This document shows positions 1-64,000 of a stretch of 64,000 nucleotides of DNA, in pieces. A program made the translations under genes and the position numbers. Origin of the DNA: Kiloniella spongiae (GTDB lineage: Bacteria > Pseudomonadota > Alphaproteobacteria > Kiloniellales > Kiloniellaceae); NCBI RefSeq assembly GCF_001026905.1, contig NZ_LAQL01000010.1:124001-188000 (forward strand), in the 5' to 3' direction. How positions within the stretch are numbered: the first letter of the stretch is position 1; each line of letters starts with the position of its first letter. The notes below the pieces were generated by a model. It was not told where the DNA came from and did not search any database. It was given only the letters and a program-made list of their open reading frames with translations.

Positions 1-49
1 AGTGACATAATTAGTACTTGTACGATTTATTGATGAATAAAAATCTCTG

Positions 50-1540
50 TTAATTTAACTTCATCATACGTACAGATAAAAACATATTAATTCCAGTTAA
101 TCCGAGAATAGATAACCAATTAACAGGGACAATTCTCAATAAGTACATTTCAATTGAAACAGATATCGTGAATAAAATAGCGATTAGAATAACAAGCTCG
201 ACAATCACAATGGCTAAGCGCTGTACAACTTGTTTCAATATGCCAAAGATTTCTTTTTGATCAATTAGATAGCATAAACGATTATAATAATACTTAAAAA
301 TACACAGCGGGTTATTAGTGATGTTAAATTCTTTGTCTTCTCTTAAAGCAGAAGAAAAAGTACTACCTCTAGTGCGTCCTAAAACATATTTTAAAATAGC
401 ATAATGAAAAATCAAAATTAGAATTAGGGTCATAATTTCAATGCTATCAGCTGTAATTCGCATATCCGAAAATACTGCCTCTATGGCGAAATAATCATCC
501 CCCCAGGCAACCAAATTATCAAAAGCCATCGCGTGGATATAAACCCCCGGAATTGGTGATGGCGTCGTTGGAGGAACGACAAAATCCTGAATTCCTTCCA
601 TATTAAAGCCAACAAAGACAACTTTATTTGTTATCATTTTTTTAACGCGATCATCAAAATCTTTGATCAAATAATGCGCTGGTAATGTTATTTGTGAAGG
701 GCAGCTTGATACTTGACCACCAACATAATCAATAGCTTTACCTATGAGATCATTTGAAGCATGTTTTTCACATTCAATAGCCTTAAAGAGTTCATTATCA
801 GATAATTGAAAAAAGCTTTTATAATCAGGAATCCTAGAGGACCAGAAAACCCACATATTCCGATCGTAGTTAAAACCATCGTGATCACAGCTTGGTAATT
901 TAGGGTATTTTTTACAATATTTTTTAAAAGCGATCAGGGCAAGAGAATCAAGATAATGATCATCCCCATGTTCCATGGCTATATTATAAATAAAAGGAGA
1001 AGCAGCGTTTTTTTTATCACGCCAACCTGCGGATAAAATTACATGCTTGCCTAATTCCGGTATAATGCCATGCTCAGGATATCCTGTATAACTACCGCGT
1101 GCTGCTATAACTGGAATACCCTGCTCTTTAGCATAAAGAAGAGTTTTTTCCAACTCTTCAAGAGATCGATCATTTCTTTTATCAACCAGCAAATAATCCA
1201 GTACAATCGCAGCAGGTTTGTCTGCGATCAATCTTTGTAAAAGAGAAGCATGAAATCCAAATGATGGTGGCCATTTTTCATTTGTATCAGTTAAAGATTT
1301 TTGATTGATCAAAACAACAGTTGAAGCCGAGTTAACAGCTACATTCTCTGGATACAATGAATGGCTAAACAATCTGGTGAACAAACCAAAAGATGCTTGA
1401 TCTATTGGATCAGCAATTATATCCGGTTCAAAAGAAATAACACCAATGCTCAGGATAATAGCAAATATTGCCGAAGACCAATACCTTAACGAAATACCAG
1501 CCTTGGTTACTATCAGTTTCCCTTGAGCATTCACTGACAT
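50..1540 (-). CDS. CHASE2-domain membrane protein without an output domain
   Basis: This 496-residue protein has one N-terminal membrane segment (about residues 22-40). A large extracytoplasmic region of CHASE2 type follows, with features such as AAIVLDYLLVDKRND and VVFVGFNMEGIQDF. Hydrophobic segments come back near residues 372-392 and 438-485. CHASE2 is an extracellular sensory domain normally joined to a kinase, cyclase or GGDEF module. Here the protein ends in membrane segments, so no cytoplasmic output is visible. The ATG overlaps the end of the M48 protease gene by 10 bp, so it is the last gene of a three-gene operon. The signal sensed is unknown; partnership with the protease is inferred from the overlap only. 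The region is AT-rich compared with the sox genes next door. Confidence 0.8.
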   Translation of the reverse strand: MSVNAQGKLIVTKAGISLRYWSSAIFAIILSIGVISFEPDIIADPIDQASFGLFTRLFSHSLYPENVAVNSASTVVLINQKSLTDTNEKWPPSFGFHASLLQRLIADKPAAIVLDYLLVDKRNDRSLEELEKTLLYAKEQGIPVIAARGSYTGYPEHGIIPELGKHVILSAGWRDKKNAASPFIYNIAMEHGDDHYLDSLALIAFKKYCKKYPKLPSCDHDGFNYDRNMWVFWSSRIPDYKSFFQLSDNELFKAIECEKHASNDLIGKAIDYVGGQVSSCPSQITLPAHYLIKDFDDRVKKMITNKVVFVGFNMEGIQDFVVPPTTPSPIPGVYIHAMAFDNLVAWGDDYFAIEAVFSDMRITADSIEIMTLILILIFHYAILKYVLGRTRGSTFSSALREDKEFNITNNPLCIFKYYYNRLCYLIDQKEIFGILKQVVQRLAIVIVELVILIAILFTISVSIEMYLLRIVPVNWLSILGLTGINMFLSVRMMKLN

Positions 1541-2982
1541 AATTCACGGCTCTGAGGAAACTTGGCAATACATGACAAGTGATATTGTGTGACATTTTTT
1601 TCGTCACCTAGCTCATGAGCCAATCGGATCGCATCTTTGTAGAATAGTAAAGGCCAATCATAATATGCACCGACTTCCTTTACTCTTTCATATGCTTTTT
1701 GCTTTTTATCCGTTTTTTCCAACCAATGAATACGATCCTGCTCCATAGCAGCAGGAAGAATACCATGCGAAGATTTGGCTAATTCCAAATTCTTTAATGC
1801 GAGACGATAGTTTCTTTGAGACTCTCTTAAATTAGCGAACGCGTTTCTGGTATATGTATGATTTGCTGTCTGTTTTGATACAGCTGCACGCGCCAATTTT
1901 TCCAGCCTTTTAAGTTCTTTAGGTGTAACATTTTCCGACTGTGACAAACCTCTGTTAACATCATATGCCATTTGATAATTATTCAAAATAGCACTATTTT
2001 CATCAACAGTTTGCGCGAAATTTTCTTTGTTCAGGTTTCTAAAACTTGCTTCTTCATACTCTCGTTGAACATATTTAAATACTTTCAGTTTTCTTTCATC
2101 AGGCTCAGGGTGGCGGGAAGCGAAAGTACCTTGAAATTCTTCTAGCCCCTTTGAAACCAAATTTGCTAAATTTAATGGATTATTATTCGTTTGATTTTTG
2201 CTCTGTTCTATCGCTTTTTCAAAAGCATTACGTTCAAGTGTAAAGCTTGCTTCAAATTTTTCATTAGCTTCCTTTTCCCGGTCAAAAACCATCAGCGCCT
2301 GTTCCGGGTTGTAACCAGCTTTGACCATAAGATCAACGCCAAGCCGATCAGCTTCATGTTCGCTTCTTTTATCCCATACTGGCATAACCAAATCTCGAAC
2401 CAGAATATCACTACCATACAACTTAATTGCATTCGAGGCTTGTTTTTCCCCACCAGACTGAGACAAAGCGACATCAACTGCAGTCATGATATAAGGTCGT
2501 AGTTTTTCTATCACAACGGAGGGGCCATGCTTCAAAAGTATGTGGCTATATTCGTGTGCCAATACAAACGCCAGTTGATCTTCGTTATCAGAATAGACAA
2601 AAATACTGTGATTTATATAAATATCACCGCTAGGCATGGCCTTTGCGCCTGGTCCCATATTTGCCAAGATTCGAACCTTTGGTGAAACACTTATATTTGG
2701 CCCAACAGCTACAATTTTATCAAGAACACTTTGCGCGTACTGTTCTAGAGAATCATCAGGAATTAATCCGAGAGAATCTCTAACAATAATTCTGCGATCC
2801 TTCTCTACTTTTTCAGCATCATAGTTATATAAAACATCGGAAAAATTATAAAGATCAAGATAACGTCCCTCATTACTACTTTGATCAAACGCACCAAAAT
2901 ATGGGAGATTATCAGTAGCTGTCGTAATGCATCCACTCACATAAAAACACAGAAGTATTATGCAGCCTCGAAAGATATTCAT
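1531..2982 (-). CDS. M48-family metalloprotease lipoprotein
   Basis: This 483-residue protein starts with a lipoprotein signal ending in VSGC (Cys18), so it is probably anchored in a membrane facing the periplasm. The zinc-protease motif HEYSH lies at residues 143-147. A downstream SEHEAD motif (207-212) supplies the expected third metal ligand, Glu208. This matches M48 peptidases of the BepA/LoiP type, which act in envelope quality control. The C-terminal half is helical and may hold TPR-like repeats, as in BepA. The start overlaps the stop of the upstream SH3-like gene in an ATGA, and the stop overlaps the CHASE2 start. Substrate unknown. Confidence 0.85.
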   Translation of the reverse strand: MNIFRGCIILLCFYVSGCITTATDNLPYFGAFDQSSNEGRYLDLYNFSDVLYNYDAEKVEKDRRIIVRDSLGLIPDDSLEQYAQSVLDKIVAVGPNISVSPKVRILANMGPGAKAMPSGDIYINHSIFVYSDNEDQLAFVLAHEYSHILLKHGPSVVIEKLRPYIMTAVDVALSQSGGEKQASNAIKLYGSDILVRDLVMPVWDKRSEHEADRLGVDLMVKAGYNPEQALMVFDREKEANEKFEASFTLERNAFEKAIEQSKNQTNNNPLNLANLVSKGLEEFQGTFASRHPEPDERKLKVFKYVQREYEEASFRNLNKENFAQTVDENSAILNNYQMAYDVNRGLSQSENVTPKELKRLEKLARAAVSKQTANHTYTRNAFANLRESQRNYRLALKNLELAKSSHGILPAAMEQDRIHWLEKTDKKQKAYERVKEVGAYYDWPLLFYKDAIRLAHELGDEKNVTQYHLSCIAKFPQSRELCQ

Positions 2983-3365
2983 TTTGATTTCTCACAATCA
3001 TTTTTATCGCCAAGACCTTTACCAGTGTTACCGGGCGTAGTTTGAGTGGTGGAATCACACATAATTTTTTTATTTTTTTCAATGTCTGGTAGGCTTACGA
3101 CAGTGCTTTTAACCCAATAGCTTTTCTCACTGTATGTAATTTTAATATGGTGCATGCTATTGTCAGATGTTTCCAAAAACCAAACCTGTTTCGGAAATTT
3201 TTTTGCACTTATGGTTTTTAGTTTTTGAGCATTTAGAGCTGGTTCATTATATAAATCGATATCAAAACCAGGCATTTTTAGTTTGACATCGGTTTTTTTC
3301 CAATCAGCATGTACCAATTGAATATTACAAAATGTTATTGCAAGAAAAATATAGAATACCTTCAT
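2979..3365 (-). CDS. Small exported SH3-like protein
   Basis: The best start is the ATG at 3365, giving 128 residues that begin with a signal peptide (MKVFYIFLAITFCNIQLVHA). An in-frame upstream start at 3398 would put charged and cysteine-rich residues before the signal and is less likely. The mature part (DLYNEPALNAQKLKTIS, then YWVKSTVVSLPD) resembles a bacterial SH3 domain, with the usual Tyr/Trp pattern near its end. The tail is polar and low in complexity. First gene of the operon with the M48 lipoprotein and the CHASE2 protein. Function unknown; a role in ligand or cell-wall recognition would be a guess. Confidence 0.65.
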   Translation of the reverse strand: MKVFYIFLAITFCNIQLVHADWKKTDVKLKMPGFDIDLYNEPALNAQKLKTISAKKFPKQVWFLETSDNSMHHIKITYSEKSYWVKSTVVSLPDIEKNKKIMCDSTTQTTPGNTGKGLGDKNDCEKSK

Positions 3366-3551
3366 CTTACCCCCCAATAAGAAGCCACAACACGACACTC
3401 ACACTATATAATGGTATGTATTTATATTTTTCAACTAAAAAGTTTAGTTTAATTATTTAAAATCTGTAGAATATATTTAACATCGATAAATAAAAATTGA
3501 ATAGCATTCAAAATTCATGGCAACCTTATTACTTGATTAATCCATAAAATA

Positions 3552-3583
3552 TTAAGGCCCAAATCATAATATTCGGGCCTTAA
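3552..3583 (-). terminator. Probable terminator of the sox operon
   Basis: An inverted repeat with a 9-bp stem (TTAAGGCCC / GGGCCTTAA) and a 14-base loop lies 35 bp beyond the soxG stop. On the minus strand it is followed by a T-rich stretch. The long loop makes it weaker than a classic terminator. Confidence 0.55.
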
Positions 3584-3618
3584 ATCAAGAATTATCCAAC
3601 AACAATCAATCTTAAAGT

Positions 3619-4188
3619 CTAGCTTGTATTTTTCGCTGATGTTTCGATTGCTTCCAGGAAAGAATATGCTGATGAACGGGCAGATAACAGAAGAAAATTA
3701 TCGTCACCTTCATGTATGATCGTTGTTCCCAGATGCTCCATGATTGTTCTGGCAACAGCCCTAACGGGGAAAGCCGTCGGATGGATATCAAGCGGACAAA
3801 TACGTTCCAACAAACAACGGCTATTGGCACCTGAAACTCGTATCATGACGTAGCTATCTGATTGATCCGTTAAGTACGCAGTATCATTTAAATAACTGTG
3901 TACGACTGTTGTCGCGGTATTTCCTGTGTAATCAAACATAAGAAAATACTGATCCTGAGCCATGCAGAACAAAACAGCGTTATCTTGCGCAGAAACAGAC
4001 AATACACCGGCGTTTGGCAGTTCAATGTCGTAAGATTTTTTAAGTGCCTTGATCAGTTCTTTTTCACCATCTCTGGGAGCCACAATCGATACAATGGCCC
4101 TATCATTAACTTCGTTGATCGAAACACCAGGGAAATCGCGACTAAATCCATTCAAAGGTGTGTTGGCAGTAAGTGTGTAATCAGGCAC
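3619..4188 (-). CDS. soxG: Sarcosine oxidase gamma subunit
   Basis: This is the small gamma subunit of heterotetrameric sarcosine oxidase, which oxidises sarcosine to glycine and passes the methyl group to tetrahydrofolate. The chosen start is GTG at 4188, which gives 189 residues. An AAGGGGAG ribosome site sits 7 bases upstream, and the GTG overlaps the soxA stop (GTGCCTGA). A longer frame up to 4278 would run deep into soxA. The C-terminal part (SYVMIRVSGANSRCLLERIC, then TTIIHEGDDNFLLLSARSSA) has the GcvT-like fold typical of SoxG. Sequence similarity is modest, as is usual for this subunit, but the gene order soxB-D-A-G makes the call secure. Confidence 0.88.
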   Translation of the reverse strand: MPDYTLTANTPLNGFSRDFPGVSINEVNDRAIVSIVAPRDGEKELIKALKKSYDIELPNAGVLSVSAQDNAVLFCMAQDQYFLMFDYTGNTATTVVHSYLNDTAYLTDQSDSYVMIRVSGANSRCLLERICPLDIHPTAFPVRAVARTIMEHLGTTIIHEGDDNFLLLSARSSAYSFLEAIETSAKNTS

Positions 4189-7132
4189 GGAGACGCTCCC
4201 CTTCTGGATCAATAAAGTGCGCGGAGACAATTTCGACCTCAATCTCGCCCTCACGAATAGGGTCTGTAGCGCGTACAATCTCGCCTAACCGCTCGCTTCC
4301 TTGCTTGATAAAACCAAGACCAATGGAATGCCCAAGGCTCGGGGAATAGGCAACTGATGACATCCAACCTTCATCATTGACCATCTCGGCTGATTTGCCT
4401 TTCGCAATGAAGTGCGACCCAGCTTTAAGCTCGTCACTTCGATTTACTGGACGGAAACCAACAAGGCTTAACCCATCTTTTCGATTTAAATTTTCACGTT
4501 CAGAAAGCGTATTGCCGATACAGTCTTTTTTCTTGGAAACCATCCGCCCCATACCAAGATCTTGCGCCGTTGTTTGACCGTTAAGTTCATTGCCGGCTGC
4601 ATGACCTTTTTCGATACGCATAACGCCGAGAGCTTCGGTACCATAGGCCGTGACATCAAATTCTTCACCCGCCGCCATCAAGGTACGCACCAAAGAATCA
4701 CCATAACGGGTTGGAACAGCTATTTCGTATGCCAATTCACCTGAGAAGGATATTCTGAAAAGCCGTGCTGGAATACCGCCGCAAACGGTAACTTCGCCGC
4801 AAGCCATAAAGGGAAAAGCTTCGTTCGAAATATCATGATTACGATCAACAATCTTTTGTAAAAGCTTACGGGCATTTGGTCCTGCTACAGCAAACTGTGC
4901 ATACTGTTCAGTGCTTGAAATCAGGTGCACATCCATGTTTGGCCACAAGCATTGGCGACAGAATTCCATATGTCTGAATACCCCCACAGCATTGGCTGTT
5001 GTCGTTGTCATAACAAAATGGTTTTCCGCAAAACGTGCTGATGTGCCATCATCCATCATGATACCATCTTCGCGTAACATGATGCCATAACGAACCTTAC
5101 CGACAGGTAACTTGGCAAAAGCGTTCGCATAAACTTTGTTCAGGAACTCAGCAGCATCTTTACCTTGAATGTCAATTTTCCCAAGCGTGGTAACATCACA
5201 GACCCCGACAGAGGCTCTGGTTTGTGTAACTTCACGATCAACCGATTGCCGCCAATGAGTTTCACCCGCTTTGGGGAACCACTGCGCGCGATACCACATT
5301 CCGGCCTCAACAAAGACAGCTCCCTGCTCTTCAGCCCAGCTATGACTTGGTGTCAACCTTGAAGGCCTGAAGTCTTTCCCTCTGGCGCGCCCCGCAAGGG
5401 CACCAATTGCCACAGGCGTATAGGGAGGACGGAAAATTGTCGTGCCTGTTTCAGGGATAGATTTTCCCGTGCATTCTGCCATAACTGCCAAAGCAGGAAT
5501 ATTGGCGGTTTTACCCTGATCCGTAGCCATGCCAAGTGTTGTGTAACGCTTGAGGTGTTCTACAGCTCGGAAGCCTTCCTGATGCGATAGCTTGACGTCC
5601 TTTACGGTCACATCGTTCTGTAAATCCAACCACGCGCGCGCCTTGCTCTCTTTCACATGCCAAAAAGCTGATATGCCAACAGTCTCTTCGTCTGATTTGG
5701 CAGCAGTTTCTGTTGTTGGTTTAAAACCTAGATCACTTAGAGCCTTATTGCCGAGATTATGTCCATCCTGCAGAACAGATGACAGCGACAGATTACCAGC
5801 CGCGGCACCAGCAACCATCATTCCCAGAGGCAATTCGCCACCAGGTACAAAAGCAGCAATATCTTCGCGCCATGTCGGGCGACCACGCTGATGGCAGGTC
5901 AGTTGAACATTTGGGCTCCAGCCACCTGAAACAGCCAAACAATCCGTCGGAATTTTCTGACCATTTGATAGCGTGATTGATTTAATACCGTGTCGGCCCT
6001 GGGTATCGACGATACGTCCGCCCATAACCACAGCAGCACCATTCGGTACAGCGACAGGCGGTTGACCATCACGACTATCAATAACGGCCGTGATTTCAAC
6101 GCCTTTTACCGCCAGATCGGTCGCGGTACGCCAACCATCGTCATTATTAGTAAAGACAGCAACTCTTTTGCCCGGAAGCGCACCCCATCGGTTAACATAG
6201 GCGCGAACGGCACCCGCCAACATAATGCCAGGTCGATCATTGTTACCAAAGGCGATTGGGCGCTCTGTAGATCCAGCACATAAAATAGTGCGTTTCGTAT
6301 AAACCCGCCACAGGATCTGACGAGGTTTATTATTGGAAGATACTAAGTGATCCGTGACACGTTCCAAAGCACCTACAATACCATGATCATAAGCACCATA
6401 TGCCGTTGTACGCGTCATCAAGCGAACGTTATCCATCGCTGACAATTCAGCGATTGCCTGTGTTGCCCATTCATAACCGCTTTGATCATTTACGGACAAG
6501 GTTTCCGCATTCAGGCGACCGCCCATACGGAAATCTTCATCCATCAGAATAACACGTGCCCCAGCCCGCCCAGCAGAAAGTGCGGCAGACAAACCAGACG
6601 GTCCAGCCCCGACAACAAGGACATCACAATGCAAAAAGCTCTTGTCATAGATATCCGGATCATCTTGTCCGGATAAGCGGCCTAGACCTGCCGCAGCCCG
6701 GATAACAGGCTCATAGAACTTTTCCCAGAAAGCTTTCGGCCACATAAAGGTTTTATAATAAAATCCCGCAGACAAGAATGAGGAAAAGAGATCATTCACA
6801 GCCATAAAATCATACTTCAACGACCCGCGATGGTTCTGACTTGTAGCCTCTAACCCCTGGAACAGTTCTGTAATTGTCGCACGGGTATTGGGTTCCTGAT
6901 AGGCACCCGAACGAAGTTGTACCAATGCATTAGGTTCTTCCGATCCCGCTGAGAAAATCCCGCGAGGTCGATGGTATTTAAATGATCGACCAACCATTTT
7001 ATGACCATTGGCCAAAAGAGCAGAAGCCAGAGTATCCCCGGCAAAGCCTTCAAGTGTTTGCCCGTTAAAAGTAAAATTGAGCTTTTGTGTACGATCTAGT
7101 AAACCGCCATCAATTCTGTTTATTTGACTCAT
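4181..7132 (-). CDS. soxA: Sarcosine oxidase alpha subunit
   Basis: At 983 residues this has the normal length for the alpha subunit. The N-terminal region carries the conserved GRSFKYHRPRGI segment (about 48-59). A dinucleotide-binding VVGAGPSGLSAAL lies at 173-185, in the NAD-binding domain. The C-terminal third is a GcvT-like aminomethyltransferase domain that handles the tetrahydrofolate one-carbon product. The enzyme converts sarcosine, THF and O2 to glycine, methylene-THF and H2O2 in the cytoplasm. The ATG overlaps the soxD stop by four bases and the stop overlaps soxG, so the four subunits are translationally coupled. Confidence 0.97.
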   Translation of the reverse strand: MSQINRIDGGLLDRTQKLNFTFNGQTLEGFAGDTLASALLANGHKMVGRSFKYHRPRGIFSAGSEEPNALVQLRSGAYQEPNTRATITELFQGLEATSQNHRGSLKYDFMAVNDLFSSFLSAGFYYKTFMWPKAFWEKFYEPVIRAAAGLGRLSGQDDPDIYDKSFLHCDVLVVGAGPSGLSAALSAGRAGARVILMDEDFRMGGRLNAETLSVNDQSGYEWATQAIAELSAMDNVRLMTRTTAYGAYDHGIVGALERVTDHLVSSNNKPRQILWRVYTKRTILCAGSTERPIAFGNNDRPGIMLAGAVRAYVNRWGALPGKRVAVFTNNDDGWRTATDLAVKGVEITAVIDSRDGQPPVAVPNGAAVVMGGRIVDTQGRHGIKSITLSNGQKIPTDCLAVSGGWSPNVQLTCHQRGRPTWREDIAAFVPGGELPLGMMVAGAAAGNLSLSSVLQDGHNLGNKALSDLGFKPTTETAAKSDEETVGISAFWHVKESKARAWLDLQNDVTVKDVKLSHQEGFRAVEHLKRYTTLGMATDQGKTANIPALAVMAECTGKSIPETGTTIFRPPYTPVAIGALAGRARGKDFRPSRLTPSHSWAEEQGAVFVEAGMWYRAQWFPKAGETHWRQSVDREVTQTRASVGVCDVTTLGKIDIQGKDAAEFLNKVYANAFAKLPVGKVRYGIMLREDGIMMDDGTSARFAENHFVMTTTTANAVGVFRHMEFCRQCLWPNMDVHLISSTEQYAQFAVAGPNARKLLQKIVDRNHDISNEAFPFMACGEVTVCGGIPARLFRISFSGELAYEIAVPTRYGDSLVRTLMAAGEEFDVTAYGTEALGVMRIEKGHAAGNELNGQTTAQDLGMGRMVSKKKDCIGNTLSERENLNRKDGLSLVGFRPVNRSDELKAGSHFIAKGKSAEMVNDEGWMSSVAYSPSLGHSIGLGFIKQGSERLGEIVRATDPIREGEIEVEIVSAHFIDPEGERLRA
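4196..4203 (-). promoter_or_regulatory. Ribosome binding site fixing the GTG start of soxG
   Basis: On the minus strand AAGGGGAG lies 7 bases before GTG at 4188. It selects this start over longer in-frame options inside soxA. Confidence 0.7.
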
Positions 7133-7434
7133 TTTTCACCTCGGCCTGATTTTTTTGCCTGTTTGGCAAGCACGGCATCGCGGGCCAGTTCTACATTGGT
7201 AATATCATGGGTCAGGGTATTACGGGTCACGACTAACCAGGAACGATCCCCCTGCTCATGATACCAAAGCTCTTGGTGTTCTCCTGCGGGATTATCACGC
7301 AGATAGAGATAATCATGAAACAGTTCAGCCGCGTTATCGGCTTGCCAGTCAGGTCGCTCGATAAGGGACGCATCGCCTTTGTAAACAAATTCGGAAGCAT
7401 CGCGAGGCCCCAGAAGAGGATGATTAATGATCAT
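7129..7434 (-). CDS. soxD: Sarcosine oxidase delta subunit, zinc-ligand variant
   Basis: This 101-residue protein lies between soxB and soxA and overlaps the soxA start by four bases. The family signature is CPxCGPRD near the N-terminus and a later H...C; together they hold a structural zinc in characterised enzymes. Here the N-terminus reads MIINHPLLGPRD and the later motif is WYHEQGDRSW. His59 is kept, but both N-terminal cysteines and the later cysteine are replaced (His5, Leu8, Asp63). The protein contains no cysteine at all. The rest (RDASEFVYKGDA, WLVVTRNTLTHDI) is good SoxD. The subunit probably folds without the usual zinc; whether this is common in relatives cannot be judged here. 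Confidence 0.93.
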   Translation of the reverse strand: MIINHPLLGPRDASEFVYKGDASLIERPDWQADNAAELFHDYLYLRDNPAGEHQELWYHEQGDRSWLVVTRNTLTHDITNVELARDAVLAKQAKKSGRGEK

Positions 7435-7445
7435 TTTCCGTGCTC

Positions 7446-8711
7446 CTAATGCAAGTTTGGTTGGGCGCCCATGCCCTTTTCATCAATCATCGCGCCGCGT
7501 TGGAAACGATCCAGTCGATATTCGGTCGCTACGGGATGTGGCTCATCTTTTGCCAAGAGGTGCGCATAACACCAGCCACTCGCTGGCGTTGCCTTGAAAC
7601 CACCATAACACCAGCCGCCATTGAAATAGAGGCCATCAATATGCGTTTTATCGATAAAGGGGGATCCATCCATAGACATGTCCATCACACCACCCCACAT
7701 ACGGAGCAAACGGGCGCGGCCAATCATTGGCATCAATGCCATCCCTCCTTCACAAACGTCTTCAACAACAGGTAGATTCCCGCGTTGGGCATAGCTGTTG
7801 TAGCCATCAATATCACCGCCAAAGACCAAACCGCCTTTGTCTGATTGGGAAACATAAAAGTGGCCCGCACCAAAGGTTACAACACCGGGTAATATTGGCT
7901 TTAAACCCTCGGAAACAAAAGCCTGTAAGACATGACTTTCAATCGGCAACCGCATTCCAGCCATCGACATTACGCGGCTGGATGATCCGGCGACACACAC
8001 CGCCACTTTCTTGGCTTTGATTGTTCCCTGACTGGTTTCAACACCGCTACAAACACCATTTTCAATCACCATGCCTGTTACTTCACAGTTTTGGATGATA
8101 TCAACACCTCGACTATCCGCACCACGTGCATAGCCCCAGGCAACGGCATCATGACGAACGGTACCTCCGCGTGGCTGCAATAGACCACCTTTGATCGGGA
8201 AGCGGGCGTTTTCGAAATCCAAACAGGGATACATTTCACGTACGCCGTCCTGATCCAGCAAGACAGCATCAGCCCCGGCAAGCATCATGGCATTGCCGCG
8301 ACGCGCATAGGCATCTCGCCCCGCATCATTATGGAAAAGATTTAAAATACCACGCTGAGACACCATGGCATTGTAATTGAAATCCTGTTCAAGATTTTCC
8401 CATAGCTTCATGGAAAACTCGTAAAAAGGCTCATTCCCCGGCAAAAGATAATTGGAACGTACAATTGTTGTATTACGCCCAACATTTCCGGAACCAATCC
8501 AACCTTTTTCAAGAACCGCAACGTTTGTTAGACCAAATTCTTTCGCAAGATAATATGCCGTTGCCAAGCCGTGACCACCGCCACCGACGATGACGACATC
8601 GTATTCTTTCTTCGGTTTCGGGGTTCGCCAGACAGGTTTCCAGCCTTTATGTCCAGTCAGCGCTTCTTTTATGACTTTAAAGCCAGAGTATTTTAAACCT
8701 CGGTGTTTCAT
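7446..8711 (-). CDS. soxB: Sarcosine oxidase beta subunit
   Basis: This 421-residue flavoprotein carries the FAD-binding motif VVIVGGGGHGLATAYYL (about 39-55). It also has RGGTVRHDAVAWG, where His187 is the expected covalent FMN attachment site of heterotetrameric sarcosine oxidase. The beta subunit performs the amine oxidation. The start is taken as ATG at 8711; a GTG one codon earlier is also open. First gene of soxBDAG, transcribed away from the GlxA-type regulator across an 83-bp gap. The genes that often accompany sox (glyA, folD, purU) are absent here. Confidence 0.96.
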   Translation of the reverse strand: MKHRGLKYSGFKVIKEALTGHKGWKPVWRTPKPKKEYDVVIVGGGGHGLATAYYLAKEFGLTNVAVLEKGWIGSGNVGRNTTIVRSNYLLPGNEPFYEFSMKLWENLEQDFNYNAMVSQRGILNLFHNDAGRDAYARRGNAMMLAGADAVLLDQDGVREMYPCLDFENARFPIKGGLLQPRGGTVRHDAVAWGYARGADSRGVDIIQNCEVTGMVIENGVCSGVETSQGTIKAKKVAVCVAGSSSRVMSMAGMRLPIESHVLQAFVSEGLKPILPGVVTFGAGHFYVSQSDKGGLVFGGDIDGYNSYAQRGNLPVVEDVCEGGMALMPMIGRARLLRMWGGVMDMSMDGSPFIDKTHIDGLYFNGGWCYGGFKATPASGWCYAHLLAKDEPHPVATEYRLDRFQRGAMIDEKGMGAQPNLH

Positions 8712-8797
8712 CACACATTCTCATTTTTGTTCCTTTTTCTACTAGAACAGTGATATAAAAATTCAGATTTCAAAAAAAGGACACTTTATTACAAAAT

Positions 8798-9781
8798 ATG
8801 GACAATTATCCTTTACCCGAGCAAACCTATAAAATTGGCATATTACTGATCGATAATTTTGCCCTGATGTCCTATTCATCGGTCATAGAGCCTATACGTG
8901 CAGCTAACCTTCTTGGAAAAAAGCAACTCTATAAAGTTGATCATATTGCAGTCAAGAATGGACGCAAATCTGTTAGTTCGAGCGGTGCTGTAATACCTGC
9001 GACGACCACCATGTCAGAAAACACGGATTATGACCTGATACTCGTTGTCGCCGGCGGAGATCCATCCAGTTTTGGCGATGAGCAAACATTCCAATGGTTA
9101 CGTAACAAAGCGCGACATGGAGTTCGGCTGGGCGGAGTTTCCGGTGGTCCTGTTATCCTTGCAAAAGCAGGCGTTATGAAAGGTTACAGAATGACGGTAC
9201 ACTGGGAACATGCCGCGGCACTCTCAGAAAACACACCTACATTGCTGCTTGAGCGAAGCCTTTACATCATGGATCGTGATCGCATTACCTGCGCTGGTGG
9301 CGTTGCTCCGTTGGATATGATGCATGCCTTACAAAGTGAAATTCACGGTCCAGAATTCGCTAGAAAAGTCAGTGACTGGTTTATCCATACGGATGTCAGA
9401 CCGTCAGAAAATCCACAGAGATCCGGCATGATAGAACGATATGGTACTCATCATCCTTCTATCATCCAAACCCTGGAAATCATGGAAAACCATGTTGCAG
9501 ATCCTTTGAACTTAAAACAACTCGCCTTATTATCCTCGATAAGTTCGCGCCAACTCAACAGAATTTTCATCGAAAAAATCGGACAGAGTACTATGACTGT
9601 CTACCGTAATTTACGATTGGAAAAGGCTTATAATCTTATTGAACAAACTGTACTTTCATTGACAGAAATTGCCCTTGCGACAGGATTTTCAAGTTCTGCA
9701 CATTTCTCCAAATCTTTTCAGGAAAAATATGGTTCCCCCCCCTCATTCTATAGACAGAGCACTCAGCATAAGGTTCAATAA
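8798..9781 (+). CDS. GlxA/GbdR-type AraC-family transcriptional activator
   Basis: The protein has 327 residues. The N-terminal half is a DJ-1/PfpI-like domain (YKIGILLIDNFALMSYSSVIEP, then GGVSGGPVILAKAGVM), with Ser in the nucleophile position as in GlxA regulators. The C-terminal 100 residues are an AraC helix-turn-helix domain (LNLKQLALLSSISSRQLNRI, then LTEIALATGFSSSAHFSKSF). It is divergent from soxB. In Pseudomonas, GbdR is a regulator of this architecture that activates glycine betaine, dimethylglycine and sarcosine catabolism, including sox and a dipeptidase-like gene. The same assortment occurs here, so a GbdR-like role is a reasonable inference. No operator was identified. Confidence 0.85.
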   Translation: MDNYPLPEQTYKIGILLIDNFALMSYSSVIEPIRAANLLGKKQLYKVDHIAVKNGRKSVSSSGAVIPATTTMSENTDYDLILVVAGGDPSSFGDEQTFQWLRNKARHGVRLGGVSGGPVILAKAGVMKGYRMTVHWEHAAALSENTPTLLLERSLYIMDRDRITCAGGVAPLDMMHALQSEIHGPEFARKVSDWFIHTDVRPSENPQRSGMIERYGTHHPSIIQTLEIMENHVADPLNLKQLALLSSISSRQLNRIFIEKIGQSTMTVYRNLRLEKAYNLIEQTVLSLTEIALATGFSSSAHFSKSFQEKYGSPPSFYRQSTQHKVQ

Positions 9782-9816
9782 TACTACCTGAATAACTTTG
9801 AACTCAAAGATAAAAA

Positions 9817-9846
9817 GGGAGTGAATTCAATATCGAATTCACTCCC
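9817..9846 (-). terminator. Rho-independent terminator of the Ldh/BCCT operon
   Basis: A perfect 12-bp stem (GGGAGTGAATTC / GAATTCACTCCC) with a 6-base loop lies between convergent genes. On the minus strand it is followed by TTTTTA, so it serves the operon ending at 9902. It may also stop readthrough from the plus-strand regulator. Confidence 0.85.
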
Positions 9847-9901
9847 CTTAAAGCAACATATTCAATAGGTTATATTTAATAATTCAAATCAAATTTTAAC
9901 T

Positions 9902-10915
9902 CTAACGGTCTGCCCATTCTTTGACTTTCTCAACAATGGCCGCATTTACGGCAACACCATTTTTATCTGCATCAACGCGCGCTTCAAAGCGCTCTGCACC
10001 ATGCAAGCGCGCCCCATCCTGACCAACAATTGCTTCGATCAAATGATCAACGCGTTGTGAGAATGCGCCACCAGAAGAAAGCTCTGGATCAATTGCAATA
10101 AAGAACTGCCCCGTTTTTGGCGGCCCACCGACAGGACCGGAAAATGGGCTCGCATCAATACCTAGGGTCGCCCCTGTCATAGCAGCCGCCATTAACTCTA
10201 CCATCAAGGCTGTACCAAAACCTTTATAGCTACCACTAGGGATCATTGTCCCCTTTAAGGCAACATCTGGATCAGTCGTTGGTTCACCATCAGGTCCCAG
10301 TGCCCATCCTTCGGGAATAGCTTTGCCTTCACGGGCATGTTTCATGACTTCACTTTTAGCGATCACAGAAGCACTCTGATCAATCAGGATACGTGTTTCA
10401 CCCGCAGCACCGGGAACCGCAACAGAGAAAGGATTAGTACCAACCACAGCTTTTTTCCCACCAACAGGTGCGACAGAAGCAGGTGCATTGGTAAAACCGA
10501 TCCCCAGAAGGCCGTGTGATGCCAGACGATCTGTGTGATATCCAAGAATACCGCAGTTATAGGAATTACGTAATCCAAGTGCAGCAATTCCTTGTTCGCG
10601 AGCAGCTTTGAGCAACCATTCAAAACCAAGGTCAATTGCCGGATGAGCAAAACCTGTTTTAGCATCAGCAATTGCCAGTCCTGGACGGATAACATCCAGT
10701 TCAGGAACAGCAGCCCCATCAACCTTGCCACATTCAACATGCAAACAATAGGTTGGCACATAGGCCAGACCATGTGACGCAATACCATCTTGCTCGGTGG
10801 CCGCAACTGAACGCGCCAAAGAAGCCGCATTTGCTTCTGTTGTTCCCGCCGCAATCAAAGCCTTCAGAGCAAAAGCTTCAATTTCTGCTACACTCATCGT
10901 TACAGTTTCAACCAT
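9902..10915 (-). CDS. Ldh-family (malate/L-lactate dehydrogenase type) oxidoreductase
   Basis: This 337-residue protein belongs to the NAD(P)-dependent Ldh_2 family, which includes malate, sulfolactate and ureidoglycolate dehydrogenases and imine (pyrroline/piperideine-2-carboxylate) reductases. Typical segments are EQDGIASHGLAYVPTY, LGIGFTNAPASVAPVGGKKA, GTNPFSVAVPG and GSYKGFGTALMVELMAA. The start at 10915 is supported by AAGGAAG six bases upstream. Last gene of the minus-strand island with BCCT, the M19-like protein and aldehyde dehydrogenase. The context suggests oxidation of a 2-hydroxy acid or reduction of a cyclic imine from a quaternary or cyclic amine. The sequence alone does not decide the substrate. 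Confidence 0.85.
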   Translation of the reverse strand: MVETVTMSVAEIEAFALKALIAAGTTEANAASLARSVAATEQDGIASHGLAYVPTYCLHVECGKVDGAAVPELDVIRPGLAIADAKTGFAHPAIDLGFEWLLKAAREQGIAALGLRNSYNCGILGYHTDRLASHGLLGIGFTNAPASVAPVGGKKAVVGTNPFSVAVPGAAGETRILIDQSASVIAKSEVMKHAREGKAIPEGWALGPDGEPTTDPDVALKGTMIPSGSYKGFGTALMVELMAAAMTGATLGIDASPFSGPVGGPPKTGQFFIAIDPELSSGGAFSQRVDHLIEAIVGQDGARLHGAERFEARVDADKNGVAVNAAIVEKVKEWADR

Positions 10916-10961
10916 GTGTTCTTCCTTTTATTGTTCTTGTTTAATCATTTCGTTTTAAAGT

Positions 10962-11669
10962 TTAATCGTTATCACTCAGGCCTGCTCCCGCACCTTTGAG
11001 GCGAGATTCTTCTGTGGCCGGGACATAGGTTCTGGCGGCAAAGAACTGAAGATCTGTCCAGTTTTCAAAACTCAAGGGGACGCCTTGAACAACGCGCTCG
11101 ATAATTGTCCCTGTCCCGGATTTCTCTGCCCTTAAATTCGATAGATCGGACTGAATCCCGGATACCGTAACTCGCTCAGCTTGTTCAACGCCAAGATCTT
11201 CAATAGTCCCCTGTTCAAGATACAGAACGTCAGGGGCAATAGTGATTTTCACGGCTCCCCCTGAAACTGAAAACCAGGAAACGGAAAACCCTTTACCAAT
11301 TGCTTTTGCAGCGCGCCCCAGGATGGGGAGTATCAAGGCAGGGGAAGTAGCGGATTCCAGGGTTATTTCATGATTACCGAGTAAACGATCGGCCAAATCA
11401 TTCAACGCACTGCCACTGATCACTGGGCACAGAGGGCCATTTGTCGTTTGCCAAATATCACTCTCCAGTGACTGAGGTCGCAAATCCCCATATTCTTTAC
11501 CATCGTTCGTCTTCAACAATGAAAGCAGAAGGCAAACATTTGGTAAACCACGTGCAGCCAGCCAACGTGTCGCTTTTCCAGCTTCTTCGGCCAACCCCCA
11601 AGACATACCGGCCCCACGGGCCGCCTTACGCGCAGAAGCTTCGATTTCATTTAAGGAATAGCGTTCCAT
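10962..11669 (-). CDS. DUF3726-like protein of unknown function
   Basis: The start is ATG at 11669, which overlaps the upstream stop as TGATG, giving 235 residues (MERYSLNEIEASARKAARGA). The segment GMSWGLAEEAGKATRWLAARGLP matches what I recall of the DUF3726 family, which has no described function. No signal peptide or membrane segment is visible. It is translationally coupled to the 569-residue unknown protein, so the two probably act together. Neighbours are a BCCT transporter and an Ldh-type dehydrogenase, pointing to amine or amino-acid-derivative catabolism. Confidence 0.7.
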   Translation of the reverse strand: MERYSLNEIEASARKAARGAGMSWGLAEEAGKATRWLAARGLPNVCLLLSLLKTNDGKEYGDLRPQSLESDIWQTTNGPLCPVISGSALNDLADRLLGNHEITLESATSPALILPILGRAAKAIGKGFSVSWFSVSGGAVKITIAPDVLYLEQGTIEDLGVEQAERVTVSGIQSDLSNLRAEKSGTGTIIERVVQGVPLSFENWTDLQFFAARTYVPATEESRLKGAGAGLSDND

Positions 11670-13378
11670 CACAAGCTCCCTTCTTTGCCAAGATCCATAG
11701 GGTACGCCCAATTATCCTCATCCATCGTTGCCAACTCGTGCGGATACGGAGCATTTTGGAACATGGTTATACGTACCCATCGATCAGAACGAGGATCAAA
11801 GCGTGTCGCGCCAAAGAAAGAAAGTTTACAACGCAAGAGATCAACTGGCAGCAAATCTTCCCCAATCAGATTGTCCTGAATTTCAGCATAAGGATAACGT
11901 TGAGTTAGCTGCACTCTTCGTGCAATCAGACGATGTTCCGGATAATCAATAAGAAAAGCACCAATCTTCTGATCCGATTGCGCATTCAGTAAATCTTTGT
12001 ATAGACGCGCAGCATCCCGACCAATAGAAAGCGGTTGCTCCAGATTATCTCCTGGTTCTTCACCTCTCGAGCCCAACCGTGGTTCCAGTTTTTCTTCGGA
12101 TACATACCAGAAGAAAACAGAGTTTGGATGATTGTCATAATCAACAGACAAAGCCCAGCTATAGTGTTTTTCCAATGCGACCAAGAGATCTGCAACACTT
12201 TGAGAACCATCAATACGGAAATTATCATTTTCTTCTGCATACATCACGGATGCATAGGCATCGACAATCTCGGCATGGGGCTCAAGCAACAAACTAACCA
12301 AAAGCTCCTGCCCTTCCAAAGATAGTTCAACCTCTCCCCAGCGATAGAGATTATCCCACGGAAGTTCATCAGCAACGAAAGTATCCAGAGACAGGGCACT
12401 TAGCTTTTCCAGATCACGCCGCAGTACAGTTACGCGCTCGGCTTGTCTTTCATCCACCGTAAACCAACGATCCAGAGATAAATGAGCACTTTCAAGATAT
12501 ACTTCATAGTGTTTTCTTGCTGCAGTGGTTATCGAGGGCAAAGCACGGATGCGGGCCAACGCGCTTTCACGCGCATGTATCCAACTGTGCAGCAATATTG
12601 GGTGATTGACTAGGAACGGTGCCATGCCCAAGCCAGTTGAGTTACCAACCCCCAGACTACGTCGAATTTCAGGGGCCAGTTTTACAGCTGTTTCAGGTGA
12701 CCGATAGACTGCCATTTGCTCTACGTAATCAGATACAAAATTTCGAATGAGCCAAACCGCCAGCATTTCAGCACGGAACGGACCCAACATTTCGGAACGA
12801 TTGGCAATACGGTCACGATCCGCCATACCAAGCTTACCATTTCCGTAAACGGCAGTTGTGCGCATCAGATAGCCAACTTTATTTAACTCGGCTTGATCCG
12901 GCTGTTTGCCCGCGGCCAGTTCACTGACAACGTATTCGAATAGGCGTACGCTTTTATTTGCGCGAGAGAGAACAAGCTCGCTCTCCAAACACCGGCCGGC
13001 TTCCTGCTTCGGAACATTCTGTGACAGACGCTCAATATCATCTTCACCGATAACACCATCATAAAGGGCAAAGGTCGTATCCCAGGCTTCGGCAATAACG
13101 CGATCAGACCGCTTTGATGGATCAAGATCATGGGCAAAGCAAACCATGCTATAACTGCGTTCAGGACCCTTTGCCAAATAGATGGCAACGCCTTCACCTT
13201 GTTCATTAATGCGCCAGATTGGACATTCAAAGGTCCAGTTATCACGCTTCAAACGACGCATTACTGCGCGCATAAAGCTCAATCTCGTTTGATGGAAAGA
13301 GCCCAGACGATCCAGTTTCATGACCTGTTGTGGCGGTCGGAGTGAAATCGAATTTGTGCTATTTAGTTGCGTAGTCAC
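11669..13378 (-). CDS. Conserved-looking protein of unknown function (569 aa)
   Basis: The best start is GTG at 13378, preceded by a strong GGAGG five bases away; a TTG at 13390 is in frame but has no ribosome site. I do not recognise the family. The protein is soluble, without signal peptide or membrane spans, and rich in Arg, Glu and Leu. A Gly-rich segment NSTGLGMAPFLVNHP lies near residue 245. A mid-region is mostly helical, and the C-terminus is acidic and aromatic (ITMFQNAPYPHELATMDEDN). The stop overlaps the DUF3726-like start as TGATG. An enzyme or enzyme partner in the same pathway is likely from context, but no catalytic motif was seen. Confidence 0.75.
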   Translation of the reverse strand: MTTQLNSTNSISLRPPQQVMKLDRLGSFHQTRLSFMRAVMRRLKRDNWTFECPIWRINEQGEGVAIYLAKGPERSYSMVCFAHDLDPSKRSDRVIAEAWDTTFALYDGVIGEDDIERLSQNVPKQEAGRCLESELVLSRANKSVRLFEYVVSELAAGKQPDQAELNKVGYLMRTTAVYGNGKLGMADRDRIANRSEMLGPFRAEMLAVWLIRNFVSDYVEQMAVYRSPETAVKLAPEIRRSLGVGNSTGLGMAPFLVNHPILLHSWIHARESALARIRALPSITTAARKHYEVYLESAHLSLDRWFTVDERQAERVTVLRRDLEKLSALSLDTFVADELPWDNLYRWGEVELSLEGQELLVSLLLEPHAEIVDAYASVMYAEENDNFRIDGSQSVADLLVALEKHYSWALSVDYDNHPNSVFFWYVSEEKLEPRLGSRGEEPGDNLEQPLSIGRDAARLYKDLLNAQSDQKIGAFLIDYPEHRLIARRVQLTQRYPYAEIQDNLIGEDLLPVDLLRCKLSFFGATRFDPRSDRWVRITMFQNAPYPHELATMDEDNWAYPMDLGKEGSL

Positions 13379-13383
13379 ACAAA

Positions 13384-13388
13384 CCTCC
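13384..13388 (-). promoter_or_regulatory. Shine-Dalgarno GGAGG deciding the GTG start at 13378
   Basis: GGAGG on the minus strand lies five bases before GTG at 13378. It falls inside the longer TTG-initiated frame, which is therefore probably not used. Confidence 0.7.
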
Positions 13389-13450
13389 AATGAACGCTAT
13401 AGTTATTCAGGAAAGAGACCTCTCTTCCCTGAATTAATGACAAAAACAGC

Positions 13451-15010
13451 CTAGGCTTCTGCAGCAATCGGCGATGTACTTTCCCGATCACGCTTTTCCA
13501 GCATACCCGCTATTTGCGGTGCAGCCCATAAGGATGGCAATAGCACCAGTGAAACAGGAACGGCAGTTACAACAATAAAGGATTGCAGTGCACTGACGCC
13601 CCCTGATCCCAACGAGATCAAAATGATTGCCATAACGCCCATCGCAATACCCCAGAACACACGAACAGGTGTGCTTGGTGTATCGCTGTCGGACATCGCA
13701 ACAGAAATACAATAGGTCATTGAATCACCCGTTGTCGCGACAAAAACAGTTGTCAGAATAAGGAACAGAACAGAAATCAGGAACCCGGCGGGAAGCTGTT
13801 TGGTAATTGCCAACAGCGCTGCTGGTAAATTAAAGCCTTCAAATGCTCCAGAAACAGAACCAGGATTAGCAAGTTCGAAAGCAATGCCTGAACCACCAAC
13901 AATAGTGAACCAGAAACAGGTTACCACAGGGGCAATGATTGACAGCATAACCACGATCTGACGAATTGACCGCCCACGGGATACACGGGCAATAAACATC
14001 GCCATCAATGGACCATACCCTAAGAACCATCCCCAGAAGAAGACTGTCCACCAACCAAGCCATCCACTTTCAGCACGGAACATTGCCATCGGGATAAACT
14101 TGTCAACATAAATACCAAAACTATGAACAAAGCTATCCACAATAAAGGCTGTCGGACCAAAGAAGAACATGAAGATCAACAGTGCACACGCCAGAATGAC
14201 ATTGAACCTGCTGAGGATTTGAATTCCTTTGTTTACACCTGTAACCGCAGAAGCCGTGTAAAGTCCGACCAGAACGGCAATAACAACAGCTTGAGAGGTA
14301 AATCCATCTGAGAGACCAAAAAGGTCCTGAAGACCATAACTGACTTGCAGGCCAAGGAAACCAATGGGACCAACAGTTCCAGCAACAACCGCGATAATAC
14401 AAGAAGCATCAGCAATAAGACCAATAGGACCTTTAAGAGCGCGTTCTTTAAAAACCGGGTAAAGCAAGGTACGCGGGGCAAGTGGCAAACCTTTTTCGTA
14501 ATGATAATACATCAAAACGACAGTCGTCAGCGCACCAAGAATTGCCCATGCCAGAAAACCCCAGTGCATAAAGGCCTGTGCCAATGCAGGATAAGCTGCT
14601 TCAGCTGTTTTCGCTTCGACACCGAAGAGAGGTGGTGGGGAAAGAAAATGTGCCATTGGCTCACCAGCAGCCCAGAAAACACCGCCACCTGCCAGCAAGG
14701 TACACATGATCATGGCACCCCATTGGAAAACAGTAAACTCTGGCTTATCTAACTTCCCGAGAACCACAGAACCACGTCCACTAAAGGCCATAAAAAGGCC
14801 AATAATAAACGTAAGCAAAAGCAATACCTGCCAATAGGCACCAAAAATCTGAACAGACCAGCCAAAACCCGCGTTGACCAACTCTTTCAAAAGATCAATA
14901 TCAATCAGTGCCAAGCCGCAAAACACCGCAATAAAGCCGCCGGTAACAGCAAAAAGGGGAATATTGACCCCTTTGAGAACACTGTCCCCAGTCGTTGACG
15001 TATACGCCAT
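13451..15010 (-). CDS. BCCT-family quaternary amine transporter
   Basis: This 519-residue protein has about 12 membrane segments and BCCT hallmarks. GGGVFWAAGEPMAHF matches the conserved fourth-helix region. The Trp-rich segment FFWGWFLGYGPLMAMFIARV, followed by SRGRSIRQ, matches the eighth helix and loop. BCCT carriers import betaine, choline, carnitine and related compounds with Na+ or H+, or by exchange. The protein lacks the long charged tails of osmosensing members such as BetP, so uptake for catabolism rather than osmotic gating is likely. Downstream lie the unknown 569-aa protein, the DUF3726-like protein and the Ldh enzyme; upstream lie the M19-like and aldehyde dehydrogenase genes. 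Confidence 0.93.
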   Translation of the reverse strand: MAYTSTTGDSVLKGVNIPLFAVTGGFIAVFCGLALIDIDLLKELVNAGFGWSVQIFGAYWQVLLLLTFIIGLFMAFSGRGSVVLGKLDKPEFTVFQWGAMIMCTLLAGGGVFWAAGEPMAHFLSPPPLFGVEAKTAEAAYPALAQAFMHWGFLAWAILGALTTVVLMYYHYEKGLPLAPRTLLYPVFKERALKGPIGLIADASCIIAVVAGTVGPIGFLGLQVSYGLQDLFGLSDGFTSQAVVIAVLVGLYTASAVTGVNKGIQILSRFNVILACALLIFMFFFGPTAFIVDSFVHSFGIYVDKFIPMAMFRAESGWLGWWTVFFWGWFLGYGPLMAMFIARVSRGRSIRQIVVMLSIIAPVVTCFWFTIVGGSGIAFELANPGSVSGAFEGFNLPAALLAITKQLPAGFLISVLFLILTTVFVATTGDSMTYCISVAMSDSDTPSTPVRVFWGIAMGVMAIILISLGSGGVSALQSFIVVTAVPVSLVLLPSLWAAPQIAGMLEKRDRESTSPIAAEA

Positions 15011-15118
15011 TTAAGTTACTCCCTAAGTATCATAATTAAGCAGCGCGAACGGTTCCAATGTTATTCCCATTGGTTATCCCCTCACACTGTACTAATGGTC
15101 AGTTATTAAACCTATGGC

Positions 15119-16117
15119 CTATTCAGGCCGTTGTGGGCCAAACGAGTTTTCATAAAATGAAAACCAGTTCATACCCATAATCTGTGCAGTTTCTTCTTGT
15201 GAAAAACCAACATCCCGCAATCCAGTAGCAAGGTTGGGAAAATCTCTGTTATCTCTGAACCAGGTTGGCATATCAGGAAAACCGGGATTAGACGCAGAGC
15301 CCTCGCCGTAATCAATGGTCTTGGTCCATCGGCCAACACGCATCCATTCAACGATTGAATCCGGCTGATCCTGACAAAGATCGCTGCCAATGCCGATGCT
15401 TTCAACACCAATCATTTCGGCTGTTTTAGCAATCATTGTACAGAATTCTTCAAGCGTGCAGTCACTCTTACCTTTTAGATGATGAGGATAGAGTGAAAAC
15501 CCAACCATACCGCCGGATTGTGCCAATGCCTTCAAAACCGCATCAGATTTGTTGCGCAAAGCCGGATGCCAGAAACTTGGGTTAGCATGGGTGATTGCAA
15601 TCGGACGTTCGGAAATTTCAATAGCTTCAAGGGTTGAACGTTCCGCAGAATGAGACATATCAACCACAAGGCCAACACGGTTCATTTCCTTGATTACCTG
15701 CTTGCCCATCCGAGTAATTCCCGGATCTTCAGCTTCATAACATCCTGTCGCCAACAATGATTGGTTATTGTAGGACAGTTGCATAAAACGCGCGCCGAGT
15801 GTGTGGCAAATCTCGACCAGCCCAATATCATCTTCAATCGGGGAACAATTCTGAAATCCAAAGAAAATAGCTGTGCGACCACTTTCATTCGCACGACGAA
15901 TATCATCCGCCGTGCGACCGTGAATAATCAAATTATCATGCAGTTCGAAAAAACGGTTCCACTGTTCAACATTGATTACGGTTTCGCGAAACATCTCGTG
16001 ATAACAGATTGTGGCATGAACGGCATCAACACCACCTTCACGCATTTGGGCAAAAGTCTTTTCTGACCAATTACAGTATTGAAGACAGTCAATCACATAT
16101 GAGTTTTTGTCGCTCAT
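15119..16117 (-). CDS. M19 (membrane dipeptidase) family protein with altered metal site
   Basis: The start is ATG at 16117, with AGGAG upstream, giving 332 residues. A longer frame to 16291 only translates a short tandem repeat. The fold matches M19 dipeptidases: DMSH (His of the second metal), ITHANPSFWHP, and GIGSDLCQ (Asp). Two canonical elements are missing. The N-terminal HxD pair is replaced by VIDCLQYCNW, and the bridging Glu of the usual GxEG motif appears as Gln in GFQNCSP. Ordinary zinc dipeptidase activity is therefore doubtful. A dipeptidase-like gene is also found in the Pseudomonas GbdR betaine regulon. Its role is unknown to me. Confidence 0.85.
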   Translation of the reverse strand: MSDKNSYVIDCLQYCNWSEKTFAQMREGGVDAVHATICYHEMFRETVINVEQWNRFFELHDNLIIHGRTADDIRRANESGRTAIFFGFQNCSPIEDDIGLVEICHTLGARFMQLSYNNQSLLATGCYEAEDPGITRMGKQVIKEMNRVGLVVDMSHSAERSTLEAIEISERPIAITHANPSFWHPALRNKSDAVLKALAQSGGMVGFSLYPHHLKGKSDCTLEEFCTMIAKTAEMIGVESIGIGSDLCQDQPDSIVEWMRVGRWTKTIDYGEGSASNPGFPDMPTWFRDNRDFPNLATGLRDVGFSQEETAQIMGMNWFSFYENSFGPQRPE

Positions 16118-16138
16118 GCCTATATCTCCTACATTTGT

Positions 16139-16183
16139 CCTATTATTTTGGGGCCTATTATTTTGGGGCCTATTACTCTGGTG
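16139..16183. repeat. 15-bp tandem repeat across a stop codon
   Basis: Two exact copies of CCTATTATTTTGGGG (16139-16153 and 16154-16168) are followed by a diverged third (16169-16183). The third copy contains the stop codon and last sense codons of the aldehyde dehydrogenase gene. Each extra copy therefore adds a further TAA TAG beyond the true end. This looks like replication slippage. Confidence 0.9.
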
Positions 16184-17621
16184 AACCTGAACTGATGTAG
16201 GATGTTTTAACCTGCGTATAGAACTCGGCTGCGTAAGAGCCTTGTTCACGAGGACCGTAACTTGAATCACCACGGCCACCAAAAGGCACATGATAATCAG
16301 TACCTGCTGTTGGCAGGTTGATCATCACACAGCCTGTACGACTGTTTCGGCGATAGTGATTAGCACGCGCAAGAGAGTTCGTCATGATGCCAGATGTCAA
16401 ACCAAATCTTGTGTCATTAGAAACGCTTAGTGCTTCATCATAAGATCCTACTTTAATAACACAGGCAATTGGAGCGAACATTTCTTCCCGATTGATTTTC
16501 ATGGAATTGTCACCGTTAATGAACAAAGCCGGAGACATGAAATATCCCTCAGTCGCCATGTCCAAGCGATCTCCACCACAAACCAGTTCACAACCTTCCT
16601 CCTTTGCCAGTTTCATGTAAGCAAGGTTGGAATTAAGCTGTGTCTCGCTGACAACAGGGCCGAGTTGTGTGCCCTCGGCCAAAGCGTGTCCGACTTTCAT
16701 GGCTTTAGTTGCTGCACTTGCTTTTTCAACAAATGCATCGTGAATTTTTTCATGAACAATCAAACGAGACGAAGCTGTACACTTCTGACCTGTACCGCCG
16801 AAGGCACCGCCAACAGCACAAGAAACCGCCAGATCCAAATCGGCATCATCCATAACGACCAACGGGTTCTTTGACCCCATTTCCATCTGGACTTTGGTCA
16901 TGTTTGCCATAGCAGACGCAGCAATACCGCGGCCAACATCAACAGAGCCTGTGAATGAAATAGCGTCAACACCCGCACTTTCAACAAGGCGTTGGCCAAC
17001 GGAAGAACCTCCGCCCATTACCAGATTGAAAAGTCCCTTTGGTAGATCATGACGAGAAAAGATCTCTGCCAATGCCCAAGCACTTGCCGGGGTCAGGTTC
17101 GCAGGTTTCCAAACAACCGCGTTACCATATGCCAATGCTGGCGCGATCTTCCATGTCGCGGTTGCTGTCGGAAAGTTCCAAGGGGAAATAATAGCAACCA
17201 CACCAACGGGTTCGCGGCGAACATCAATTTCAATACCGTCGCGCACTGAATCAGCAGTATCGCCCATTTGACGAAGTACTTCAGCTGCATAATAAGTAAA
17301 GAACTGCCCTGCACGGAAGATTTCTCCCTTGCCTTCTGCAAGCGGTTTGCCTTCTTCGCGAGAAAGCAGTTCACCCAACTCAGCAGCACGGTTTTTCATT
17401 TCTTCGCCAATAGACATCAAAACGTTATAGCGTTTTTCCAACCCAGTTGCGGCCCAAACCTTTTGTGCCTGTCTGGCTGCATCCAGTGCAGTATCCAGCT
17501 GCGCACTGCTTGCCTGCGCGTATTCACCGATAACGTCTGACAAATCAGATGGGTTTATGTTTTTGATATAGTTATCAGCGGCAACCCATTCACCAGCGAT
17601 ATAATTGGAAAAATTGGACAT
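16173..17621 (-). CDS. Aldehyde dehydrogenase, ketoglutarate-semialdehyde dehydrogenase-like
   Basis: This 482-residue NAD(P)-dependent aldehyde dehydrogenase has the catalytic Cys281 in GGTGQKCTASSRL and general-base Glu247 in VQMEMGSKNP. The coenzyme-loop segments SPWNFP and FTGS are present. The C-terminus (VPFGGRGDSSYGPREQG, then YAAEFYTQVKTSY) is typical of 2,5-dioxovalerate (alpha-ketoglutaric semialdehyde) dehydrogenases, which end sugar-acid and hydroxyproline pathways. The substrate here could equally be a betaine-derived aldehyde. First gene of the minus-strand island, divergent from the LysR gene. Confidence 0.9.
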   Translation of the reverse strand: MSNFSNYIAGEWVAADNYIKNINPSDLSDVIGEYAQASSAQLDTALDAARQAQKVWAATGLEKRYNVLMSIGEEMKNRAAELGELLSREEGKPLAEGKGEIFRAGQFFTYYAAEVLRQMGDTADSVRDGIEIDVRREPVGVVAIISPWNFPTATATWKIAPALAYGNAVVWKPANLTPASAWALAEIFSRHDLPKGLFNLVMGGGSSVGQRLVESAGVDAISFTGSVDVGRGIAASAMANMTKVQMEMGSKNPLVVMDDADLDLAVSCAVGGAFGGTGQKCTASSRLIVHEKIHDAFVEKASAATKAMKVGHALAEGTQLGPVVSETQLNSNLAYMKLAKEEGCELVCGGDRLDMATEGYFMSPALFINGDNSMKINREEMFAPIACVIKVGSYDEALSVSNDTRFGLTSGIMTNSLARANHYRRNSRTGCVMINLPTAGTDYHVPFGGRGDSSYGPREQGSYAAEFYTQVKTSYISSGSPE

Positions 17622-17782
17622 GATTACCTTCTCATTTCAATCAACACAGCAGGCTTTTCAATCACGACAATCGAAAGAGGCCCAGTAAAAAATTCTGAAA
17701 ACATTTCCGCAAAATTTGCAACTTTCGTCAAATTCAAATAATTTAGGAAAACTTCAATTTTATTGAATAAGGAAAAATAACG

Positions 17783-18721
17783 ATGGCGATCACACTTGCC
17801 ATGCTCAAAACCTTTGTTTCTGTTGCAGAAAACGGGTCTTTGATGGAAGCAGCAAAACAGTTGGGCAGAACACCATCAGCTGTTTCCATGGCTCTTAAAC
17901 AGCTTGAGATCGAATTTGATACTCAACTTTTCTCTGGCGAGCGTAAAGGTAATTTAACACCTACCGGTATTTTTGCTTTGGAACAGGCCCGTAATTTAAC
18001 CGATCAATGCGACGAAGTTTTTTCCGCGATCAGAGCTTACGCAAAAAATGAAATCGGGTATATTTCACTGGCCTGTGTTCCATCCGTTGCAGAACATATT
18101 TTACCACAGGTGATAAAGGCATTCCACGCCCAATGGCCAAAAGTAGAAATAGAAATTCGGGATGCTGATTCACGCAGTGTTATCAACGCAGTTCACAGCG
18201 GACGAGTTCAATTCGGCGTCGCAAGTCTCGCAAAAAAACTGCCCGGTATTGAATTTACCCCACTATTCCAAGACAGTCTTGGCCTTGTGAGTAGTGCAGA
18301 TGATGCTCCCCCAAAACCGAGTAAGAATATCAGTAACAAGAAATTGGCATTATTCCTAAAAGACAAGAAACTGCTCCTGAACAGTATAACGCAATCAATC
18401 ACTCTTCCTGAAATACTGGAAAACCAAGAAAATAGCCGAATTACCGTACATAACGTAACATCCGTTCTTGCACTGGTAAAAGCCGGCGCAGGCGTAACCG
18501 TACTTCCCAGGCTGCTGGTTCCGGAAACAGATACATCTTTGAATTTTATCCCTTTTGCCGATGAAAAGTTACGGCGCACAGTTGGCCTCTTCCAGAGAAA
18601 TGGCTCTCTTTTATCACCAGCTGCTCTGTCTCTCGTCGAAAAAATACACACTCGTATCTCTGAAATAGAGCACAATATAGGGGGAAATTTTACGAAATTA
18701 AACTTATCAGGATCAGCCTAA
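17783..18721 (+). CDS. LysR-family transcriptional regulator
   Basis: This 312-residue protein has an N-terminal winged helix (LAMLKTFVSVAENGSLMEAAK, then TPSAVSMALKQLEIEF) and a periplasmic-binding-like effector domain (about 90-300). It is divergent from the aldehyde dehydrogenase gene across 161 bp, the usual arrangement for a LysR regulator of its neighbour. The short palindrome GCAAAATTTGC at 17709-17719, in the shared intergenic space, is a possible binding site but is not distinctive. Effector unknown; presumably an intermediate of the adjacent pathway. Confidence 0.9.
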   Translation: MAITLAMLKTFVSVAENGSLMEAAKQLGRTPSAVSMALKQLEIEFDTQLFSGERKGNLTPTGIFALEQARNLTDQCDEVFSAIRAYAKNEIGYISLACVPSVAEHILPQVIKAFHAQWPKVEIEIRDADSRSVINAVHSGRVQFGVASLAKKLPGIEFTPLFQDSLGLVSSADDAPPKPSKNISNKKLALFLKDKKLLLNSITQSITLPEILENQENSRITVHNVTSVLALVKAGAGVTVLPRLLVPETDTSLNFIPFADEKLRRTVGLFQRNGSLLSPAALSLVEKIHTRISEIEHNIGGNFTKLNLSGSA

Positions 18722-19063
18722 ATTATAGATGTATGTGTAAATATTCTTGTATTAAGAATGCACATAAATAACGTCAGTTTTCATACCAAGGCATCTTTTA
18801 TAAATTGCTGTAACTATCTTTGATGCTATTGCTGTTTTTTCGCCTTAGCCACAGGTGGCGTTTTGTAATGTTCCATCCATTGATCTTCCAGACATAAAAT
18901 TACAGAGGTTTGGCTTTTATTTACCCTTTATTATATATAAAGAGGTTCTTTTTTTCAAATAAGTGTTAGTAAACTCTCAAAGTTGTGACCACACCGGGGC
19001 ACACAAAACGCCAAACATAAATCTAGTTTGTACCTATAAATTACCCATACATTTGACGAAAAA
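18722..19063. other. Intergenic stretch with no recognisable gene
   Basis: This AT-rich spacer lies between convergent genes. Short frames here lack ribosome sites and similarity to anything I know. A weak CGCC...GGCG hairpin at 18841-18860 is followed by TTTTG and might terminate LysR transcription, but it is far from the stop. I see nothing else. Confidence 0.5.
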
Positions 19064-19087
19064 AAGAGAGAGCCAAAACTCTCTCTT
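19064..19087 (-). terminator. Terminator of the polyol ABC transporter operon
   Basis: A 9-bp stem AAGAGAGAG / CTCTCTCTT with a 6-base loop lies 27 bp past the ATPase stop. On the minus strand it is followed by a T run. Confidence 0.8.
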
Positions 19088-19114
19088 AAAAGTTACGACA
19101 GGGTTAATTCTTAC

Positions 19115-19894
19115 TCAAACTGTCCCTCCTAGAGACCCTTCCAAGGTTGCAAGCTCCTGACCGCCGGCCATCATATCCTGTAATTCTTCTGGCGAGACAT
19201 CACCCCGACTTGCGGTTCCAAATGTTTTGCCTCTATTCAGAACCGTAAAACGATCACCGACCGCCATCGCGTGACGTACGTTATGAGTAATAAAAACAAC
19301 CGCAACACCAAGCTTTCGCACCATGTTAATTGTCGCCAAGACATTTGATGTCTGACGCACGCCAAGAGCAGAGGTTGGCTCATCAAGAATAAGAACCTTT
19401 GCCCCAAAATACACAGCACGGGCAATCGCAACCGTTTGGCGCTCGCCCCCCGACAAAGTACCCACGGCTTGATCCGGTCCACGGAGATTGATACCCATCT
19501 TACTCATTTCGGACATCGTAATTTCGTTGGCACGTTTATGATCAAAGAACTTCAGGGGACCAATATTACGGATTGGCTCGTTCCCCATAAAAAAATTACG
19601 ACTGACCGACATCAAAGGGATCATCGCCAAATCTTGATAGACCGTTGCAATACCGGCAGAGATCGCATCACGTGGTCTTTGAAAGTTCATCGGCTTACCC
19701 TCAAAAAGGATTTCTCCCTTTGTAGCCTTATGAACACCGGACATAGTTTTAATAAAGGTGGATTTACCAGCCCCATTATCCCCTAATAAACAATGACACT
19801 CTCCCTGATGTACATCTACGGATACACCAGCCAACGCGATCACAGGACCAAAGTGTTTTTCGATATCTTTCATCTGCAGAATAGGTGACGACAT
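19115..19894 (-). CDS. Sugar/polyol ABC transporter ATP-binding protein
   Basis: This 259-residue protein has a single ABC domain: Walker A GDNGAGKS, signature [15 protein letters not shown], Walker [12 protein letters not shown] and the switch His in VVFITHN. Carbohydrate importers of the ribose group usually have two fused ABC domains; single-domain forms occur in the FrcA type. The first gene of the operon encodes the binding protein, then comes the permease, then this gene one base after the permease stop. Shared regulation with the iol genes makes inositol or a related polyol the likely substrate. Confidence 0.92.
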
Positions 19895-19895
19895 C

Positions 19896-21023
19896 TTATC
19901 TCTCCCCCGTGATCATACGGCGGATATAGGTATTAAGCACAACAGCGAGAAGTAGAATGATGCCAAGGAAGACACGGAACAAAGAGCTCTCGACACCAGC
20001 AAAGAACAATCCTTGCTGCACGACACCAAAGATCAAAGCACCAAGTGCAGCACCTAGAACAGAACCATAACCTCCTGTAAGAAGAGCGCCTCCAATCACA
20101 ACAGAGATAATCGCTTCAAACTCTTTCAAGACACCTCTGTCTGCACCAGCGGAACCAAATTCCATCACCTGGCAGGTTGCAAAAACAGTGGCACAGAAAG
20201 CAGTGAACATAAACATCAATATTTTAACACGGCTTACAGGGACACCAACATAACGTGCAGCCTGTGCATCACCACCTGCGGCAAAGATCCAGTTCCCAAA
20301 GCGGGTTTTTGTCAATAGAATGTGACCAAATATGATCAAGCCAATTGCCCAAACCACCAGCATTGGAACACCATCAACAACTGGTTGACCTGCCTTCACG
20401 CCGCGCTCAAAGGTGGAGATAACACCAGCGTCCCCCAACCATTGGAAAACCCCGGTCAGTACTTTTCCGCCAAAAAGACTTGCAAGCCAATCCCCCTCGG
20501 CCACATCACGGATACCGCCAATAATGGTTTTACGTTCAAGGGTTTGGGGAAGGAAAATGGTAAAGCCGCGCAGGATAAACAACAACGCGAGCGTCACAAT
20601 AAAACTCGGCAATCCGGTTTTTATAACAATGTACCCGTTCAAAGCCCCGATACCGATACAGAGGATAAAGGTAACAATAATTGCAAACCAGATCGGCCAC
20701 CCTAACGTGACACCAAAAATGGCAATCATCATGCCTGCAAACCCGATCATTGACCCCATTGAAAGATCAAATTCACCGGAAATCATCAAAAGACATGCAC
20801 CAACAGCAATAATAGCAAATTGTGCCGAAACAAGTGTCCAGTTCAGAACACCTTGCGATGTAAACATCCCGGAATCAAAAGCCGTCAGCAGAAAGAATGT
20901 AAACACAAGAACGGTTCCACACATTCCCCCTAATTCGGGACGAACCAGTGCTTTCCGTAAAGAAGATCTCTCTTTTATTCTTTCATCAGCGACAGGTGCG
21001 GGAGAAGGATTGCTCGTGACCAT
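19896..21023 (-). CDS. Sugar/polyol ABC transporter permease
   Basis: The start is ATG at 21023, with GAGG seven bases upstream, giving 375 residues; an ATG four codons earlier is possible. A polar N-terminal tail precedes about ten membrane segments of the RbsC/FrcC type. [16 protein letters not shown] carries the family's conserved first periplasmic-loop region, and [20 protein letters not shown] lies near the end. It forms the channel for the adjacent ATPase and binding protein. Confidence 0.92.
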
Positions 21024-21091
21024 AAAGAGCCTCATCAATAAAAAATACGCAGAAACGACCACACAAAGGTGGCCGTTTCTGACTTAGCGTT

Positions 21092-22042
21092 TTAGCGATA
21101 TTCGCCTGCGAATTTTTCAACAAGTTCCAGACCATCAGCTGTTACAAAGCCCGGACCAGAGTTGATGTTATTCCCCGGCAACACACCATAGCGGTCATAG
21201 TTTGTCAGAATAACAACAGGCAGATAAGCCTGTAGGAACGGTTGCTGATCAATACCCCATTTGATGATGCCAGACTTAATGCCTTTGACAATTTCATCAC
21301 CTAGATCAAAAGTACCGAAGTAAATGTCACCCGCCATGCCATTTTCCTGCAACGCCAGAATTGTTGGGTCAGCAGAGGTCGGACCTAGTGTCAGAACCGC
21401 ATCTGTATCCGGATTAGCCGCAAGATAAGCCAAGACACGGTTTTTAATTTCAGCCGGATCCTGCCCGCTATCAATCATGGAACTGCCAAGCGGAACGCCC
21501 AAACCATCAGCAAAGCCACGACAGCGTTCGGCAACAACTGTGTTAGAAATCACGTGGTTGACGCAGACAAAAGATTTCACGCCATCTGATTTGGCACGAA
21601 GACCAGCTGCATAGCCTGCATCATATTCGGGCTGTCCCACAAACATCAATGCACCGACTTCACGTGTTTGTTCTGCCGTGCCAGAGTTCATAATAATGAC
21701 ATTAATCCCCTGATCTACAGCCGAACGAATTGGACCGCTGAGAACATCATAATCAGCAAGAGTTGTAATAATGCCATTCGGATTAGAAGCAGCAGCCTGT
21801 TCGATGATACGTGCCATATCAGCAAGATCCCCAGTCGGCGGATTGCGGTATTCGACAGTAACATCCATTTGCTCACCAGCAAGCGCGATGCCGTTCTTGA
21901 TTGTATTCCACCAGCTATCGCTGTCTGGCGCATGACTGACCAGAATATACTTTTCCCCCTCGGCCGAAGCTGTTGTTGCCCCGAGCAACGGTGCAACAAC
22001 AAATGCTGTGGCCAAGACCAAACTTTTAAATAGTGGTTTCAT
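21092..22042 (-). CDS. Periplasmic sugar/polyol-binding protein
   Basis: This 316-residue protein begins with a Sec signal peptide (cleavage probably after ATTASA). It belongs to the RbsB-like binding protein group: YILVSHAPDSDSWWNTIKNG, GIITTLADYDVL, VIIMNSGTAEQT and AVLTLGPTSADPTILA. First gene of the transporter operon; its ATG is 97 bp from a 42-bp palindrome shared with the divergent LacI gene. Substrate inferred as inositol or a stereoisomer, because the same operator core precedes the iol genes. Confidence 0.92.
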   Translation of the reverse strand: MKPLFKSLVLATAFVVAPLLGATTASAEGEKYILVSHAPDSDSWWNTIKNGIALAGEQMDVTVEYRNPPTGDLADMARIIEQAAASNPNGIITTLADYDVLSGPIRSAVDQGINVIIMNSGTAEQTREVGALMFVGQPEYDAGYAAGLRAKSDGVKSFVCVNHVISNTVVAERCRGFADGLGVPLGSSMIDSGQDPAEIKNRVLAYLAANPDTDAVLTLGPTSADPTILALQENGMAGDIYFGTFDLGDEIVKGIKSGIIKWGIDQQPFLQAYLPVVILTNYDRYGVLPGNNINSGPGFVTADGLELVEKFAGEYR

Positions 22043-22138
22043 TGTTTACTCCCTTTTTGAATGTATTTTGTATTTTTATTCATAGACAGTTCGTGGGACG
22101 GTTCGTGCCGTTTCTTTTTTCTTTCTTATCTTATTCAT

Positions 22139-22180
22139 AGTTTTTTAATTTTTGCAACCGGTTGCAAAAATTAAAAAACT
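22139..22180. promoter_or_regulatory. 42-bp perfect palindrome, LacI-family operator
   Basis: A perfect inverted repeat with 21-bp arms is centred between 22159 and 22160. Its core is TTTGCAACCGGTTGCAAA with the central CpG typical of LacI-family operators, and the flanks are A/T tracts that are also perfectly symmetric. It lies between the divergent transporter operon and lacI-type gene. The 18-bp core recurs exactly at 26517-26534. Confidence 0.88.
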
Positions 22181-22250
22181 TTCGTACTGTTATTTCAAAC
22201 TTTTTACGCTAAACATAGGGCGATTACAGACCACTGGAGAACGGATTTAT

Positions 22251-23249
22251 ATGGCTGCAACGTTAAAGGAAGTTGCCAAACACGCAGGTGTATCGACATC
22301 GGCTGTGTCTAGAACCTTTACGCCGGGAGCTTCCGTTTCTGATAAAATGCGTAGGCGGGTCGAAAAAGCAGCACGAGAACTTGGCTACAGCCCTAACCTT
22401 CTGGCTAGAAGTTTAACAACACGGCGAACGAAGTTAATCGGGTTGGTCTCAAACAACTTTCACAACCCTATTTTTCTTCAAGTCTTTGATCTCTTCACGC
22501 GTGGCTTGCAAGCACGTGGCCTGAGGCCATTGCTCGTCAATCTTTCGGACGAAACCGATCCCGAAAGCTCCATCCGTATGTTACGCCAGTATTCAGTTGA
22601 TGGTGTAATCGTTGCCTCATCAACACTATTACCCGGTTTCGCAAAAGCTTTCAGGGATGCCGGGGTTCCGGTTGTTCATTCCTTTGGTCGCTATTCAAGC
22701 TCTCCTGAAATTCACGTGGTTGGCATCGACAACGTGGAATGTGGCCGGATGGCTGCGCGGGAACTGGTTAATCGTGGTTATAAAAAAGTTGGATTTCTTG
22801 GCGGTCCCGATACGGCAACGTCAACTCAGGATCGTTTTACCGGCTTTAAAGAAGAAATAAGCCTTCACCCTCAAATCGATTTTAAATACAGCTTTTCTGC
22901 GGCCTATTCATTTGATGCCGGTCGGGATGAAATGACGCGCCTTTTAGAGCGATCACCTCAGGATGCTTATTTTTGTGGAGATGACATTCTGTCAATCGGC
23001 GCCTTAACCGCCTTAAAGTTAGCTGGCCTTTCTGCCCCACAAGATATTGGAATTATTGGCCTAAACGATATGGAAATGGCCCGGTGGGAAAACATTGACC
23101 TGACAACAATCCGACAACCTGTGAACGAGATCATCAACTCTTCTATTGAACTAATAACTGCAATGCTCGACGACCCGGATCGTTATCCTGAATCACGCTT
23201 GTTCCCCTGTCGTGTTATTGAACGAGGGACGCTAAGGCCCCTCGTCTAA
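22251..23249 (+). CDS. LacI-family regulator of the inositol/polyol regulon
   Basis: The start is ATG at 22251, where MAATLKEVAKHAGVSTSAVS begins the LacI helix-turn-helix directly; a longer frame from 22152 would run through the operator palindrome. The protein has 332 residues, with the hinge helix (LARSLTTRRTKLIGLV) and a periplasmic-binding-like effector domain to the C-terminus. It faces away from the transporter operon. The palindromes at 22139-22180 and 26517-26534 carry a LacI-type core, so this protein is the obvious candidate repressor of the transporter, itself and both iol operons. The inducer is probably a polyol or pathway intermediate. Confidence 0.9.
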   Translation: MAATLKEVAKHAGVSTSAVSRTFTPGASVSDKMRRRVEKAARELGYSPNLLARSLTTRRTKLIGLVSNNFHNPIFLQVFDLFTRGLQARGLRPLLVNLSDETDPESSIRMLRQYSVDGVIVASSTLLPGFAKAFRDAGVPVVHSFGRYSSSPEIHVVGIDNVECGRMAARELVNRGYKKVGFLGGPDTATSTQDRFTGFKEEISLHPQIDFKYSFSAAYSFDAGRDEMTRLLERSPQDAYFCGDDILSIGALTALKLAGLSAPQDIGIIGLNDMEMARWENIDLTTIRQPVNEIINSSIELITAMLDDPDRYPESRLFPCRVIERGTLRPLV

Positions 23250-23271
23250 TTAACACTTTACCCGATATTAT

Positions 23272-24429
23272 CTAACGGAACATCGGCGGACGAGCATCAA
23301 CCCATAGCCCGTCTTCTTTACCTGATTGAGCCACGGCAGCAACAGCAGCCATAGAACGCAGACCATCTTCGGATTTCGGATAAAGGTTCGCAGCCGGGTC
23401 TGGTGATCGTCCTTCTTTCTTCGCACCAATAACTTCGGCCAAGTCTGTATAGATATTGGCAAAAGCAAGCGGCATTCCCTCGGCATGACCAATAGTCACC
23501 CGCGTTGCACGATCAGCTTCGGGAGAAAGATTTTCCTCACCACGCTCAATCGTTTGTAAACGCCCGTTCAAGGGCATGTAATAGAGTTGATTGGGTTGTT
23601 CCTGCATCCACTTGAGGCCGCCTGTTTCACCAAAAACCTGAATGCTCAAACCGTGTTGACGCCCAATAGCAACAGAAGACGTCCATAAACGCCCAACAGT
23701 TCCAGCATCCATCCGGAAGTTGACCATCGCATCATCTTCCAAAACCCTGCTTTCAATGAGTGAAGCACAATCAGCAGATAATTTTGTAACTTCTTGCCCC
23801 GTAACAAAGCTTGCCATGTGCAGCGCATGAATACCACAGTCAGCAAACTGCGCTGAAACACCCGCCTGCGCAGGATCATAGCGCCAGCGCACCCGTGGAT
23901 TATCCGCATCTGCAGCATCCGCGTGGTGTCCATGCGCAAACTCTGTCACCACCAGTCTTATCCTACCAAGATCACCACGGGCAATCATTGCCCTCATATG
24001 ACGAACCAGCGAATAGCCGGTGTATCCATAGTTCACTGCACAAATTTTTCCGGATTTCTGTGCGATACGAACGATATCTTCGCCTTCTTCAACAGTCATG
24101 GTCATCGGTTTTTCGCAGAGAACATGATACCCGGCTTCAAGAAATGCTTTTGTGATTTCGAAATGCGTTGAATTAGGTGTCGCAACAGTGACGAGATCAA
24201 CACGATCTTCGCGTGCATTTTCACCCTGAAGCATTTCCCGCCAATCGCCATAGGCACGATCCGCAGCAACACCGAGCTCTTGTGCATAGCGACGCCCTGC
24301 TTCCGGATTATGATCAAGCGCGCCCGCAACAAAAGAAAACAGTCCATCAAGACCTGCACTTAGACGATGTGCCGGGCCAATCTGGCTACCTTCACCACCG
24401 CCAATCATTCCCCAATTAAGCTTTGCCAT
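23272..24429 (-). CDS. Gfo/Idh/MocA-family oxidoreductase
   Basis: This 385-residue protein has an N-terminal NAD(P)-binding fold (WGMIGGGEGSQIGPAHR), the family EKPM motif (HVLCEKPMTMTVEEG) and a C-terminal alpha/beta catalytic domain with ADCGIHALHMASFV, holding the usual catalytic His region. Last gene of a minus operon with the IolE-like protein and a second Gfo/Idh enzyme, under the shared LacI-type operator. The likely reaction is oxidation of an inositol isomer or of an intermediate; which isomer cannot be told from sequence. Confidence 0.88.
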   Translation of the reverse strand: MAKLNWGMIGGGEGSQIGPAHRLSAGLDGLFSFVAGALDHNPEAGRRYAQELGVAADRAYGDWREMLQGENAREDRVDLVTVATPNSTHFEITKAFLEAGYHVLCEKPMTMTVEEGEDIVRIAQKSGKICAVNYGYTGYSLVRHMRAMIARGDLGRIRLVVTEFAHGHHADAADADNPRVRWRYDPAQAGVSAQFADCGIHALHMASFVTGQEVTKLSADCASLIESRVLEDDAMVNFRMDAGTVGRLWTSSVAIGRQHGLSIQVFGETGGLKWMQEQPNQLYYMPLNGRLQTIERGEENLSPEADRATRVTIGHAEGMPLAFANIYTDLAEVIGAKKEGRSPDPAANLYPKSEDGLRSMAAVAAVAQSGKEDGLWVDARPPMFR

Positions 24430-24440
24430 GTCCGTGTTCC

Positions 24441-25334
24441 TTAATTAAAACCGATGGATTGCAAATATTTACGGTTCAGTATTGCATCATCGATAGGGCG
24501 TACTGGCAGTGTCGGATCACAATCCTGTTCCACCGTGCACCAGCCTTCAAAGCCTGCTTGTGTCAAAAGCTGATAAACAGCCGGGAAATCTACATCACCA
24601 TCACCAAGATTACAGAAAATTCCCTGCCCGCAAGCCTTATAAAAATCGGTTCTATTTTCTATAACATCTACTTTAACAGTCGGCGATATATCTTTGAAAT
24701 GCATATAAGAAATACGTTTCATGTGGCGTTTCATAAAAGCGATTGGATCAAACCCTGCATAGGAATGATGCCCCGTATCAAAACAGATCTTGAGAATACT
24801 CTCATCAATCTCAGATAGCAGTCGTTCCAACTCTGGTTCAAAATCCATGAACCCCGCAGCATGAGCATGAATACCTGTTGTTAAGCCGTACTCTTCAGTG
24901 CCAATTTTAGCGACCGTCTCAAAACGGGTCCTATAGGCATTCCACTCCTGATCATCCATTTTCTCAGCTTCATCGACACGACCAGCTGTTGGGGCGCGAC
25001 GCGGTGAAATAGAATCAATCAACACCAAGTGATTAGCTCCGTGCGCCACCAAAGCCTTACAGGTTCGATGCACCCCATCCAGCACATCATCCCATTGGGC
25101 AGGATCGTGAAAAGGCCTAAAGACAACACCACCAATCAGGTCCAGATGATGTTCATCCAATGCTTCGGCAAGTTGATTCGGGTCTTCGGGCATAAAACCA
25201 ACAGGCCCCAATTCGATGCCCGTATATCCAGCTTCAGCACACTCTTTCAGTACCGTTTTCCAATCCGGATTGCGTGGATCTTGCGCAAACTCCACTCCCC
25301 ATGAACAGGGTGCATTACCAATTTTTATAGACAT
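24441..25334 (-). CDS. IolE-like TIM-barrel protein (candidate inosose dehydratase)
   Basis: The start is taken as ATG at 25334 (297 residues); a GTG one codon earlier is also open. This is a xylose-isomerase-like TIM barrel: NAPCSWGVEF at the start, GYTGIELGPVGFMP, the metal-ligand segment CFDTGHHSYAGFDP, YMHFKDI, and WCTVEQDCDP near the end. These match the IolE/IolI/sugar-phosphate isomerase superfamily. The pathway encoded by iolD, iolC and iolB needs an inosose dehydratase, and this is the only candidate in the window. An isomerase role remains possible. Confidence 0.82.
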   Translation of the reverse strand: MSIKIGNAPCSWGVEFAQDPRNPDWKTVLKECAEAGYTGIELGPVGFMPEDPNQLAEALDEHHLDLIGGVVFRPFHDPAQWDDVLDGVHRTCKALVAHGANHLVLIDSISPRRAPTAGRVDEAEKMDDQEWNAYRTRFETVAKIGTEEYGLTTGIHAHAAGFMDFEPELERLLSEIDESILKICFDTGHHSYAGFDPIAFMKRHMKRISYMHFKDISPTVKVDVIENRTDFYKACGQGIFCNLGDGDVDFPAVYQLLTQAGFEGWCTVEQDCDPTLPVRPIDDAILNRKYLQSIGFN

Positions 25335-25364
25335 CACTGTCTGCCTTTCACATTTACGAATATT

Positions 25365-26489
25365 TTAAACGTTCATCCACGTCTTTGATTCACTTGAATC
25401 ATGAGCAAGCTCAACGATACGGTTCACGTCCATTCCATCCCGAAAGGTTGGCCAAACCGCTTTTTTCGTTTCAATAGCCTGCAGAAAATCTCGCGCTTCA
25501 ATAATAATTTGATCCTGATAGCCTGTGCCATGTCCTGGCCCTTGACAAAACGCCAAATAATCCGGATGGCTGGGACCTGTCAGAATTTTCCGAAATCCCC
25601 GCAGGTGTTCCGGTCCTTCTGCTTTATAGAGCCATAGGGCATTTTGATCTTCTTGATCGAACCTGATAGCGCCTTTGGTTCCTGTAACTTCAAAGACGTA
25701 TCCCATTTTTCGACCTGTTGCGATACGACTGAAAAACAGATGCCCCATAGCACCATTTTCAAACCGACACATAATCTGCCCCTGATCATCATTGGTGACA
25801 TCAGATAGATCTTTAGCATCAGAAGCAGAAGATGTTGTGGGACGTTTTGAATGAACCGTTTCGACTTCGGCGATCAATGTTACAATTGGCCCGACAAGCG
25901 CCAAGGCACCATTAATCATGTGTGGCGCCAAATCACCCATTGTACCATTACTCTTGCCACGAGTGCGCCAGCTTGCTGATAACGCCGGATCTGCATAAAA
26001 ATCTTCTGTATGTTCGCCCCTAAACCATGTGATATCCCCGACCTCTCCCTCTGCAATAAGAGAGCGGGCAAACTGGGCAGCAGGTGTGCGTATATAATTA
26101 AATCCGACCATATTAACGACACCACTGTTTTCCGCTGCCGCAACCATTGCCTGACTATCTTCCAAAGAGGCCCCAAGCGGCTTCTCACAGAATACTGGTT
26201 TGCGACAAAGGAACGCGGCCTCTGCTATCTCTCGGTGGGTTTCTTGCGGCGAGGCTATAACTATAGCCTCGACATTCGGGTCGTCGACCAGCTTTTGCCA
26301 ATCAGAAGTACACCTCTTAAATCCGAAAGATTTTCGGTATTTTTCTGCAGATTGATCTGTGGTGGCGCAAACCATTTCTAAACGAGGACGTAAATTGGTA
26401 TTAAAGACTGCACCAACAGACTGCATTGCCACAGCATGCGCCTTGCCCATATAGCCCCCACCAACAATGCCAATACCAATTTCTCTCAT
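25365..26489 (-). CDS. Gfo/Idh-family dehydrogenase, inositol dehydrogenase-like
   Basis: This 374-residue protein has the Rossmann motif IGIVGGGYMGKAHA, EKPLGASLEDS, and a substrate-domain segment MGDLAPHMINGALALVGP with the catalytic Asp/His pair. From memory it resembles the scyllo-inositol/L-glucose dehydrogenase LgdA of Paracoccus more than classical IolG; this needs a search. A strong GAGGAGG precedes the ATG. First gene of the minus operon, directly downstream of the LacI-type operator shared with iolD. The probable reaction is NAD-dependent oxidation of an inositol to an inosose. Confidence 0.88.
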   Translation of the reverse strand: MREIGIGIVGGGYMGKAHAVAMQSVGAVFNTNLRPRLEMVCATTDQSAEKYRKSFGFKRCTSDWQKLVDDPNVEAIVIASPQETHREIAEAAFLCRKPVFCEKPLGASLEDSQAMVAAAENSGVVNMVGFNYIRTPAAQFARSLIAEGEVGDITWFRGEHTEDFYADPALSASWRTRGKSNGTMGDLAPHMINGALALVGPIVTLIAEVETVHSKRPTTSSASDAKDLSDVTNDDQGQIMCRFENGAMGHLFFSRIATGRKMGYVFEVTGTKGAIRFDQEDQNALWLYKAEGPEHLRGFRKILTGPSHPDYLAFCQGPGHGTGYQDQIIIEARDFLQAIETKKAVWPTFRDGMDVNRIVELAHDSSESKTWMNV

Positions 26490-26516
26490 CGACAGAGCCT
26501 CCTCGTGTAAAATAAA

Positions 26517-26534
26517 TTTGCAACCGGTTGCAAA
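26517..26534. promoter_or_regulatory. Second LacI-family operator in the iol divergent promoter
   Basis: TTTGCAACCGGTTGCAAA is an 18-bp perfect palindrome identical to the core of the 42-bp site at 22139-22180. It lies between the divergent Gfo/Idh operon and iolD, 28 bp from the former's ATG and about 90 bp from the latter's. Confidence 0.88.
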
Positions 26535-26623
26535 ATTAGTATCCTCAGAATCGATAACAGGTCAACTGACAATCGAACAATGTCAGAAATTGACGTAATA
26601 ACCATACGACTGCAGAGGCAGAT

Positions 26624-28495
26624 ATGAAGACTTCTGAACAAACAATTCGCCTGACCACCGCGCAGGCTATCGTGCGTTACCTCGCCAATCAGTATATTGC
26701 CACAAACGGACAGGAAGTGCGTTTATGCGGTGGCGGATTCGGTATTTTTGGTCATGGAAACGTCACCTGTCTTGGCGAAGCATTAAATAATTACAAGACA
26801 GAGTTGCCTCTCTATCGTGGTCAAAATGAACAAAGTATGGGTTTTGCAGCGGCTGCCTATGCAAAACAACACCTTCGTCAGCGGTTTATGTTCTGCACAG
26901 CTTCTGCAGGGCCAGGAACGACAAACCTGTTAACTTCAGCCGCACTTGCCCATGCAAACAGGCTCCCCATGCTGATGCTGTGCGGCGATACATTTTTAAC
27001 ACGTTTGCCTGATCCGGTCTTGCAACAGCTTGAACACTTCGGTAATCCGACACTGGGCGTTAATGACGCTTTCAAGGCCGTTACCCGATACTGGGACCGG
27101 ATTACCCACCCTGCTCAAGTTATTCAGTCTTTGCCTAATGCATTGGCAACACTGCTAGATCCCGCAGATTGCGGCCCTGCATTTATTGGCTTGCCACAGG
27201 ATGTTCAGGGGTGGGTTTATGATTTTCCGCAATCGTTCTTTGCAAAAAAAGTTCACCGTGTTCGCCGCATTTCCCCTGATGAACTAGAAATTCAGGAAGC
27301 AGCAGAATTACTAAAAAGCGCCAAGTGTCCCATGATCATTGCAGGTGGAGGTGTTCAATACTCTGGCGCTGTTGCTGAGCTAACCTCCTTTGCTGAGCAG
27401 TTTGATATTCCTGTGGTAGAGACAATTGCTGGCAGAGCAAATATGCTCGCAACACACCCACTTAATATCGGCCCTATTGGTGTTACGGGATCCAATTCTG
27501 CCAACGCAATCGCCGAGAAAGCCGATGTTATTTTAGCCGTTGGAACACGCCTTCAGGATTTCACAACGGGCTCCTGGACTGCCTTTGCCCCTTCGGCACG
27601 CTTTATTTCGATTAACGCTGCACGTCACGACGCTGGTAAACATCAATCTCTGCCTGTTGTTGGAGACGCTAAAGTTTCACTGTCGCAACTTCTGACCCAA
27701 TGTAACGATTACAAAACACCGGAAAGCTGGACAAAACTTTCGCAGGAAGAACGAAAAAATTGGAATGCCTATGTACAGAAGAACGTTGAACCAGATAATG
27801 GCTCCAATTCCTATGCCCAGGCCATCGGCACCATTAACGCGCTTTGTGATCCACGCGACAGAGTTATTGCTGCCGCAGGTGGTTTGCCAGCCGAAGTCGC
27901 GGCAAACTGGCGTACATTAAGTACGGGAACAGTTGATATAGAGTTTGGTTTTTCCTGTATGGGCTATGAAATTGCTGGTGGTTGGGGTGCCAGAATTGCA
28001 CAGGCTGAAAGTGAACCCGATGCAGATACAATCGTTTTTGTAGGGGATGGATCATACCTTTTGATGAATTCAGACATTTATTCATCGGTCCTGAGCCAGA
28101 AAAAAATGATTATCATCACCCTCGATAACGGCGGCTTTGCAGTCATCAATAAACTGCAAAACAATACGGGTAATGAAAGCTTTAACAACCTTCTTTCTGA
28201 TTGCCCAACAATTCAAAATCCTTTTGCCGTTGATTTTGAAGCCCATGCTGCCTCTATGGGCGCAATTGCAGAAACCGTGGAAACAACTAAAGAACTGGGT
28301 GAAGCCTTCGCCCGCGCTAAAGCTAGCGATAAAACCTATGTCATTTGTATGAAAGTTGACGCTTACGAGGGCTGGACAAAAGAAGGTCATACATGGTGGG
28401 AAGTGGGAACACCCCATATCAGTGATGATCCGAATGTTACCAAAGCACACAAAGAATGGGAATCCAGCCGTGACAAACAAAGGAGAGGCGTATGA
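26624..28495 (+). CDS. iolD: Trihydroxycyclohexane-1,2-dione acylhydrolase (IolD)
   Basis: This 623-residue thiamine-diphosphate enzyme opens the ring of 3D-(3,5/4)-trihydroxycyclohexane-1,2-dione to 5-deoxy-glucuronate. The N-terminal region (LCGGGFGIFGHGNVTCLGEAL, YRGQNEQSMGFAAAAYAK) holds the Glu that activates the cofactor. The C-terminal cofactor site is IVFVGDGSYLLMNSDIYSSV, the GDG...N motif. First gene of the plus operon iolD-iolC-iolB-iolJ-like, with a GAGG ribosome site, downstream of the LacI-type operator. Confidence 0.96.
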   Translation: MKTSEQTIRLTTAQAIVRYLANQYIATNGQEVRLCGGGFGIFGHGNVTCLGEALNNYKTELPLYRGQNEQSMGFAAAAYAKQHLRQRFMFCTASAGPGTTNLLTSAALAHANRLPMLMLCGDTFLTRLPDPVLQQLEHFGNPTLGVNDAFKAVTRYWDRITHPAQVIQSLPNALATLLDPADCGPAFIGLPQDVQGWVYDFPQSFFAKKVHRVRRISPDELEIQEAAELLKSAKCPMIIAGGGVQYSGAVAELTSFAEQFDIPVVETIAGRANMLATHPLNIGPIGVTGSNSANAIAEKADVILAVGTRLQDFTTGSWTAFAPSARFISINAARHDAGKHQSLPVVGDAKVSLSQLLTQCNDYKTPESWTKLSQEERKNWNAYVQKNVEPDNGSNSYAQAIGTINALCDPRDRVIAAAGGLPAEVAANWRTLSTGTVDIEFGFSCMGYEIAGGWGARIAQAESEPDADTIVFVGDGSYLLMNSDIYSSVLSQKKMIIITLDNGGFAVINKLQNNTGNESFNNLLSDCPTIQNPFAVDFEAHAASMGAIAETVETTKELGEAFARAKASDKTYVICMKVDAYEGWTKEGHTWWEVGTPHISDDPNVTKAHKEWESSRDKQRRGV

Positions 28496-29490
28496 TCCCT
28501 TTCCTTGAGAAAATCAAAGAGAATAATTTTGTCGTACTTGGGCGTGCCGGGATGGATCTCTACCCTGATCCCCCCGGCACCAAAACAGAAGATGCGACAC
28601 AGTTCGTTGCTGCCCTCGGCGGATCGTCAGCCAATATAGCTACTGCCTTGGTTAAACACGGTAGCAAAGCATCACTTGTGACGTCAGTTTCAGACGATGC
28701 TGTTGGGCGATTTGCCCTCAATCAACTTGATAAATATGGCATTGATCACCGTTACGTAAGACAAGTTGGTGGTGAATTTAGAAACTCTTTGGCATTAGCA
28801 GAAACCCGCATCGAAGATCATCAATCCGTTATTTATCGCAATGGCGCAGCAGATTTTCAAATGACGGTTGATTGTGTGGAAAAGGTTGATTACGCGTCCT
28901 TTGCCGCTCTTATTACCACAGGAACGGTCTTTGCTGCGGAACCATCACGTTCTGCAGCATTTCACGCAATCACTCTCGCAAAACAAGCCGGATTACCCAT
29001 TATCTTTGATGTGGATTATCGTCCCTATTCTTGGCCTTCGCCTGACATCGCATCCGAAGTATATTCAAAAGTTGCCGCCCTCAGTGATATTATCATTGGG
29101 AATGATGAAGAATTTGACTTTATGGCCGGAGGGGAAAATCCCGGCCTAGAAAAAGCTCAAATCCTTGCAGCAAATTCAAAGCGAATTGTTGTCTATAAGA
29201 TGGGTGAAAAAGGGGCCATTACCTTTACAGACACCGAGGAAATACACACCGGAATTTACCCGGTCAAAGCCCTCAAGCCTACGGGTGCCGGGGATGCTTT
29301 TATGGGCGGCTTTATTGCGGCACTGGCCCAAGGTTTACCGATAAAGGAATGCATATTACGAGGATCAGCCTCTGCAGCAATCGTTGTTACAAGAGTGGGC
29401 TGCGCCCCGGCCATGCCAACACCACAAGAGCTGGATGAGTTTTTACAAGAACATCCCGGCCCTCAGAAACCAGAACAAATCAAAAAATAA
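28492..29490 (+). CDS. iolC: 5-dehydro-2-deoxygluconokinase (IolC)
   Basis: This 332-residue PfkB-type kinase phosphorylates 5-dehydro-2-deoxy-D-gluconate at O6. It has the substrate motif GRAGMDLYP near the N-terminus, GGSSANIATAL, and the C-terminal PfkB signature KPTGAGDAFMGGF with catalytic Asp. The ATG overlaps the iolD stop. Some relatives carry an extra C-terminal aldolase domain; this one does not, and a separate aldolase gene follows iolB. Confidence 0.95.
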   Translation: MIPFLEKIKENNFVVLGRAGMDLYPDPPGTKTEDATQFVAALGGSSANIATALVKHGSKASLVTSVSDDAVGRFALNQLDKYGIDHRYVRQVGGEFRNSLALAETRIEDHQSVIYRNGAADFQMTVDCVEKVDYASFAALITTGTVFAAEPSRSAAFHAITLAKQAGLPIIFDVDYRPYSWPSPDIASEVYSKVAALSDIIIGNDEEFDFMAGGENPGLEKAQILAANSKRIVVYKMGEKGAITFTDTEEIHTGIYPVKALKPTGAGDAFMGGFIAALAQGLPIKECILRGSASAAIVVTRVGCAPAMPTPQELDEFLQEHPGPQKPEQIKK

Positions 29491-29522
29491 AAGCCCCACA
29501 AAGGCCAATTAAAGGACAGACC

Positions 29523-30365
29523 ATGCATATTGCCCCGTATGATAATCAAAACAAGCCGATCGTCGATGTTGAAGACAGCTGTGTTCCCCTCAACTATTTC
29601 AATATTATCAAGTTGAAAAAGGGTGAAGCTTTTTCCTATCAAGTTCCCGGGTATGAAACCTGTGTTGTCCCCGCGACAGGAACAATCGACGTTGAGATAG
29701 AAGGTCTAAACTATATTAATCTGGGAAATCGCGGCGTAGATGTATGGGATGGTGAGCCTGAAGGCGTCTATGTTCCAACAGGTGCTAAAGCAACAATGGT
29801 CTGCAAATCTGATACAACAGAAATTTTTGTGGCCGGGGCAAAGTATGACAAGGTTCTGGATCCTTTCGACGTAAGATCCGCACAAATAGATCTGGTTCAA
29901 TATGGATCTGACGACACCAAGACACACCGAAAAATAAAACATATCCTTGGCCAGAAACAACACGGTCAAGTTGGTCGCCTGCTGGTCAGTGAGCTCTTTA
30001 CCGTTGGCCAAGGTGGTTGGTCCGGTTTCCCGTCTCACAAACACGATACAGACAGACTGCCTGATGAAACCCGGCACGATGAAACCTATAACTTCAGGTT
30101 CCGCCCTAATCATGGTTCCGGTGTTCAAATGCTTCAACGCGAAGATAATAAACCTGGTGATGCTTACCATATTGTCGATGGTTCGACGATCTGCCTGGAT
30201 AAAGGTTACCATCCCTGCGCGGTTCTGCCAGGGTACGAAATGTACTACTTCACCATTCTTGGTGGGTTAAGCCAGCGTTCACTGGTTCAGTATTTCCAAC
30301 CAACACACGCCTATCAGATTGAAACAATCCCCGGTATCAAGGATATGATTGCGAAATTCAAATGA
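29523..30365 (+). CDS. iolB: 5-deoxy-glucuronate isomerase (IolB)
   Basis: This 280-residue bicupin matches IolB, which isomerises 5-deoxy-glucuronate to 5-dehydro-2-deoxygluconate. Family landmarks are GGWSGFPSHKHD, with metal-binding histidines, ETYNFRFRPNHGSGVQML, and PGYEMYYFTILGG. It follows iolC after 32 bp with an AAAGGA ribosome site and overlaps the next gene's start as ATGA. Confidence 0.95.
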   Translation: MHIAPYDNQNKPIVDVEDSCVPLNYFNIIKLKKGEAFSYQVPGYETCVVPATGTIDVEIEGLNYINLGNRGVDVWDGEPEGVYVPTGAKATMVCKSDTTEIFVAGAKYDKVLDPFDVRSAQIDLVQYGSDDTKTHRKIKHILGQKQHGQVGRLLVSELFTVGQGGWSGFPSHKHDTDRLPDETRHDETYNFRFRPNHGSGVQMLQREDNKPGDAYHIVDGSTICLDKGYHPCAVLPGYEMYYFTILGGLSQRSLVQYFQPTHAYQIETIPGIKDMIAKFK

Positions 30366-31192
30366 CGCTAGCCACTCTTTCTGATGTTCTGCAACCAGCG
30401 TACAAAAAGGGATACGCTGTTCCCGGACTTGTTGTTTTAGGCTGGGAAGATGCCCGTGCCTTTGTTACCGCAGCAGAACAGGAAAATGCTGCTGTTATCT
30501 TACAAGCTGGCCCCGGATGTCGGGCACACACACCTCTTCCTGTTTTAGGTGCCATGTTCCGTGCCTTGGCAGAGGAAGCAGGCATTCCCGTTGTCGCCCA
30601 TCTTGATCATGGCTACACCATCGATGAATGCAAGGAAGCTATTGATAACGGTTTTACCTCTGTCATGTTTGATGGCTCGCGCAAACCTTTGGCACAAAAT
30701 ATCTCAGAAACCAAAGCTATTGCGGAACTCGCACATAAAGCAGGGGTATCCTGTGAAGGCGAGATTGGTTTCGTTGGTTATGACAATGGTGAAGCTTCGG
30801 CAAGCACCTCTGCGACTGATGCGAAGCGCTTTGCCGAAGAAACCAACGTAGATGCTATGGCAGTTTCTGTCGGCAATGTGCATCTACAACAGGATAAAGC
30901 TGCCGAAATAGATATTAATGCCGTAAGAGAGATCGACGCCTGCACTGATATACCGCTGGTCATTCATGGTGGATCAGGTGTGCCAATGGAAACACGCCGT
31001 TTTCTTGCCCACAACACAGCTATTTCTAAGTTCAATATCGGTACTGAACTCCGTATGACTTTTGGTCAATCTCTTCGATCTATTCTTGCATCGGATAAAG
31101 AGCTCTTTGATCGCATTTCAATATTAAAACAAACCGAAGAACCTCTTACCCAAACCGTCAGAAGCATTATTCGAAATTTATTAGCAACTTAA
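30362..31192 (+). CDS. Class II aldolase, IolJ-like
   Basis: This 276-residue protein of the zinc-dependent fructose-bisphosphate aldolase family contains VVAHLDHGYTIDECKEAI (catalytic Asp and zinc His), GFTSVMFDGSRKP, CEGEIGFVGYDNG, and VIHGGSGVP with a zinc His. As the last gene of iolDCB it probably cleaves 6-phospho-5-dehydro-2-deoxygluconate to DHAP and malonate semialdehyde. The methylmalonate-semialdehyde dehydrogenase (iolA) that usually completes the route is not in the window. Confidence 0.9.
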   Translation: MTLATLSDVLQPAYKKGYAVPGLVVLGWEDARAFVTAAEQENAAVILQAGPGCRAHTPLPVLGAMFRALAEEAGIPVVAHLDHGYTIDECKEAIDNGFTSVMFDGSRKPLAQNISETKAIAELAHKAGVSCEGEIGFVGYDNGEASASTSATDAKRFAEETNVDAMAVSVGNVHLQQDKAAEIDINAVREIDACTDIPLVIHGGSGVPMETRRFLAHNTAISKFNIGTELRMTFGQSLRSILASDKELFDRISILKQTEEPLTQTVRSIIRNLLAT

Positions 31193-31201
31193 TTATTAAA
31201 T

Positions 31202-32338
31202 TTATTCCTTGAAGATGATTTCTTTAATTTTTTGAGCTTGTGTCTTTGGTGCAAGTCCACCAACAGGCGGATCAAGATCAAGATTAGCGGGAAAAGAATA
31301 CCCCTCTGCAGCAGCAGCAATGGCACTTTTCAGCATGTCATCAGGCAACGTTCCTGATTGCTTGGCGGATTGCAATACGGGTAAAAGGGCAGATAGCATT
31401 CTATTTCGATCAACGACCTCCATCGCACGCCCAAAAGCAGACGAAACCTGTAACAGGTTCGCTAGACGATAGATATCACTGGTTTTATTCTCCCCTGCAG
31501 CATGCATAAGGGCGGGGTTAAAGAATACAGCATCCCCTTTTTCCAAAGGCAGTTGCACATAATTTTCTTCGAAATAATCCTGAAATTCCTGGCGCGTAAA
31601 TGCCAGGTACCCTTCGAGAAATAATTGTGAATAAGGCAAAAATTTTGTCGGGCCGCTTTCAACAGGCATATCACAGTGAGCCACAGCCCCTTGAAGGGTC
31701 AACAAAGGCGACAACTTATGAATATGAGATGGATAGTTAGACATCTGTTCATTTGTCATAAACCCAAGATGATAATCACGATGAGCAGCCTGTGCACTTC
31801 CACCCGGGTTTACTCTATTAACCTGCGCGGTTATTTGATAACCAGCTCCAAGCCAGGCCTCGCTCACCATCGCCAGAGTAGTATTCCCATAGTAATCGGT
31901 AAAATTCACAGGATCAGCGATACAGTGTTTTTCCAACGCATTCCAAATCCGATCATTTGATCCTGCCTTTGCAAAATGATCACCACCAGCAAGGTTTGTT
32001 TCTTTTTCAGCCGAAATAATACCTTCAAAGACCTCTGTGGCGCGATCTACAGCAACTAAATCAGCCATAGCCCTCTTGATGACGAGCACACCGGGTCCTT
32101 GAGACAACACTGTTGTCCACTCAGCCATTAATTCTCGTTTTGATTTTGGATCTTTGGTCCATCCGCGCACGTTTTGTCCATCATAAACCACGATATTTCG
32201 AATAACATCTTGAGCATAAGGCCAGTCTTCAGATTTAGTTATCTGTGAAGTTTGCTCTCTAAAAATCTCTAAATCACCAGCTTCCGATGATACCCAGACC
32301 TCGTGATCGCGCTGTTCTTTAATTGAAATGTTATTCAT
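31202..32338 (-). CDS. Phytanoyl-CoA dioxygenase (PhyH) family oxygenase
   Basis: This 378-residue protein carries the Fe(II)/2-oxoglutarate facial triad: His186 and Asp188 in AAHRDYH, and distal His279 in NPALMHAAGENKTSDIYRLA, with Arg291 placed to bind 2-oxoglutarate. Such enzymes hydroxylate small molecules, lipids or osmolytes. It is convergent with the iol operon, 9 bp away, and divergent from a LacI-like regulator across an inverted repeat, so it is probably controlled separately. Substrate unknown; a sugar or polyol derivative would fit the neighbourhood but is a guess. Confidence 0.82.
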   Translation of the reverse strand: MNNISIKEQRDHEVWVSSEAGDLEIFREQTSQITKSEDWPYAQDVIRNIVVYDGQNVRGWTKDPKSKRELMAEWTTVLSQGPGVLVIKRAMADLVAVDRATEVFEGIISAEKETNLAGGDHFAKAGSNDRIWNALEKHCIADPVNFTDYYGNTTLAMVSEAWLGAGYQITAQVNRVNPGGSAQAAHRDYHLGFMTNEQMSNYPSHIHKLSPLLTLQGAVAHCDMPVESGPTKFLPYSQLFLEGYLAFTRQEFQDYFEENYVQLPLEKGDAVFFNPALMHAAGENKTSDIYRLANLLQVSSAFGRAMEVVDRNRMLSALLPVLQSAKQSGTLPDDMLKSAIAAAAEGYSFPANLDLDPPVGGLAPKTQAQKIKEIIFKE

Positions 32339-32363
32339 TATTCCGACCTTTCACCTCAACACA

Positions 32364-32393
32364 CATGCGATGATTTGTTTTAGAAATCGCATG
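32364..32393. promoter_or_regulatory. Candidate operator between the PhyH gene and the second LacI-like gene
   Basis: An inverted repeat CATGCGAT - 14 bases - ATCGCATG lies in the 133-bp divergent region. The spacing is longer than for a simple LacI operator; inner bases GATTT/AAATC extend the symmetry. It may bind the adjacent regulator. Confidence 0.5.
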
Positions 32394-32471
32394 GTTGTTT
32401 TCTTTCTCCAAAAACAATAGCTGTGGTATTCTCTGATTTGAGACAAAAAAGACCTCAAAAAGACCTCAAGA

Positions 32472-33494
32472 ATGAAACAGAAATTCCTCCTTAAAAGTAT
32501 TGCTTTCCAAGCAGGACTAAGCCTTGCCACTGTTGATCGTGTTGTTCACAAACGCGGTAATGTGAAGCAGGAAACGGCACTGCGTGTCCAAGATGCAATC
32601 AATGAACTAGAAAAACAGCGACAAACCGCACAACAAGCGGGGAAACGCTTTACACTTGATGTTATTATGGAAGCTCCAGAGAGGTTCTCTAAAGAAGTCA
32701 AAAAAGCCTTTGAAAAAGAAATGCCCGGCATGCGACCTGCCAGTTTTCGCTGTCGCTTTCATCTCAACGAAATTATGTCTGTCTCACAGATCATAGCACT
32801 TTTAAACAAAATCCACCGACGTGGAAGCCATGGCTTAATTTTAAAGATCCCTGACGTACCAGAAATAAATCAGGCCGTACAAAAGATCGTCGCGGCAGGC
32901 ATTCCGGTTGTAAGCTTTGTTACCGACATCGCCCGATCTAACCGGCTCGCCTATATCGGTATGGATAATTATGAATCTGGTAAAACCGCTGGCTATATGT
33001 TGAAAAATTTTCTCGGAAATCAATCCGGCCAAATTCTACTCACCCTCTCTCGGGATATTTTCCAAGGAGAAGAAGACCGAGAGAGTGGGTTTAGATCATT
33101 CTTCTCTGACATACCTCAGCGGATTAAAATTCTCAAGCTAAGTGAAGGCCGAGGAGATAATTCAAAAACAGAAAGTCTTGCTTTAGAGCTTTTAAGTCGA
33201 GAGCAGAACATTCTCGCAGTTTATTCCCCAGGTGGTGGTAACAAAGCAATTCTTGAGGCCATAAAAAGAACGAAACAACCTTGCCAATTTTTCATTGCAC
33301 ACGACCTCGACAGAGATAATGTGCAGCTCCTTCGACAGGGAAAGATATCACTCGTTATATATCACAACCTGCGACAGGATGCCCGACGTGCCTGTCAGCT
33401 GATACTTCGGTATCACCGCTTGTTGCCAAGCGATTTTACTATTTCTCCCTCTGAAATTGGTATAGCAACACCGCATAACATTCCCTGTTTATAG
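32472..33494 (+). CDS. LacI-family-like regulator with sugar-binding domain
   Basis: This 340-residue protein starts with a LacI-type helix-turn-helix (LLKSIAFQAGLSLATVDRVV, then HKRGNVKQETALRVQ). The effector domain resembles ribose-type binding proteins (IPVVSFVTDIARSNRLAYIGM, then DNYESGKTAGYMLKNFL). The linker QRQTAQQAGKRFT is unusual in place of the normal hinge helix. It is divergent from the PhyH-family oxygenase and probably regulates it. The stop codon lies inside the first unit of a 13-bp tandem repeat. Confidence 0.87.
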   Translation: MKQKFLLKSIAFQAGLSLATVDRVVHKRGNVKQETALRVQDAINELEKQRQTAQQAGKRFTLDVIMEAPERFSKEVKKAFEKEMPGMRPASFRCRFHLNEIMSVSQIIALLNKIHRRGSHGLILKIPDVPEINQAVQKIVAAGIPVVSFVTDIARSNRLAYIGMDNYESGKTAGYMLKNFLGNQSGQILLTLSRDIFQGEEDRESGFRSFFSDIPQRIKILKLSEGRGDNSKTESLALELLSREQNILAVYSPGGGNKAILEAIKRTKQPCQFFIAHDLDRDNVQLLRQGKISLVIYHNLRQDARRACQLILRYHRLLPSDFTISPSEIGIATPHNIPCL

Positions 33495-33521
33495 GCCCTG
33501 TTTATAGGCCCCGTTTATAGA
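33483..33521. repeat. 13-bp tandem repeat across a stop codon
   Basis: Two exact copies of CCCTGTTTATAGG (33483-33495, 33496-33508) and a third with two changes (33509-33521) begin in the last codons of the LacI-like gene. The TAG stop is part of the unit. Slippage is the likely origin. Confidence 0.9.
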
Positions 33522-33714
33522 CAAAAATAATATCAAAGCTTTAAAAGTTTCAAGCTCGACCCCAAAAGAGTTGGTCACTGAATATTTGGCTATTGTTTTA
33601 CAGCACACATTTCCTATGTCTTAAAATGTAGCAACTTTCTCAACATGAAAGGCTACGAATATTTATTTGTTAAATGACAGCTAAAGATAATCCCTGCATT
33701 ATATGCGCGAAAAT

Positions 33715-33719
33715 AAGGA
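33715..33719 (+). promoter_or_regulatory. Ribosome site selecting the ATG at 33727
   Basis: AAGGA lies seven bases before ATG at 33727. The upstream in-frame ATG at 33703 has no comparable site. Confidence 0.6.
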
Positions 33720-33726
33720 TTTACGT

Positions 33727-33954
33727 ATGACAACGAAACCGGAAAGAGATATTGAGAAAACGTACCCAATAGAAGATTTCATCGCCAAGTTACGCCGCTT
33801 AGCTGATTCATTGGAACAAAACAAAAGCTTTGAAATTCAAATTGCAGGAGAACGCATCTATGTCCCGGTTCGAGCAATTTATAATATTGAACATGAACGC
33901 GGTGATGGTGAAGAAGAAATCGAATTTCAGATCAAATGGGACCTAGAAAAATAG
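33727..33954 (+). CDS. Amphi-Trp domain-containing small protein
   Basis: The start is ATG at 33727 with AAGGA upstream (75 residues); an ATG at 33703 would add eight residues. It is a small acidic protein with the pattern DFIAKLRRLADSLEQNKSFE, IQIAGERIYVPVRA, EEEIEFQIKW. This matches the amphi-Trp domain, a short alpha/beta domain that has a conserved Trp near its C-terminus and no settled function. It stands alone between the regulator and the convergent ycaO-type gene. Confidence 0.78.
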   Translation: MTTKPERDIEKTYPIEDFIAKLRRLADSLEQNKSFEIQIAGERIYVPVRAIYNIEHERGDGEEEIEFQIKWDLEK

Positions 33955-33969
33955 CAGTCTCAAACAAGA

Positions 33970-34004
33970 CCCATACAGTGCCCCTTATCTGGGCACTGTA
34001 TGGG
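33970..34004. terminator. Bidirectional terminator hairpin
   Basis: A perfect 14-bp stem, including ACAGTGCCC / GGGCACTGT, with a 7-base loop lies between the convergent amphi-Trp and OsmC-YcaO genes. It has no strong U tract on either side, but the position fits shared termination. Confidence 0.65.
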
Positions 34005-34051
34005 CGATGTCCATTCTGAAATTGGTGTCAAAGATATCCCACTATATATCA

Positions 34052-36223
34052 CTATTGCTGGAATTCTCTCGCCTTGTGTAATTTTTTATAGCTTTCTATT
34101 AATTTCAGATGCTTATCTAACCCTTCAAGTTTCATACTTGTCTTTGTTAGGCCATAAAATTTAACTTTCCCCGTCACAGATCCAACTGCGTTATCCATTA
34201 TGTCAGAACCGTACATTCTGGTGAAATTGGGGATAAAGTCATCAATATTCAATTCATCATCAAGTGTAATATCAAGAACCGCATCCAATGCCCGGTAAAA
34301 TAAAACACGCTCCACAGTATTTTCATTAAAGTTCAGAAAATCACCGATGCCGTCTTTTGCTTCTTCATATTCTTTAAGAGCCAGGTTAATCAGTATTTTC
34401 AACTCGCGGATATCCAGCTTGCCCCAAACTGTATTTTCATCAAATTCTATCCCGATCAAACCGGCAATGATTGTATAGGGATCCAACTCAGATTCTTCTA
34501 ACCGCTCAAGCAAAATTTCCAATTCATCATCAGTTAAAGAATGAATATTTAAAATGTCTTCCCTGAAAATTAATGCTTTATTGGTGTTATCCCAAATCAG
34601 GTCCTCCGCTGGATATACTTCTGAATAACCAGGTACCAAAATTCTGCAAGCCGTTGCCCCAAAATCATTATAGGACGCAATATAAACTTCTTTGCCAAGG
34701 TCTTTGAGAATGTTCATCAGGCATTCATTTTCTTCTTCTGTCGTGCCACTAAAATCCCATTCGCAGAAATCATAATCCTGTTTCGTGCTAAAAAACTTCC
34801 ACGATATAACACCAGTAGAATCAATGAAATGTTCAACAAAATTCCCAGGTTCTTTCACTGCATGGCTGCTGAACGTCGGAAGCGGAACATCATTCAAACC
34901 CTCAAAACTCCGCCCTTGCAATAGTTCTGTGAGGGAACGTTCCAAGGCCACTTCAAAGCTTGGGTGCGCCCCAAAAGAAGCAAAAACACCACCTGTTTTT
35001 GGGTTCATCAGGGTCACATTCATAACCGGAAATCTTCCACCCAATGATGCATCCTTCACCAAAATGGGGAAGCCTTTATCTTCAAGTTCCTCTATTCCAG
35101 CCAAAATATGAGGGTATTTTGCAAGAACTTCTTTTGGCACATCCGGAAGAACGATTTCTTCCTCAATAATTTCCCGTTTAACAGCGCGTTCAAATATTTC
35201 AGACAGACATTGTACCTTTGCTTCATTAAAGTTATTGCCTGCACTCATACCATTGCTAACAAATAGATTTTCAATCAGGTTTGATGGAAAATAGACCGTT
35301 TCCTGATCTGAGCTGCGTGTAAATGGTAGCGCACAAATACCGCGATCAGTTTGCCCTGAATTGGTATCAATTAAATGAGACGTTCTTAATTCACTATCAG
35401 GATTATAGAGTTGCATACAGAACTCATCCATCAACCCTTTTGGCAAGGCATCATCTGGGCCCGCTTTAAACCATTTTTCATTGGGATAATGCACAAACTC
35501 ACTATTTGCGATTTCTTCACCAAAATAATAGTCATTATAAAAGAAATTACAGCTAATTCGTTCTATATATTCCCCTAAAGCGGAACAAAGGGCGCTTTCT
35601 TTCGTTGCCCCCTTACCATTGGTATAGCACATCGGTGATGCAGCTTCGCGGATGTGAAGTGACCAAACATTCGGTACAATATTACGCCAGGATGCAGCCT
35701 CAATTTTAATACCAATATCCGACAAAATAGCCGTCATATTGGCAATCGTTTGTTCCAAAGGAAGATCTTTGCCCAGAATAGTTGTATTACCATCGCTCTC
35801 ATAGCTTTGTAACAACGACGCATCATCCAGATTTTCCACAGGATCAATTTTAAATTCTGGTCCTTGCTGGATAACTTTTTTGACTGTGCAACGATCGGCA
35901 GATCTTAAAATACCCGCCCGATCTCGTTCAGAAATACCCTCTGGCAATTCAATTTGAATTTGAAAGGTTTGGTTGTATCTGTTTTCCGGATCGATAATAT
36001 TATTCTGCGAAACCCTGATATCATCTGTGGGGATATCACGTGAAAGGCAATAGACCTTCACAAAGTAAGCGGCACATAGCGCAGAAGATGCTAAAAAATA
36101 GTCAAACGGACTTGGCGCAGTTCCATCCCCTTTATAGCGAATAGGCTGGTCAGTGATTATAGTAAAATCGTCAAACTTAGCCTCAAGTCTAAGGTTGTCC
36201 AAAAAATTTACGATAATTTCCAT
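34052..36223 (-). CDS. ycaO: OsmC-YcaO fusion protein
   Basis: This 723-residue protein has two parts. Residues 1-140 form an OsmC-like domain with both reactive cysteines placed as expected (Cys50 in ASSALCAAYF, Cys112 in SADRCTVKKV), implying thiol peroxidase-type chemistry. From about residue 165 it aligns along its length with E. coli YcaO, an ATP-dependent protein linked to methylthiolation of ribosomal protein S12 by RimO. Shared stretches include TNGKGATKESALCSALGEYI, SNGMSAGNNFNEAKVQCLSE and VYPAEDLIWDN. E. coli YcaO lacks the OsmC part. No precursor peptide or dehydrogenase gene lies nearby, so a peptide-natural-product role is unlikely. It is monocistronic. Confidence 0.9.
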   Translation of the reverse strand: MEIIVNFLDNLRLEAKFDDFTIITDQPIRYKGDGTAPSPFDYFLASSALCAAYFVKVYCLSRDIPTDDIRVSQNNIIDPENRYNQTFQIQIELPEGISERDRAGILRSADRCTVKKVIQQGPEFKIDPVENLDDASLLQSYESDGNTTILGKDLPLEQTIANMTAILSDIGIKIEAASWRNIVPNVWSLHIREAASPMCYTNGKGATKESALCSALGEYIERISCNFFYNDYYFGEEIANSEFVHYPNEKWFKAGPDDALPKGLMDEFCMQLYNPDSELRTSHLIDTNSGQTDRGICALPFTRSSDQETVYFPSNLIENLFVSNGMSAGNNFNEAKVQCLSEIFERAVKREIIEEEIVLPDVPKEVLAKYPHILAGIEELEDKGFPILVKDASLGGRFPVMNVTLMNPKTGGVFASFGAHPSFEVALERSLTELLQGRSFEGLNDVPLPTFSSHAVKEPGNFVEHFIDSTGVISWKFFSTKQDYDFCEWDFSGTTEEENECLMNILKDLGKEVYIASYNDFGATACRILVPGYSEVYPAEDLIWDNTNKALIFREDILNIHSLTDDELEILLERLEESELDPYTIIAGLIGIEFDENTVWGKLDIRELKILINLALKEYEEAKDGIGDFLNFNENTVERVLFYRALDAVLDITLDDELNIDDFIPNFTRMYGSDIMDNAVGSVTGKVKFYGLTKTSMKLEGLDKHLKLIESYKKLHKAREFQQ

Positions 36224-36281
36224 TTAACTATATCTTTCCTAAATATGTGCCATTATTACTTTCAGCTTTCATACCTCAAAT

Positions 36282-36344
36282 AAAAAAGCCCCCATCGCAC
36301 ATGCGATAGAGGTTTTTTATTTGGTTGCGAGGGTACACAACCCC
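36282..36344 (-). repeat. Two-hairpin terminator-like element, copy A
   Basis: Copy A lies 92 bp beyond the stop of the siderophore-interacting protein gene. Read on the minus strand, a GGTTG-type hairpin containing ACCCTCGCAACCA comes first. A second hairpin around TATCGCATGTGCGAT follows, flanked by CC/GG and ending in GGGGGCTTTTTT. The same two modules in the same order occur at 55643-55714. The second module is a plausible rho-independent terminator. Confidence 0.8.
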
Positions 36345-36435
36345 TGAAACTTCATTAGTAACTCTAAAATATCTACAGGAAAAACATTACATTTATTGCC
36401 AAGGTTAATCAAATATTTTTATACAATTTTATCGC

Positions 36436-37470
36436 TTATATTTTTTGCCAATAAGCAGCACAATAAAATCGAGTCGACTTTAATTTCCATTTAAATTTCA
36501 ATATTTTACGTATTTTTCGAGCATCATTTTGTTCACCGCCAAACCAGACATATATATCTTCATCATCAGGCAAAACGGTATCAATGATTGCGGATGAAAG
36601 CTCGTTATCACCATTACTTTGCAGCCATGAGATTTCTACGCCATCAGGTTTTTGAAGATCAATCTGATAATTTTGCTTTCGTGTTGAAAGATACACTTGT
36701 CCTTTCGTATCTGGAGAACATCGTTCCAAAATTCGGGAAATGGCAGGTAGGGCAGTTTCATCGCCCCCCATTAACAGCCAATTGTTATTGATGTAACTGC
36801 CCCCGCCTGGTCCCATAATACCAACGGTTGTTCCCTCCGAAACGCTTTCAGCCCAGTCGGCCGCAACACCTCCTTTATGTCGCACCAAATCAAAATCCAT
36901 TTCCCCCTGATCAGATCGGATATAACGTGCGGTATAAACACGGTTGTGCAATTCATCTTGTCCTTCGGGAAATTGTACTTTTCCTGATGTGAGCCTGATT
37001 GGCCATACAGGTTTTTTGTTTGGTTTTTTAGGTAACAAAAGCCGAAAATGTAGGCCCCCATCCTCAAAGAGATCAAGATCATTCCCTGCTAAAGTCAACC
37101 GTAGCATCCCTTCGTTAAGAATCACTCGTTTGACGACTTTCATCGTCCGAAAGTTAGCAGGTGTTCCCACGACAATTTTATTACCACTCCAAACCAAATC
37201 AGAAAGCTTGATTCCGGGCATGTGTTCCACCAAATAATCAGCAACAAAATCACGCATAATATCAAGCCCGTCATCTCTGTCAGTTTCCACGACCAAACTC
37301 ATTTGATCTTTGGTTGCTGAAAGCCGTAACAGGCCATACTCGCTTCTAATGGAAAAGCTATTATCATTATGCTTCTCTGCTTGTAGTTCATGCTGCTCAA
37401 TGTGCCGAACCTGTGCTTCAAGATGTTGATCAGCATCGGGAAAAGAAAGACTAAGGGAAGACTGAAACAT
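36436..37470 (-). CDS. Siderophore-interacting protein with N-terminal DUF2218-like domain
   Basis: This 344-residue protein has an N-terminal segment of about 95 residues (DDGLDIMRDFVADYLVEHMP) that resembles DUF2218, often found with iron-uptake reductases. The remainder is a SIP/ViuB-type flavoreductase. MKVVKRVILNEGMLRLTLAG and HFRLLLPKK form the FAD-binding part, with the family's DFDLVRHKGGVAADWA and WLLMGGDETALPAISRIL downstream. It would reduce ferric siderophore in the cytoplasm to free the iron. Last gene of iron system 1, 45 bp after the permease gene. Confidence 0.9.
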   Translation of the reverse strand: MFQSSLSLSFPDADQHLEAQVRHIEQHELQAEKHNDNSFSIRSEYGLLRLSATKDQMSLVVETDRDDGLDIMRDFVADYLVEHMPGIKLSDLVWSGNKIVVGTPANFRTMKVVKRVILNEGMLRLTLAGNDLDLFEDGGLHFRLLLPKKPNKKPVWPIRLTSGKVQFPEGQDELHNRVYTARYIRSDQGEMDFDLVRHKGGVAADWAESVSEGTTVGIMGPGGGSYINNNWLLMGGDETALPAISRILERCSPDTKGQVYLSTRKQNYQIDLQKPDGVEISWLQSNGDNELSSAIIDTVLPDDEDIYVWFGGEQNDARKIRKILKFKWKLKSTRFYCAAYWQKI

Positions 37471-37514
37471 GGTTCGCCTATTATAATTTAGAGTTTAGAA
37501 TTAGGTAAAAAGCG

Positions 37515-39518
37515 TTACGCATTACTACTTCGCGTAAAGGCATTCTGGCGGCTCATTAAAATCAACAATAAAGGTGTTCCGACAAGTGCAGAAAGTAATC
37601 CAGCAGGCATTTCATAAGGGTAATCAATGACACGGCCAATCCAATCGGCAACCACCATCAAAGATCCCCCCGCAAGAGCAGCAACAACCATTTGGAAACG
37701 GGCTTGAAGAAGGCCCAAGGACCTTGCGATATGAGGTGTCATTAATCCGACAAAGCTGAGCGGTCCGACAAGAACCGTCGCTCCAGCGGTTAAACAGGAT
37801 GCCACAGCAAAAAGGACAAAACGTGATCTCCTCACATTAACACCGAGTGCGAGCGATACTTTTTCGCCTAAGTTCAAAACATCCAACGCACGTGATCCGG
37901 ACAGGAGCGGTACCATCAAGACGCATCCGATTAACAAAGCACTACAGGCAGCTTCAAGACTAACCCCATAGGTTGATCCAGCCATAATACGAAGAAGATG
38001 AACGGAACGCAGGTCACCTGTTGCGGCCAAGGCGCCAATCAAAGCGTCAATCAAGGCACCCAAGGCAACACCAATCAAAATCATACGTTCTGGTTGAAAC
38101 CCACTTCTTTTCCCAAAGGCAAAAAGAGTGGCAAGAACTATGCTTGACCCAAATAGAGCACCAACCGCCATGATTTCAGGGGTCACACCAACAACAAGAT
38201 AGATGCAAACGCCGATACCCATCATCGCCCCGGCATTAATACCAAGAACTTCGGGACTCGCCATGATGTTACCCGTCAAACGCTGAAGAATCATTCCAGC
38301 CAGGGCCAACATAATTCCAGCGCTAAAAGCAGCAATAACACGTGGTACACGCCATTGATAAACATCATCCCAATTACCAGATAAATCGAAAGCCCATCCC
38401 AAATCAGCATCACGCCCAAAGGTAACAGCAAAAGCCACAACACCGATTGAGATCAATAACATAACAATCAGCACCTTCAGGCCCGCCGTTTGTCGCCAAA
38501 CAACCGAAACTTCGTTTGTTTGAACTACGGTTTCAAATTTCATTCTGGGAATCAGGAACAATAAAAGAGGAGATCCTAAAAGTGCTGTCACGGCCCCCGT
38601 TGGCACAAATTCACGCAAGCTACCGGCCAGGATCTGAATAACCGCGTCAGTCATCCACAACAAAGCAGCACCAATCAATGCGCTCCATATCAATTGAGAG
38701 AGAACTCGTCGCGCACCGCAAAGCCTGACAATCATCGGTGCGACGAGTCCGATAAAGCCGATAACCCCGACAGCACTTGTTACAAAAGCAGCCAAAGCAA
38801 TCGCAATGGATACTGCAAAAAAACGGATCATCCCCGGTGAAACACCCAAAGACGACGTACTACCATCCCCCAAAACCAAAAGGGAGAAAGGCCGCACCAT
38901 CACCATGGACAAACCAAACAGAACCAATAATTGAGGCCAAAGTATATTCGCAACATCCCAGCTTTGTTGAGACAGAGATCCAGCACCCCAAATAAACAGG
39001 CTGGCAAGATAACGATCGTTTAGCAAAACAAGCAAAGAGGCCAGTGCACCAAAATAGAGACTAACAATCAGCCCAGTTAAAACCAGTGAAATCGGTGAAA
39101 AATCCCGGCGTGCCATGAGACCAAACACAAGAGCAGCAGCAACACCAGCCCCAACCAGAGCAATGACTTCACGGCCATACACCAGTGTTGCTGGGAAAAA
39201 TAATCCGGCAATGACCAAGGCCAGATATGCCCCTGCAGATACCCCCATTGTCGTTGGAGATGCGAGTGGATTACGCAACGCCAGTTGGAGTATTGCACCG
39301 GAAAACCCAAGAGCAAGCCCAGAAAGGATTGCCACGCTCAAACGTGGTAAGCCGGAATAAAGAACGAGCATCTCTCGAACATTGTATTCATCGCAGCTTA
39401 TCCCATTGCTCAGGATATCCTGAAGGTCCTGCCCCATAAGTAACCAGGACAAAAACAGAGCGACACCAGTGATTGTAAAAAACAGAGCCGGGTTATAGTT
39501 GCGCTGGATTTCACTCAT
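37515..39518 (-). CDS. fhuB: Fused FhuB-type iron-siderophore permease
   Basis: This 667-residue protein has two tandem FecCD-type domains (roughly 1-330 and 335-667), each with about ten membrane segments. Both carry the conserved GxxLALAGxxLQ / GxxLGxSGAxLQ region (GLALGFSGAILQLALRNPLA, then IMLALAGMILQRLTGNIMA) and a GxxGFxGLxxPH/M element. This fused form is typical of hydroxamate importers such as FhuB. It overlaps the fhuD-like stop as ATGA. The specific siderophore is not determinable. Confidence 0.93.
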   Translation of the reverse strand: MSEIQRNYNPALFFTITGVALFLSWLLMGQDLQDILSNGISCDEYNVREMLVLYSGLPRLSVAILSGLALGFSGAILQLALRNPLASPTTMGVSAGAYLALVIAGLFFPATLVYGREVIALVGAGVAAALVFGLMARRDFSPISLVLTGLIVSLYFGALASLLVLLNDRYLASLFIWGAGSLSQQSWDVANILWPQLLVLFGLSMVMVRPFSLLVLGDGSTSSLGVSPGMIRFFAVSIAIALAAFVTSAVGVIGFIGLVAPMIVRLCGARRVLSQLIWSALIGAALLWMTDAVIQILAGSLREFVPTGAVTALLGSPLLLFLIPRMKFETVVQTNEVSVVWRQTAGLKVLIVMLLISIGVVAFAVTFGRDADLGWAFDLSGNWDDVYQWRVPRVIAAFSAGIMLALAGMILQRLTGNIMASPEVLGINAGAMMGIGVCIYLVVGVTPEIMAVGALFGSSIVLATLFAFGKRSGFQPERMILIGVALGALIDALIGALAATGDLRSVHLLRIMAGSTYGVSLEAACSALLIGCVLMVPLLSGSRALDVLNLGEKVSLALGVNVRRSRFVLFAVASCLTAGATVLVGPLSFVGLMTPHIARSLGLLQARFQMVVAALAGGSLMVVADWIGRVIDYPYEMPAGLLSALVGTPLLLILMSRQNAFTRSSNA

Positions 39519-40465
39519 GAATAACGGCTTTCGAGATGAGACAAGATCAAAGAAAGAAAACGTTCCGCGGATGGCAACATACCGAACATCATGACTGGTG
39601 GTAACAAAGCAAAGCGATCATTTTGCACAGAAGGTAAATGCTTCCACAGCGGACTTTTTTCCAATGTTGGCTTTATGTCATCCATCAGGGGTTCAAAAAC
39701 AACCAACTCCATATCCTCAGAGGCTTCTGATGCCAAACGTTCCAATCCAATTGTCTGAAATCCCCAATAATTGGTTTCACCCGTCCAGGCATTGATCAAC
39801 CCAACCTCATCCATCACATTTTGGTATAAGCTATTCACGCCATAGACCCGGGCATGACGCGCATCCATAAAATTCAGCAGTGTGAGAGAAGGGTAATTTC
39901 TTTTAGCTACGAGATCTCGTGCAGCAGCCAGTTTTGTCTCAAAGGATTTGAGGTAATCTGCTGCTTCAGCTTCCATGCCAAGCAAAACACCAAGTTTTCG
40001 GGTGATCTCGCGAGAAGCTGATAAAGGTTGGCTTTGTCCGTCAAAAAGCGGGATAATTTCTATTGGCGCAATTTTTTCCAACACAGGTTTATGGCTGGTT
40101 GTATAGGGTGTCATAATAATGAGATCGGGTTTTAACCGTGATACGGCCTCCAGATTAATAACCAGATCCTGCCCAATATCTGCAACAGAATTAGGTAGTT
40201 TTGGCTCTCGCACCCAAAAATTCCAGCGTTGAGCAGCAATCACACCAACAGGAGGTAACCCGAGTTCTATAAGCGTCGTTGCCGACCCGTAATCAAGACA
40301 TATAATACGATGCGGCTTGTTCTCGCCGTGAGAATTTTGCGCGACAGTCAGGGAGGGGAAGAGTGATGCAGTCAATCCCATCGTTCCCATGGTCAAAAAC
40401 CTTCGTCGGTTTAGGTGTAATTTCTGCGCGCCCTTTATCAGCTCACTCTCATGATCAGGCAACAT
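39515..40465 (-). CDS. fhuD: FhuD-type iron-siderophore binding protein
   Basis: The start is ATG at 40465, overlapping the ATPase gene by 11 bp (316 residues). A twin-arginine signal (NRRRFLTMGTMGLTASL) precedes the mature binding protein. The body has the class III layout: RIICLDYGSATTLIELGLPP, INLEAVSRLKPDLIIMTPYT, then a helical linker and C-lobe (FALLPPVMMFGMLPSAERFL). It would deliver ferric siderophore to the fused permease in the periplasm. Confidence 0.9.
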   Translation of the reverse strand: MLPDHESELIKGAQKLHLNRRRFLTMGTMGLTASLFPSLTVAQNSHGENKPHRIICLDYGSATTLIELGLPPVGVIAAQRWNFWVREPKLPNSVADIGQDLVINLEAVSRLKPDLIIMTPYTTSHKPVLEKIAPIEIIPLFDGQSQPLSASREITRKLGVLLGMEAEAADYLKSFETKLAAARDLVAKRNYPSLTLLNFMDARHARVYGVNSLYQNVMDEVGLINAWTGETNYWGFQTIGLERLASEASEDMELVVFEPLMDDIKPTLEKSPLWKHLPSVQNDRFALLPPVMMFGMLPSAERFLSLILSHLESRYS

Positions 40466-41264
40466 AGGTGATTGCCCCCTCACCTTTCGGATGTGGTAAA
40501 ACCCCCATATCAACCCCAAAGATCTTTGCAAGCGTTTCGCTTTGCAGGATATCACTTGGTGTACCATCTGCGATTAGCTCGCCATCCCGCAATGCCAAAA
40601 GGCGATCACAAAAACGACCTGCCATATTGATATCGTGCAAAACCATTAGAACAGAGATATTTTTTTTACGAGCAAGATCCCTTATCAGATTTAAAACTTC
40701 AACCTGATGGGAAACATCAAGGGCCGAAATAGGTTCGTCCAGAAACAGGCATTTCGCATCTTGCGCAATCAGCATGGCAATCCAGACACGCTGGCGTTCA
40801 CCCCCAGATAAATTATCAACCTGACGGTCACGTAAAACAGACGTGTTGGTCAATTCCAAAGCTTCATCAACTTTTTGCCGATCCCGATCAGTAAAACGAC
40901 GAAACGCACCGTGCCATGGGTAACGACCATGGGAAACCAGTTCTTCAACCAAGAGACCTTGTGCCGGTGGTATATGCTGCGGCAAATAAGCGACATGACG
41001 GGCAAAATCTTTTTGCTTCCATGTACTGAAATCAACATCATTTAGCTGTAAGGTACCAGTCGATGGTTCCATCTGACGGGCAAGAAGCTTAACCAGCGTT
41101 GATTTACCAGAACCATTATGCCCCAAAAGTCCGCATACAACACCAGTTTGTAGGCCTAGGCTAACGGGTTTCAGAATAGACGCCGAACCAGCCGTGAACG
41201 AAAGCTCACGACTGGTTAGAACAGGCTGTCTTTCTGAAGAAAGGACAGTTTGATGCAATGTCAT
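40455..41264 (-). CDS. fhuC: FhuC-type iron-siderophore ABC ATPase
   Basis: This 269-residue ABC protein has Walker A GHNGSGKS, signature LSGGERQRVWIAMLIA, Walker B CLFLDEPISALD and switch His in VLMVLHDINMA. It is 1 bp overlapped with the receptor stop (TAATG), so expression follows the receptor. It powers the fused permease downstream. Confidence 0.94.
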   Translation of the reverse strand: MTLHQTVLSSERQPVLTSRELSFTAGSASILKPVSLGLQTGVVCGLLGHNGSGKSTLVKLLARQMEPSTGTLQLNDVDFSTWKQKDFARHVAYLPQHIPPAQGLLVEELVSHGRYPWHGAFRRFTDRDRQKVDEALELTNTSVLRDRQVDNLSGGERQRVWIAMLIAQDAKCLFLDEPISALDVSHQVEVLNLIRDLARKKNISVLMVLHDINMAGRFCDRLLALRDGELIADGTPSDILQSETLAKIFGVDMGVLPHPKGEGAITYVA

Positions 41265-43639
41265 TAGAAACGATAACGAAGGCTGGCTTGTACAGTTCGC
41301 CCCTCGTCCTTATAACAACTTCCGGACGCACAGATCTGCCCATCTTTATCAAAGATATTGTTGGCGTTAATCTTGAACTCTGCCCCTTCAAGTTTGTTAC
41401 TTATCTCCCCAAGGTCATAACGTAACGCAGCATCAAAGAAATATCGTTCACTGTTTTCAATGGTATTTGTATCATTACCTTCACTTTCGCCAAAGTAACG
41501 CACACCACCGGATACACCTAACCCTCGGAAAGAGCTGTTTTGAAACTCATAATCAACATAAGTTGAGAAAGTATGGAGAGGAATACCTGAAACTTGTTTT
41601 CCGATTGTACCTGATGGACCATCTTTAATTTCAACGTCGGTATAGGCATAGGCCGCATTCAAGCTGAGACCCTCCATCAAGCTTGCCACTGCTTCCAGCT
41701 CAAAACCGCGCGAGCGCATGTCCTGTTGGACTTGAACATTAATCCCTGAGGATGAATCAAAAACAACACCATCTTCCTGATCAATCTGAAAAACAGAAGC
41801 CTGGATGATCGCATTTTCATTCAGGAATTCATACTTTAAGCCTGCTTCCATTTGCTCCCCGACAGTTGGCGCTGCCGGCGTACCATTCACAAGATTACCT
41901 ACATTCGGCGTAAAAGATGTCGAATAGTTCGCAAAAGGTACCAAACCGAAATCTGTGACATAAGACAATCCTAACTGCCAGGACATTTCTTCTTCGTCTT
42001 GTTTGATCGTACCCGTGTTGTTTTTGGTTTCTGCATCAAGAAAATCGTACCTAACACCTGCATTCAGACGCCATTGTCGCCAAGCAAGTGAATCATGCAT
42101 GTAAATGCCGATCTGATCCTGTTCCTGCTCGACATCCAGTGCAGGGTTCATCGTAATCGCCCCGCCTATTGCGCCAAAACCCTGACGTTGATCATACTCG
42201 TTCGCACCGTAATCAAAACCACTGACCAGCGTATGCTTAACAGATCCGGTTTCCACAGACGTAATAAGGTGGTTATCGATCACAAACGTTTTTTGCTCTT
42301 CCACTGCCAAGCCAGCATTCTGGATTGATCCATCTGCCCCCTGTCGAAAAGCATATTCCAGGTTGATATCAACATCGGCATAGCGAGTATTTTGACGGAA
42401 GGTAAAGGTATCGTTGAAACGATGTTCGAACTCATAGCCTAGGCGGTACTGTTCATGATCAAAGTCATTCCAGTCTTCATGGCCGCTGTAGAGATCTGTT
42501 ATACCGTTTGCATCATTGAAGAAGAACGCCGTCCCGCCAGTCTGAGAGTCCATATATTCAGTCAGAACAGTAAGTTTGGTATCTTCTGTTGGTCGCCATT
42601 CGATAACCGGGGCAATATATGTGCGGTTATCATTATACCCCGGCAGATCGGTTTCACTATCCCGAACAACGCCCGTCAGACGATATTTGAGGGTTTCTTC
42701 TTCATCAACAGAATCAGAGAAATCAAAGTTCCCCTGAAAACGTTCATTATTACCAAGAATAAACTCAACTTCGCGCAAACGATCTTTTGTTGGGCGCTTT
42801 GTAACAATGTTAGCAAAACCACCTGATGAGCTGGCTCCATAAAGCGTGGATGACGGCCCTTTAAGTATTTCAACGCCTTCAACACCATAAGGTTCAGCAC
42901 GGTACACAGCCGAAGAACCGCTAAACTGACGCAACCCGTCGCGGAACACGCCGTTATAAACTCCATCAAATCCGCGGATGGTAAAAGAATCATACCGATT
43001 ATCAAAACCAAAGGCGCTGGTGACAATTCCCGGGGTATAGGCAAGCGCTTCATTCAAAGTTCTTGGTGCCCGATCATCCAATTGTCGCTCTGTCACAACC
43101 GAAATATTCTGCGGCACTTCAATCAGTGGCGTATCTTTTTTAGTGCCGATCTGACTTACCAATGGAACGTAGCCATCCTGTACAAGGGTATCATCACTTT
43201 CGGCCTCGATCACTATGGGAGCCAGACGACTATTTTCCTGATTGGCTTCCGGATCAAACTGCCCAATTGTGACGGCATCATCATCAGAGATAATAAAGTT
43301 CAAGCCAGTACCATCAAGCAACACAGCAAGAGCACGTTCAATGGACATAACTCCGTGTACACCAGATGTTCTTAAACTTTCCAAGGCAGCACTATCTGCC
43401 AGAATTTGGACATTGGCTTGTTGTCCAAAAAGTAAAACCCCCTCTGCTAAGGATTGCGGCGCAATCTGGAAACGTAAATTTTGTTGCTGTGCCTGTGCAA
43501 TTTCGTCGGCTGCTTTTTGATTGGCTGTTTGGGCAAAACCACTGTTAGTCATTATCAATGATGTTGCCAAAGCTGTTGTCATCATCATTGCATAACGGCG
43601 CAAGACTTTAGTCTTACGTATTTCTTGAACCTCACTCAT
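41264..43639 (-). CDS. TonB-dependent siderophore receptor with STN signalling domain
   Basis: The start is ATG at 43639 with GGAG upstream (791 residues). A signal peptide is followed by an STN domain (RFQIAPQSLAEGVLLFGQQA, then SIERALAVLLDGTGL), which contacts a FecR-type anti-sigma protein. Next come the plug (LIEVPQNISVVTERQLDD, LKGPSSTLYGASSSGGFAN) and a beta barrel ending in VQASLRYRF, with the terminal Phe of outer-membrane proteins. Resemblance is to the ferrichrome/ferrioxamine receptor group. Upstream fecR and sigma genes show that ligand binding feeds back on transcription. Confidence 0.95.
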   Translation of the reverse strand: MSEVQEIRKTKVLRRYAMMMTTALATSLIMTNSGFAQTANQKAADEIAQAQQQNLRFQIAPQSLAEGVLLFGQQANVQILADSAALESLRTSGVHGVMSIERALAVLLDGTGLNFIISDDDAVTIGQFDPEANQENSRLAPIVIEAESDDTLVQDGYVPLVSQIGTKKDTPLIEVPQNISVVTERQLDDRAPRTLNEALAYTPGIVTSAFGFDNRYDSFTIRGFDGVYNGVFRDGLRQFSGSSAVYRAEPYGVEGVEILKGPSSTLYGASSSGGFANIVTKRPTKDRLREVEFILGNNERFQGNFDFSDSVDEEETLKYRLTGVVRDSETDLPGYNDNRTYIAPVIEWRPTEDTKLTVLTEYMDSQTGGTAFFFNDANGITDLYSGHEDWNDFDHEQYRLGYEFEHRFNDTFTFRQNTRYADVDINLEYAFRQGADGSIQNAGLAVEEQKTFVIDNHLITSVETGSVKHTLVSGFDYGANEYDQRQGFGAIGGAITMNPALDVEQEQDQIGIYMHDSLAWRQWRLNAGVRYDFLDAETKNNTGTIKQDEEEMSWQLGLSYVTDFGLVPFANYSTSFTPNVGNLVNGTPAAPTVGEQMEAGLKYEFLNENAIIQASVFQIDQEDGVVFDSSSGINVQVQQDMRSRGFELEAVASLMEGLSLNAAYAYTDVEIKDGPSGTIGKQVSGIPLHTFSTYVDYEFQNSSFRGLGVSGGVRYFGESEGNDTNTIENSERYFFDAALRYDLGEISNKLEGAEFKINANNIFDKDGQICASGSCYKDEGRTVQASLRYRF

Positions 43640-43686
43640 TGAGCGGTCTCCACTATTTTTCGTTGAGAGCCTGAGCCGAAACCCCA

Positions 43687-43705
43687 AATGCGAACAAGTC
43701 GCATT
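43687..43705. promoter_or_regulatory. Candidate Fur-like palindrome upstream of the siderophore receptor
   Basis: AATGCGAACAAGTCGCATT has 7-bp perfect arms (8 bp counting one more base each side) and lies 48 bp before the receptor ATG. It shares the AAT...ATT frame and TGCGAA core of iron-regulator sites elsewhere in this window. It could instead act as a hairpin in the mRNA. Confidence 0.45.
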
Positions 43706-43757
43706 TTCATCTCCTATAACTCAACAACGAAGGAGCGCGCCCGTTTTTCAATTTTTT

Positions 43758-44783
43758 TTATTTTTTTGATAAAATAATTACCCAGGGAGAAATTTCAGTC
43801 ACTTCAAGCCCATGTAAACTCGCAATTCCACGAAGGCTTTTACGTGGCTGTTCAAGCTTAAAAACACCCGTCAAACGTTTCTCGCCAATATCGGCATCCT
43901 GAATAAAGATATGTCCGTTAAAATAACGATCAATCTGGCTTACAACTGCGTCAAGAGATTGATTATGTACTTTCAAGTACCCTGATCGCCACAAAGCGAT
44001 ATCACCTACCGGGCTTTTAGACAGGCTATAACCTCTCATTTCTTGAAAACTAATTTGCTCGCCGGGCCTCAGTTGCACCGAAACGGCTTCATCCTTCAAG
44101 TCATTAACCTGCACAAGCCCTTCGGTAACTGCCACACGAATGTCTTCCGCCTGTTGATCAACAACAAAGGCTGTGCCTAGAACTGTCGTTTGAACATTCT
44201 CTTTGCCAACAATGAAAGGATGATTCTTATCTTTTTTAACTTCAAAATAAGCAGAACCAGATAAAATTGTTACCCTTCGTTCCTGATTGGAAATTTCGAC
44301 ATTAATCGCGGTATCAGGTGCGAGAATAACCCGGCTGCCATCTGCTAAATCAACAATGCTTATTTCAGAACTATTGCTCGCAAAATCAGCCCCAAGGTAT
44401 TTGAAGTGGGGCAATGAAAGCCCTATGACCAAAAACAAAATCAGCAAAGCAGCAGAACGCATCAAACCACGCGCAAAGCCTGATTTAGTGATAAGGTGCC
44501 CAAAAGCAGTAGCAGAAGCCCTTCTCACTTCCTCAAACTCCTTGTCTACAGGCAAGCTTAACTGAGGAGCTTTGACTGAGACCACCTGCCTATTCTCCAA
44601 AGATGACCCAACAATACCCAATAAATGCCAAGTGTGAGAAACCTCTTCCCAATCTTCCCGATGATTAACATCACTTTCAAGCCACAACTGAAAATCCCGC
44701 TGTAAAGACAGGTTATCAGGATCATCATTTAGTAACACGATCCACTCGCTGGCTTTTTTGGGGATCAGTCGTTTGTTTGTCAT
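43758..44783 (-). CDS. fecR: FecR-type anti-sigma/signal transducer (system 1)
   Basis: This 341-residue protein has an N-terminal cytoplasmic region with the usual WxxxL pattern (SEWIVLLNDDPDNLSLQRDF). One membrane segment lies at about residues 107-124, followed by a periplasmic FecR domain (IVDLADGSRVILAPDTAINV, RRVTILSGSAYFEV). The C-terminus LDAVVSQIDRYFNGHIFIQD contacts the receptor's STN domain in the family. It lies between the sigma gene and the receptor gene, the standard order. Confidence 0.93.
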   Translation of the reverse strand: MTNKRLIPKKASEWIVLLNDDPDNLSLQRDFQLWLESDVNHREDWEEVSHTWHLLGIVGSSLENRQVVSVKAPQLSLPVDKEFEEVRRASATAFGHLITKSGFARGLMRSAALLILFLVIGLSLPHFKYLGADFASNSSEISIVDLADGSRVILAPDTAINVEISNQERRVTILSGSAYFEVKKDKNHPFIVGKENVQTTVLGTAFVVDQQAEDIRVAVTEGLVQVNDLKDEAVSVQLRPGEQISFQEMRGYSLSKSPVGDIALWRSGYLKVHNQSLDAVVSQIDRYFNGHIFIQDADIGEKRLTGVFKLEQPRKSLRGIASLHGLEVTEISPWVIILSKK

Positions 44784-44858
44784 GCTCTCACTTGTCTTGT
44801 TACGGCATTTTCTGCCTTATAAATACAACGCATTAGCGCATTGTTTTTTCAATTTCTT

Positions 44859-45401
44859 TTAAATCTCGTATTCAGTTTGTTTTTTTAAGCTTGCTTTACA
44901 GTGATCCAGGGCGCTTGCAACCATGGCATGGGCCGTACCCAATGATACATTAAGCTGACTGGCTATATCGGCCAACTTCAAGCCAGAAAAACGATGAAGT
45001 TCAAAAGCAAGCCTCGTTCTTTCGGGAAGTTCATTTAACGCGACATGTAACACACTCAATTCCTGGCGGGCACCGGCATGTTGTTCAGGAGAAACCTGTT
45101 CCAAACCGTGAGAACTCAATGAGAAATCTTCATCCTGCATATAGGCGTTCTCACGCGTTTTCTTTCGTAAACTATCCAGACAAAGATTTCGAATTATTTG
45201 ATAGAGATATCCGACAGGCTCTTCTAGAGGCACATTATTTTGTTTTCTACTTTCGACACCAATGACACGAAAATAGGCATCCTGCACCACATCTTCTGCT
45301 GTGTGCCGCTCTCCAACAATGGAATTTGCATAACCAACCAATTCTTTGCGGTGAAGCATAAAAAGCTGCAACAGGTCATGTTGGTGGACAATAGTACTCA
45401 T
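44859..45401 (-). CDS. fecI: ECF RNA polymerase sigma factor, FecI-like (system 1)
   Basis: The preferred start is ATG at 45401 (180 residues). A longer frame to 45449 would overlap a Fur-like palindrome. Region 2 is LGYANSIVGE-like (ELVGYANSIVGERHTAEDVV, then QDAYFRV) and region 4 includes ELPERTRLAFELHRFSGLKL and LNVSLGTAHAMV. Iron-starvation sigma factors of this type direct transcription of the adjacent receptor operon after a signal through FecR. Confidence 0.93.
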   Translation of the reverse strand: MSTIVHQHDLLQLFMLHRKELVGYANSIVGERHTAEDVVQDAYFRVIGVESRKQNNVPLEEPVGYLYQIIRNLCLDSLRKKTRENAYMQDEDFSLSSHGLEQVSPEQHAGARQELSVLHVALNELPERTRLAFELHRFSGLKLADIASQLNVSLGTAHAMVASALDHCKASLKKQTEYEI

Positions 45402-45431
45402 AATTTTAACCTGAAGCGAAGACACACAGTA

Positions 45432-45450
45432 ATTGCGAATGACTTTCAAT
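45432..45450. promoter_or_regulatory. Candidate Fur box upstream of the system 1 sigma gene
   Basis: ATTGCGAATGACTTTCAAT is a 19-bp imperfect palindrome 31 bp before the chosen fecI ATG, a typical position for iron repression of an ECF sigma gene. It overlaps the alternative upstream start. Confidence 0.5.
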
Positions 45451-45669
45451 TACAAAATATTTCATATTAATGTCAAACATCCTGAGGTTGTGTTTTAGCT
45501 ATGGGGATTTCTTGGTCTCGACTTTATCCAAACTGAATCTCTATCCACTAACCTTTTAAAAATGTTATTTTTCAATTAATTATCAAAAAAATTTTACACC
45601 GAAATTTTATTTAAACCTCACCTCCTCTCCCTAAAAACAAGAAATTCTATTGCTTTAATAAATTTATCT

Positions 45670-45688
45670 GATAATGAGTATCACTATT
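45670..45688. promoter_or_regulatory. Fur box upstream of exbB
   Basis: GATAATGAGTATCACTATT agrees with the classical Fur consensus (GATAATGATAATCATTATC) at 15 of 19 positions. It lies 49 bp before the exbB start, so iron-dependent repression of the TonB energy system is likely. Confidence 0.75.
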
Positions 45689-45736
45689 ATTTAGAGTCGA
45701 TTTTTTATTTCCAAACAAACAAAGACCGGAAAGAAC

Positions 45737-46435
45737 ATGCGTGAAGGTACAGAAACAGAAGCCTTAACATCACTTCTAGAAGTTATTGATGCAGCCGGTG
45801 CCGTAGGTTGGGTTCTGGCTGGTATGGCTCTCTCTGCGGCTATCGTTACTTTCTACAAAATAGTCGTCTTTTGGCGTTCAGGCCTTTGGCAAACCAAAAC
45901 TTTGAGACAAGCACGCGCAAAATTACGGCAGGGTGAGATTGTAGAAGCCGTGCGTATGTTAGACCGTTTACACCATCCTGCTGTTCAACTTGTTACATTG
46001 GGGGTTGATCGTGCTCGCACAATCGGTCTGGATGACAAAAACCTTGAGATAGAGATGGAACAACTCTCTCTTGGTGTTTTGGAACGTCTGAAGTCCGGTA
46101 TTCGCTATATTGGTGCCGTTGCAGCGCTTAGCCCTTTGATGGGATTACTCGGAACCGTTCTCGGTATGATTGATGCCTTCCGGCAAATGGAAGCTGCGGG
46201 CAATCAAGTTGACCCTTCTATTCTCTCGGGCGGTATTTGGCTTGCACTTCTGACAACTGCAATTGGCCTTGTCGTTGCTATTCCTGCAACGGCTGCGCAA
46301 ATTTGGCTGAACAGTGTTATCCAAAAAACAACACGCCGATTGGAAGAAACAGGCACAGCGGTTCTCACTGGATTACATATTCACACGCTCAAAGCACGTT
46401 CCGTTAACAATGCCGTTAACTTTGCGGCTGAATAA
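45737..46435 (+). CDS. exbB: ExbB-type proton channel protein
   Basis: This 232-residue MotA/TolQ/ExbB-family protein has three membrane segments, the first near residues 22-42. The later two hold the conserved GAVAALSPLMGLLGTVLGMI (pore helix with Gly/Thr) and GIWLALLTTAIGLVVAIPA. ExbB with ExbD converts proton flow to motion of TonB. First gene of a four-gene operon downstream of a Fur box, divergent from the system 1 sigma gene. Confidence 0.95.
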   Translation: MREGTETEALTSLLEVIDAAGAVGWVLAGMALSAAIVTFYKIVVFWRSGLWQTKTLRQARAKLRQGEIVEAVRMLDRLHHPAVQLVTLGVDRARTIGLDDKNLEIEMEQLSLGVLERLKSGIRYIGAVAALSPLMGLLGTVLGMIDAFRQMEAAGNQVDPSILSGGIWLALLTTAIGLVVAIPATAAQIWLNSVIQKTTRRLEETGTAVLTGLHIHTLKARSVNNAVNFAAE

Positions 46436-46440
46436 ATATC

Positions 46441-46854
46441 ATGCGCCTATCAGGTGAAAATACGGATAAACTACCATCAATCAGCCTGACATCGCTGATT
46501 GATGTTGTCTTTATTCTGCTGATCTTCTTTATGCTGGCTTCAAGCTTTCTCGATTGGCGCGAACTTCCTATTCAAGGACAAGAAACAAAAACAAGTTCAG
46601 CATCCTCACAGTCACCAAAAGATACGCTACAATTAACCCTTTTACGAAATGGATCGATCAAGCTTGGCACAAAAAATATCAATCGAAATGAGCTTGGGAA
46701 AACTCTGGCGGCAAAAACATCTTCGCTGGAAACAATCAAAGTTTATATAACTGTTGAAGATGGTGTGAAGATGCAAAACACCCTCAACTTTCTGCAAGAA
46801 TTAAAGGAATTTGGGTTGGTTGACTTAACTCTTCAGGAGCAACCAAAAACATGA
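46441..46854 (+). CDS. exbD: ExbD, with the conserved membrane aspartate
   Basis: This 137-residue protein has one N-terminal membrane helix (LTSLIDVVFILLIFFMLASS) and a periplasmic domain. Asp21 in LIDVV corresponds to the essential proton-handling Asp of ExbD/TolR. It overlaps the second exbD gene by four bases, so the two products are probably made together and may form a heterodimer. Confidence 0.94.
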   Translation: MRLSGENTDKLPSISLTSLIDVVFILLIFFMLASSFLDWRELPIQGQETKTSSASSQSPKDTLQLTLLRNGSIKLGTKNINRNELGKTLAAKTSSLETIKVYITVEDGVKMQNTLNFLQELKEFGLVDLTLQEQPKT

Positions 46855-47318
46855 AAATCAGACAAGACGATAACTCTGCAGAGTTGACAGAAAGCACATT
46901 GCCCATGATCAATGTTGTCTTTCTGCTACTGATATTTTTCATGATTGCAGGATCTTTACAGAAAACGATCCCCTTCAATATAACCCCACTACAGGCACAG
47001 GCAGATACAGCCCAACAACAAGCACCTTTGATTATCCACGTTGCAGCCGACGGGCGCATCATGGTTGGAGAAAAAGAGGTTACTTCGAAGACGCTTAGAA
47101 GGACTATCCTGGAACAGTTAAGCACCAATGTTTCTTCCGCCAGTTCATCACCCCCAAATTCAATGTCTTGGTCTCCTGACAAAGCTTCAGAAACACAACC
47201 TTCTCGCCCGATTACAATCCGTTCTGACCAGTCAACCAATACTACGGCTGTTGTCAAAATCCTTTCTCTCCTGAAAGAAATGAATATCAAACAAGTTGCA
47301 CTGGCAACCGTACGTTAA
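46851..47318 (+). CDS. exbD: ExbD paralogue with Asn in place of the membrane Asp
   Basis: This 155-residue protein has the same layout: one membrane helix (PMINVVFLLLIFFMIAGSLQ) and a longer periplasmic domain. The residue aligned with the essential Asp is Asn21, in the same position as Asp21 of the first ExbD; the codon is a clear AAT. If the family mechanism holds, this copy cannot carry protons alone. A serine/proline-rich insertion (SSASSSPPNSMSWSPDKAS) lies in the periplasmic part. It is translationally coupled to the first exbD. Confidence 0.92.
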   Translation: MKIRQDDNSAELTESTLPMINVVFLLLIFFMIAGSLQKTIPFNITPLQAQADTAQQQAPLIIHVAADGRIMVGEKEVTSKTLRRTILEQLSTNVSSASSSPPNSMSWSPDKASETQPSRPITIRSDQSTNTTAVVKILSLLKEMNIKQVALATVR

Positions 47319-47333
47319 AGAAAAGGTGCAACC

Positions 47334-48332
47334 GTGGAACTAACGATACGTAATGGCTTGTTCGAAAAACTGCTTACTCTTTTCGGATTGCTCACCCTCT
47401 GTATCCTTATGATTACAGCTTTAATTCTGAGTCATAAGCAACATGCGGGGTTTGAAGATGGTAATGAAGGCGGTAGTATTGTTGTTTCCCTCTCCTCTGC
47501 ACCCGGCGCAGAAGCCGCAGCGTTTGGCGAAAATAATTCTGAATCAGATATACCAGAAGCAACCAACAGACCAGAAGCACGTACCGCACCAGAAGTTCCA
47601 GAATTACCAAAAGAGATAGAACCAGAGCCACGGGAACGGACAGAAACAGTCGTCGCACTTGAACCGGAAATAATCCCGGAACAAGAGAGACCCCAATCTG
47701 AAATCATTGAACCTGCTGTAACCTCTGAACCAGTTGTACAACCAGACCCTATTGTTGAAATAGTTCAGAGACCTAAATCAAAACCCAAGCCACCTGTTCG
47801 AAACAAAGCTGAAATCGTTGAGAAAAAGAATATTTCAAAACCTCTCCCTAAAGTAAAGAACACGCCGGTTCCAACCAAGAAAGCGGATACAGGGAAAAGT
47901 AACGAAATTATACAGGCCACCAACATTGGTGCTCAAAGCGAAGACAAGAATTCTAGCGGACAAAAAGGTATTAACCCGAATAAAAGTAAAAACCTAGGCA
48001 GTACCAGTCAAACTGGCAATAATAACGGGGCAGGACAAAAAGCAACGGGCGATTATTGGAAAGCTGTACAAATTCATCTTGCACGTAATAAACGGTATCC
48101 CCGCAAAGCAAAAAGACGTCAGATGCAAGGTGTAACCTTTATAGAATTAACCCTTCTTTCATCCGGTAAAGTAGAGAGTTATAAGATCCTCGAAAGTTCA
48201 GGATTCCCACTATTGGACAAGGCGGCAATCAAAATGATAAACAAATCGGCACCCTTTCCACCTTTTCCTGCCAGCATTACGGTTCTACAGATGACACGCC
48301 GTATTCCCGTCGTCTTTAACATTAAAAAATAA
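47334..48332 (+). CDS. tonB: TonB energy transducer
   Basis: This 332-residue protein starts at GTG, with AAAGG upstream. It has an N-terminal membrane anchor (LLTLFGLLTLCILMITALIL) and a long Pro/Glu then Pro/Lys region able to span the periplasm. The C-terminal TonB domain (YWKAVQIHLARNKRYPRKAK, then FIELTLLSSGKVESYKILES) contacts receptor TonB boxes. Last gene of exbB-exbD-exbD-tonB; it probably serves both receptors in the window. Confidence 0.95.
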   Translation: MELTIRNGLFEKLLTLFGLLTLCILMITALILSHKQHAGFEDGNEGGSIVVSLSSAPGAEAAAFGENNSESDIPEATNRPEARTAPEVPELPKEIEPEPRERTETVVALEPEIIPEQERPQSEIIEPAVTSEPVVQPDPIVEIVQRPKSKPKPPVRNKAEIVEKKNISKPLPKVKNTPVPTKKADTGKSNEIIQATNIGAQSEDKNSSGQKGINPNKSKNLGSTSQTGNNNGAGQKATGDYWKAVQIHLARNKRYPRKAKRRQMQGVTFIELTLLSSGKVESYKILESSGFPLLDKAAIKMINKSAPFPPFPASITVLQMTRRIPVVFNIKK

Positions 48333-48388
48333 TGGTCAGAGGCCATCATGTTGCTATGGGGGCAAGTATAAAGACGTTACACACAATT

Positions 48389-48425
48389 ATAAGGCACGAA
48401 CGTCATTATACTGTTCGTGCCTTAT
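48389..48425. terminator. Bidirectional terminator between tonB and the system 2 ABC operon
   Basis: A perfect 13-bp stem ATAAGGCACGAAC / GTTCGTGCCTTAT with an 11-base loop lies between convergent stops. No long U run, but the stem and position are convincing. Confidence 0.7.
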
Positions 48426-48468
48426 GGCTTCCAATTCAACACAGCTTTAAATATAAAGAATTACATAT

Positions 48469-49239
48469 CTAAATCGCACCAATCACATCAACACGGGGAT
48501 ATCCGTGCTTTGATAAATCAATTTCAGTTTTGACATGATAAACACGAGCAAGATTGTCACGAGTCAACACTTCTTTGGGCGTACCGCTGGCAATAACTTT
48601 CCCGTTCTCCATTAAAGCCAAAAGATCACAGTAACGAGCGGCCAAATCCAGATCGTGCAATGCCGCGATAGATACGCTGCCACTCTGCTGCACTTTGTTT
48701 TTTACGAGGTCCAATACAATCATTCGCCAATGTAAATCCAAAGCAGACGTCGGCTCATCAAGCAATAGAAGCTCTGGCTCTCGGATAAAAGCCAAAGCCA
48801 ATCCAATCAACTGTCGTTTTCCACCGGATAACGTGTGCAAGGCATCCAGTTGAAAATCACTTAACCCCAGATCATCAAAAATACGTTCGATTTTCCAAGA
48901 GAGTTCTCTATTGCTGTAGGGTAAAGCAAGAGCACGCGCTGTACTCCACATCAATTCTGTCGGTGTCAAAGCGGTTGGTGCTGGAGCTGTCTGAGGCATC
49001 GTCGCAACTTTCTCAGACCACCGTTTTCCACCAACCACATGTAAATTTTCACCATCAAAGACGACATCACCTTTTGATTTTTTCTCACCAGAAAGGCATT
49101 TCATAAGAGTTGACTTGCCAGAGGCATTTGGTCCCAGTAAACCAACAATCATTCCGCCCCTCACATCCGGAAAGCTTATGTCATGCAGAATTTTCTTTTT
49201 GCCGTAAAAAGCAGACAAATTTTTGACACTTAATCTCAT
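48469..49239 (-). CDS. Iron-complex ABC transporter ATPase (system 2)
   Basis: This 256-residue FecE-type ABC protein has Walker A GPNASGKS, signature LSGGKRQLIGLALAFI, Walker [13 protein letters not shown] and switch His in IAALHDLDLA. It overlaps the permease stop by four bases. Last gene of the system 2 operon. Confidence 0.93.
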   Translation of the reverse strand: MRLSVKNLSAFYGKKKILHDISFPDVRGGMIVGLLGPNASGKSTLMKCLSGEKKSKGDVVFDGENLHVVGGKRWSEKVATMPQTAPAPTALTPTELMWSTARALALPYSNRELSWKIERIFDDLGLSDFQLDALHTLSGGKRQLIGLALAFIREPELLLLDEPTSALDLHWRMIVLDLVKNKVQQSGSVSIAALHDLDLAARYCDLLALMENGKVIASGTPKEVLTRDNLARVYHVKTEIDLSKHGYPRVDVIGAI

Positions 49240-50285
49240 GATGGCCTTCTCCGTCTTTGAACCAGCAAAGACAAAAATAGGGGAACACCGACAATTGCCG
49301 TTAAAATCCCCACGGGAATAATAACCCCGGGAATAAGTGTTTTGGATAGCCCGGAAGCAATCGACAAAATCAAAGCACTACATAAAACGGCACCCGGTAC
49401 CAACATACGATGATCTTCACCAAGTAAAAGTCGCGCTATGTGTGGACCAACCAGCCCGACAAAACCGATAGTACCAACAAAACACACCGCAAAGGCCGCC
49501 AGAATTGAAGCCCGGATAATCACCCATGTCCTTAATCTGGAAACATTAATGCCCGTACTTCTGGCGTGCGCTTCCCCGCCTCGTAATAGCGTTAACAACC
49601 AGACATGTTTCAAGCTGAAGGGAAAGATAACAAGGAAGCAACACGTCACAATAGCAACTTCCAGCCACCCCGCTTTAGTGAGATTGCCAATCGTCCAAAA
49701 CACGACCTGTTGTAGTGCATCAGCATCTGCGATCAAATGAAAACCTGAAGCAATTGCATTGCATAAGAAGACCAACGCAATGCCAAACAAAATAACAGTT
49801 TCACGGGCGCCCCCAGATAGTCGAACAACCATCAGGATCAGACAAGACGATCCCAATGCACCAATAAGAGCGAGTACAGGCAATATAAACGCTGGTGGCA
49901 CAAAGGGAATTGTTGGCAGCAAAACAATTGCGACACTTGCCCCCAGAACTGCGGCTGATGACACCCCGAGAGTAAAAGGGCTCGCCAGGGGATTATCCAA
50001 AACAGTTTGCGTCTCGATCCCCGATAAACCCAATGCAGCCCCAACCACAATCGCAATCAAGGCATCGGGTAATCGCACGTCCCACAAAATGATTTTGTGT
50101 CGCAGCTCAAGACTTTGAGGGCTTATCAGGCCATCAACAATCTGCCCGGCACTCAGTCCAGACGGCCCGGCAAGAATATCCAGCCAAAGACTGAGAACAA
50201 GTGCAGCCAACAGCCCTGACAAAATGAAGATACGTCGTCGGCTTAGACGTGAAAATTCGACCTCAAGAGTGCTAGTTTGCATCAT
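49236..50285 (-). CDS. Iron-complex ABC transporter permease (system 2)
   Basis: The start is taken at ATG 50285 (an adjacent ATG at 50282 is equally possible), giving about 349 residues and a short overlap with the binding-protein gene. This is a single FecCD-type domain with ten membrane segments, DVRLPDALIAIVVGAALGLS, NPLASPFTLGVSSAAVLG and GTIGFVGLVGPHIARLLLGE. It is unlike the fused permease of system 1, so the two importers are not recent duplicates. Confidence 0.92.
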   Translation of the reverse strand: MMQTSTLEVEFSRLSRRRIFILSGLLAALVLSLWLDILAGPSGLSAGQIVDGLISPQSLELRHKIILWDVRLPDALIAIVVGAALGLSGIETQTVLDNPLASPFTLGVSSAAVLGASVAIVLLPTIPFVPPAFILPVLALIGALGSSCLILMVVRLSGGARETVILFGIALVFLCNAIASGFHLIADADALQQVVFWTIGNLTKAGWLEVAIVTCCFLVIFPFSLKHVWLLTLLRGGEAHARSTGINVSRLRTWVIIRASILAAFAVCFVGTIGFVGLVGPHIARLLLGEDHRMLVPGAVLCSALILSIASGLSKTLIPGVIIPVGILTAIVGVPLFLSLLVQRRRRPS

Positions 50286-51393
50286 GTCGATAGGTCGCAA
50301 AATATTCACCATCAACCCCGAACGGCATAAACTCATCGTAGATATCAATCAGGCTTTGTTGCGGATCAACATCTTGAAAGCGATCAGGGTGTATCCATTT
50401 TGCAAAAGCCTCCAGAACAACAATATTAAACGGAGAGTTATAGAAATTATGCCAAAAGCTATGTGCACGGCTGCTACGAATAGCATCCATTGCCTGAAAT
50501 TCATCCGCGGCCAAATAGCCAGATAAACTTTTCACAGCCATTTCGGTTGTCATTCCGGCTCCCATGGCAACAGGTAAACTACCTACTTTAAACTCACCTA
50601 AGGTGCCAGAGGCTGTTCCAATCCAAACGTCAGGATTTTCATTCAACAGAAACTCGCTCGTATGCAGAGCGGTTGGTCCGGGCGCAACAGCATCCGCTAT
50701 ATTCTTACCACCAGCAACCTCCACAAACGGGCCAAGCATTCCATCAGCCATTCCCCAACAACAGGCTCTTCTTCCGGCATGAACCTGCAGGAAAACAGTC
50801 GGGCGATTTTCAACATTATCCACCCGTTGCCTTACCATCGCCAACCGTTTTTCATAGTGGTTGATATAGCGTGCGGCCCTTTCCTCTTCCCCCAGGATTT
50901 GACCCAACAATCGAAGCGACGGAATTGTATTATTCAGGGGATCAAGACGGAAATCGATAAACACAACCGTAATACCCGCTGCATCCAGCTGTTGCATCAA
51001 CTCACGATTTTTTGCATTGGGGCCATGGTCACTTAAACCAAAGATTGCGACCTCTGGCTTCAGATCGATGATCTTTTCAACAGAGACACTATCTGCACTC
51101 CGACTTCCAAATAGAGGTATTTCTCTAGCCTCTGGAAACTTGGCTTTTAACTTCTTGTCCAACACGGGATGTGTCCAGCCCATTGTTGTCATCATGCCAA
51201 CAATACCCTGTACAGGGTTTTCCGGCCGCAAGATTGAGAGTGCCGTCAAATATCGCCCTTCACTTACGACGAATTTTGAGACAGGAGCTTCTATAGAGAT
51301 TTTCCGTCCAGCCAAATCAGTTACTTCGAGTAAGGAAGCATTAGACTGTTGAGCGACAAAAAAAGATAGCACGACAGCAAAAAAGAGTTTCAT
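50272..51393 (-). CDS. Iron-complex ABC transporter binding protein (system 2)
   Basis: The start is ATG at 51393 with GAGGA upstream; a TTG at 51411 is in frame but less likely. The protein has 373 residues and a Sec signal (MKLFFAVVLSFFVAQQSNAS). Class III binding-protein features are EKIIDLKPEVAIFGLSDHGP and GGKNIADAVAPGPTALHTSE. The segment HAGRRACCWGMADGMLG, with two adjacent cysteines, is unusual and may be structural. The ligand could be heme or a siderophore; the sequence does not decide. Confidence 0.88.
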   Translation of the reverse strand: MKLFFAVVLSFFVAQQSNASLLEVTDLAGRKISIEAPVSKFVVSEGRYLTALSILRPENPVQGIVGMMTTMGWTHPVLDKKLKAKFPEAREIPLFGSRSADSVSVEKIIDLKPEVAIFGLSDHGPNAKNRELMQQLDAAGITVVFIDFRLDPLNNTIPSLRLLGQILGEEERAARYINHYEKRLAMVRQRVDNVENRPTVFLQVHAGRRACCWGMADGMLGPFVEVAGGKNIADAVAPGPTALHTSEFLLNENPDVWIGTASGTLGEFKVGSLPVAMGAGMTTEMAVKSLSGYLAADEFQAMDAIRSSRAHSFWHNFYNSPFNIVVLEAFAKWIHPDRFQDVDPQQSLIDIYDEFMPFGVDGEYFATYRHDAN

Positions 51394-51463
51394 GAGATTG
51401 TCCTCAAGCAAGGAATGGTCCGAAACTTTTCAGCACACGAACCATTCTTGCTCAGTATTTAAA

Positions 51464-53713
51464 TTAAAATTCTGCACGTACAGAAAACAGGAAAGAGCGA
51501 CCTGCTTCTAATGCAGGTTCAACATTGGTGAATTCCTGGCCGTAGGATGCCCGGTCAGCATAGGATGCATCATTGAGATTGTTGCCCTCCAATCTCAGTG
51601 TCAGAAACTCAAAATCTTCCGGCTTATATTCAGCATAGAGGCCAAAGGTGGCATAACTGTCTTGAGGATTTCCGCCCCCTTTGGTCGTATCTTTGTTTTT
51701 CAAGGCAGCATCTACGGTTCCACCAACTGAAAGACCTGTGTCTTTAAAGGTATGTGCTGTCTCAAAGGCAATAACACGACCCAAAGGTGCGCCAAGGTAT
51801 TGCGTCGTATCCGAGTCAGATAAAGAGGGATCTCCGTCCACTTTAATGCCTGTATCAGAATAGGAAATATGGGCAAATCCATCCGTCCAATCATAACCTG
51901 CACCGAGTTCGAAACCACGCGTAACAAAGTCATGCCTCAAATGAGGGCCTCCCCCCCATGAAGCTCGTCTTGCATTTTCAATATCACTGCTAAAAACGCT
52001 CGCATCAAAGCTGAAGCCTTTAAATTCTGTCTCAAAACCAATCGAGTAGTTTTGTGACCGGGTTGGCTTTACTTCGTTGCTGTTATAATCCCAGGATCCG
52101 GGGTTATAGATATATGCCTCGGCCAGACTTATGCCGCCAAAAACATTGGAATAGCCGCCTTTCAAGGTCACACCCTCGATAACTTCATACGCAACAGACG
52201 CATTCCCGCTCAGCCCCTGATTATCAAAATTGGTTCCATCCAGACCAGTAAAATACTGTGTGTCGCCACGGGCACCAAAAGAAAGGCGCAGATTTTCCAA
52301 GGGCTCTATTCGAGCTTGGCCGAATATGCCTACGTTTGTTGCCTTTTCATCAGTAGACGGGGTTGTATTGTCTTTGTATTCGTTCACATCGTGATAAAAA
52401 TCAACACCGGCAGTAATCTTGTTATCTTCGTCAAAATTAAAGTCGTTTTCGAACTTTCCTGACAAACTGGTGGTCGCCGCATCACTGCCAAATGGTGACG
52501 GCACCTCAACCGATGAGACACCATATCCAAGTGTAACCCTTGGATCGATCCAACCTGATGCCTCGGTCATATTGTAATTAAAGACAAGATTTGAACGCTT
52601 TAGAGCATATACACGCTCAGGATCTTCATTTCTATTTGTTAAATTCTGAAGGTTGGCACGAAAAGGACGATCGGCTTCATCATCAACAAGCTCACCCGAG
52701 ATTTCAAAACGGTGAACATCATGTTCGTATCCTGCTTTACCCAGAAAAGATCTTAAGTTAGTTCCCGTTCCTACCGTTTGATTTCCATCGCCATCGTCAT
52801 AGTCATCGCCTTTGCCCCACTTAAAAAAACCAAGGGCTTCAAAATCACCAACACGCCCAAACAACGCATTACCATTGGTATAGGTCTCACTGTTGGTGTC
52901 ATAGCTTGCCGTTACAAAGCCACCATAGCTTCTTCCCTCTTCCAGGACATCATCAACATCCACCGTTTCATAAACAATACCACCAGCTAAAGCCCCTGGG
53001 CCAATATCTGCTGGAGCAATGGTTGGATCAACACGCACAGCCTTAAGAAGACTAGGATCAATTAAATTGTTTCCGGAATGGTGAAAAACCTTATTGTTTT
53101 GGCGCGCGCCATCAATGGTAACAGCAAGGTTATGTTCCTCGACACCGCGTACATATACCTTCTGCGTGCTCGGTATTCCACCACCGACAGAAACAGCTGC
53201 TTCGCCTGCAAAAACCTCTTTAACCGAAGTCGGATTTCGACGTGCCAGATCAACACTTGAAATATACTTGGAATCAACACGGTCAGCACTACCGGCATGA
53301 CGATCAGAGTTTGAAACACCTGTAATCAGGATCGGTGATAGTGTTGCTTCATCTGCTTCTGTATTGCTGGATGAAACCAGAACCGAGCCATCAGCAGTGA
53401 CTTCATATTTCAAATCCAGCCCGGCAATCATTTCATTCAAAGCATCTTGGGCTGTCATTCGACCTCTGACTGCATTCGCTTTTACGCCGCGGACAAGGTC
53501 GCCATGCGCAGAGATCTGCAGGCCAGATTGAATACCAAAGGTACTTAAACTCTTTGCCAAGTCCTGTGACGGGATATCGAAATCATACTCTTCACTAATC
53601 GTGCTTTGCGCAGCAACTGTCGGTGCATAGGAAAATGAACTGCCCATTACCAATGCAAACGCTATTCCCTGCAATATGCTTTTATTGCGCGGATACCCCC
53701 GAAACCTACTCAT
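51464..53713 (-). CDS. TonB-dependent receptor with STN domain (system 2)
   Basis: The start is ATG at 53713 with GAGGG upstream (749 residues). A signal peptide is followed by an STN domain (YDFDIPSQDLAKSLSTFGIQ, then MTAQDALNEMIAGLDL). The plug has KVYVRGVEEHNLAVTIDGAR and the His-bearing QNNKVFHHSGNNLIDPSLLK, and the barrel ends in SFLFSVRAEF. The plug resembles heme/hemoglobin-type receptors somewhat more than the system 1 receptor does, but this is a weak impression. It receives signals through the adjacent FecR and sigma factor. Confidence 0.92.
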   Translation of the reverse strand: MSRFRGYPRNKSILQGIAFALVMGSSFSYAPTVAAQSTISEEYDFDIPSQDLAKSLSTFGIQSGLQISAHGDLVRGVKANAVRGRMTAQDALNEMIAGLDLKYEVTADGSVLVSSSNTEADEATLSPILITGVSNSDRHAGSADRVDSKYISSVDLARRNPTSVKEVFAGEAAVSVGGGIPSTQKVYVRGVEEHNLAVTIDGARQNNKVFHHSGNNLIDPSLLKAVRVDPTIAPADIGPGALAGGIVYETVDVDDVLEEGRSYGGFVTASYDTNSETYTNGNALFGRVGDFEALGFFKWGKGDDYDDGDGNQTVGTGTNLRSFLGKAGYEHDVHRFEISGELVDDEADRPFRANLQNLTNRNEDPERVYALKRSNLVFNYNMTEASGWIDPRVTLGYGVSSVEVPSPFGSDAATTSLSGKFENDFNFDEDNKITAGVDFYHDVNEYKDNTTPSTDEKATNVGIFGQARIEPLENLRLSFGARGDTQYFTGLDGTNFDNQGLSGNASVAYEVIEGVTLKGGYSNVFGGISLAEAYIYNPGSWDYNSNEVKPTRSQNYSIGFETEFKGFSFDASVFSSDIENARRASWGGGPHLRHDFVTRGFELGAGYDWTDGFAHISYSDTGIKVDGDPSLSDSDTTQYLGAPLGRVIAFETAHTFKDTGLSVGGTVDAALKNKDTTKGGGNPQDSYATFGLYAEYKPEDFEFLTLRLEGNNLNDASYADRASYGQEFTNVEPALEAGRSFLFSVRAEF

Positions 53714-53752
53714 AAACTTTTCCCTCATACCCCAAAAACACACTCAATTAAG

Positions 53753-53765
53753 AATGCGTCTCATT
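53753..53765. promoter_or_regulatory. Weak Fur-like half-site upstream of the system 2 receptor
   Basis: AATGCGTCTCATT has AATG/CATT symmetry and lies 40 bp before the receptor ATG, at a similar place to the palindrome of system 1. Short and uncertain. Confidence 0.3.
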
Positions 53766-53835
53766 TAAAACTACATAAAGACGGATTGAGATAAGAGGAT
53801 TTTCAAAAAAAGAATCTTTTTTTCAGAAAAAACTT

Positions 53836-54804
53836 CTAACTATTTGAAATTACAACAAGCCAAGGAGTGATTTGATAAGCTTCTGCCCCGATGGAGTGCG
53901 CCAGTGCCTTTAAGGCAGTAACTGGTTTTGAGAGTAAATACATACCTGTTACAGGCTGTTTCTTAAGGCCTTCATCGGCGATGACAACAATGCCGCGATA
54001 ATGTCGATCCAGTGCATTCACGACGTCCAAAGCAGAATGGTCATTTGCGATATACCGCCCGTCACGCCATGCCGAAATATATTTAGGTGACATATGACCT
54101 CGTACAAAATCACCTGACATTGCGACATCAATACGATCCCCAATCTTGAGGATTTCTGCATGCGACACATTTTGATCCGGCTTAACGGCAACAGTTCCTT
54201 CCTGCACCATCACAGCAACATTATCTTCAACAATATTGACGTCAAACGCTGTTCCCAGAACGGAAATTTCTGTTCCGAGAGAAAACACCCGAAAGGGTTT
54301 TTCCGGGTTATGGCTAACATCAAAAAAAGCCTGCCCCTCCAGCAACTGAATATCACGTGAATTTTTGGAATAATTCAATTTCAGCTTACTTTCAGGCCCC
54401 ATATAAACCTGAGTTCCGTCCGCCAATGCCACCTGACGAACTTCACCCGTCGCCGTTGCATAGTCGTAATCAGCAAGAGGCTCAAACCTTAGAACAAGAG
54501 CAACTAGAATAGACGCCGCCACAGCCATAAAAGACATCATTTTGAACTTGGACCGACGGAAAGCAACAATGTTATTTACCGCTTGTTCCCTGACGATTTG
54601 AGATTCCGCCCATTGATCCTCATACCGGGGAACAACCGCCCCCATCAGCTTATAAGTTTTGACCGCTTTCTTCCAGGCTTCGGCATGTTCAGGCTTTTGC
54701 TCATACCATTGCGAGAATGCAGATATAAGTGCCTTATCGTCAGGATTCTCTTTCATAACCAGCAACCACTCGCTGGCTCTTTGAGGCTCAGTAACGTTAC
54801 TCAT
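53836..54804 (-). CDS. FecR-type anti-sigma/signal transducer (system 2)
   Basis: The start is ATG at 54804, chosen for the GAGG just upstream; an ATG at 54816 lacks one. The protein has 322 residues: an N-terminal cytoplasmic part (ASEWLLVMKENPDDKALISA), a membrane segment (MMSFMAVAASILVALVL), a FecR domain (VALADGTQVYMGPESKLKLN, RDIQLLEGQAFFDV) and a C-terminal STN-contact region. Same organisation as the system 1 protein but clearly diverged from it. Confidence 0.92.
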   Translation of the reverse strand: MSNVTEPQRASEWLLVMKENPDDKALISAFSQWYEQKPEHAEAWKKAVKTYKLMGAVVPRYEDQWAESQIVREQAVNNIVAFRRSKFKMMSFMAVAASILVALVLRFEPLADYDYATATGEVRQVALADGTQVYMGPESKLKLNYSKNSRDIQLLEGQAFFDVSHNPEKPFRVFSLGTEISVLGTAFDVNIVEDNVAVMVQEGTVAVKPDQNVSHAEILKIGDRIDVAMSGDFVRGHMSPKYISAWRDGRYIANDHSALDVVNALDRHYRGIVVIADEGLKKQPVTGMYLLSKPVTALKALAHSIGAEAYQITPWLVVISNS

Positions 54805-54937
54805 TACCACCCTCATCAGAGAATATGTATTTAACAGAAACTTTCATTATTCCATCACTAGACGACAACAAGCCAAACACACGTAAAACTTTAAATACTC
54901 TATATAGACTGTTCTTATAGTAAGAATTTTCAAATTT

Positions 54938-55447
54938 TTAATCCAGCCCCAGCTTCTCGCTACAATATTCCAACGCCTGTATAACCAACGAATGGGCTGT
55001 ACCCATTGAAACACCTAGCTTCTCTGAAATTTCTTTATAGGTAAAACTGCCAAATCGATGCATCTCAAATGCGATACGACAGCGTTCAGGAAGCTCATCC
55101 AACGCTTTCCTCACCACTTCAAGTTCCTGTCTTGCTGCCACATCTCTCTCTACGGATGGTGTTTCTTCTAATAAAAGGTTGAGTGCTGCGTTGGCATCCA
55201 GATCATCTCGGCTTTGGTCACGGGCCAGTTTTCGCTGCAGATCAAAACATCTGTTACGCACAATGCCGTATAAATAGGCCAGCGGTTCAACAACGTTCTT
55301 TTCTTGAGTAGCTTTTACAAACTGAAAATAAGCGTCCTGAACAACATCTTCCGCATGGAAATCATCCCCAAGAATTTTTTTAGCATACCCGACGAGCTCC
55401 CCTCTGTGCACAAGATATATATCAAGAGTATCGGAACAGGATTGCAT
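54938..55447 (-). CDS. ECF RNA polymerase sigma factor, FecI-like (system 2)
   Basis: This 169-residue sigma factor has region 2 in GYAKKILGDDFHAEDVVQDA and region 4 in ALDELPERCRIAFEMHRFGS and LGVSMGTAHSLV. First gene of the system 2 operon (sigma, FecR, receptor, binding protein, permease, ATPase), all on the minus strand. A strong Fur-like palindrome lies 33 bp upstream. Confidence 0.93.
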   Translation of the reverse strand: MQSCSDTLDIYLVHRGELVGYAKKILGDDFHAEDVVQDAYFQFVKATQEKNVVEPLAYLYGIVRNRCFDLQRKLARDQSRDDLDANAALNLLLEETPSVERDVAARQELEVVRKALDELPERCRIAFEMHRFGSFTYKEISEKLGVSMGTAHSLVIQALEYCSEKLGLD

Positions 55448-55479
55448 TAAATTTCAACTCATCTTAATGCGCAAAATGC

Positions 55480-55500
55480 AATTGATAATGATTATTAATT
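55480..55500. promoter_or_regulatory. Fur box upstream of the system 2 sigma gene
   Basis: A 21-bp near-palindrome, with 9 of 10 pairs matching, has the core TGATAATGATTATTA. It fits the classical Fur consensus well and sits just upstream of the sigma ATG at 55447. Confidence 0.78.
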
Positions 55501-55642
55501 TCATCGATATATAATTTATACACACCAAAGAGCAAGCATTATTAATCCCTCATATATTTAAATGACCTATTTCTGCTCAAAACGTGAAAAGGGTAGTCTC
55601 GATTTTTTACAAATCGATAAAGTACTCGTTTCCCCCGGACGC

Positions 55643-55714
55643 AAAAAAGCCCCCACCGCTTATGCGATAGGGGCTTTTAAGAACTCAGTGGTTGCGGGGG
55701 CACGCAACCCCCGA
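55643..55714 (-). repeat. Two-hairpin terminator-like element, copy B
   Basis: Copy B lies 59 bp beyond the stop of the RraA-family gene. On the minus strand the first hairpin is GGTTGCGTGCCCCCGCAACC (7-bp stem), followed by ACTGAGTTCT. A terminator hairpin with AAAAGCCCC / GGGGCTTTT arms follows. GCCCCCGCAACCA in the first module equals the 3' end, with CCA, that I recall for alphaproteobacterial initiator tRNA. The remaining bases of the 55448-55772 gap hold the Fur box and nothing else I recognise. Confidence 0.82.
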
Positions 55715-55772
55715 GAATTATAACTCTTAAAAGTATTAGAGCTATTTTGATGGGTCATTTTCAAAGGGGGCT

Positions 55773-56468
55773 TTATGTACGTGCCGCTTCAAAGGCCGTC
55801 CATGCTTTTTCGAATTTGGCAAAATCAAAATCTTTATCCCTGGCGGGTTCTAGGACTAGCTTTTCTGTTTCCAGTAAATGATGAATTGCAGCTTCCAGTT
55901 TGGGAAGAATTTCTGTGGGTATCACAAGGGCGCCGTGTCTATCAGCGTGAATCAAATCACCATCATTCACGACAAGGTCGAATACCGTCACTTGAGTTTT
56001 AATTTCCTTCACATGAACAAAACCATGGGATGGACCAACAGATCCGGCAATGACAGAAAAGCCCTCAGGTAAATCACCGAGGTCTCGCATAACGCCATTC
56101 GTTAAAACCCCGCTCAGGCCAAAACCTTTATGTACCGTTGTATTGATTTCTCCCCAATAAGCACCGATACAATCTGGGAAATCGACATCTTCTATCACGG
56201 CCAATGCAGGCAGATGAGCAGAAGCCATGTACCGATAGTAATCCATCCGACGTTTTTTAATTGTTTCAGGAGGCTCAGAAGGAGGCTTGATCGCAGAAAT
56301 CTTGGCTGTCCGCGCATATCCTGTTATGGCACCTGCGGTTACATCAGAAGCAATCATTGTCCCGCGGGTAAAGCTATTAAAACCGCGCTTTCCCTGAGCA
56401 ACCTCAATCGCATTGCAGACAGTCGGGGTATCAACTTCTTTTAATAAGCTCAATAATGATTGCTTCAT
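55773..56468 (-). CDS. RraA/HMG-aldolase family protein
   Basis: The start is ATG at 56468, preceded by GGAGG and overlapping the hydrolase stop as ATGA (231 residues). RraA-type features are TPTVCNAIE near the start, GLSGVLTNGVMRDLGDLP (substrate and metal region with Arg-Asp) and NDGDLIHADRHGALVIP. Enzymes of this family are metal-dependent aldolases or decarboxylases acting on 4-hydroxy-4-methyl-2-oxoglutarate and oxaloacetate; others bind RNase E. In a catabolic cluster an aldolase or decarboxylase role is more likely. Last gene of the cluster. Confidence 0.85.
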   Translation of the reverse strand: MKQSLLSLLKEVDTPTVCNAIEVAQGKRGFNSFTRGTMIASDVTAGAITGYARTAKISAIKPPSEPPETIKKRRMDYYRYMASAHLPALAVIEDVDFPDCIGAYWGEINTTVHKGFGLSGVLTNGVMRDLGDLPEGFSVIAGSVGPSHGFVHVKEIKTQVTVFDLVVNDGDLIHADRHGALVIPTEILPKLEAAIHHLLETEKLVLEPARDKDFDFAKFEKAWTAFEAART

Positions 56469-57160
56469 AAATCCTCCAACCATCGCGATAAAATCGCTGT
56501 TGTTTCCTCGGGTTGTTCAAGAGTAGGCATATGGCCAGCATTCTCGATAATTTCCAGAGAGCTATGTGGTAACAATTCATGCATCATTTGATGTCGGGAA
56601 ATCGGACAAAGTTTATCTTCACGCCCACAGAGAACAAGCGATGGGCCATTATGCTTTTTGAGCGTTTCTGTCTGATCTATTCTATCTCGTAACGCCTTGG
56701 ATTGACGGATAAACACATCAGGCCCTAGTCCTGTCGCCATGTCTTTACACAGCTCAATTATATCCGGATTACTTTCAGGATCTGCTAGGTAATTCGGGAT
56801 CATTTCATCCCGCATAATCCGGTTGAGCTCTCCTGTCACAGCTGCTGTCATCTGAGGGCCGCGGCGTTGTTTAACTTCGTCCAACTCTGCCAAAGGATTA
56901 GTATCCATCAGAGCAATACCAAGAACCCTTTCCGGCGCCTGCCGCAAAACTTCCATTGCAACAATCCCCCCCATCGAGAGCCCCGCTAAAGCAAACTTGT
57001 CAGGTGCACAGGAAAGAATATCACTCGCGAATCCTGCCATCGTCTCTCGCTGTGCCAATGGCATTGTCATCAATGGTACCGCACCTGAAAGAGTTGATAT
57101 TTGAGGTGCAAACAATCGTGCATCGCACATCATTCCCGGCAAAAAAACAAGTGGGGTCAT
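56465..57160 (-). CDS. Alpha/beta-fold hydrolase
   Basis: This 231-residue protein has a nucleophile elbow GLSMGG (Ser62) and candidate triad partners Asp182 (CGREDKLCP) and His210 (NAGHMPTLEQP). It belongs with small esterases and C-C hydrolases of catabolic pathways. It is coupled to the RraA-family gene by an ATGA overlap, suggesting consecutive steps. Substrate unknown; a lactone, ester or ring-cleavage product would fit. Confidence 0.85.
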   Translation of the reverse strand: MTPLVFLPGMMCDARLFAPQISTLSGAVPLMTMPLAQRETMAGFASDILSCAPDKFALAGLSMGGIVAMEVLRQAPERVLGIALMDTNPLAELDEVKQRRGPQMTAAVTGELNRIMRDEMIPNYLADPESNPDIIELCKDMATGLGPDVFIRQSKALRDRIDQTETLKKHNGPSLVLCGREDKLCPISRHQMMHELLPHSSLEIIENAGHMPTLEQPEETTAILSRWLEDL

Positions 57161-57251
57161 AACACCAAAGCCCTTGTTTCAAAGCTATATACACCTTTTG
57201 TATTCAACAGTTCAGAAGATAAGACACAAAAGAAAAACACAGTGCGCACCA

Positions 57252-58214
57252 TCAAGCCCCTGTCCAAGTTGCTCCGGCTGGATCATCTGTCGCGGTCACA
57301 CGATAAAGGCTTGCTTCACCCGTCATGGCAGGCGCCAAAGCATGAACCTGCTCAGGATCAATCAAGGCTGTATCTCCAGGATTCAAAACGGTTTCTCCGT
57401 CTTGCAGCCTTAATTTCCAATGACCACGAACTGGCATTAGGACCGTATGCCTGTTACGTGAAGTAAATTCATCCGGCTCAGATCCCCGGGTTAAAAATTC
57501 AACGTCAAAGCCAGGTTTATCTTTCAAAATAGCATCAGTACCTATGATTTTTGCCGGTTTGTTTGCGGCCAATGCCATCATGTCCCAATAGCGAGCAACA
57601 TAATTACTGATAACGTTCTCGACAGGAACTTCAGGGAATGCCTTAAGCTCTTCTTCTCTCAAAAGTGACATGGGATTCACATTGTGCGGCAGAACTTCAC
57701 CTTTTTTTGTATCATAGAGAGTTCCATTTTCACCAAGAACAAGCCCATGTTCTTGAGCTTCTTCAATTACCTGCGGTGCCCATGTCACCCCACCCCCGGC
57801 ATCATCACCACCCAGAATGGCCATGATCATTCCATAATCGGTACCAACGTTTTCAAACCCGCGAAAAATACCCGTCGGAATATTAAAAATATCACCTTCT
57901 TCAGCAATGAACTCTCCTGCGTCCCCATAACGCCCCCAAAAGAAGCGCCAGCGCCCTTTCAGTACAAAAAACACTTCGGCTGTTGTATGGCTATGTAGCG
58001 AATTTCTGCACTTAGGTGGCTGCCCCGCAGCACCTATGTTGAAGCCTGGAGTATCTTGAATATGGACGTGTTGATCAGGAGACTCAGACACGCCACCGCC
58101 AATAATCGTGAAGTTTTCTTTTTGGTCACTACCAGGAGTGTGAGCATCAATGAAAGCAGTTTTACAAGGTTGCAAATCACCATAACGAACAATACGATTT
58201 TCTATGGAAGTCAT
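57252..58214 (-). CDS. Bicupin protein
   Basis: This 320-residue protein has two cupin domains. The N-terminal one has SLHSHTTAEVFFVLKGRWRF (metal-binding His and Glu) and EEGDIFNIPTGIFRGFENVG. The C-terminal one (HTVLMPVRGHWKLRLQDGET, then LNPGDTALIDPEQVHAL) is weaker in metal ligands. The layout resembles gentisate-type ring-cleavage dioxygenases and bicupin isomerases, but the spacing does not identify either. A 149-bp gap separates it from the upstream SnoaL gene. Confidence 0.8.
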   Translation of the reverse strand: MTSIENRIVRYGDLQPCKTAFIDAHTPGSDQKENFTIIGGGVSESPDQHVHIQDTPGFNIGAAGQPPKCRNSLHSHTTAEVFFVLKGRWRFFWGRYGDAGEFIAEEGDIFNIPTGIFRGFENVGTDYGMIMAILGGDDAGGGVTWAPQVIEEAQEHGLVLGENGTLYDTKKGEVLPHNVNPMSLLREEELKAFPEVPVENVISNYVARYWDMMALAANKPAKIIGTDAILKDKPGFDVEFLTRGSEPDEFTSRNRHTVLMPVRGHWKLRLQDGETVLNPGDTALIDPEQVHALAPAMTGEASLYRVTATDDPAGATWTGA

Positions 58215-58363
58215 CTTCGGTGTCCTATTACCATAACGTTGATATTGTTCTCTGAAAACTTTTGCCCGGAAAGTCGGTCAGCCTTTCAAAAAACAATTGC
58301 TCATGTTCATAAGTTTCGCTTTTGAGAGAGCTAACTTACTAAGATAAAATAAAAAAAATTCAA

Positions 58364-59353
58364 TTACACATCGCCTGTTTGCAAGAGGATTTGTTTCCAT
58401 ACCGCAGTTTCATCAAACAGGGTCCATTCACGACGAAGTTTAATTTCGCCTGGTTTGATAGCCCCAAATTCAACATGGCTAGCACCCATTATATGAACAT
58501 TGGCACCGGTAGGTCTCCCAAAGGAACCCCATCCCTCATGCTTACCGGTCAATCCCCAACGAATTGCAGAGCGCGGCGAAAGGTATGAATCTTCACGCCC
58601 CACTTGATGTTCAATCTGAAATTTTGCACTCGGGAAAGAAGCCCGCAAACCCATCCAGAAACGCTCAACGGGATCCCAACCATACCCAGTGATTCCACCA
58701 GCAACTTCACTTTGCACAGCCCGGTCATATTCAGACTTAATAACAGTAATGTCAGCATTCATAATCCGTGTAAGAATATCAGCGTGACGTGCACCCCATT
58801 CATTTTCATTTCCCCGTCCTTTGTAAGGACCGACCTGATCAATCGTCGGGGTAAAGGGTTTTGTGCTGGCTTCGAGGCCACCTTCTCTTTTGATAAGATC
58901 ACGCGCATATTCTACTGGATCCCACCCCATTTGACGTACAATCGCACCTTGGTCTCGAATTAACCATTCATCATCAATGGCATTGTTCTTGGCGTGACAA
59001 TCGGCAATTACCCGATAGGCTAGTTTCTTTCCCGTAGCCTTACCATAAACACCATCACCAAGATGAGTTGCTGTCGTTAATATCCGGTGAGAAGAGAGCA
59101 GACCTTCCTCTGGGGTTCCGGACCAAATGACATCCTCACCCAACAATTGCCGATCAGGAAACTCTGCCAATGTTGCCATGGTCGCCCCGATAACGTTCTG
59201 ATTTCCTAAAACAATATTCATAGGACTACGGACAACGATATCAGGAGCATAATACTCATGTAATGTAGCTAAACCGCGGTCTTCCCATATTTCTTTCGTG
59301 ATGCCGATAATATAATCTGGGAAGTTGTCAAACTTGGGATTAAAGCCCTTCAT
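58364..59353 (-). CDS. Double SnoaL/NTF2-like protein (329 aa)
   Basis: This is a tandem of two NTF2-fold domains (roughly 1-160 and 185-329). The first has HEYYAPDIVVRSPMNIVLGN and WLIRDQGAIVRQMGWDP; the second has VERFWMGLRASFPSAKFQIE and RSAIRWGLTGKHEGWGSFGR. SnoaL-like proteins include polyketide cyclases, isomerases and dehydratases acting by acid-base chemistry in a deep pocket. It lies 5 bp from the LacI gene. No ligand can be deduced. Confidence 0.82.
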   Translation of the reverse strand: MKGFNPKFDNFPDYIIGITKEIWEDRGLATLHEYYAPDIVVRSPMNIVLGNQNVIGATMATLAEFPDRQLLGEDVIWSGTPEEGLLSSHRILTTATHLGDGVYGKATGKKLAYRVIADCHAKNNAIDDEWLIRDQGAIVRQMGWDPVEYARDLIKREGGLEASTKPFTPTIDQVGPYKGRGNENEWGARHADILTRIMNADITVIKSEYDRAVQSEVAGGITGYGWDPVERFWMGLRASFPSAKFQIEHQVGREDSYLSPRSAIRWGLTGKHEGWGSFGRPTGANVHIMGASHVEFGAIKPGEIKLRREWTLFDETAVWKQILLQTGDV

Positions 59354-59358
59354 TTGTT

Positions 59359-60384
59359 TTATCCTTCTGGTGTAAAGCCTTGTGGTATGCGGGCAGAGCC
59401 TCGAATAATTAAAGGTCCGTCGATGGCAATTTTGCGAGGACCGGCCCCATTACCTTCTATTTCGTTCAAGAGTAAATTTACGGTTTCAGCAACCATACGA
59501 TTGGCGGGTTGCCGTACTGTAGTTAGATTGTAGGCAGGCCACGAAGTGGTTGGAACATCGTCATAACCGACGACAGAAACGTCTTTGGGGATCAGTAATC
59601 CCAGTTCAAAGCGCAGAACATCCATCACGGCAAATGCCATATGATCATTCGCGACAAAGACGGCATCTGGTGGATCAGTTGCAAACATACGACGGGTAGC
59701 TTCAGCCGCTTTTTCCATTTTAAAATCGCCGACTTCGCGTGCATGTAATGTAATACCAGTTTCGGCCAAACACTGTGTAAATCCGGCTTCACGATCCCGT
59801 TGAGTAGAAGCCCCTTCCCAACCGGCAATATACCCTATCTTTTTATGACCACTCGCTAACAGAAACTCAGCAACTTTGCGCCCACCAGCAATATTATCCG
59901 ATGTCACGGCAGACATTTCCGGACCATCCTGAGATCTGTTGAATAAAATCATCGGTACACCAGCCGCCTGGCAGCGATCAGAAAGCTCTGATGACATAGC
60001 AACAGAAGCTGCAATTATCCCATCAACCTGATAATCAAGAATTTCCTCAATCACGTCATCGATATTAGACGCCGTCATCGGTGCCATAAAAACCAGTACG
60101 TGATACCCCCGTTCCTGCAAAGCGTTAGACAATTTTTCCAATGCTTCGGGATAAAAGTGATTTTCCAGATATGCCACCACCAGACCAATAATACGCGAGC
60201 GGCCCGACACCATTGCCCTTGCCAAAGAATTGGGACGATATCCCAACTCAGCAGCGGCTTGATGAACCTTCTCAACGGTCTTTTTCGAAGCAGATGCTCC
60301 GGGCGTAAATACGCGGCTGACTGCGGATTGAGAAACACCGGCTCGTTTGGCAACTTCTGCTGATGTAATGCGAGGGTTATTCAT
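59359..60384 (-). CDS. LacI-family regulator of the SnoaL/HisD cluster
   Basis: The start is ATG at 60384, overlapping the SDR stop as ATGA (341 residues). The LacI helix-turn-helix is ITSAEVAKRAGVSQSAVSRV, with hinge LARAMVSGRSRIIGLV and a sugar-binding-like effector domain. It is embedded inside the operon, so it is probably autoregulated. No operator was found within the window; it may lie beyond the right edge. The DNA-recognition segment (SQSAVSRVFTPGAS) is close to that of the inositol regulator at 22251 (STSAVSRTFTPGAS), so cross-recognition is conceivable. Confidence 0.9.
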   Translation of the reverse strand: MNNPRITSAEVAKRAGVSQSAVSRVFTPGASASKKTVEKVHQAAAELGYRPNSLARAMVSGRSRIIGLVVAYLENHFYPEALEKLSNALQERGYHVLVFMAPMTASNIDDVIEEILDYQVDGIIAASVAMSSELSDRCQAAGVPMILFNRSQDGPEMSAVTSDNIAGGRKVAEFLLASGHKKIGYIAGWEGASTQRDREAGFTQCLAETGITLHAREVGDFKMEKAAEATRRMFATDPPDAVFVANDHMAFAVMDVLRFELGLLIPKDVSVVGYDDVPTTSWPAYNLTTVRQPANRMVAETVNLLLNEIEGNGAGPRKIAIDGPLIIRGSARIPQGFTPEG

Positions 60385-61145
60385 TCTGCTGTCCACCCCC
60401 CATCAATCATCAAAGCAGTTCCTGTAACCAGCGCAGATGCATCTGAAGCCAGATAAACCACGCCCCCCATAATATCTTCAACCTTCCCTACCCGACCCAG
60501 CTTAATTTTCTCTTCAATCCATGCCCGGCGCTCTGGACGGTCAAATGTTGACTGAGTCAATGGCGTCAGGACAAAAGTAGGACAAATAGTGTTCACTCGA
60601 ATGTTTCTTTTTCCCCATTCAATGGCCATGGATTTTGTGAAACCCTCTACTGCATGTTTGGTTGCAGCATAAACAGCGCGGTCAAGTCCTCCTACATGGG
60701 CCATTTGACTGCTGATATTAATAAGAGACCCCGGCTTTCCAACCATCATCAATCCCTTTGCCACTGCTTGGGTTAAAAAATAAGCCCCCTTAACATTTAA
60801 ATCGGCGACACAGTCAAAATCTGCCTCTGTCGTATCCTCTGCCGAGCCATGACGTGCCAATCCCGCAGAGTTCACTAAAATATCAAAGGGGCCGTTTTCG
60901 GTGACGAGGGTTTGCATCGTAGAAACATCAGAAACATCAAGAACCAGCGCCTCTGCCTTCATTTCCGCGACACGCATTTTTTCCACCAGATCCGCCAACA
61001 GATCTGGACGACGCGCGGCAACAACAACCTCTGCCCCGGCTTCCCCCAGCGCCACAGCACAGGCTAGGCCGATGCCTGAACTGGCCCCGGTAACCAATGC
61101 GCGTTTGCCATCAAGACGAAAAGAAGGGGTAGTGGGAAGTGCCAT
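60381..61145 (-). CDS. Short-chain dehydrogenase/reductase
   Basis: The start is ATG at 61145, one base after the upstream stop (254 residues). Classical SDR motifs are TGASSGIG (19-26), NSAGLARHG, ISSQ (catalytic Ser) and YAATK (Tyr159, Lys163), with a C-terminal LVTGTALMIDGGWTAE. NAD(P)-dependent oxidation or reduction of a hydroxyl or ketone is expected, together with the HisD-type dehydrogenase upstream. Confidence 0.93.
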   Translation of the reverse strand: MALPTTPSFRLDGKRALVTGASSGIGLACAVALGEAGAEVVVAARRPDLLADLVEKMRVAEMKAEALVLDVSDVSTMQTLVTENGPFDILVNSAGLARHGSAEDTTEADFDCVADLNVKGAYFLTQAVAKGLMMVGKPGSLINISSQMAHVGGLDRAVYAATKHAVEGFTKSMAIEWGKRNIRVNTICPTFVLTPLTQSTFDRPERRAWIEEKIKLGRVGKVEDIMGGVVYLASDASALVTGTALMIDGGWTAE

Positions 61146-61146
61146 A

Positions 61147-62193
61147 TTAAATATCTCCGACAGGGTAAGCGACCTGCCCTTGTATGCGTGCTTTGTTGAA
61201 CTCACGCAGGCGGTCAAAAACATTCATACCCAATTGAGCGAAAAGATCCAAGAGATCGACGAGTACCCAATTCTCCCGAATTAATTTTTTTTCAATTCGC
61301 CAGAAATCAAGGCTGCGCAACGTGATGATTTTATCTGTTTTAGGTAATCCCAACCATCCGGCACCAGACATCGTCTGTTTCATATTGGGCCACCCGGTCA
61401 CAGCAACATAATCGCCATCCCCAAAAAAATGAGACACTGTTTCAGTATCGTGCTGACCACGATCAGGCATTGCGGCCAAAAACGGGATCTGATGCCAATT
61501 ACGAAAGCCTGCTATTCCTCGACAAGTACCTATTCCCGCAGGTCCATACCACGTCATGCGTGGATGCCAGAAGCGCTCCATTTCCATAACATCAGGACAA
61601 CCTTGCGATGGATGGCGTACCATATGGGTCAACATGTCGACAATCAAATCACAAGAGGCCTTTGCCCTATCAGGATCGCTTGCAAATTTCACAATGCCAT
61701 CTTGTGTAAAAGGTCCCTGTACACAGCCTTCACGCCCCAGTGACGGCGCAAGCGGCCAGGCATTTGCCTGCATCATTAATTCAGGAATATCCCAAATCGC
61801 TTGTACCTCGACAACTTGACCATCTTTAATTTGATAAAACTCGTGAAAACGCATTTGAACGAAATGACCTGTTGGCGGAATGTCCAACCAAGGAGCAACA
61901 AAGGTACCGACATAATTCCCAGCACAGCCAACCCAATCAGCACCCTTATGATCCACACCGGCGATCACAATATAATCGCGCCTTTCCAGATCAGGTATCG
62001 CATTGAATAGTGGCGCATAGGCATTATCGTAAAATTGCTCACCCAACATATCGCCAAAGGGATAACACAGACGGACATCTGCATCAGGTGCGATCACCTT
62101 CGCGATGTTTTCCCTGACACTTTCGTCCGAGAAATCAATCATAGCAGTGCGAAGTTTGGCAATTAAAGATTTATTATGATCGGCAAGATCCAT
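61147..62193 (-). CDS. Double SnoaL/NTF2-like protein (348 aa)
   Basis: Two NTF2-fold domains (about 1-150 and 175-348). The first has ADVRLCYPFGDMLGEQFYDN and FHEFYQIKDGQVVEVQAIWD; the second has MERFWHPRMTWYGPAGIGTC. Its end (SLDFWRIEKKLIRENWVLVD, then FAQLGMNVF) closely parallels the end of the single-domain protein at 63517, so the second domain and that protein are paralogues. The ATG overlaps the HisD-type stop (TAATG). Confidence 0.85.
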   Translation of the reverse strand: MDLADHNKSLIAKLRTAMIDFSDESVRENIAKVIAPDADVRLCYPFGDMLGEQFYDNAYAPLFNAIPDLERRDYIVIAGVDHKGADWVGCAGNYVGTFVAPWLDIPPTGHFVQMRFHEFYQIKDGQVVEVQAIWDIPELMMQANAWPLAPSLGREGCVQGPFTQDGIVKFASDPDRAKASCDLIVDMLTHMVRHPSQGCPDVMEMERFWHPRMTWYGPAGIGTCRGIAGFRNWHQIPFLAAMPDRGQHDTETVSHFFGDGDYVAVTGWPNMKQTMSGAGWLGLPKTDKIITLRSLDFWRIEKKLIRENWVLVDLLDLFAQLGMNVFDRLREFNKARIQGQVAYPVGDI

Positions 62194-63503
62194 TATTCAG
62201 CAGCCTTACCATAGGCTACGTTCTGCCCCCCGTAACGCCGAACCCGGAGATTGCATTGCTCAGCATGGCCAACAAAACCTTCCAATAGACATAACCGGGA
62301 ACCATAAGCCCCAATCTTGGCAGCGGCCTCATCTGTCGTCACTTTTTGATAGCTATGGGTCTTCAGATATTTTCCAACCCAAAGTCCACCAGTGTAACGC
62401 CCAGCTTTTTTCGTTGGCAAAGTATGGTTTGTTCCAATGACCTTATCCCCGTTGGCGACATTCGTCCGGGCCCCTAGAAACAGAGCGCCATAACAGGTCA
62501 TATTTTCCAGGAACCAATCATCACGATCGGTCATAACCTGTACATGTTCCGAGGCAATATCATTGGCAACCGCCAACATTTCCTCATAGGTTTCACATAA
62601 AATCACTTCACCATAATCTCGCCAACTGACACCTGCGGTATCCGCTGTCGGCAAAATGACAAGTATCCGCTCTATCTCAGACAGTGTTTCTTCTGCGAGC
62701 TTGCGCGAGTTTGTCACGAGTACCGCAGGCGAATTGTATCCATGTTCAGCCTGACCCAGCAGATCAGTTGCACATAGCTCTGCATCAACTGTTTCATCTG
62801 CAATCACCATGGTCTCTGTTGGTCCGGCAAAAAGATCAATACCAACACGGCCAAAAAGTTGACGTTTAGCTTCAGCAACGAAGGCATTTCCTGGCCCAAC
62901 AAGCAGATGTACCGGGTCAATTGTCTCGGTGCCGATAGCCATAGCACCAACAGCCTGTATTCCGCCCAGAACGTAAATTTCATGTGCCCCGCCCAAATGC
63001 ATCGCAGCAATAACAGCGGGGTTTGGCTCTCCATTAAAAGGTGGAGTACAAGCAATGATGCGCGGAACACCTGCTACTTTAGCTGTCGCCACAGACATAT
63101 GCGCCGAAGCAACCATGGGGAATTTGCCACCGGGCACATAACAGCCGACTGATTGCACCGGAATATTTTTGTGACCAAGAATAACGCCAGGCATCGTTTC
63201 AACCTCGATATCCAGCATGGAATCACGTTGCGCTTGTGCAAACTTGACGACCTGCTCTTGTGCGAACTTAATATCCTCCAAATCGCGAGGGCTAACCTTC
63301 GCAATGAGGTTGTCAATCTCATCTTGGGATAAACGATAAGTTTGACGATCATAGTTATCAAACTTAACAGAGAGTTCGTGTACAGCCTTATCTCCTCGAG
63401 CCTCAATATCCTTGAGCGTTGTTGCAACAATCGCGGCCGTTTTGGCATCATCCTCGACCCGGTCGGCTTCAGATTTACCACGTTTCAGATATTCAACAGT
63501 CAT
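62193..63503 (-). CDS. HisD-family dehydrogenase, probably not histidinol dehydrogenase
   Basis: This 436-residue protein keeps the HisD catalytic frame: metal ligands Gln251 and His254 ([12 protein letters not shown]), Asp353 ([10 protein letters not shown]) and His413, and catalytic Glu319-His320 in ASEHVQVM. No other his genes are nearby, and the segment after Asp353 ([18 protein letters not shown]) differs from the usual histidinol enzyme. HisD relatives such as sulfopropanediol dehydrogenase oxidise other alcohols in two steps to acids. Here it is the second gene of a catabolic cluster, so an NAD-dependent alcohol-to-acid oxidation is likely. Substrate unknown. Confidence 0.88.
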
Positions 63504-63516
63504 AACCTATTCCTTA

Positions 63517-63996
63517 CTATTCAGGCCGAGGAGCAATACGCTCACCACAATCAAAAGCTTCCCAGCCTTCGCCGTTAAAAATATCCACGCCGAGCTGCGC
63601 AGCAACATGTGCAAAATCCACATTGACCCAGTTATCAACGATCTTGCCATCAACAACTTTCCAAAAATCCATATATCTGATCTCAACTCGCTTTCCTGTG
63701 GAAGCAATACCCAGAAATTCCCCGGAATGCGTCGCTTCTTGACGACCAAAAGCTGCAGCCCACTCCCCCATATAAAGACGAGCTTCATCAATGCATGTTT
63801 TGTCAGAAAACGCAGCTTGAAAGGGACGTTGCCAATTGTCTTGAAATTCCTTAAGGCCCTGCTTGGTGCCACATCCCTGATTACCCATCCATCGAAACCC
63901 TTCAGAGAAAAATTCGCCGATATCTGAGATGCGATGATCGTTCAAACCATCCACCATTGTCTCTATCACCCGGCGAGTTTCATCTGTCTTGGACAT
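63517..63996 (-). CDS. Single-domain SnoaL/ester-cyclase-like protein
   Basis: This 159-residue NTF2-fold protein starts at ATG 63996, four bases from the window edge, so its ribosome site is not fully visible. Features are ISDIGEFFSEGFRWMGNQGC, YMGEWAAAFGRQEATHSGEF and YMDFWKVVDGKIVDNWVNVD, then AQLGVDIF. It is paralogous to the second half of the 348-residue protein. The first gene of the cluster visible here; further genes may lie upstream outside the window. Confidence 0.87.
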   Translation of the reverse strand: MSKTDETRRVIETMVDGLNDHRISDIGEFFSEGFRWMGNQGCGTKQGLKEFQDNWQRPFQAAFSDKTCIDEARLYMGEWAAAFGRQEATHSGEFLGIASTGKRVEIRYMDFWKVVDGKIVDNWVNVDFAHVAAQLGVDIFNGEGWEAFDCGERIAPRPE

Positions 63997-64000
63997 ATCT

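Follow-up and report, generated by a model that had tools for sequence, protein, structure and literature searches.

Homarine (N-methylpicolinate betaine) is a nitrogen-containing compound that marine algae produce. Its catabolic pathway was published in 2026 by Ferrer-González et al. (Nat Microbiol 11:1531), reportedly with an operon called homABCDER, N-methylglutamate as the product, and a distribution covering Rhodobacterales, SAR11, and SAR116. A search of open-licence PMC papers found no mention of homABCDER and none of "N-methylglutamate dehydrogenase" together with homarine. Two solved enzymes are also close to proteins of the locus described here, i.e., delta1-piperideine-2-carboxylate reductase (1wtj; DpkA) and the P. 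aeruginosa M19-like amidohydrolase 2i5g (PA5396), which is encoded beside dimethylglycine catabolism genes. The mgdABCD genes for N-methylglutamate dehydrogenase are a tetrad of the SoxBDAG type accompanied by the AraC-type regulator TmaR (SPO1584 in R. pomeroyi), an arrangement also found here; PMC13390433 describes them, cites the 2026 homarine paper, and has Mgd take part in homarine catabolism.

We analyzed a 64,000-nucleotide stretch of Kiloniella spongiae DNA (the window), in which a six-gene operon is flanked by a SoxBDAG-like tetrad. We consider it likely that the cluster serves homarine uptake and catabolism and that the tetrad demethylates the product. The likeness to the pathway as reported lies in five structural genes and a regulator, in the occurrence in marine Alphaproteobacteria including small genomes, and in a nearby tetrad of the N-methyl amino acid oxidizing type. 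The window differs by having a tetrad of a clade apart from GMAS-linked mgd and a BCCT gene inside the operon. New here are the modeling of DUF3726 as an Ldh_2 fold without the catalytic His, a conserved 569-residue protein (P569) without a solved-fold match, an M19-like protein without some of the metal ligands of renal dipeptidase, and a tetrad that is not of the methylamine-pathway N-methylglutamate dehydrogenase type.

Organization and conservation of the locus

ORF calls show six consecutive genes, all read from the minus strand, in the order ALDH, M19-like, BCCT, P569, DUF3726, and Ldh_2 (Table 1). The gene set listed in the initial annotation (BCCT, aldehyde dehydrogenase, Ldh-family, M19-like, and DUF3726-like proteins and a 569-residue protein) was thus recovered in full and in place, and Pfam agrees. 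From ALDH to Ldh_2, the spacings calculated from the coordinates are 55, 108, and 72 nt, then an overlap of a single base, then 46 nt. This overlap joins the stop codon of P569 to the start codon of DUF3726 in the sequence TGATG. Purine-rich sites are found upstream of the starts in the operon. The longest M19-like ORF reaches position 16291, inside ALDH, and the ATG at 16117 is preceded by such a site. The gene order is not due to chance, because it recurs in other Alphaproteobacteria.

Table 1. Features of the operon and its flanks in the window.
Feature	Positions	Strand	Evidence and remarks
ALDH, aldehyde dehydrogenase	16173-17621	-	Pfam Aldedh, 529.8 bits
M19-like amidohydrolase-fold protein	15119-16117	-	Pfam Peptidase_M19 (PF01244), 250.7 bits, cut-off 26
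BCCT-family carrier	13451-15010	-	Pfam BCCT (PF02028), 501.4 bits
P569, 569 aa, conserved	11669-13378	-	GTG start; no Pfam/NCBIfam family
DUF3726 protein	10962-11669	-	ATG start; Pfam DUF3726 above cut-off
Ldh_2-family oxidoreductase	9902-10915	-	Pfam Ldh_2, 307.2 bits
LysR-type regulator, divergent	17783-18721	+	Pfam; 161 nt from ALDH start
AraC-family regulator with DJ-1/PfpI domain (GbdR/GlxA-like)	8798-9781	+	Between operon and tetrad
SoxBDAG-like tetrad, whole	3619-8714	-	
SoxB-like subunit of N-methyl amino acid oxidase/dehydrogenase-type tetrad	7446-8714	-	TIGR01373, 691.9 bits
SoxD-like subunit, 101 aa	7129-7434	-	ORF
SoxA-like subunit	4181-7132	-	TIGR01372, 1364.7 bits, cut-off 1164
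SoxG-like subunit, start uncertain	3619-4278	-	TIGR01375, 72.7 bits, below cut-off 143.95

The sarcosine-oxidase-like genes and GbdR-like regulator that had been noticed beside the operon are both there. With the GbdR equivalog model NF052371, the AraC-type regulator scores 269.7 bits, below the 480 cut-off. A helix-turn-helix regulator occupies the matching place at loci L102, L157, and L160; that of L102 is only 26% identical to the window protein, which shares 33% identity with the AraC-type regulators adjoining the GMAS-linked tetrads of L144 and L145. Many relatives have a LysR gene upstream of ALDH. The divergent LysR gene of the window does not appear in the text of the initial annotation.

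The betaine-type chemistry suggested earlier for this region is supported by other species. In Ruegeria TM1040, Phaeobacter inhibens P72, and "Roseateles" XES5, the set adjoins sarcosine-oxidase-like genes, a helix-turn-helix regulator whose gene sits between tetrad and operon, and a LysR gene, and the importers are of the BCCT or glycine-betaine ABC type. In XES5, the genes next in line after the set are those of a glycine-betaine ABC importer, purU, and folD. An importer of this type is also found in the Aminobacter locus, a ProXWV-like one at the locus of a 1.4-Mb genome, and a branched-chain type transporter in Mesorhizobium. Genomes of 1.2 to 1.4 Mb carry the locus, and the loci fetched from them are AT-rich (GC 0.28 to 0.36).

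Among 57 loci with flanks, ALDH, Ldh, and BCCT genes were found within 6 kb in 26, 25, and 14 cases, respectively, and a SoxA-like gene within 8 kb in 10, and therefore the full set is not universal. The annotated stretch of Phaeobacter inhibens DSM 17395 holds LysR, ALDH, M19, P569, and DUF3726, with no Ldh, BCCT, or sox genes nearby, and no P569 gene was found in the R. pomeroyi megaplasmid with a query that matches other genomes. P569 relatives also occur in soil and plant-associated bacteria. A divergent clade in Sinorhizobium, at about 30% identity, is encoded beside IclR, a polyamine-type ABC importer, and succinate-semialdehyde dehydrogenase, and thus the P569 family may serve several substrates.

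The P569-DUF3726 pair

P569 and DUF3726 form a real conserved, co-occurring, and coupled pair; the initial annotation had described them as coupled. The co-occurrence analysis that it called for, carried out on 385 sampled alphaproteobacterial genomes, placed DUF3726 directly downstream of P569 in 44 of 44 DUF3726 matches, and the two are fused in Mesorhizobium.

P569 has no match in Pfam or NCBIfam, none beyond chance against PDB profiles, and none with E ≤ 0.001 in a whole-protein Foldseek search. Whole-protein structure comparison gave a best Z of 3.7; NAT10 and Jet, which appeared in these weak rows with Z up to 3.7, were set aside as fold relatives. No Rossmann, flavin, or metal motif was recognized by eye, and an alignment of 36 rows has no invariant Cys or His, H259 being nearly invariant. 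P569 is a candidate ring-opening enzyme.

The predicted model of DUF3726 matches the Ldh_2 fold (3uoe_A, Z 14.5, rmsd 3.8, 208 residues aligned; Foldseek E 4.5e-5), the first non-Ldh row having a Z of only 3.7. It also matches 1wtj (Z 12.8), compared with which DUF3726 lacks about 100 residues and the His of the SHG motif, which is catalytic in Ldh_2 enzymes. All 26 DUF3726 rows lack this motif; 11 of the 14 Ldh rows have it. The model thus presents DUF3726 as an Ldh_2-fold protein that is shortened and has lost the catalytic His. No mention of DUF3726 was found in open-licence PMC papers.

The SoxBDAG-like tetrad and the remaining enzymes

The tetrad passes the cut-offs of both TIGR01372, a subfamily model for the sarcosine oxidase alpha family, and TIGR01373. 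Its SoxD-like subunit is 40 to 46% identical to SoxD-like ORFs of two other tetrads in the same genome. Among the SoxA-like proteins, that of the window groups with those of L033, L034, L035, L096, and L102 (66 to 95% identity) in a separate set, which spans Kiloniella-type and Rhodobacteraceae loci and is 41 to 47% identical to those of L085, L086, L136, and L137. Three of the 10 SoxA-like neighbors counted above are those of L084, L085, and L086; the two of these that were compared, L085 and L086, are 41 to 44% identical to the window protein and fall outside its group. The GMAS-linked MgdC proteins (L142, L144 to L146) share 52 to 83% identity among themselves and 33 to 36% with the window protein, which rules out the tetrad as the GMAS-linked, methylamine-pathway N-methylglutamate dehydrogenase (Mgd). 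GMAS and MGS genes are present in the genome of the window, and a search of that genome for MgdC of the GMAS-linked type found none. By these identities, the tetrad is assigned to a clade separate from GMAS-linked mgd.

A more far-reaching proposal, which we advance tentatively and hold to be possible rather than probable, joins two statements: that P569 and DUF3726 are an undescribed two-subunit enzyme (a new-fold catalytic chain and a degenerate partner of the Ldh_2 fold) able to open the rings of N-methylpyridinium carboxylates with no invariant Cys or His, and that N-methylglutamate dehydrogenases have a second lineage, represented by the SoxBDAG tetrad and distinct from that of the methylamine pathway.

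The curated models nearest to ALDH are 2-oxoglutarate-semialdehyde dehydrogenases, which act on C5 semialdehydes; with the NCBIfam equivalog of this name, NF042993, it scores 490.7 bits, below the 770 cut-off. Such models are linked to hydroxyproline-type routes. The nearest solved relative of the Ldh_2 protein is 1wtj (180 bits), and that of the M19-like protein is 2i5g. The metal ligands of renal dipeptidase are H, D, E, H, and H. In the M19-like protein, Gln takes the place of the bridging Glu, both in the alignment with solved dipeptidases and in 62 of the 63 rows of the family; L-Q-Y stands at the HxD position, and the two later His residues of the metal site are kept in 63 of 63 rows. 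The HxD motif and the bridging Glu are lost in 2i5g as well, whose operon differs from that of the window. The metal site thus appears remodeled, and canonical dipeptidase activity seems unlikely.

Substrate of the cluster

Betaine-type uptake and N-demethylation are well supported. The analysis establishes which gene families are present and that they are syntenic, that P569 and DUF3726 occur as a pair and can be fused, that DUF3726 has a predicted Ldh_2 fold, that the M19 site is altered, and that some loci are linked to a Sox-type tetrad and to betaine-type importers. Which compound the cluster degrades, in what sequence the steps run, what P569 does chemically, what the tetrad acts on, and how the genes are regulated are inferences. 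The BCCT carrier, whose place is taken in some other species by an ABC importer of the glycine-betaine type, would import the zwitterion. P569 and its partner DUF3726, with the Ldh_2 reductase, would dearomatize and open the N-methylpyridinium-2-carboxylate ring, and the M19-like protein might hydrolyze a C-N bond of the opened product, e.g., with release of one carbon as formate. ALDH would then oxidize a C5 semialdehyde to N-methylglutamate, the putative substrate of the adjacent SoxBDAG-like proteins, which would yield glutamate and pass the methyl carbon to tetrahydrofolate. The LysR and AraC-type regulators may control the two halves.

Homarine is favored by the nearest PDB relative of the Ldh_2 protein, which acts on a six-ring 2-carboxylate, and by the C5 semialdehyde models closest to ALDH. 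Five structural genes with one regulator, and a distribution that includes Rhodobacterales (Ruegeria, Phaeobacter) and the 1.2- to 1.4-Mb genomes, fit the reported description of homABCDER. Against homarine count the tetrad, which is not of the GMAS-linked type, the patchy set, the DSM 17395 stretch and R. pomeroyi megaplasmid described above, and the divergent Sinorhizobium clade. The view that the set matches no known pathway and may represent a new osmolyte pathway has probably been superseded, as the set fits the 2026 pathway. A described pathway containing the pair, named at the outset as grounds for dropping that view, thus probably exists, by fit and not by gene-for-gene identity. Homarine was among the substrates named in the initial annotation.

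Degradation of another N-methylated zwitterion, such as trigonelline, stachydrine, or hydroxyproline betaine, which would likewise be imported, ring-opened, and N-demethylated, is rather unlikely. Importers of the BCCT and ProXWV types are not restricted to homarine, transporters vary by locus down to the branched-chain and polyamine types, and both the ALDH models and the soil and plant-associated relatives would suit such a compound. However, by Pfam the six genes include neither a Rieske demethylase nor a hydroxyproline epimerase, and a ring with six members and a 2-carboxylate is suggested by the likeness of the Ldh to piperideine-2-carboxylate reductase. Trigonelline is not favored for the Sinorhizobium relatives, because S. 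meliloti fails to grow on it when pSymA is missing, according to PMC4207669, whereas these relatives lie on replicons that by their length are probably pSymB. In PMC12239276, trigonelline occurs in the reference list only.

That operon and tetrad are unrelated neighbors, the former acting on a non-methylated compound and the latter being an ordinary sarcosine oxidase, would agree with the cut-offs passed by the tetrad and with the scarcity of SoxA-like genes near P569. We nevertheless find it very unlikely, given the distinct SoxA-like group shared by Kiloniella-type and Rhodobacteraceae loci and the regulator gene between tetrad and operon. Least credible of all is peptide use with the M19 protein as a true membrane dipeptidase: the Pfam Peptidase_M19 match and the "membrane dipeptidase" annotation of relatives speak for it, but the bridging Gln and the L-Q-Y sequence speak against it, as do carriers of the betaine type.

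Kiloniella species are algae- and animal-associated, and if the homarine assignment is true, the genus would join the homarine-degrading guild. According to PMC12817926, a marine diatom has homarine as one of its osmolytes, and R. pomeroyi draws the compound down within hours; its degraders and their route therefore matter for ocean carbon and nitrogen. The same assignment would give the Pfam family DUF3726 a fold and a partner, put in question the name "membrane dipeptidase" for this M19 subfamily, and make P569 a focused, assayable candidate for an unusual dearomatizing enzyme.

Operon layout and the P569-DUF3726 pair

All six genes of the minus-strand operon described in the initial annotation were placed as it had proposed (see table). 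From the aldehyde dehydrogenase (ALDH) gene to that of the Ldh_2 enzyme they are separated by 55, 108 and 72 nt, a one-base overlap and 46 nt, with the P569 stop codon overlapping the DUF3726 start in the sequence TGATG. A LysR gene diverges from the ALDH gene at a spacing of 161 nt. Past it, an ATPase gene and a permease gene for a sugar-type ABC transporter (19115-21062) apparently form a separate unit.

The operon and its flanking genes in the window
Feature	Position	Strand	Place
ALDH	17621-16173	minus	first in transcription order
M19-like	16117-15119	minus	second in transcription order
BCCT	15010-13451	minus	third in transcription order
P569	13378-11669	minus	fourth in transcription order
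DUF3726	11669-10962	minus	fifth in transcription order
Ldh_2	10915-9902	minus	sixth in transcription order
AraC-type regulator with DJ-1/PfpI domain	8798-9781	plus	beyond Ldh
SoxB-D-A-G-like tetrad	8714-3619	minus	beyond Ldh

P569, the 569-residue protein, matched no family in Pfam or NCBIfam searches but is strongly conserved, with 33-79% identity to the window protein across 35 aligned relatives. Among the named loci, its nearest counterparts are in Kiloniella sp. EL199 (96%) and K. majae (95%), which marks the genome as that of a Kiloniella relative. Of 61 genomes of the order, 28 encode P569, as do 53 of 385 sampled from the class. DUF3726 (PF12525) was found in 43 of 385 genomes, all among those 53; the two sets are apparently the same draw, the PF12525 listing omitting some genomes without a match. 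Each of the 44 DUF3726 matches has a P569 match upstream on the same strand, 15-119 nt away, so that DUF3726 was never seen without P569 in this sample. On a Mesorhizobium sp. 131-2-1 plasmid the two form a single ORF (L104:8947-11391, WP_199201047.1). This linkage and the fusion bear out the proposed coupling of the two proteins, which do not occur mostly in unrelated contexts. The genome also carries a second pair with a LysR gene (contig C9, L052:8667-12173, 42% identity), located among housekeeping genes (NAD synthase, tRNA synthetase, LeuA/citramalate-synthase-like). No M19, ALDH or Ldh gene was found within 6 kb of it, so the two can be found separately from the rest of the operon.

Neighbourhoods and complete sets in other genomes

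We collected 69 P569 loci and used the 57 with at least 4.5 kb upstream and at least 2.5 kb downstream for neighbour counts; these are not independent events, as close relatives, including three Kiloniella loci, were counted separately. DUF3726 lies within 400 nt of P569 in 54 of the 57, overlapping open frames included; the others are the fused L104, L156, with an annotated hypothetical protein in its place, and L064. An M19-like gene is present in 52 loci. Counts are 26 for ALDH, 25 for Ldh and 14 for BCCT, and 10 loci have a SoxA-like gene no more than 8 kb away. Among 60 drawn loci, six that lack BCCT (L060, L062, L082, L083, L090, L099) carry a set of three ABC genes close by; in L082, the one scanned, the set is ProX/ProW/ProV-like, with an ATPase above the betaine/proline/choline family cut-off. 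Thus, the M19-P569-DUF3726 core is steady, whereas importers vary.

In L064, from an order-level relative, P569 is followed by M19, a 289-aa ORF and Ldh, and no DUF3726 was detected. The Sinorhizobium and Aminobacter plasmid loci L155 and L156 form a divergent P569 clade (~30% identity), with an IclR regulator, an M19-like protein and a two-permease ABC importer as neighbours, and L155 additionally has an aminotransferase and a succinate-semialdehyde dehydrogenase.

Phaeobacter inhibens P72 carries in one stretch the tetrad, a helix-turn-helix regulator, LysR, ALDH, M19, BCCT, P569, DUF3726 and Ldh. Ruegeria TM1040 has the same order, with alpha and gamma sox genes within the stretch covered; its regulator is 26% identical to that of the window, so the regulators need not be orthologous. 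'Roseateles' XES5 has sox alpha, delta and beta genes, a GlxA regulator, LysR, ALDH, M19, P569, DUF3726 and Ldh, and also a glycine betaine ABC importer, purU and folD. Its locus (NZ_CP084753.1), labelled Roseateles (Betaproteobacteria, UNVERIFIED_ORG), clusters with Aminobacter in the P569 tree, and the label may be wrong. Aminobacter pAA01 has the genes from LysR through the importer, with no sox genes in the stretch shown. By contrast, the best P569 match of P. inhibens DSM 17395 is accompanied only by LysR, ALDH, M19 and DUF3726. Genes for zwitterion uptake, for N-demethylation and for one-carbon handling occur together with a five-gene conversion, which supports an N-methylated betaine-type substrate. 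The betaine-type chemistry initially suggested was a sound reading.

Predicted folds and roles of the operon products

Foldseek with the AlphaFold2 model of DUF3726 (pLDDT 91.3) ranked Ldh_2 enzymes in its first 27 rows, the best at E 4.5e-5. VIA-align gave Z 14.5 to 3uoe_A (rmsd 3.8, 208 residues aligned) against Z 3.7 for the first non-Ldh row. Comparison with operon Ldh profiles matched 43 N-terminal columns (28% identity, probability 67%, E 5e-5). None of the 26 DUF3726 rows has the SHG motif. Three of 14 Ldh rows (L038, L041, L043) lack it too, indicating that some operon-linked Ldh proteins are altered as well. DUF3726 is best taken to be a shortened and probably non-catalytic subunit of Ldh_2 fold.

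The closest solved relative of the M19-like protein is 2i5g (E 2e-60). In an alignment of 63 rows, the window's protein counted twice, two His and one Asp are kept throughout. The HxD place reads L-Q-Y (60, 61 and 59 rows, respectively), and Gln replaces the bridging Glu in 62, a change also visible against solved dipeptidases; we take the position and ligand roles to be those of renal dipeptidase. These residues make a dipeptidase unlikely. The Ldh is nearest to delta1-piperideine-2-carboxylate reductase, and the ALDH to 2-oxoglutarate-semialdehyde dehydrogenase models, with scores below their cut-offs.

The P569 model (pLDDT 88.2) has no convincing relative among solved structures by sequence profile, Foldseek or VIA. 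Its invariant residues, with the 35 aligned relatives, include 12 Arg and neither Cys nor His. As Pfam revealed no recognisable oxygenase or hydratase among the other five operon proteins, P569 with DUF3726 would by elimination be the best candidate for a dearomatising or ring-opening step.

The tetrads and probable homarine catabolism

The SoxA-like chains of L033, L034 and L035 share 90-94% identity with that of the window, and the operon-linked chains of L096 and Ruegeria share 66-67%. Two others that also lie close to a P569 gene, L085 and L086, reach 41-44%, and chains encoded next to gamma-glutamylmethylamide synthetase (GMAS; L142, L144-L146) reach 33-36%. The genome has three SoxBDAG-type tetrads (contigs C2, C66 and C23), the window chain being 43-46% identical to the two other full-length paralogs (L136, L137). 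It also has GMAS and MGS genes (contig C13, L135), with no tetrad in the 20-kb stretch around them. The three known tetrads, at 35-38%, were all that a GMAS-linked MgdC query matched in this genome; presumably, therefore, N-methylglutamate is oxidised by one of them.

An operon homABCDER, reportedly described in 2026 by Ferrer-González et al., is said to occur in Rhodobacterales, SAR11 and SAR116 and to yield N-methylglutamate and glutamate from homarine. In R. pomeroyi, TmaR is described as lying beside mgdABCD (PMC13390433), and the same paper states, citing Ferrer-González et al. 2026, that N-methylglutamate dehydrogenase (Mgd) takes part in homarine catabolism. Rapid homarine drawdown by R. 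pomeroyi is reported in PMC12817926, and PMC9723723 counts homarine as one of the compounds that have no confirmed transporter in that organism. The new pathway initially envisaged is probably superseded, since the homarine route fits. The operon quite likely serves homarine catabolism and is probably, in substance, an ordinary one that has already been described.
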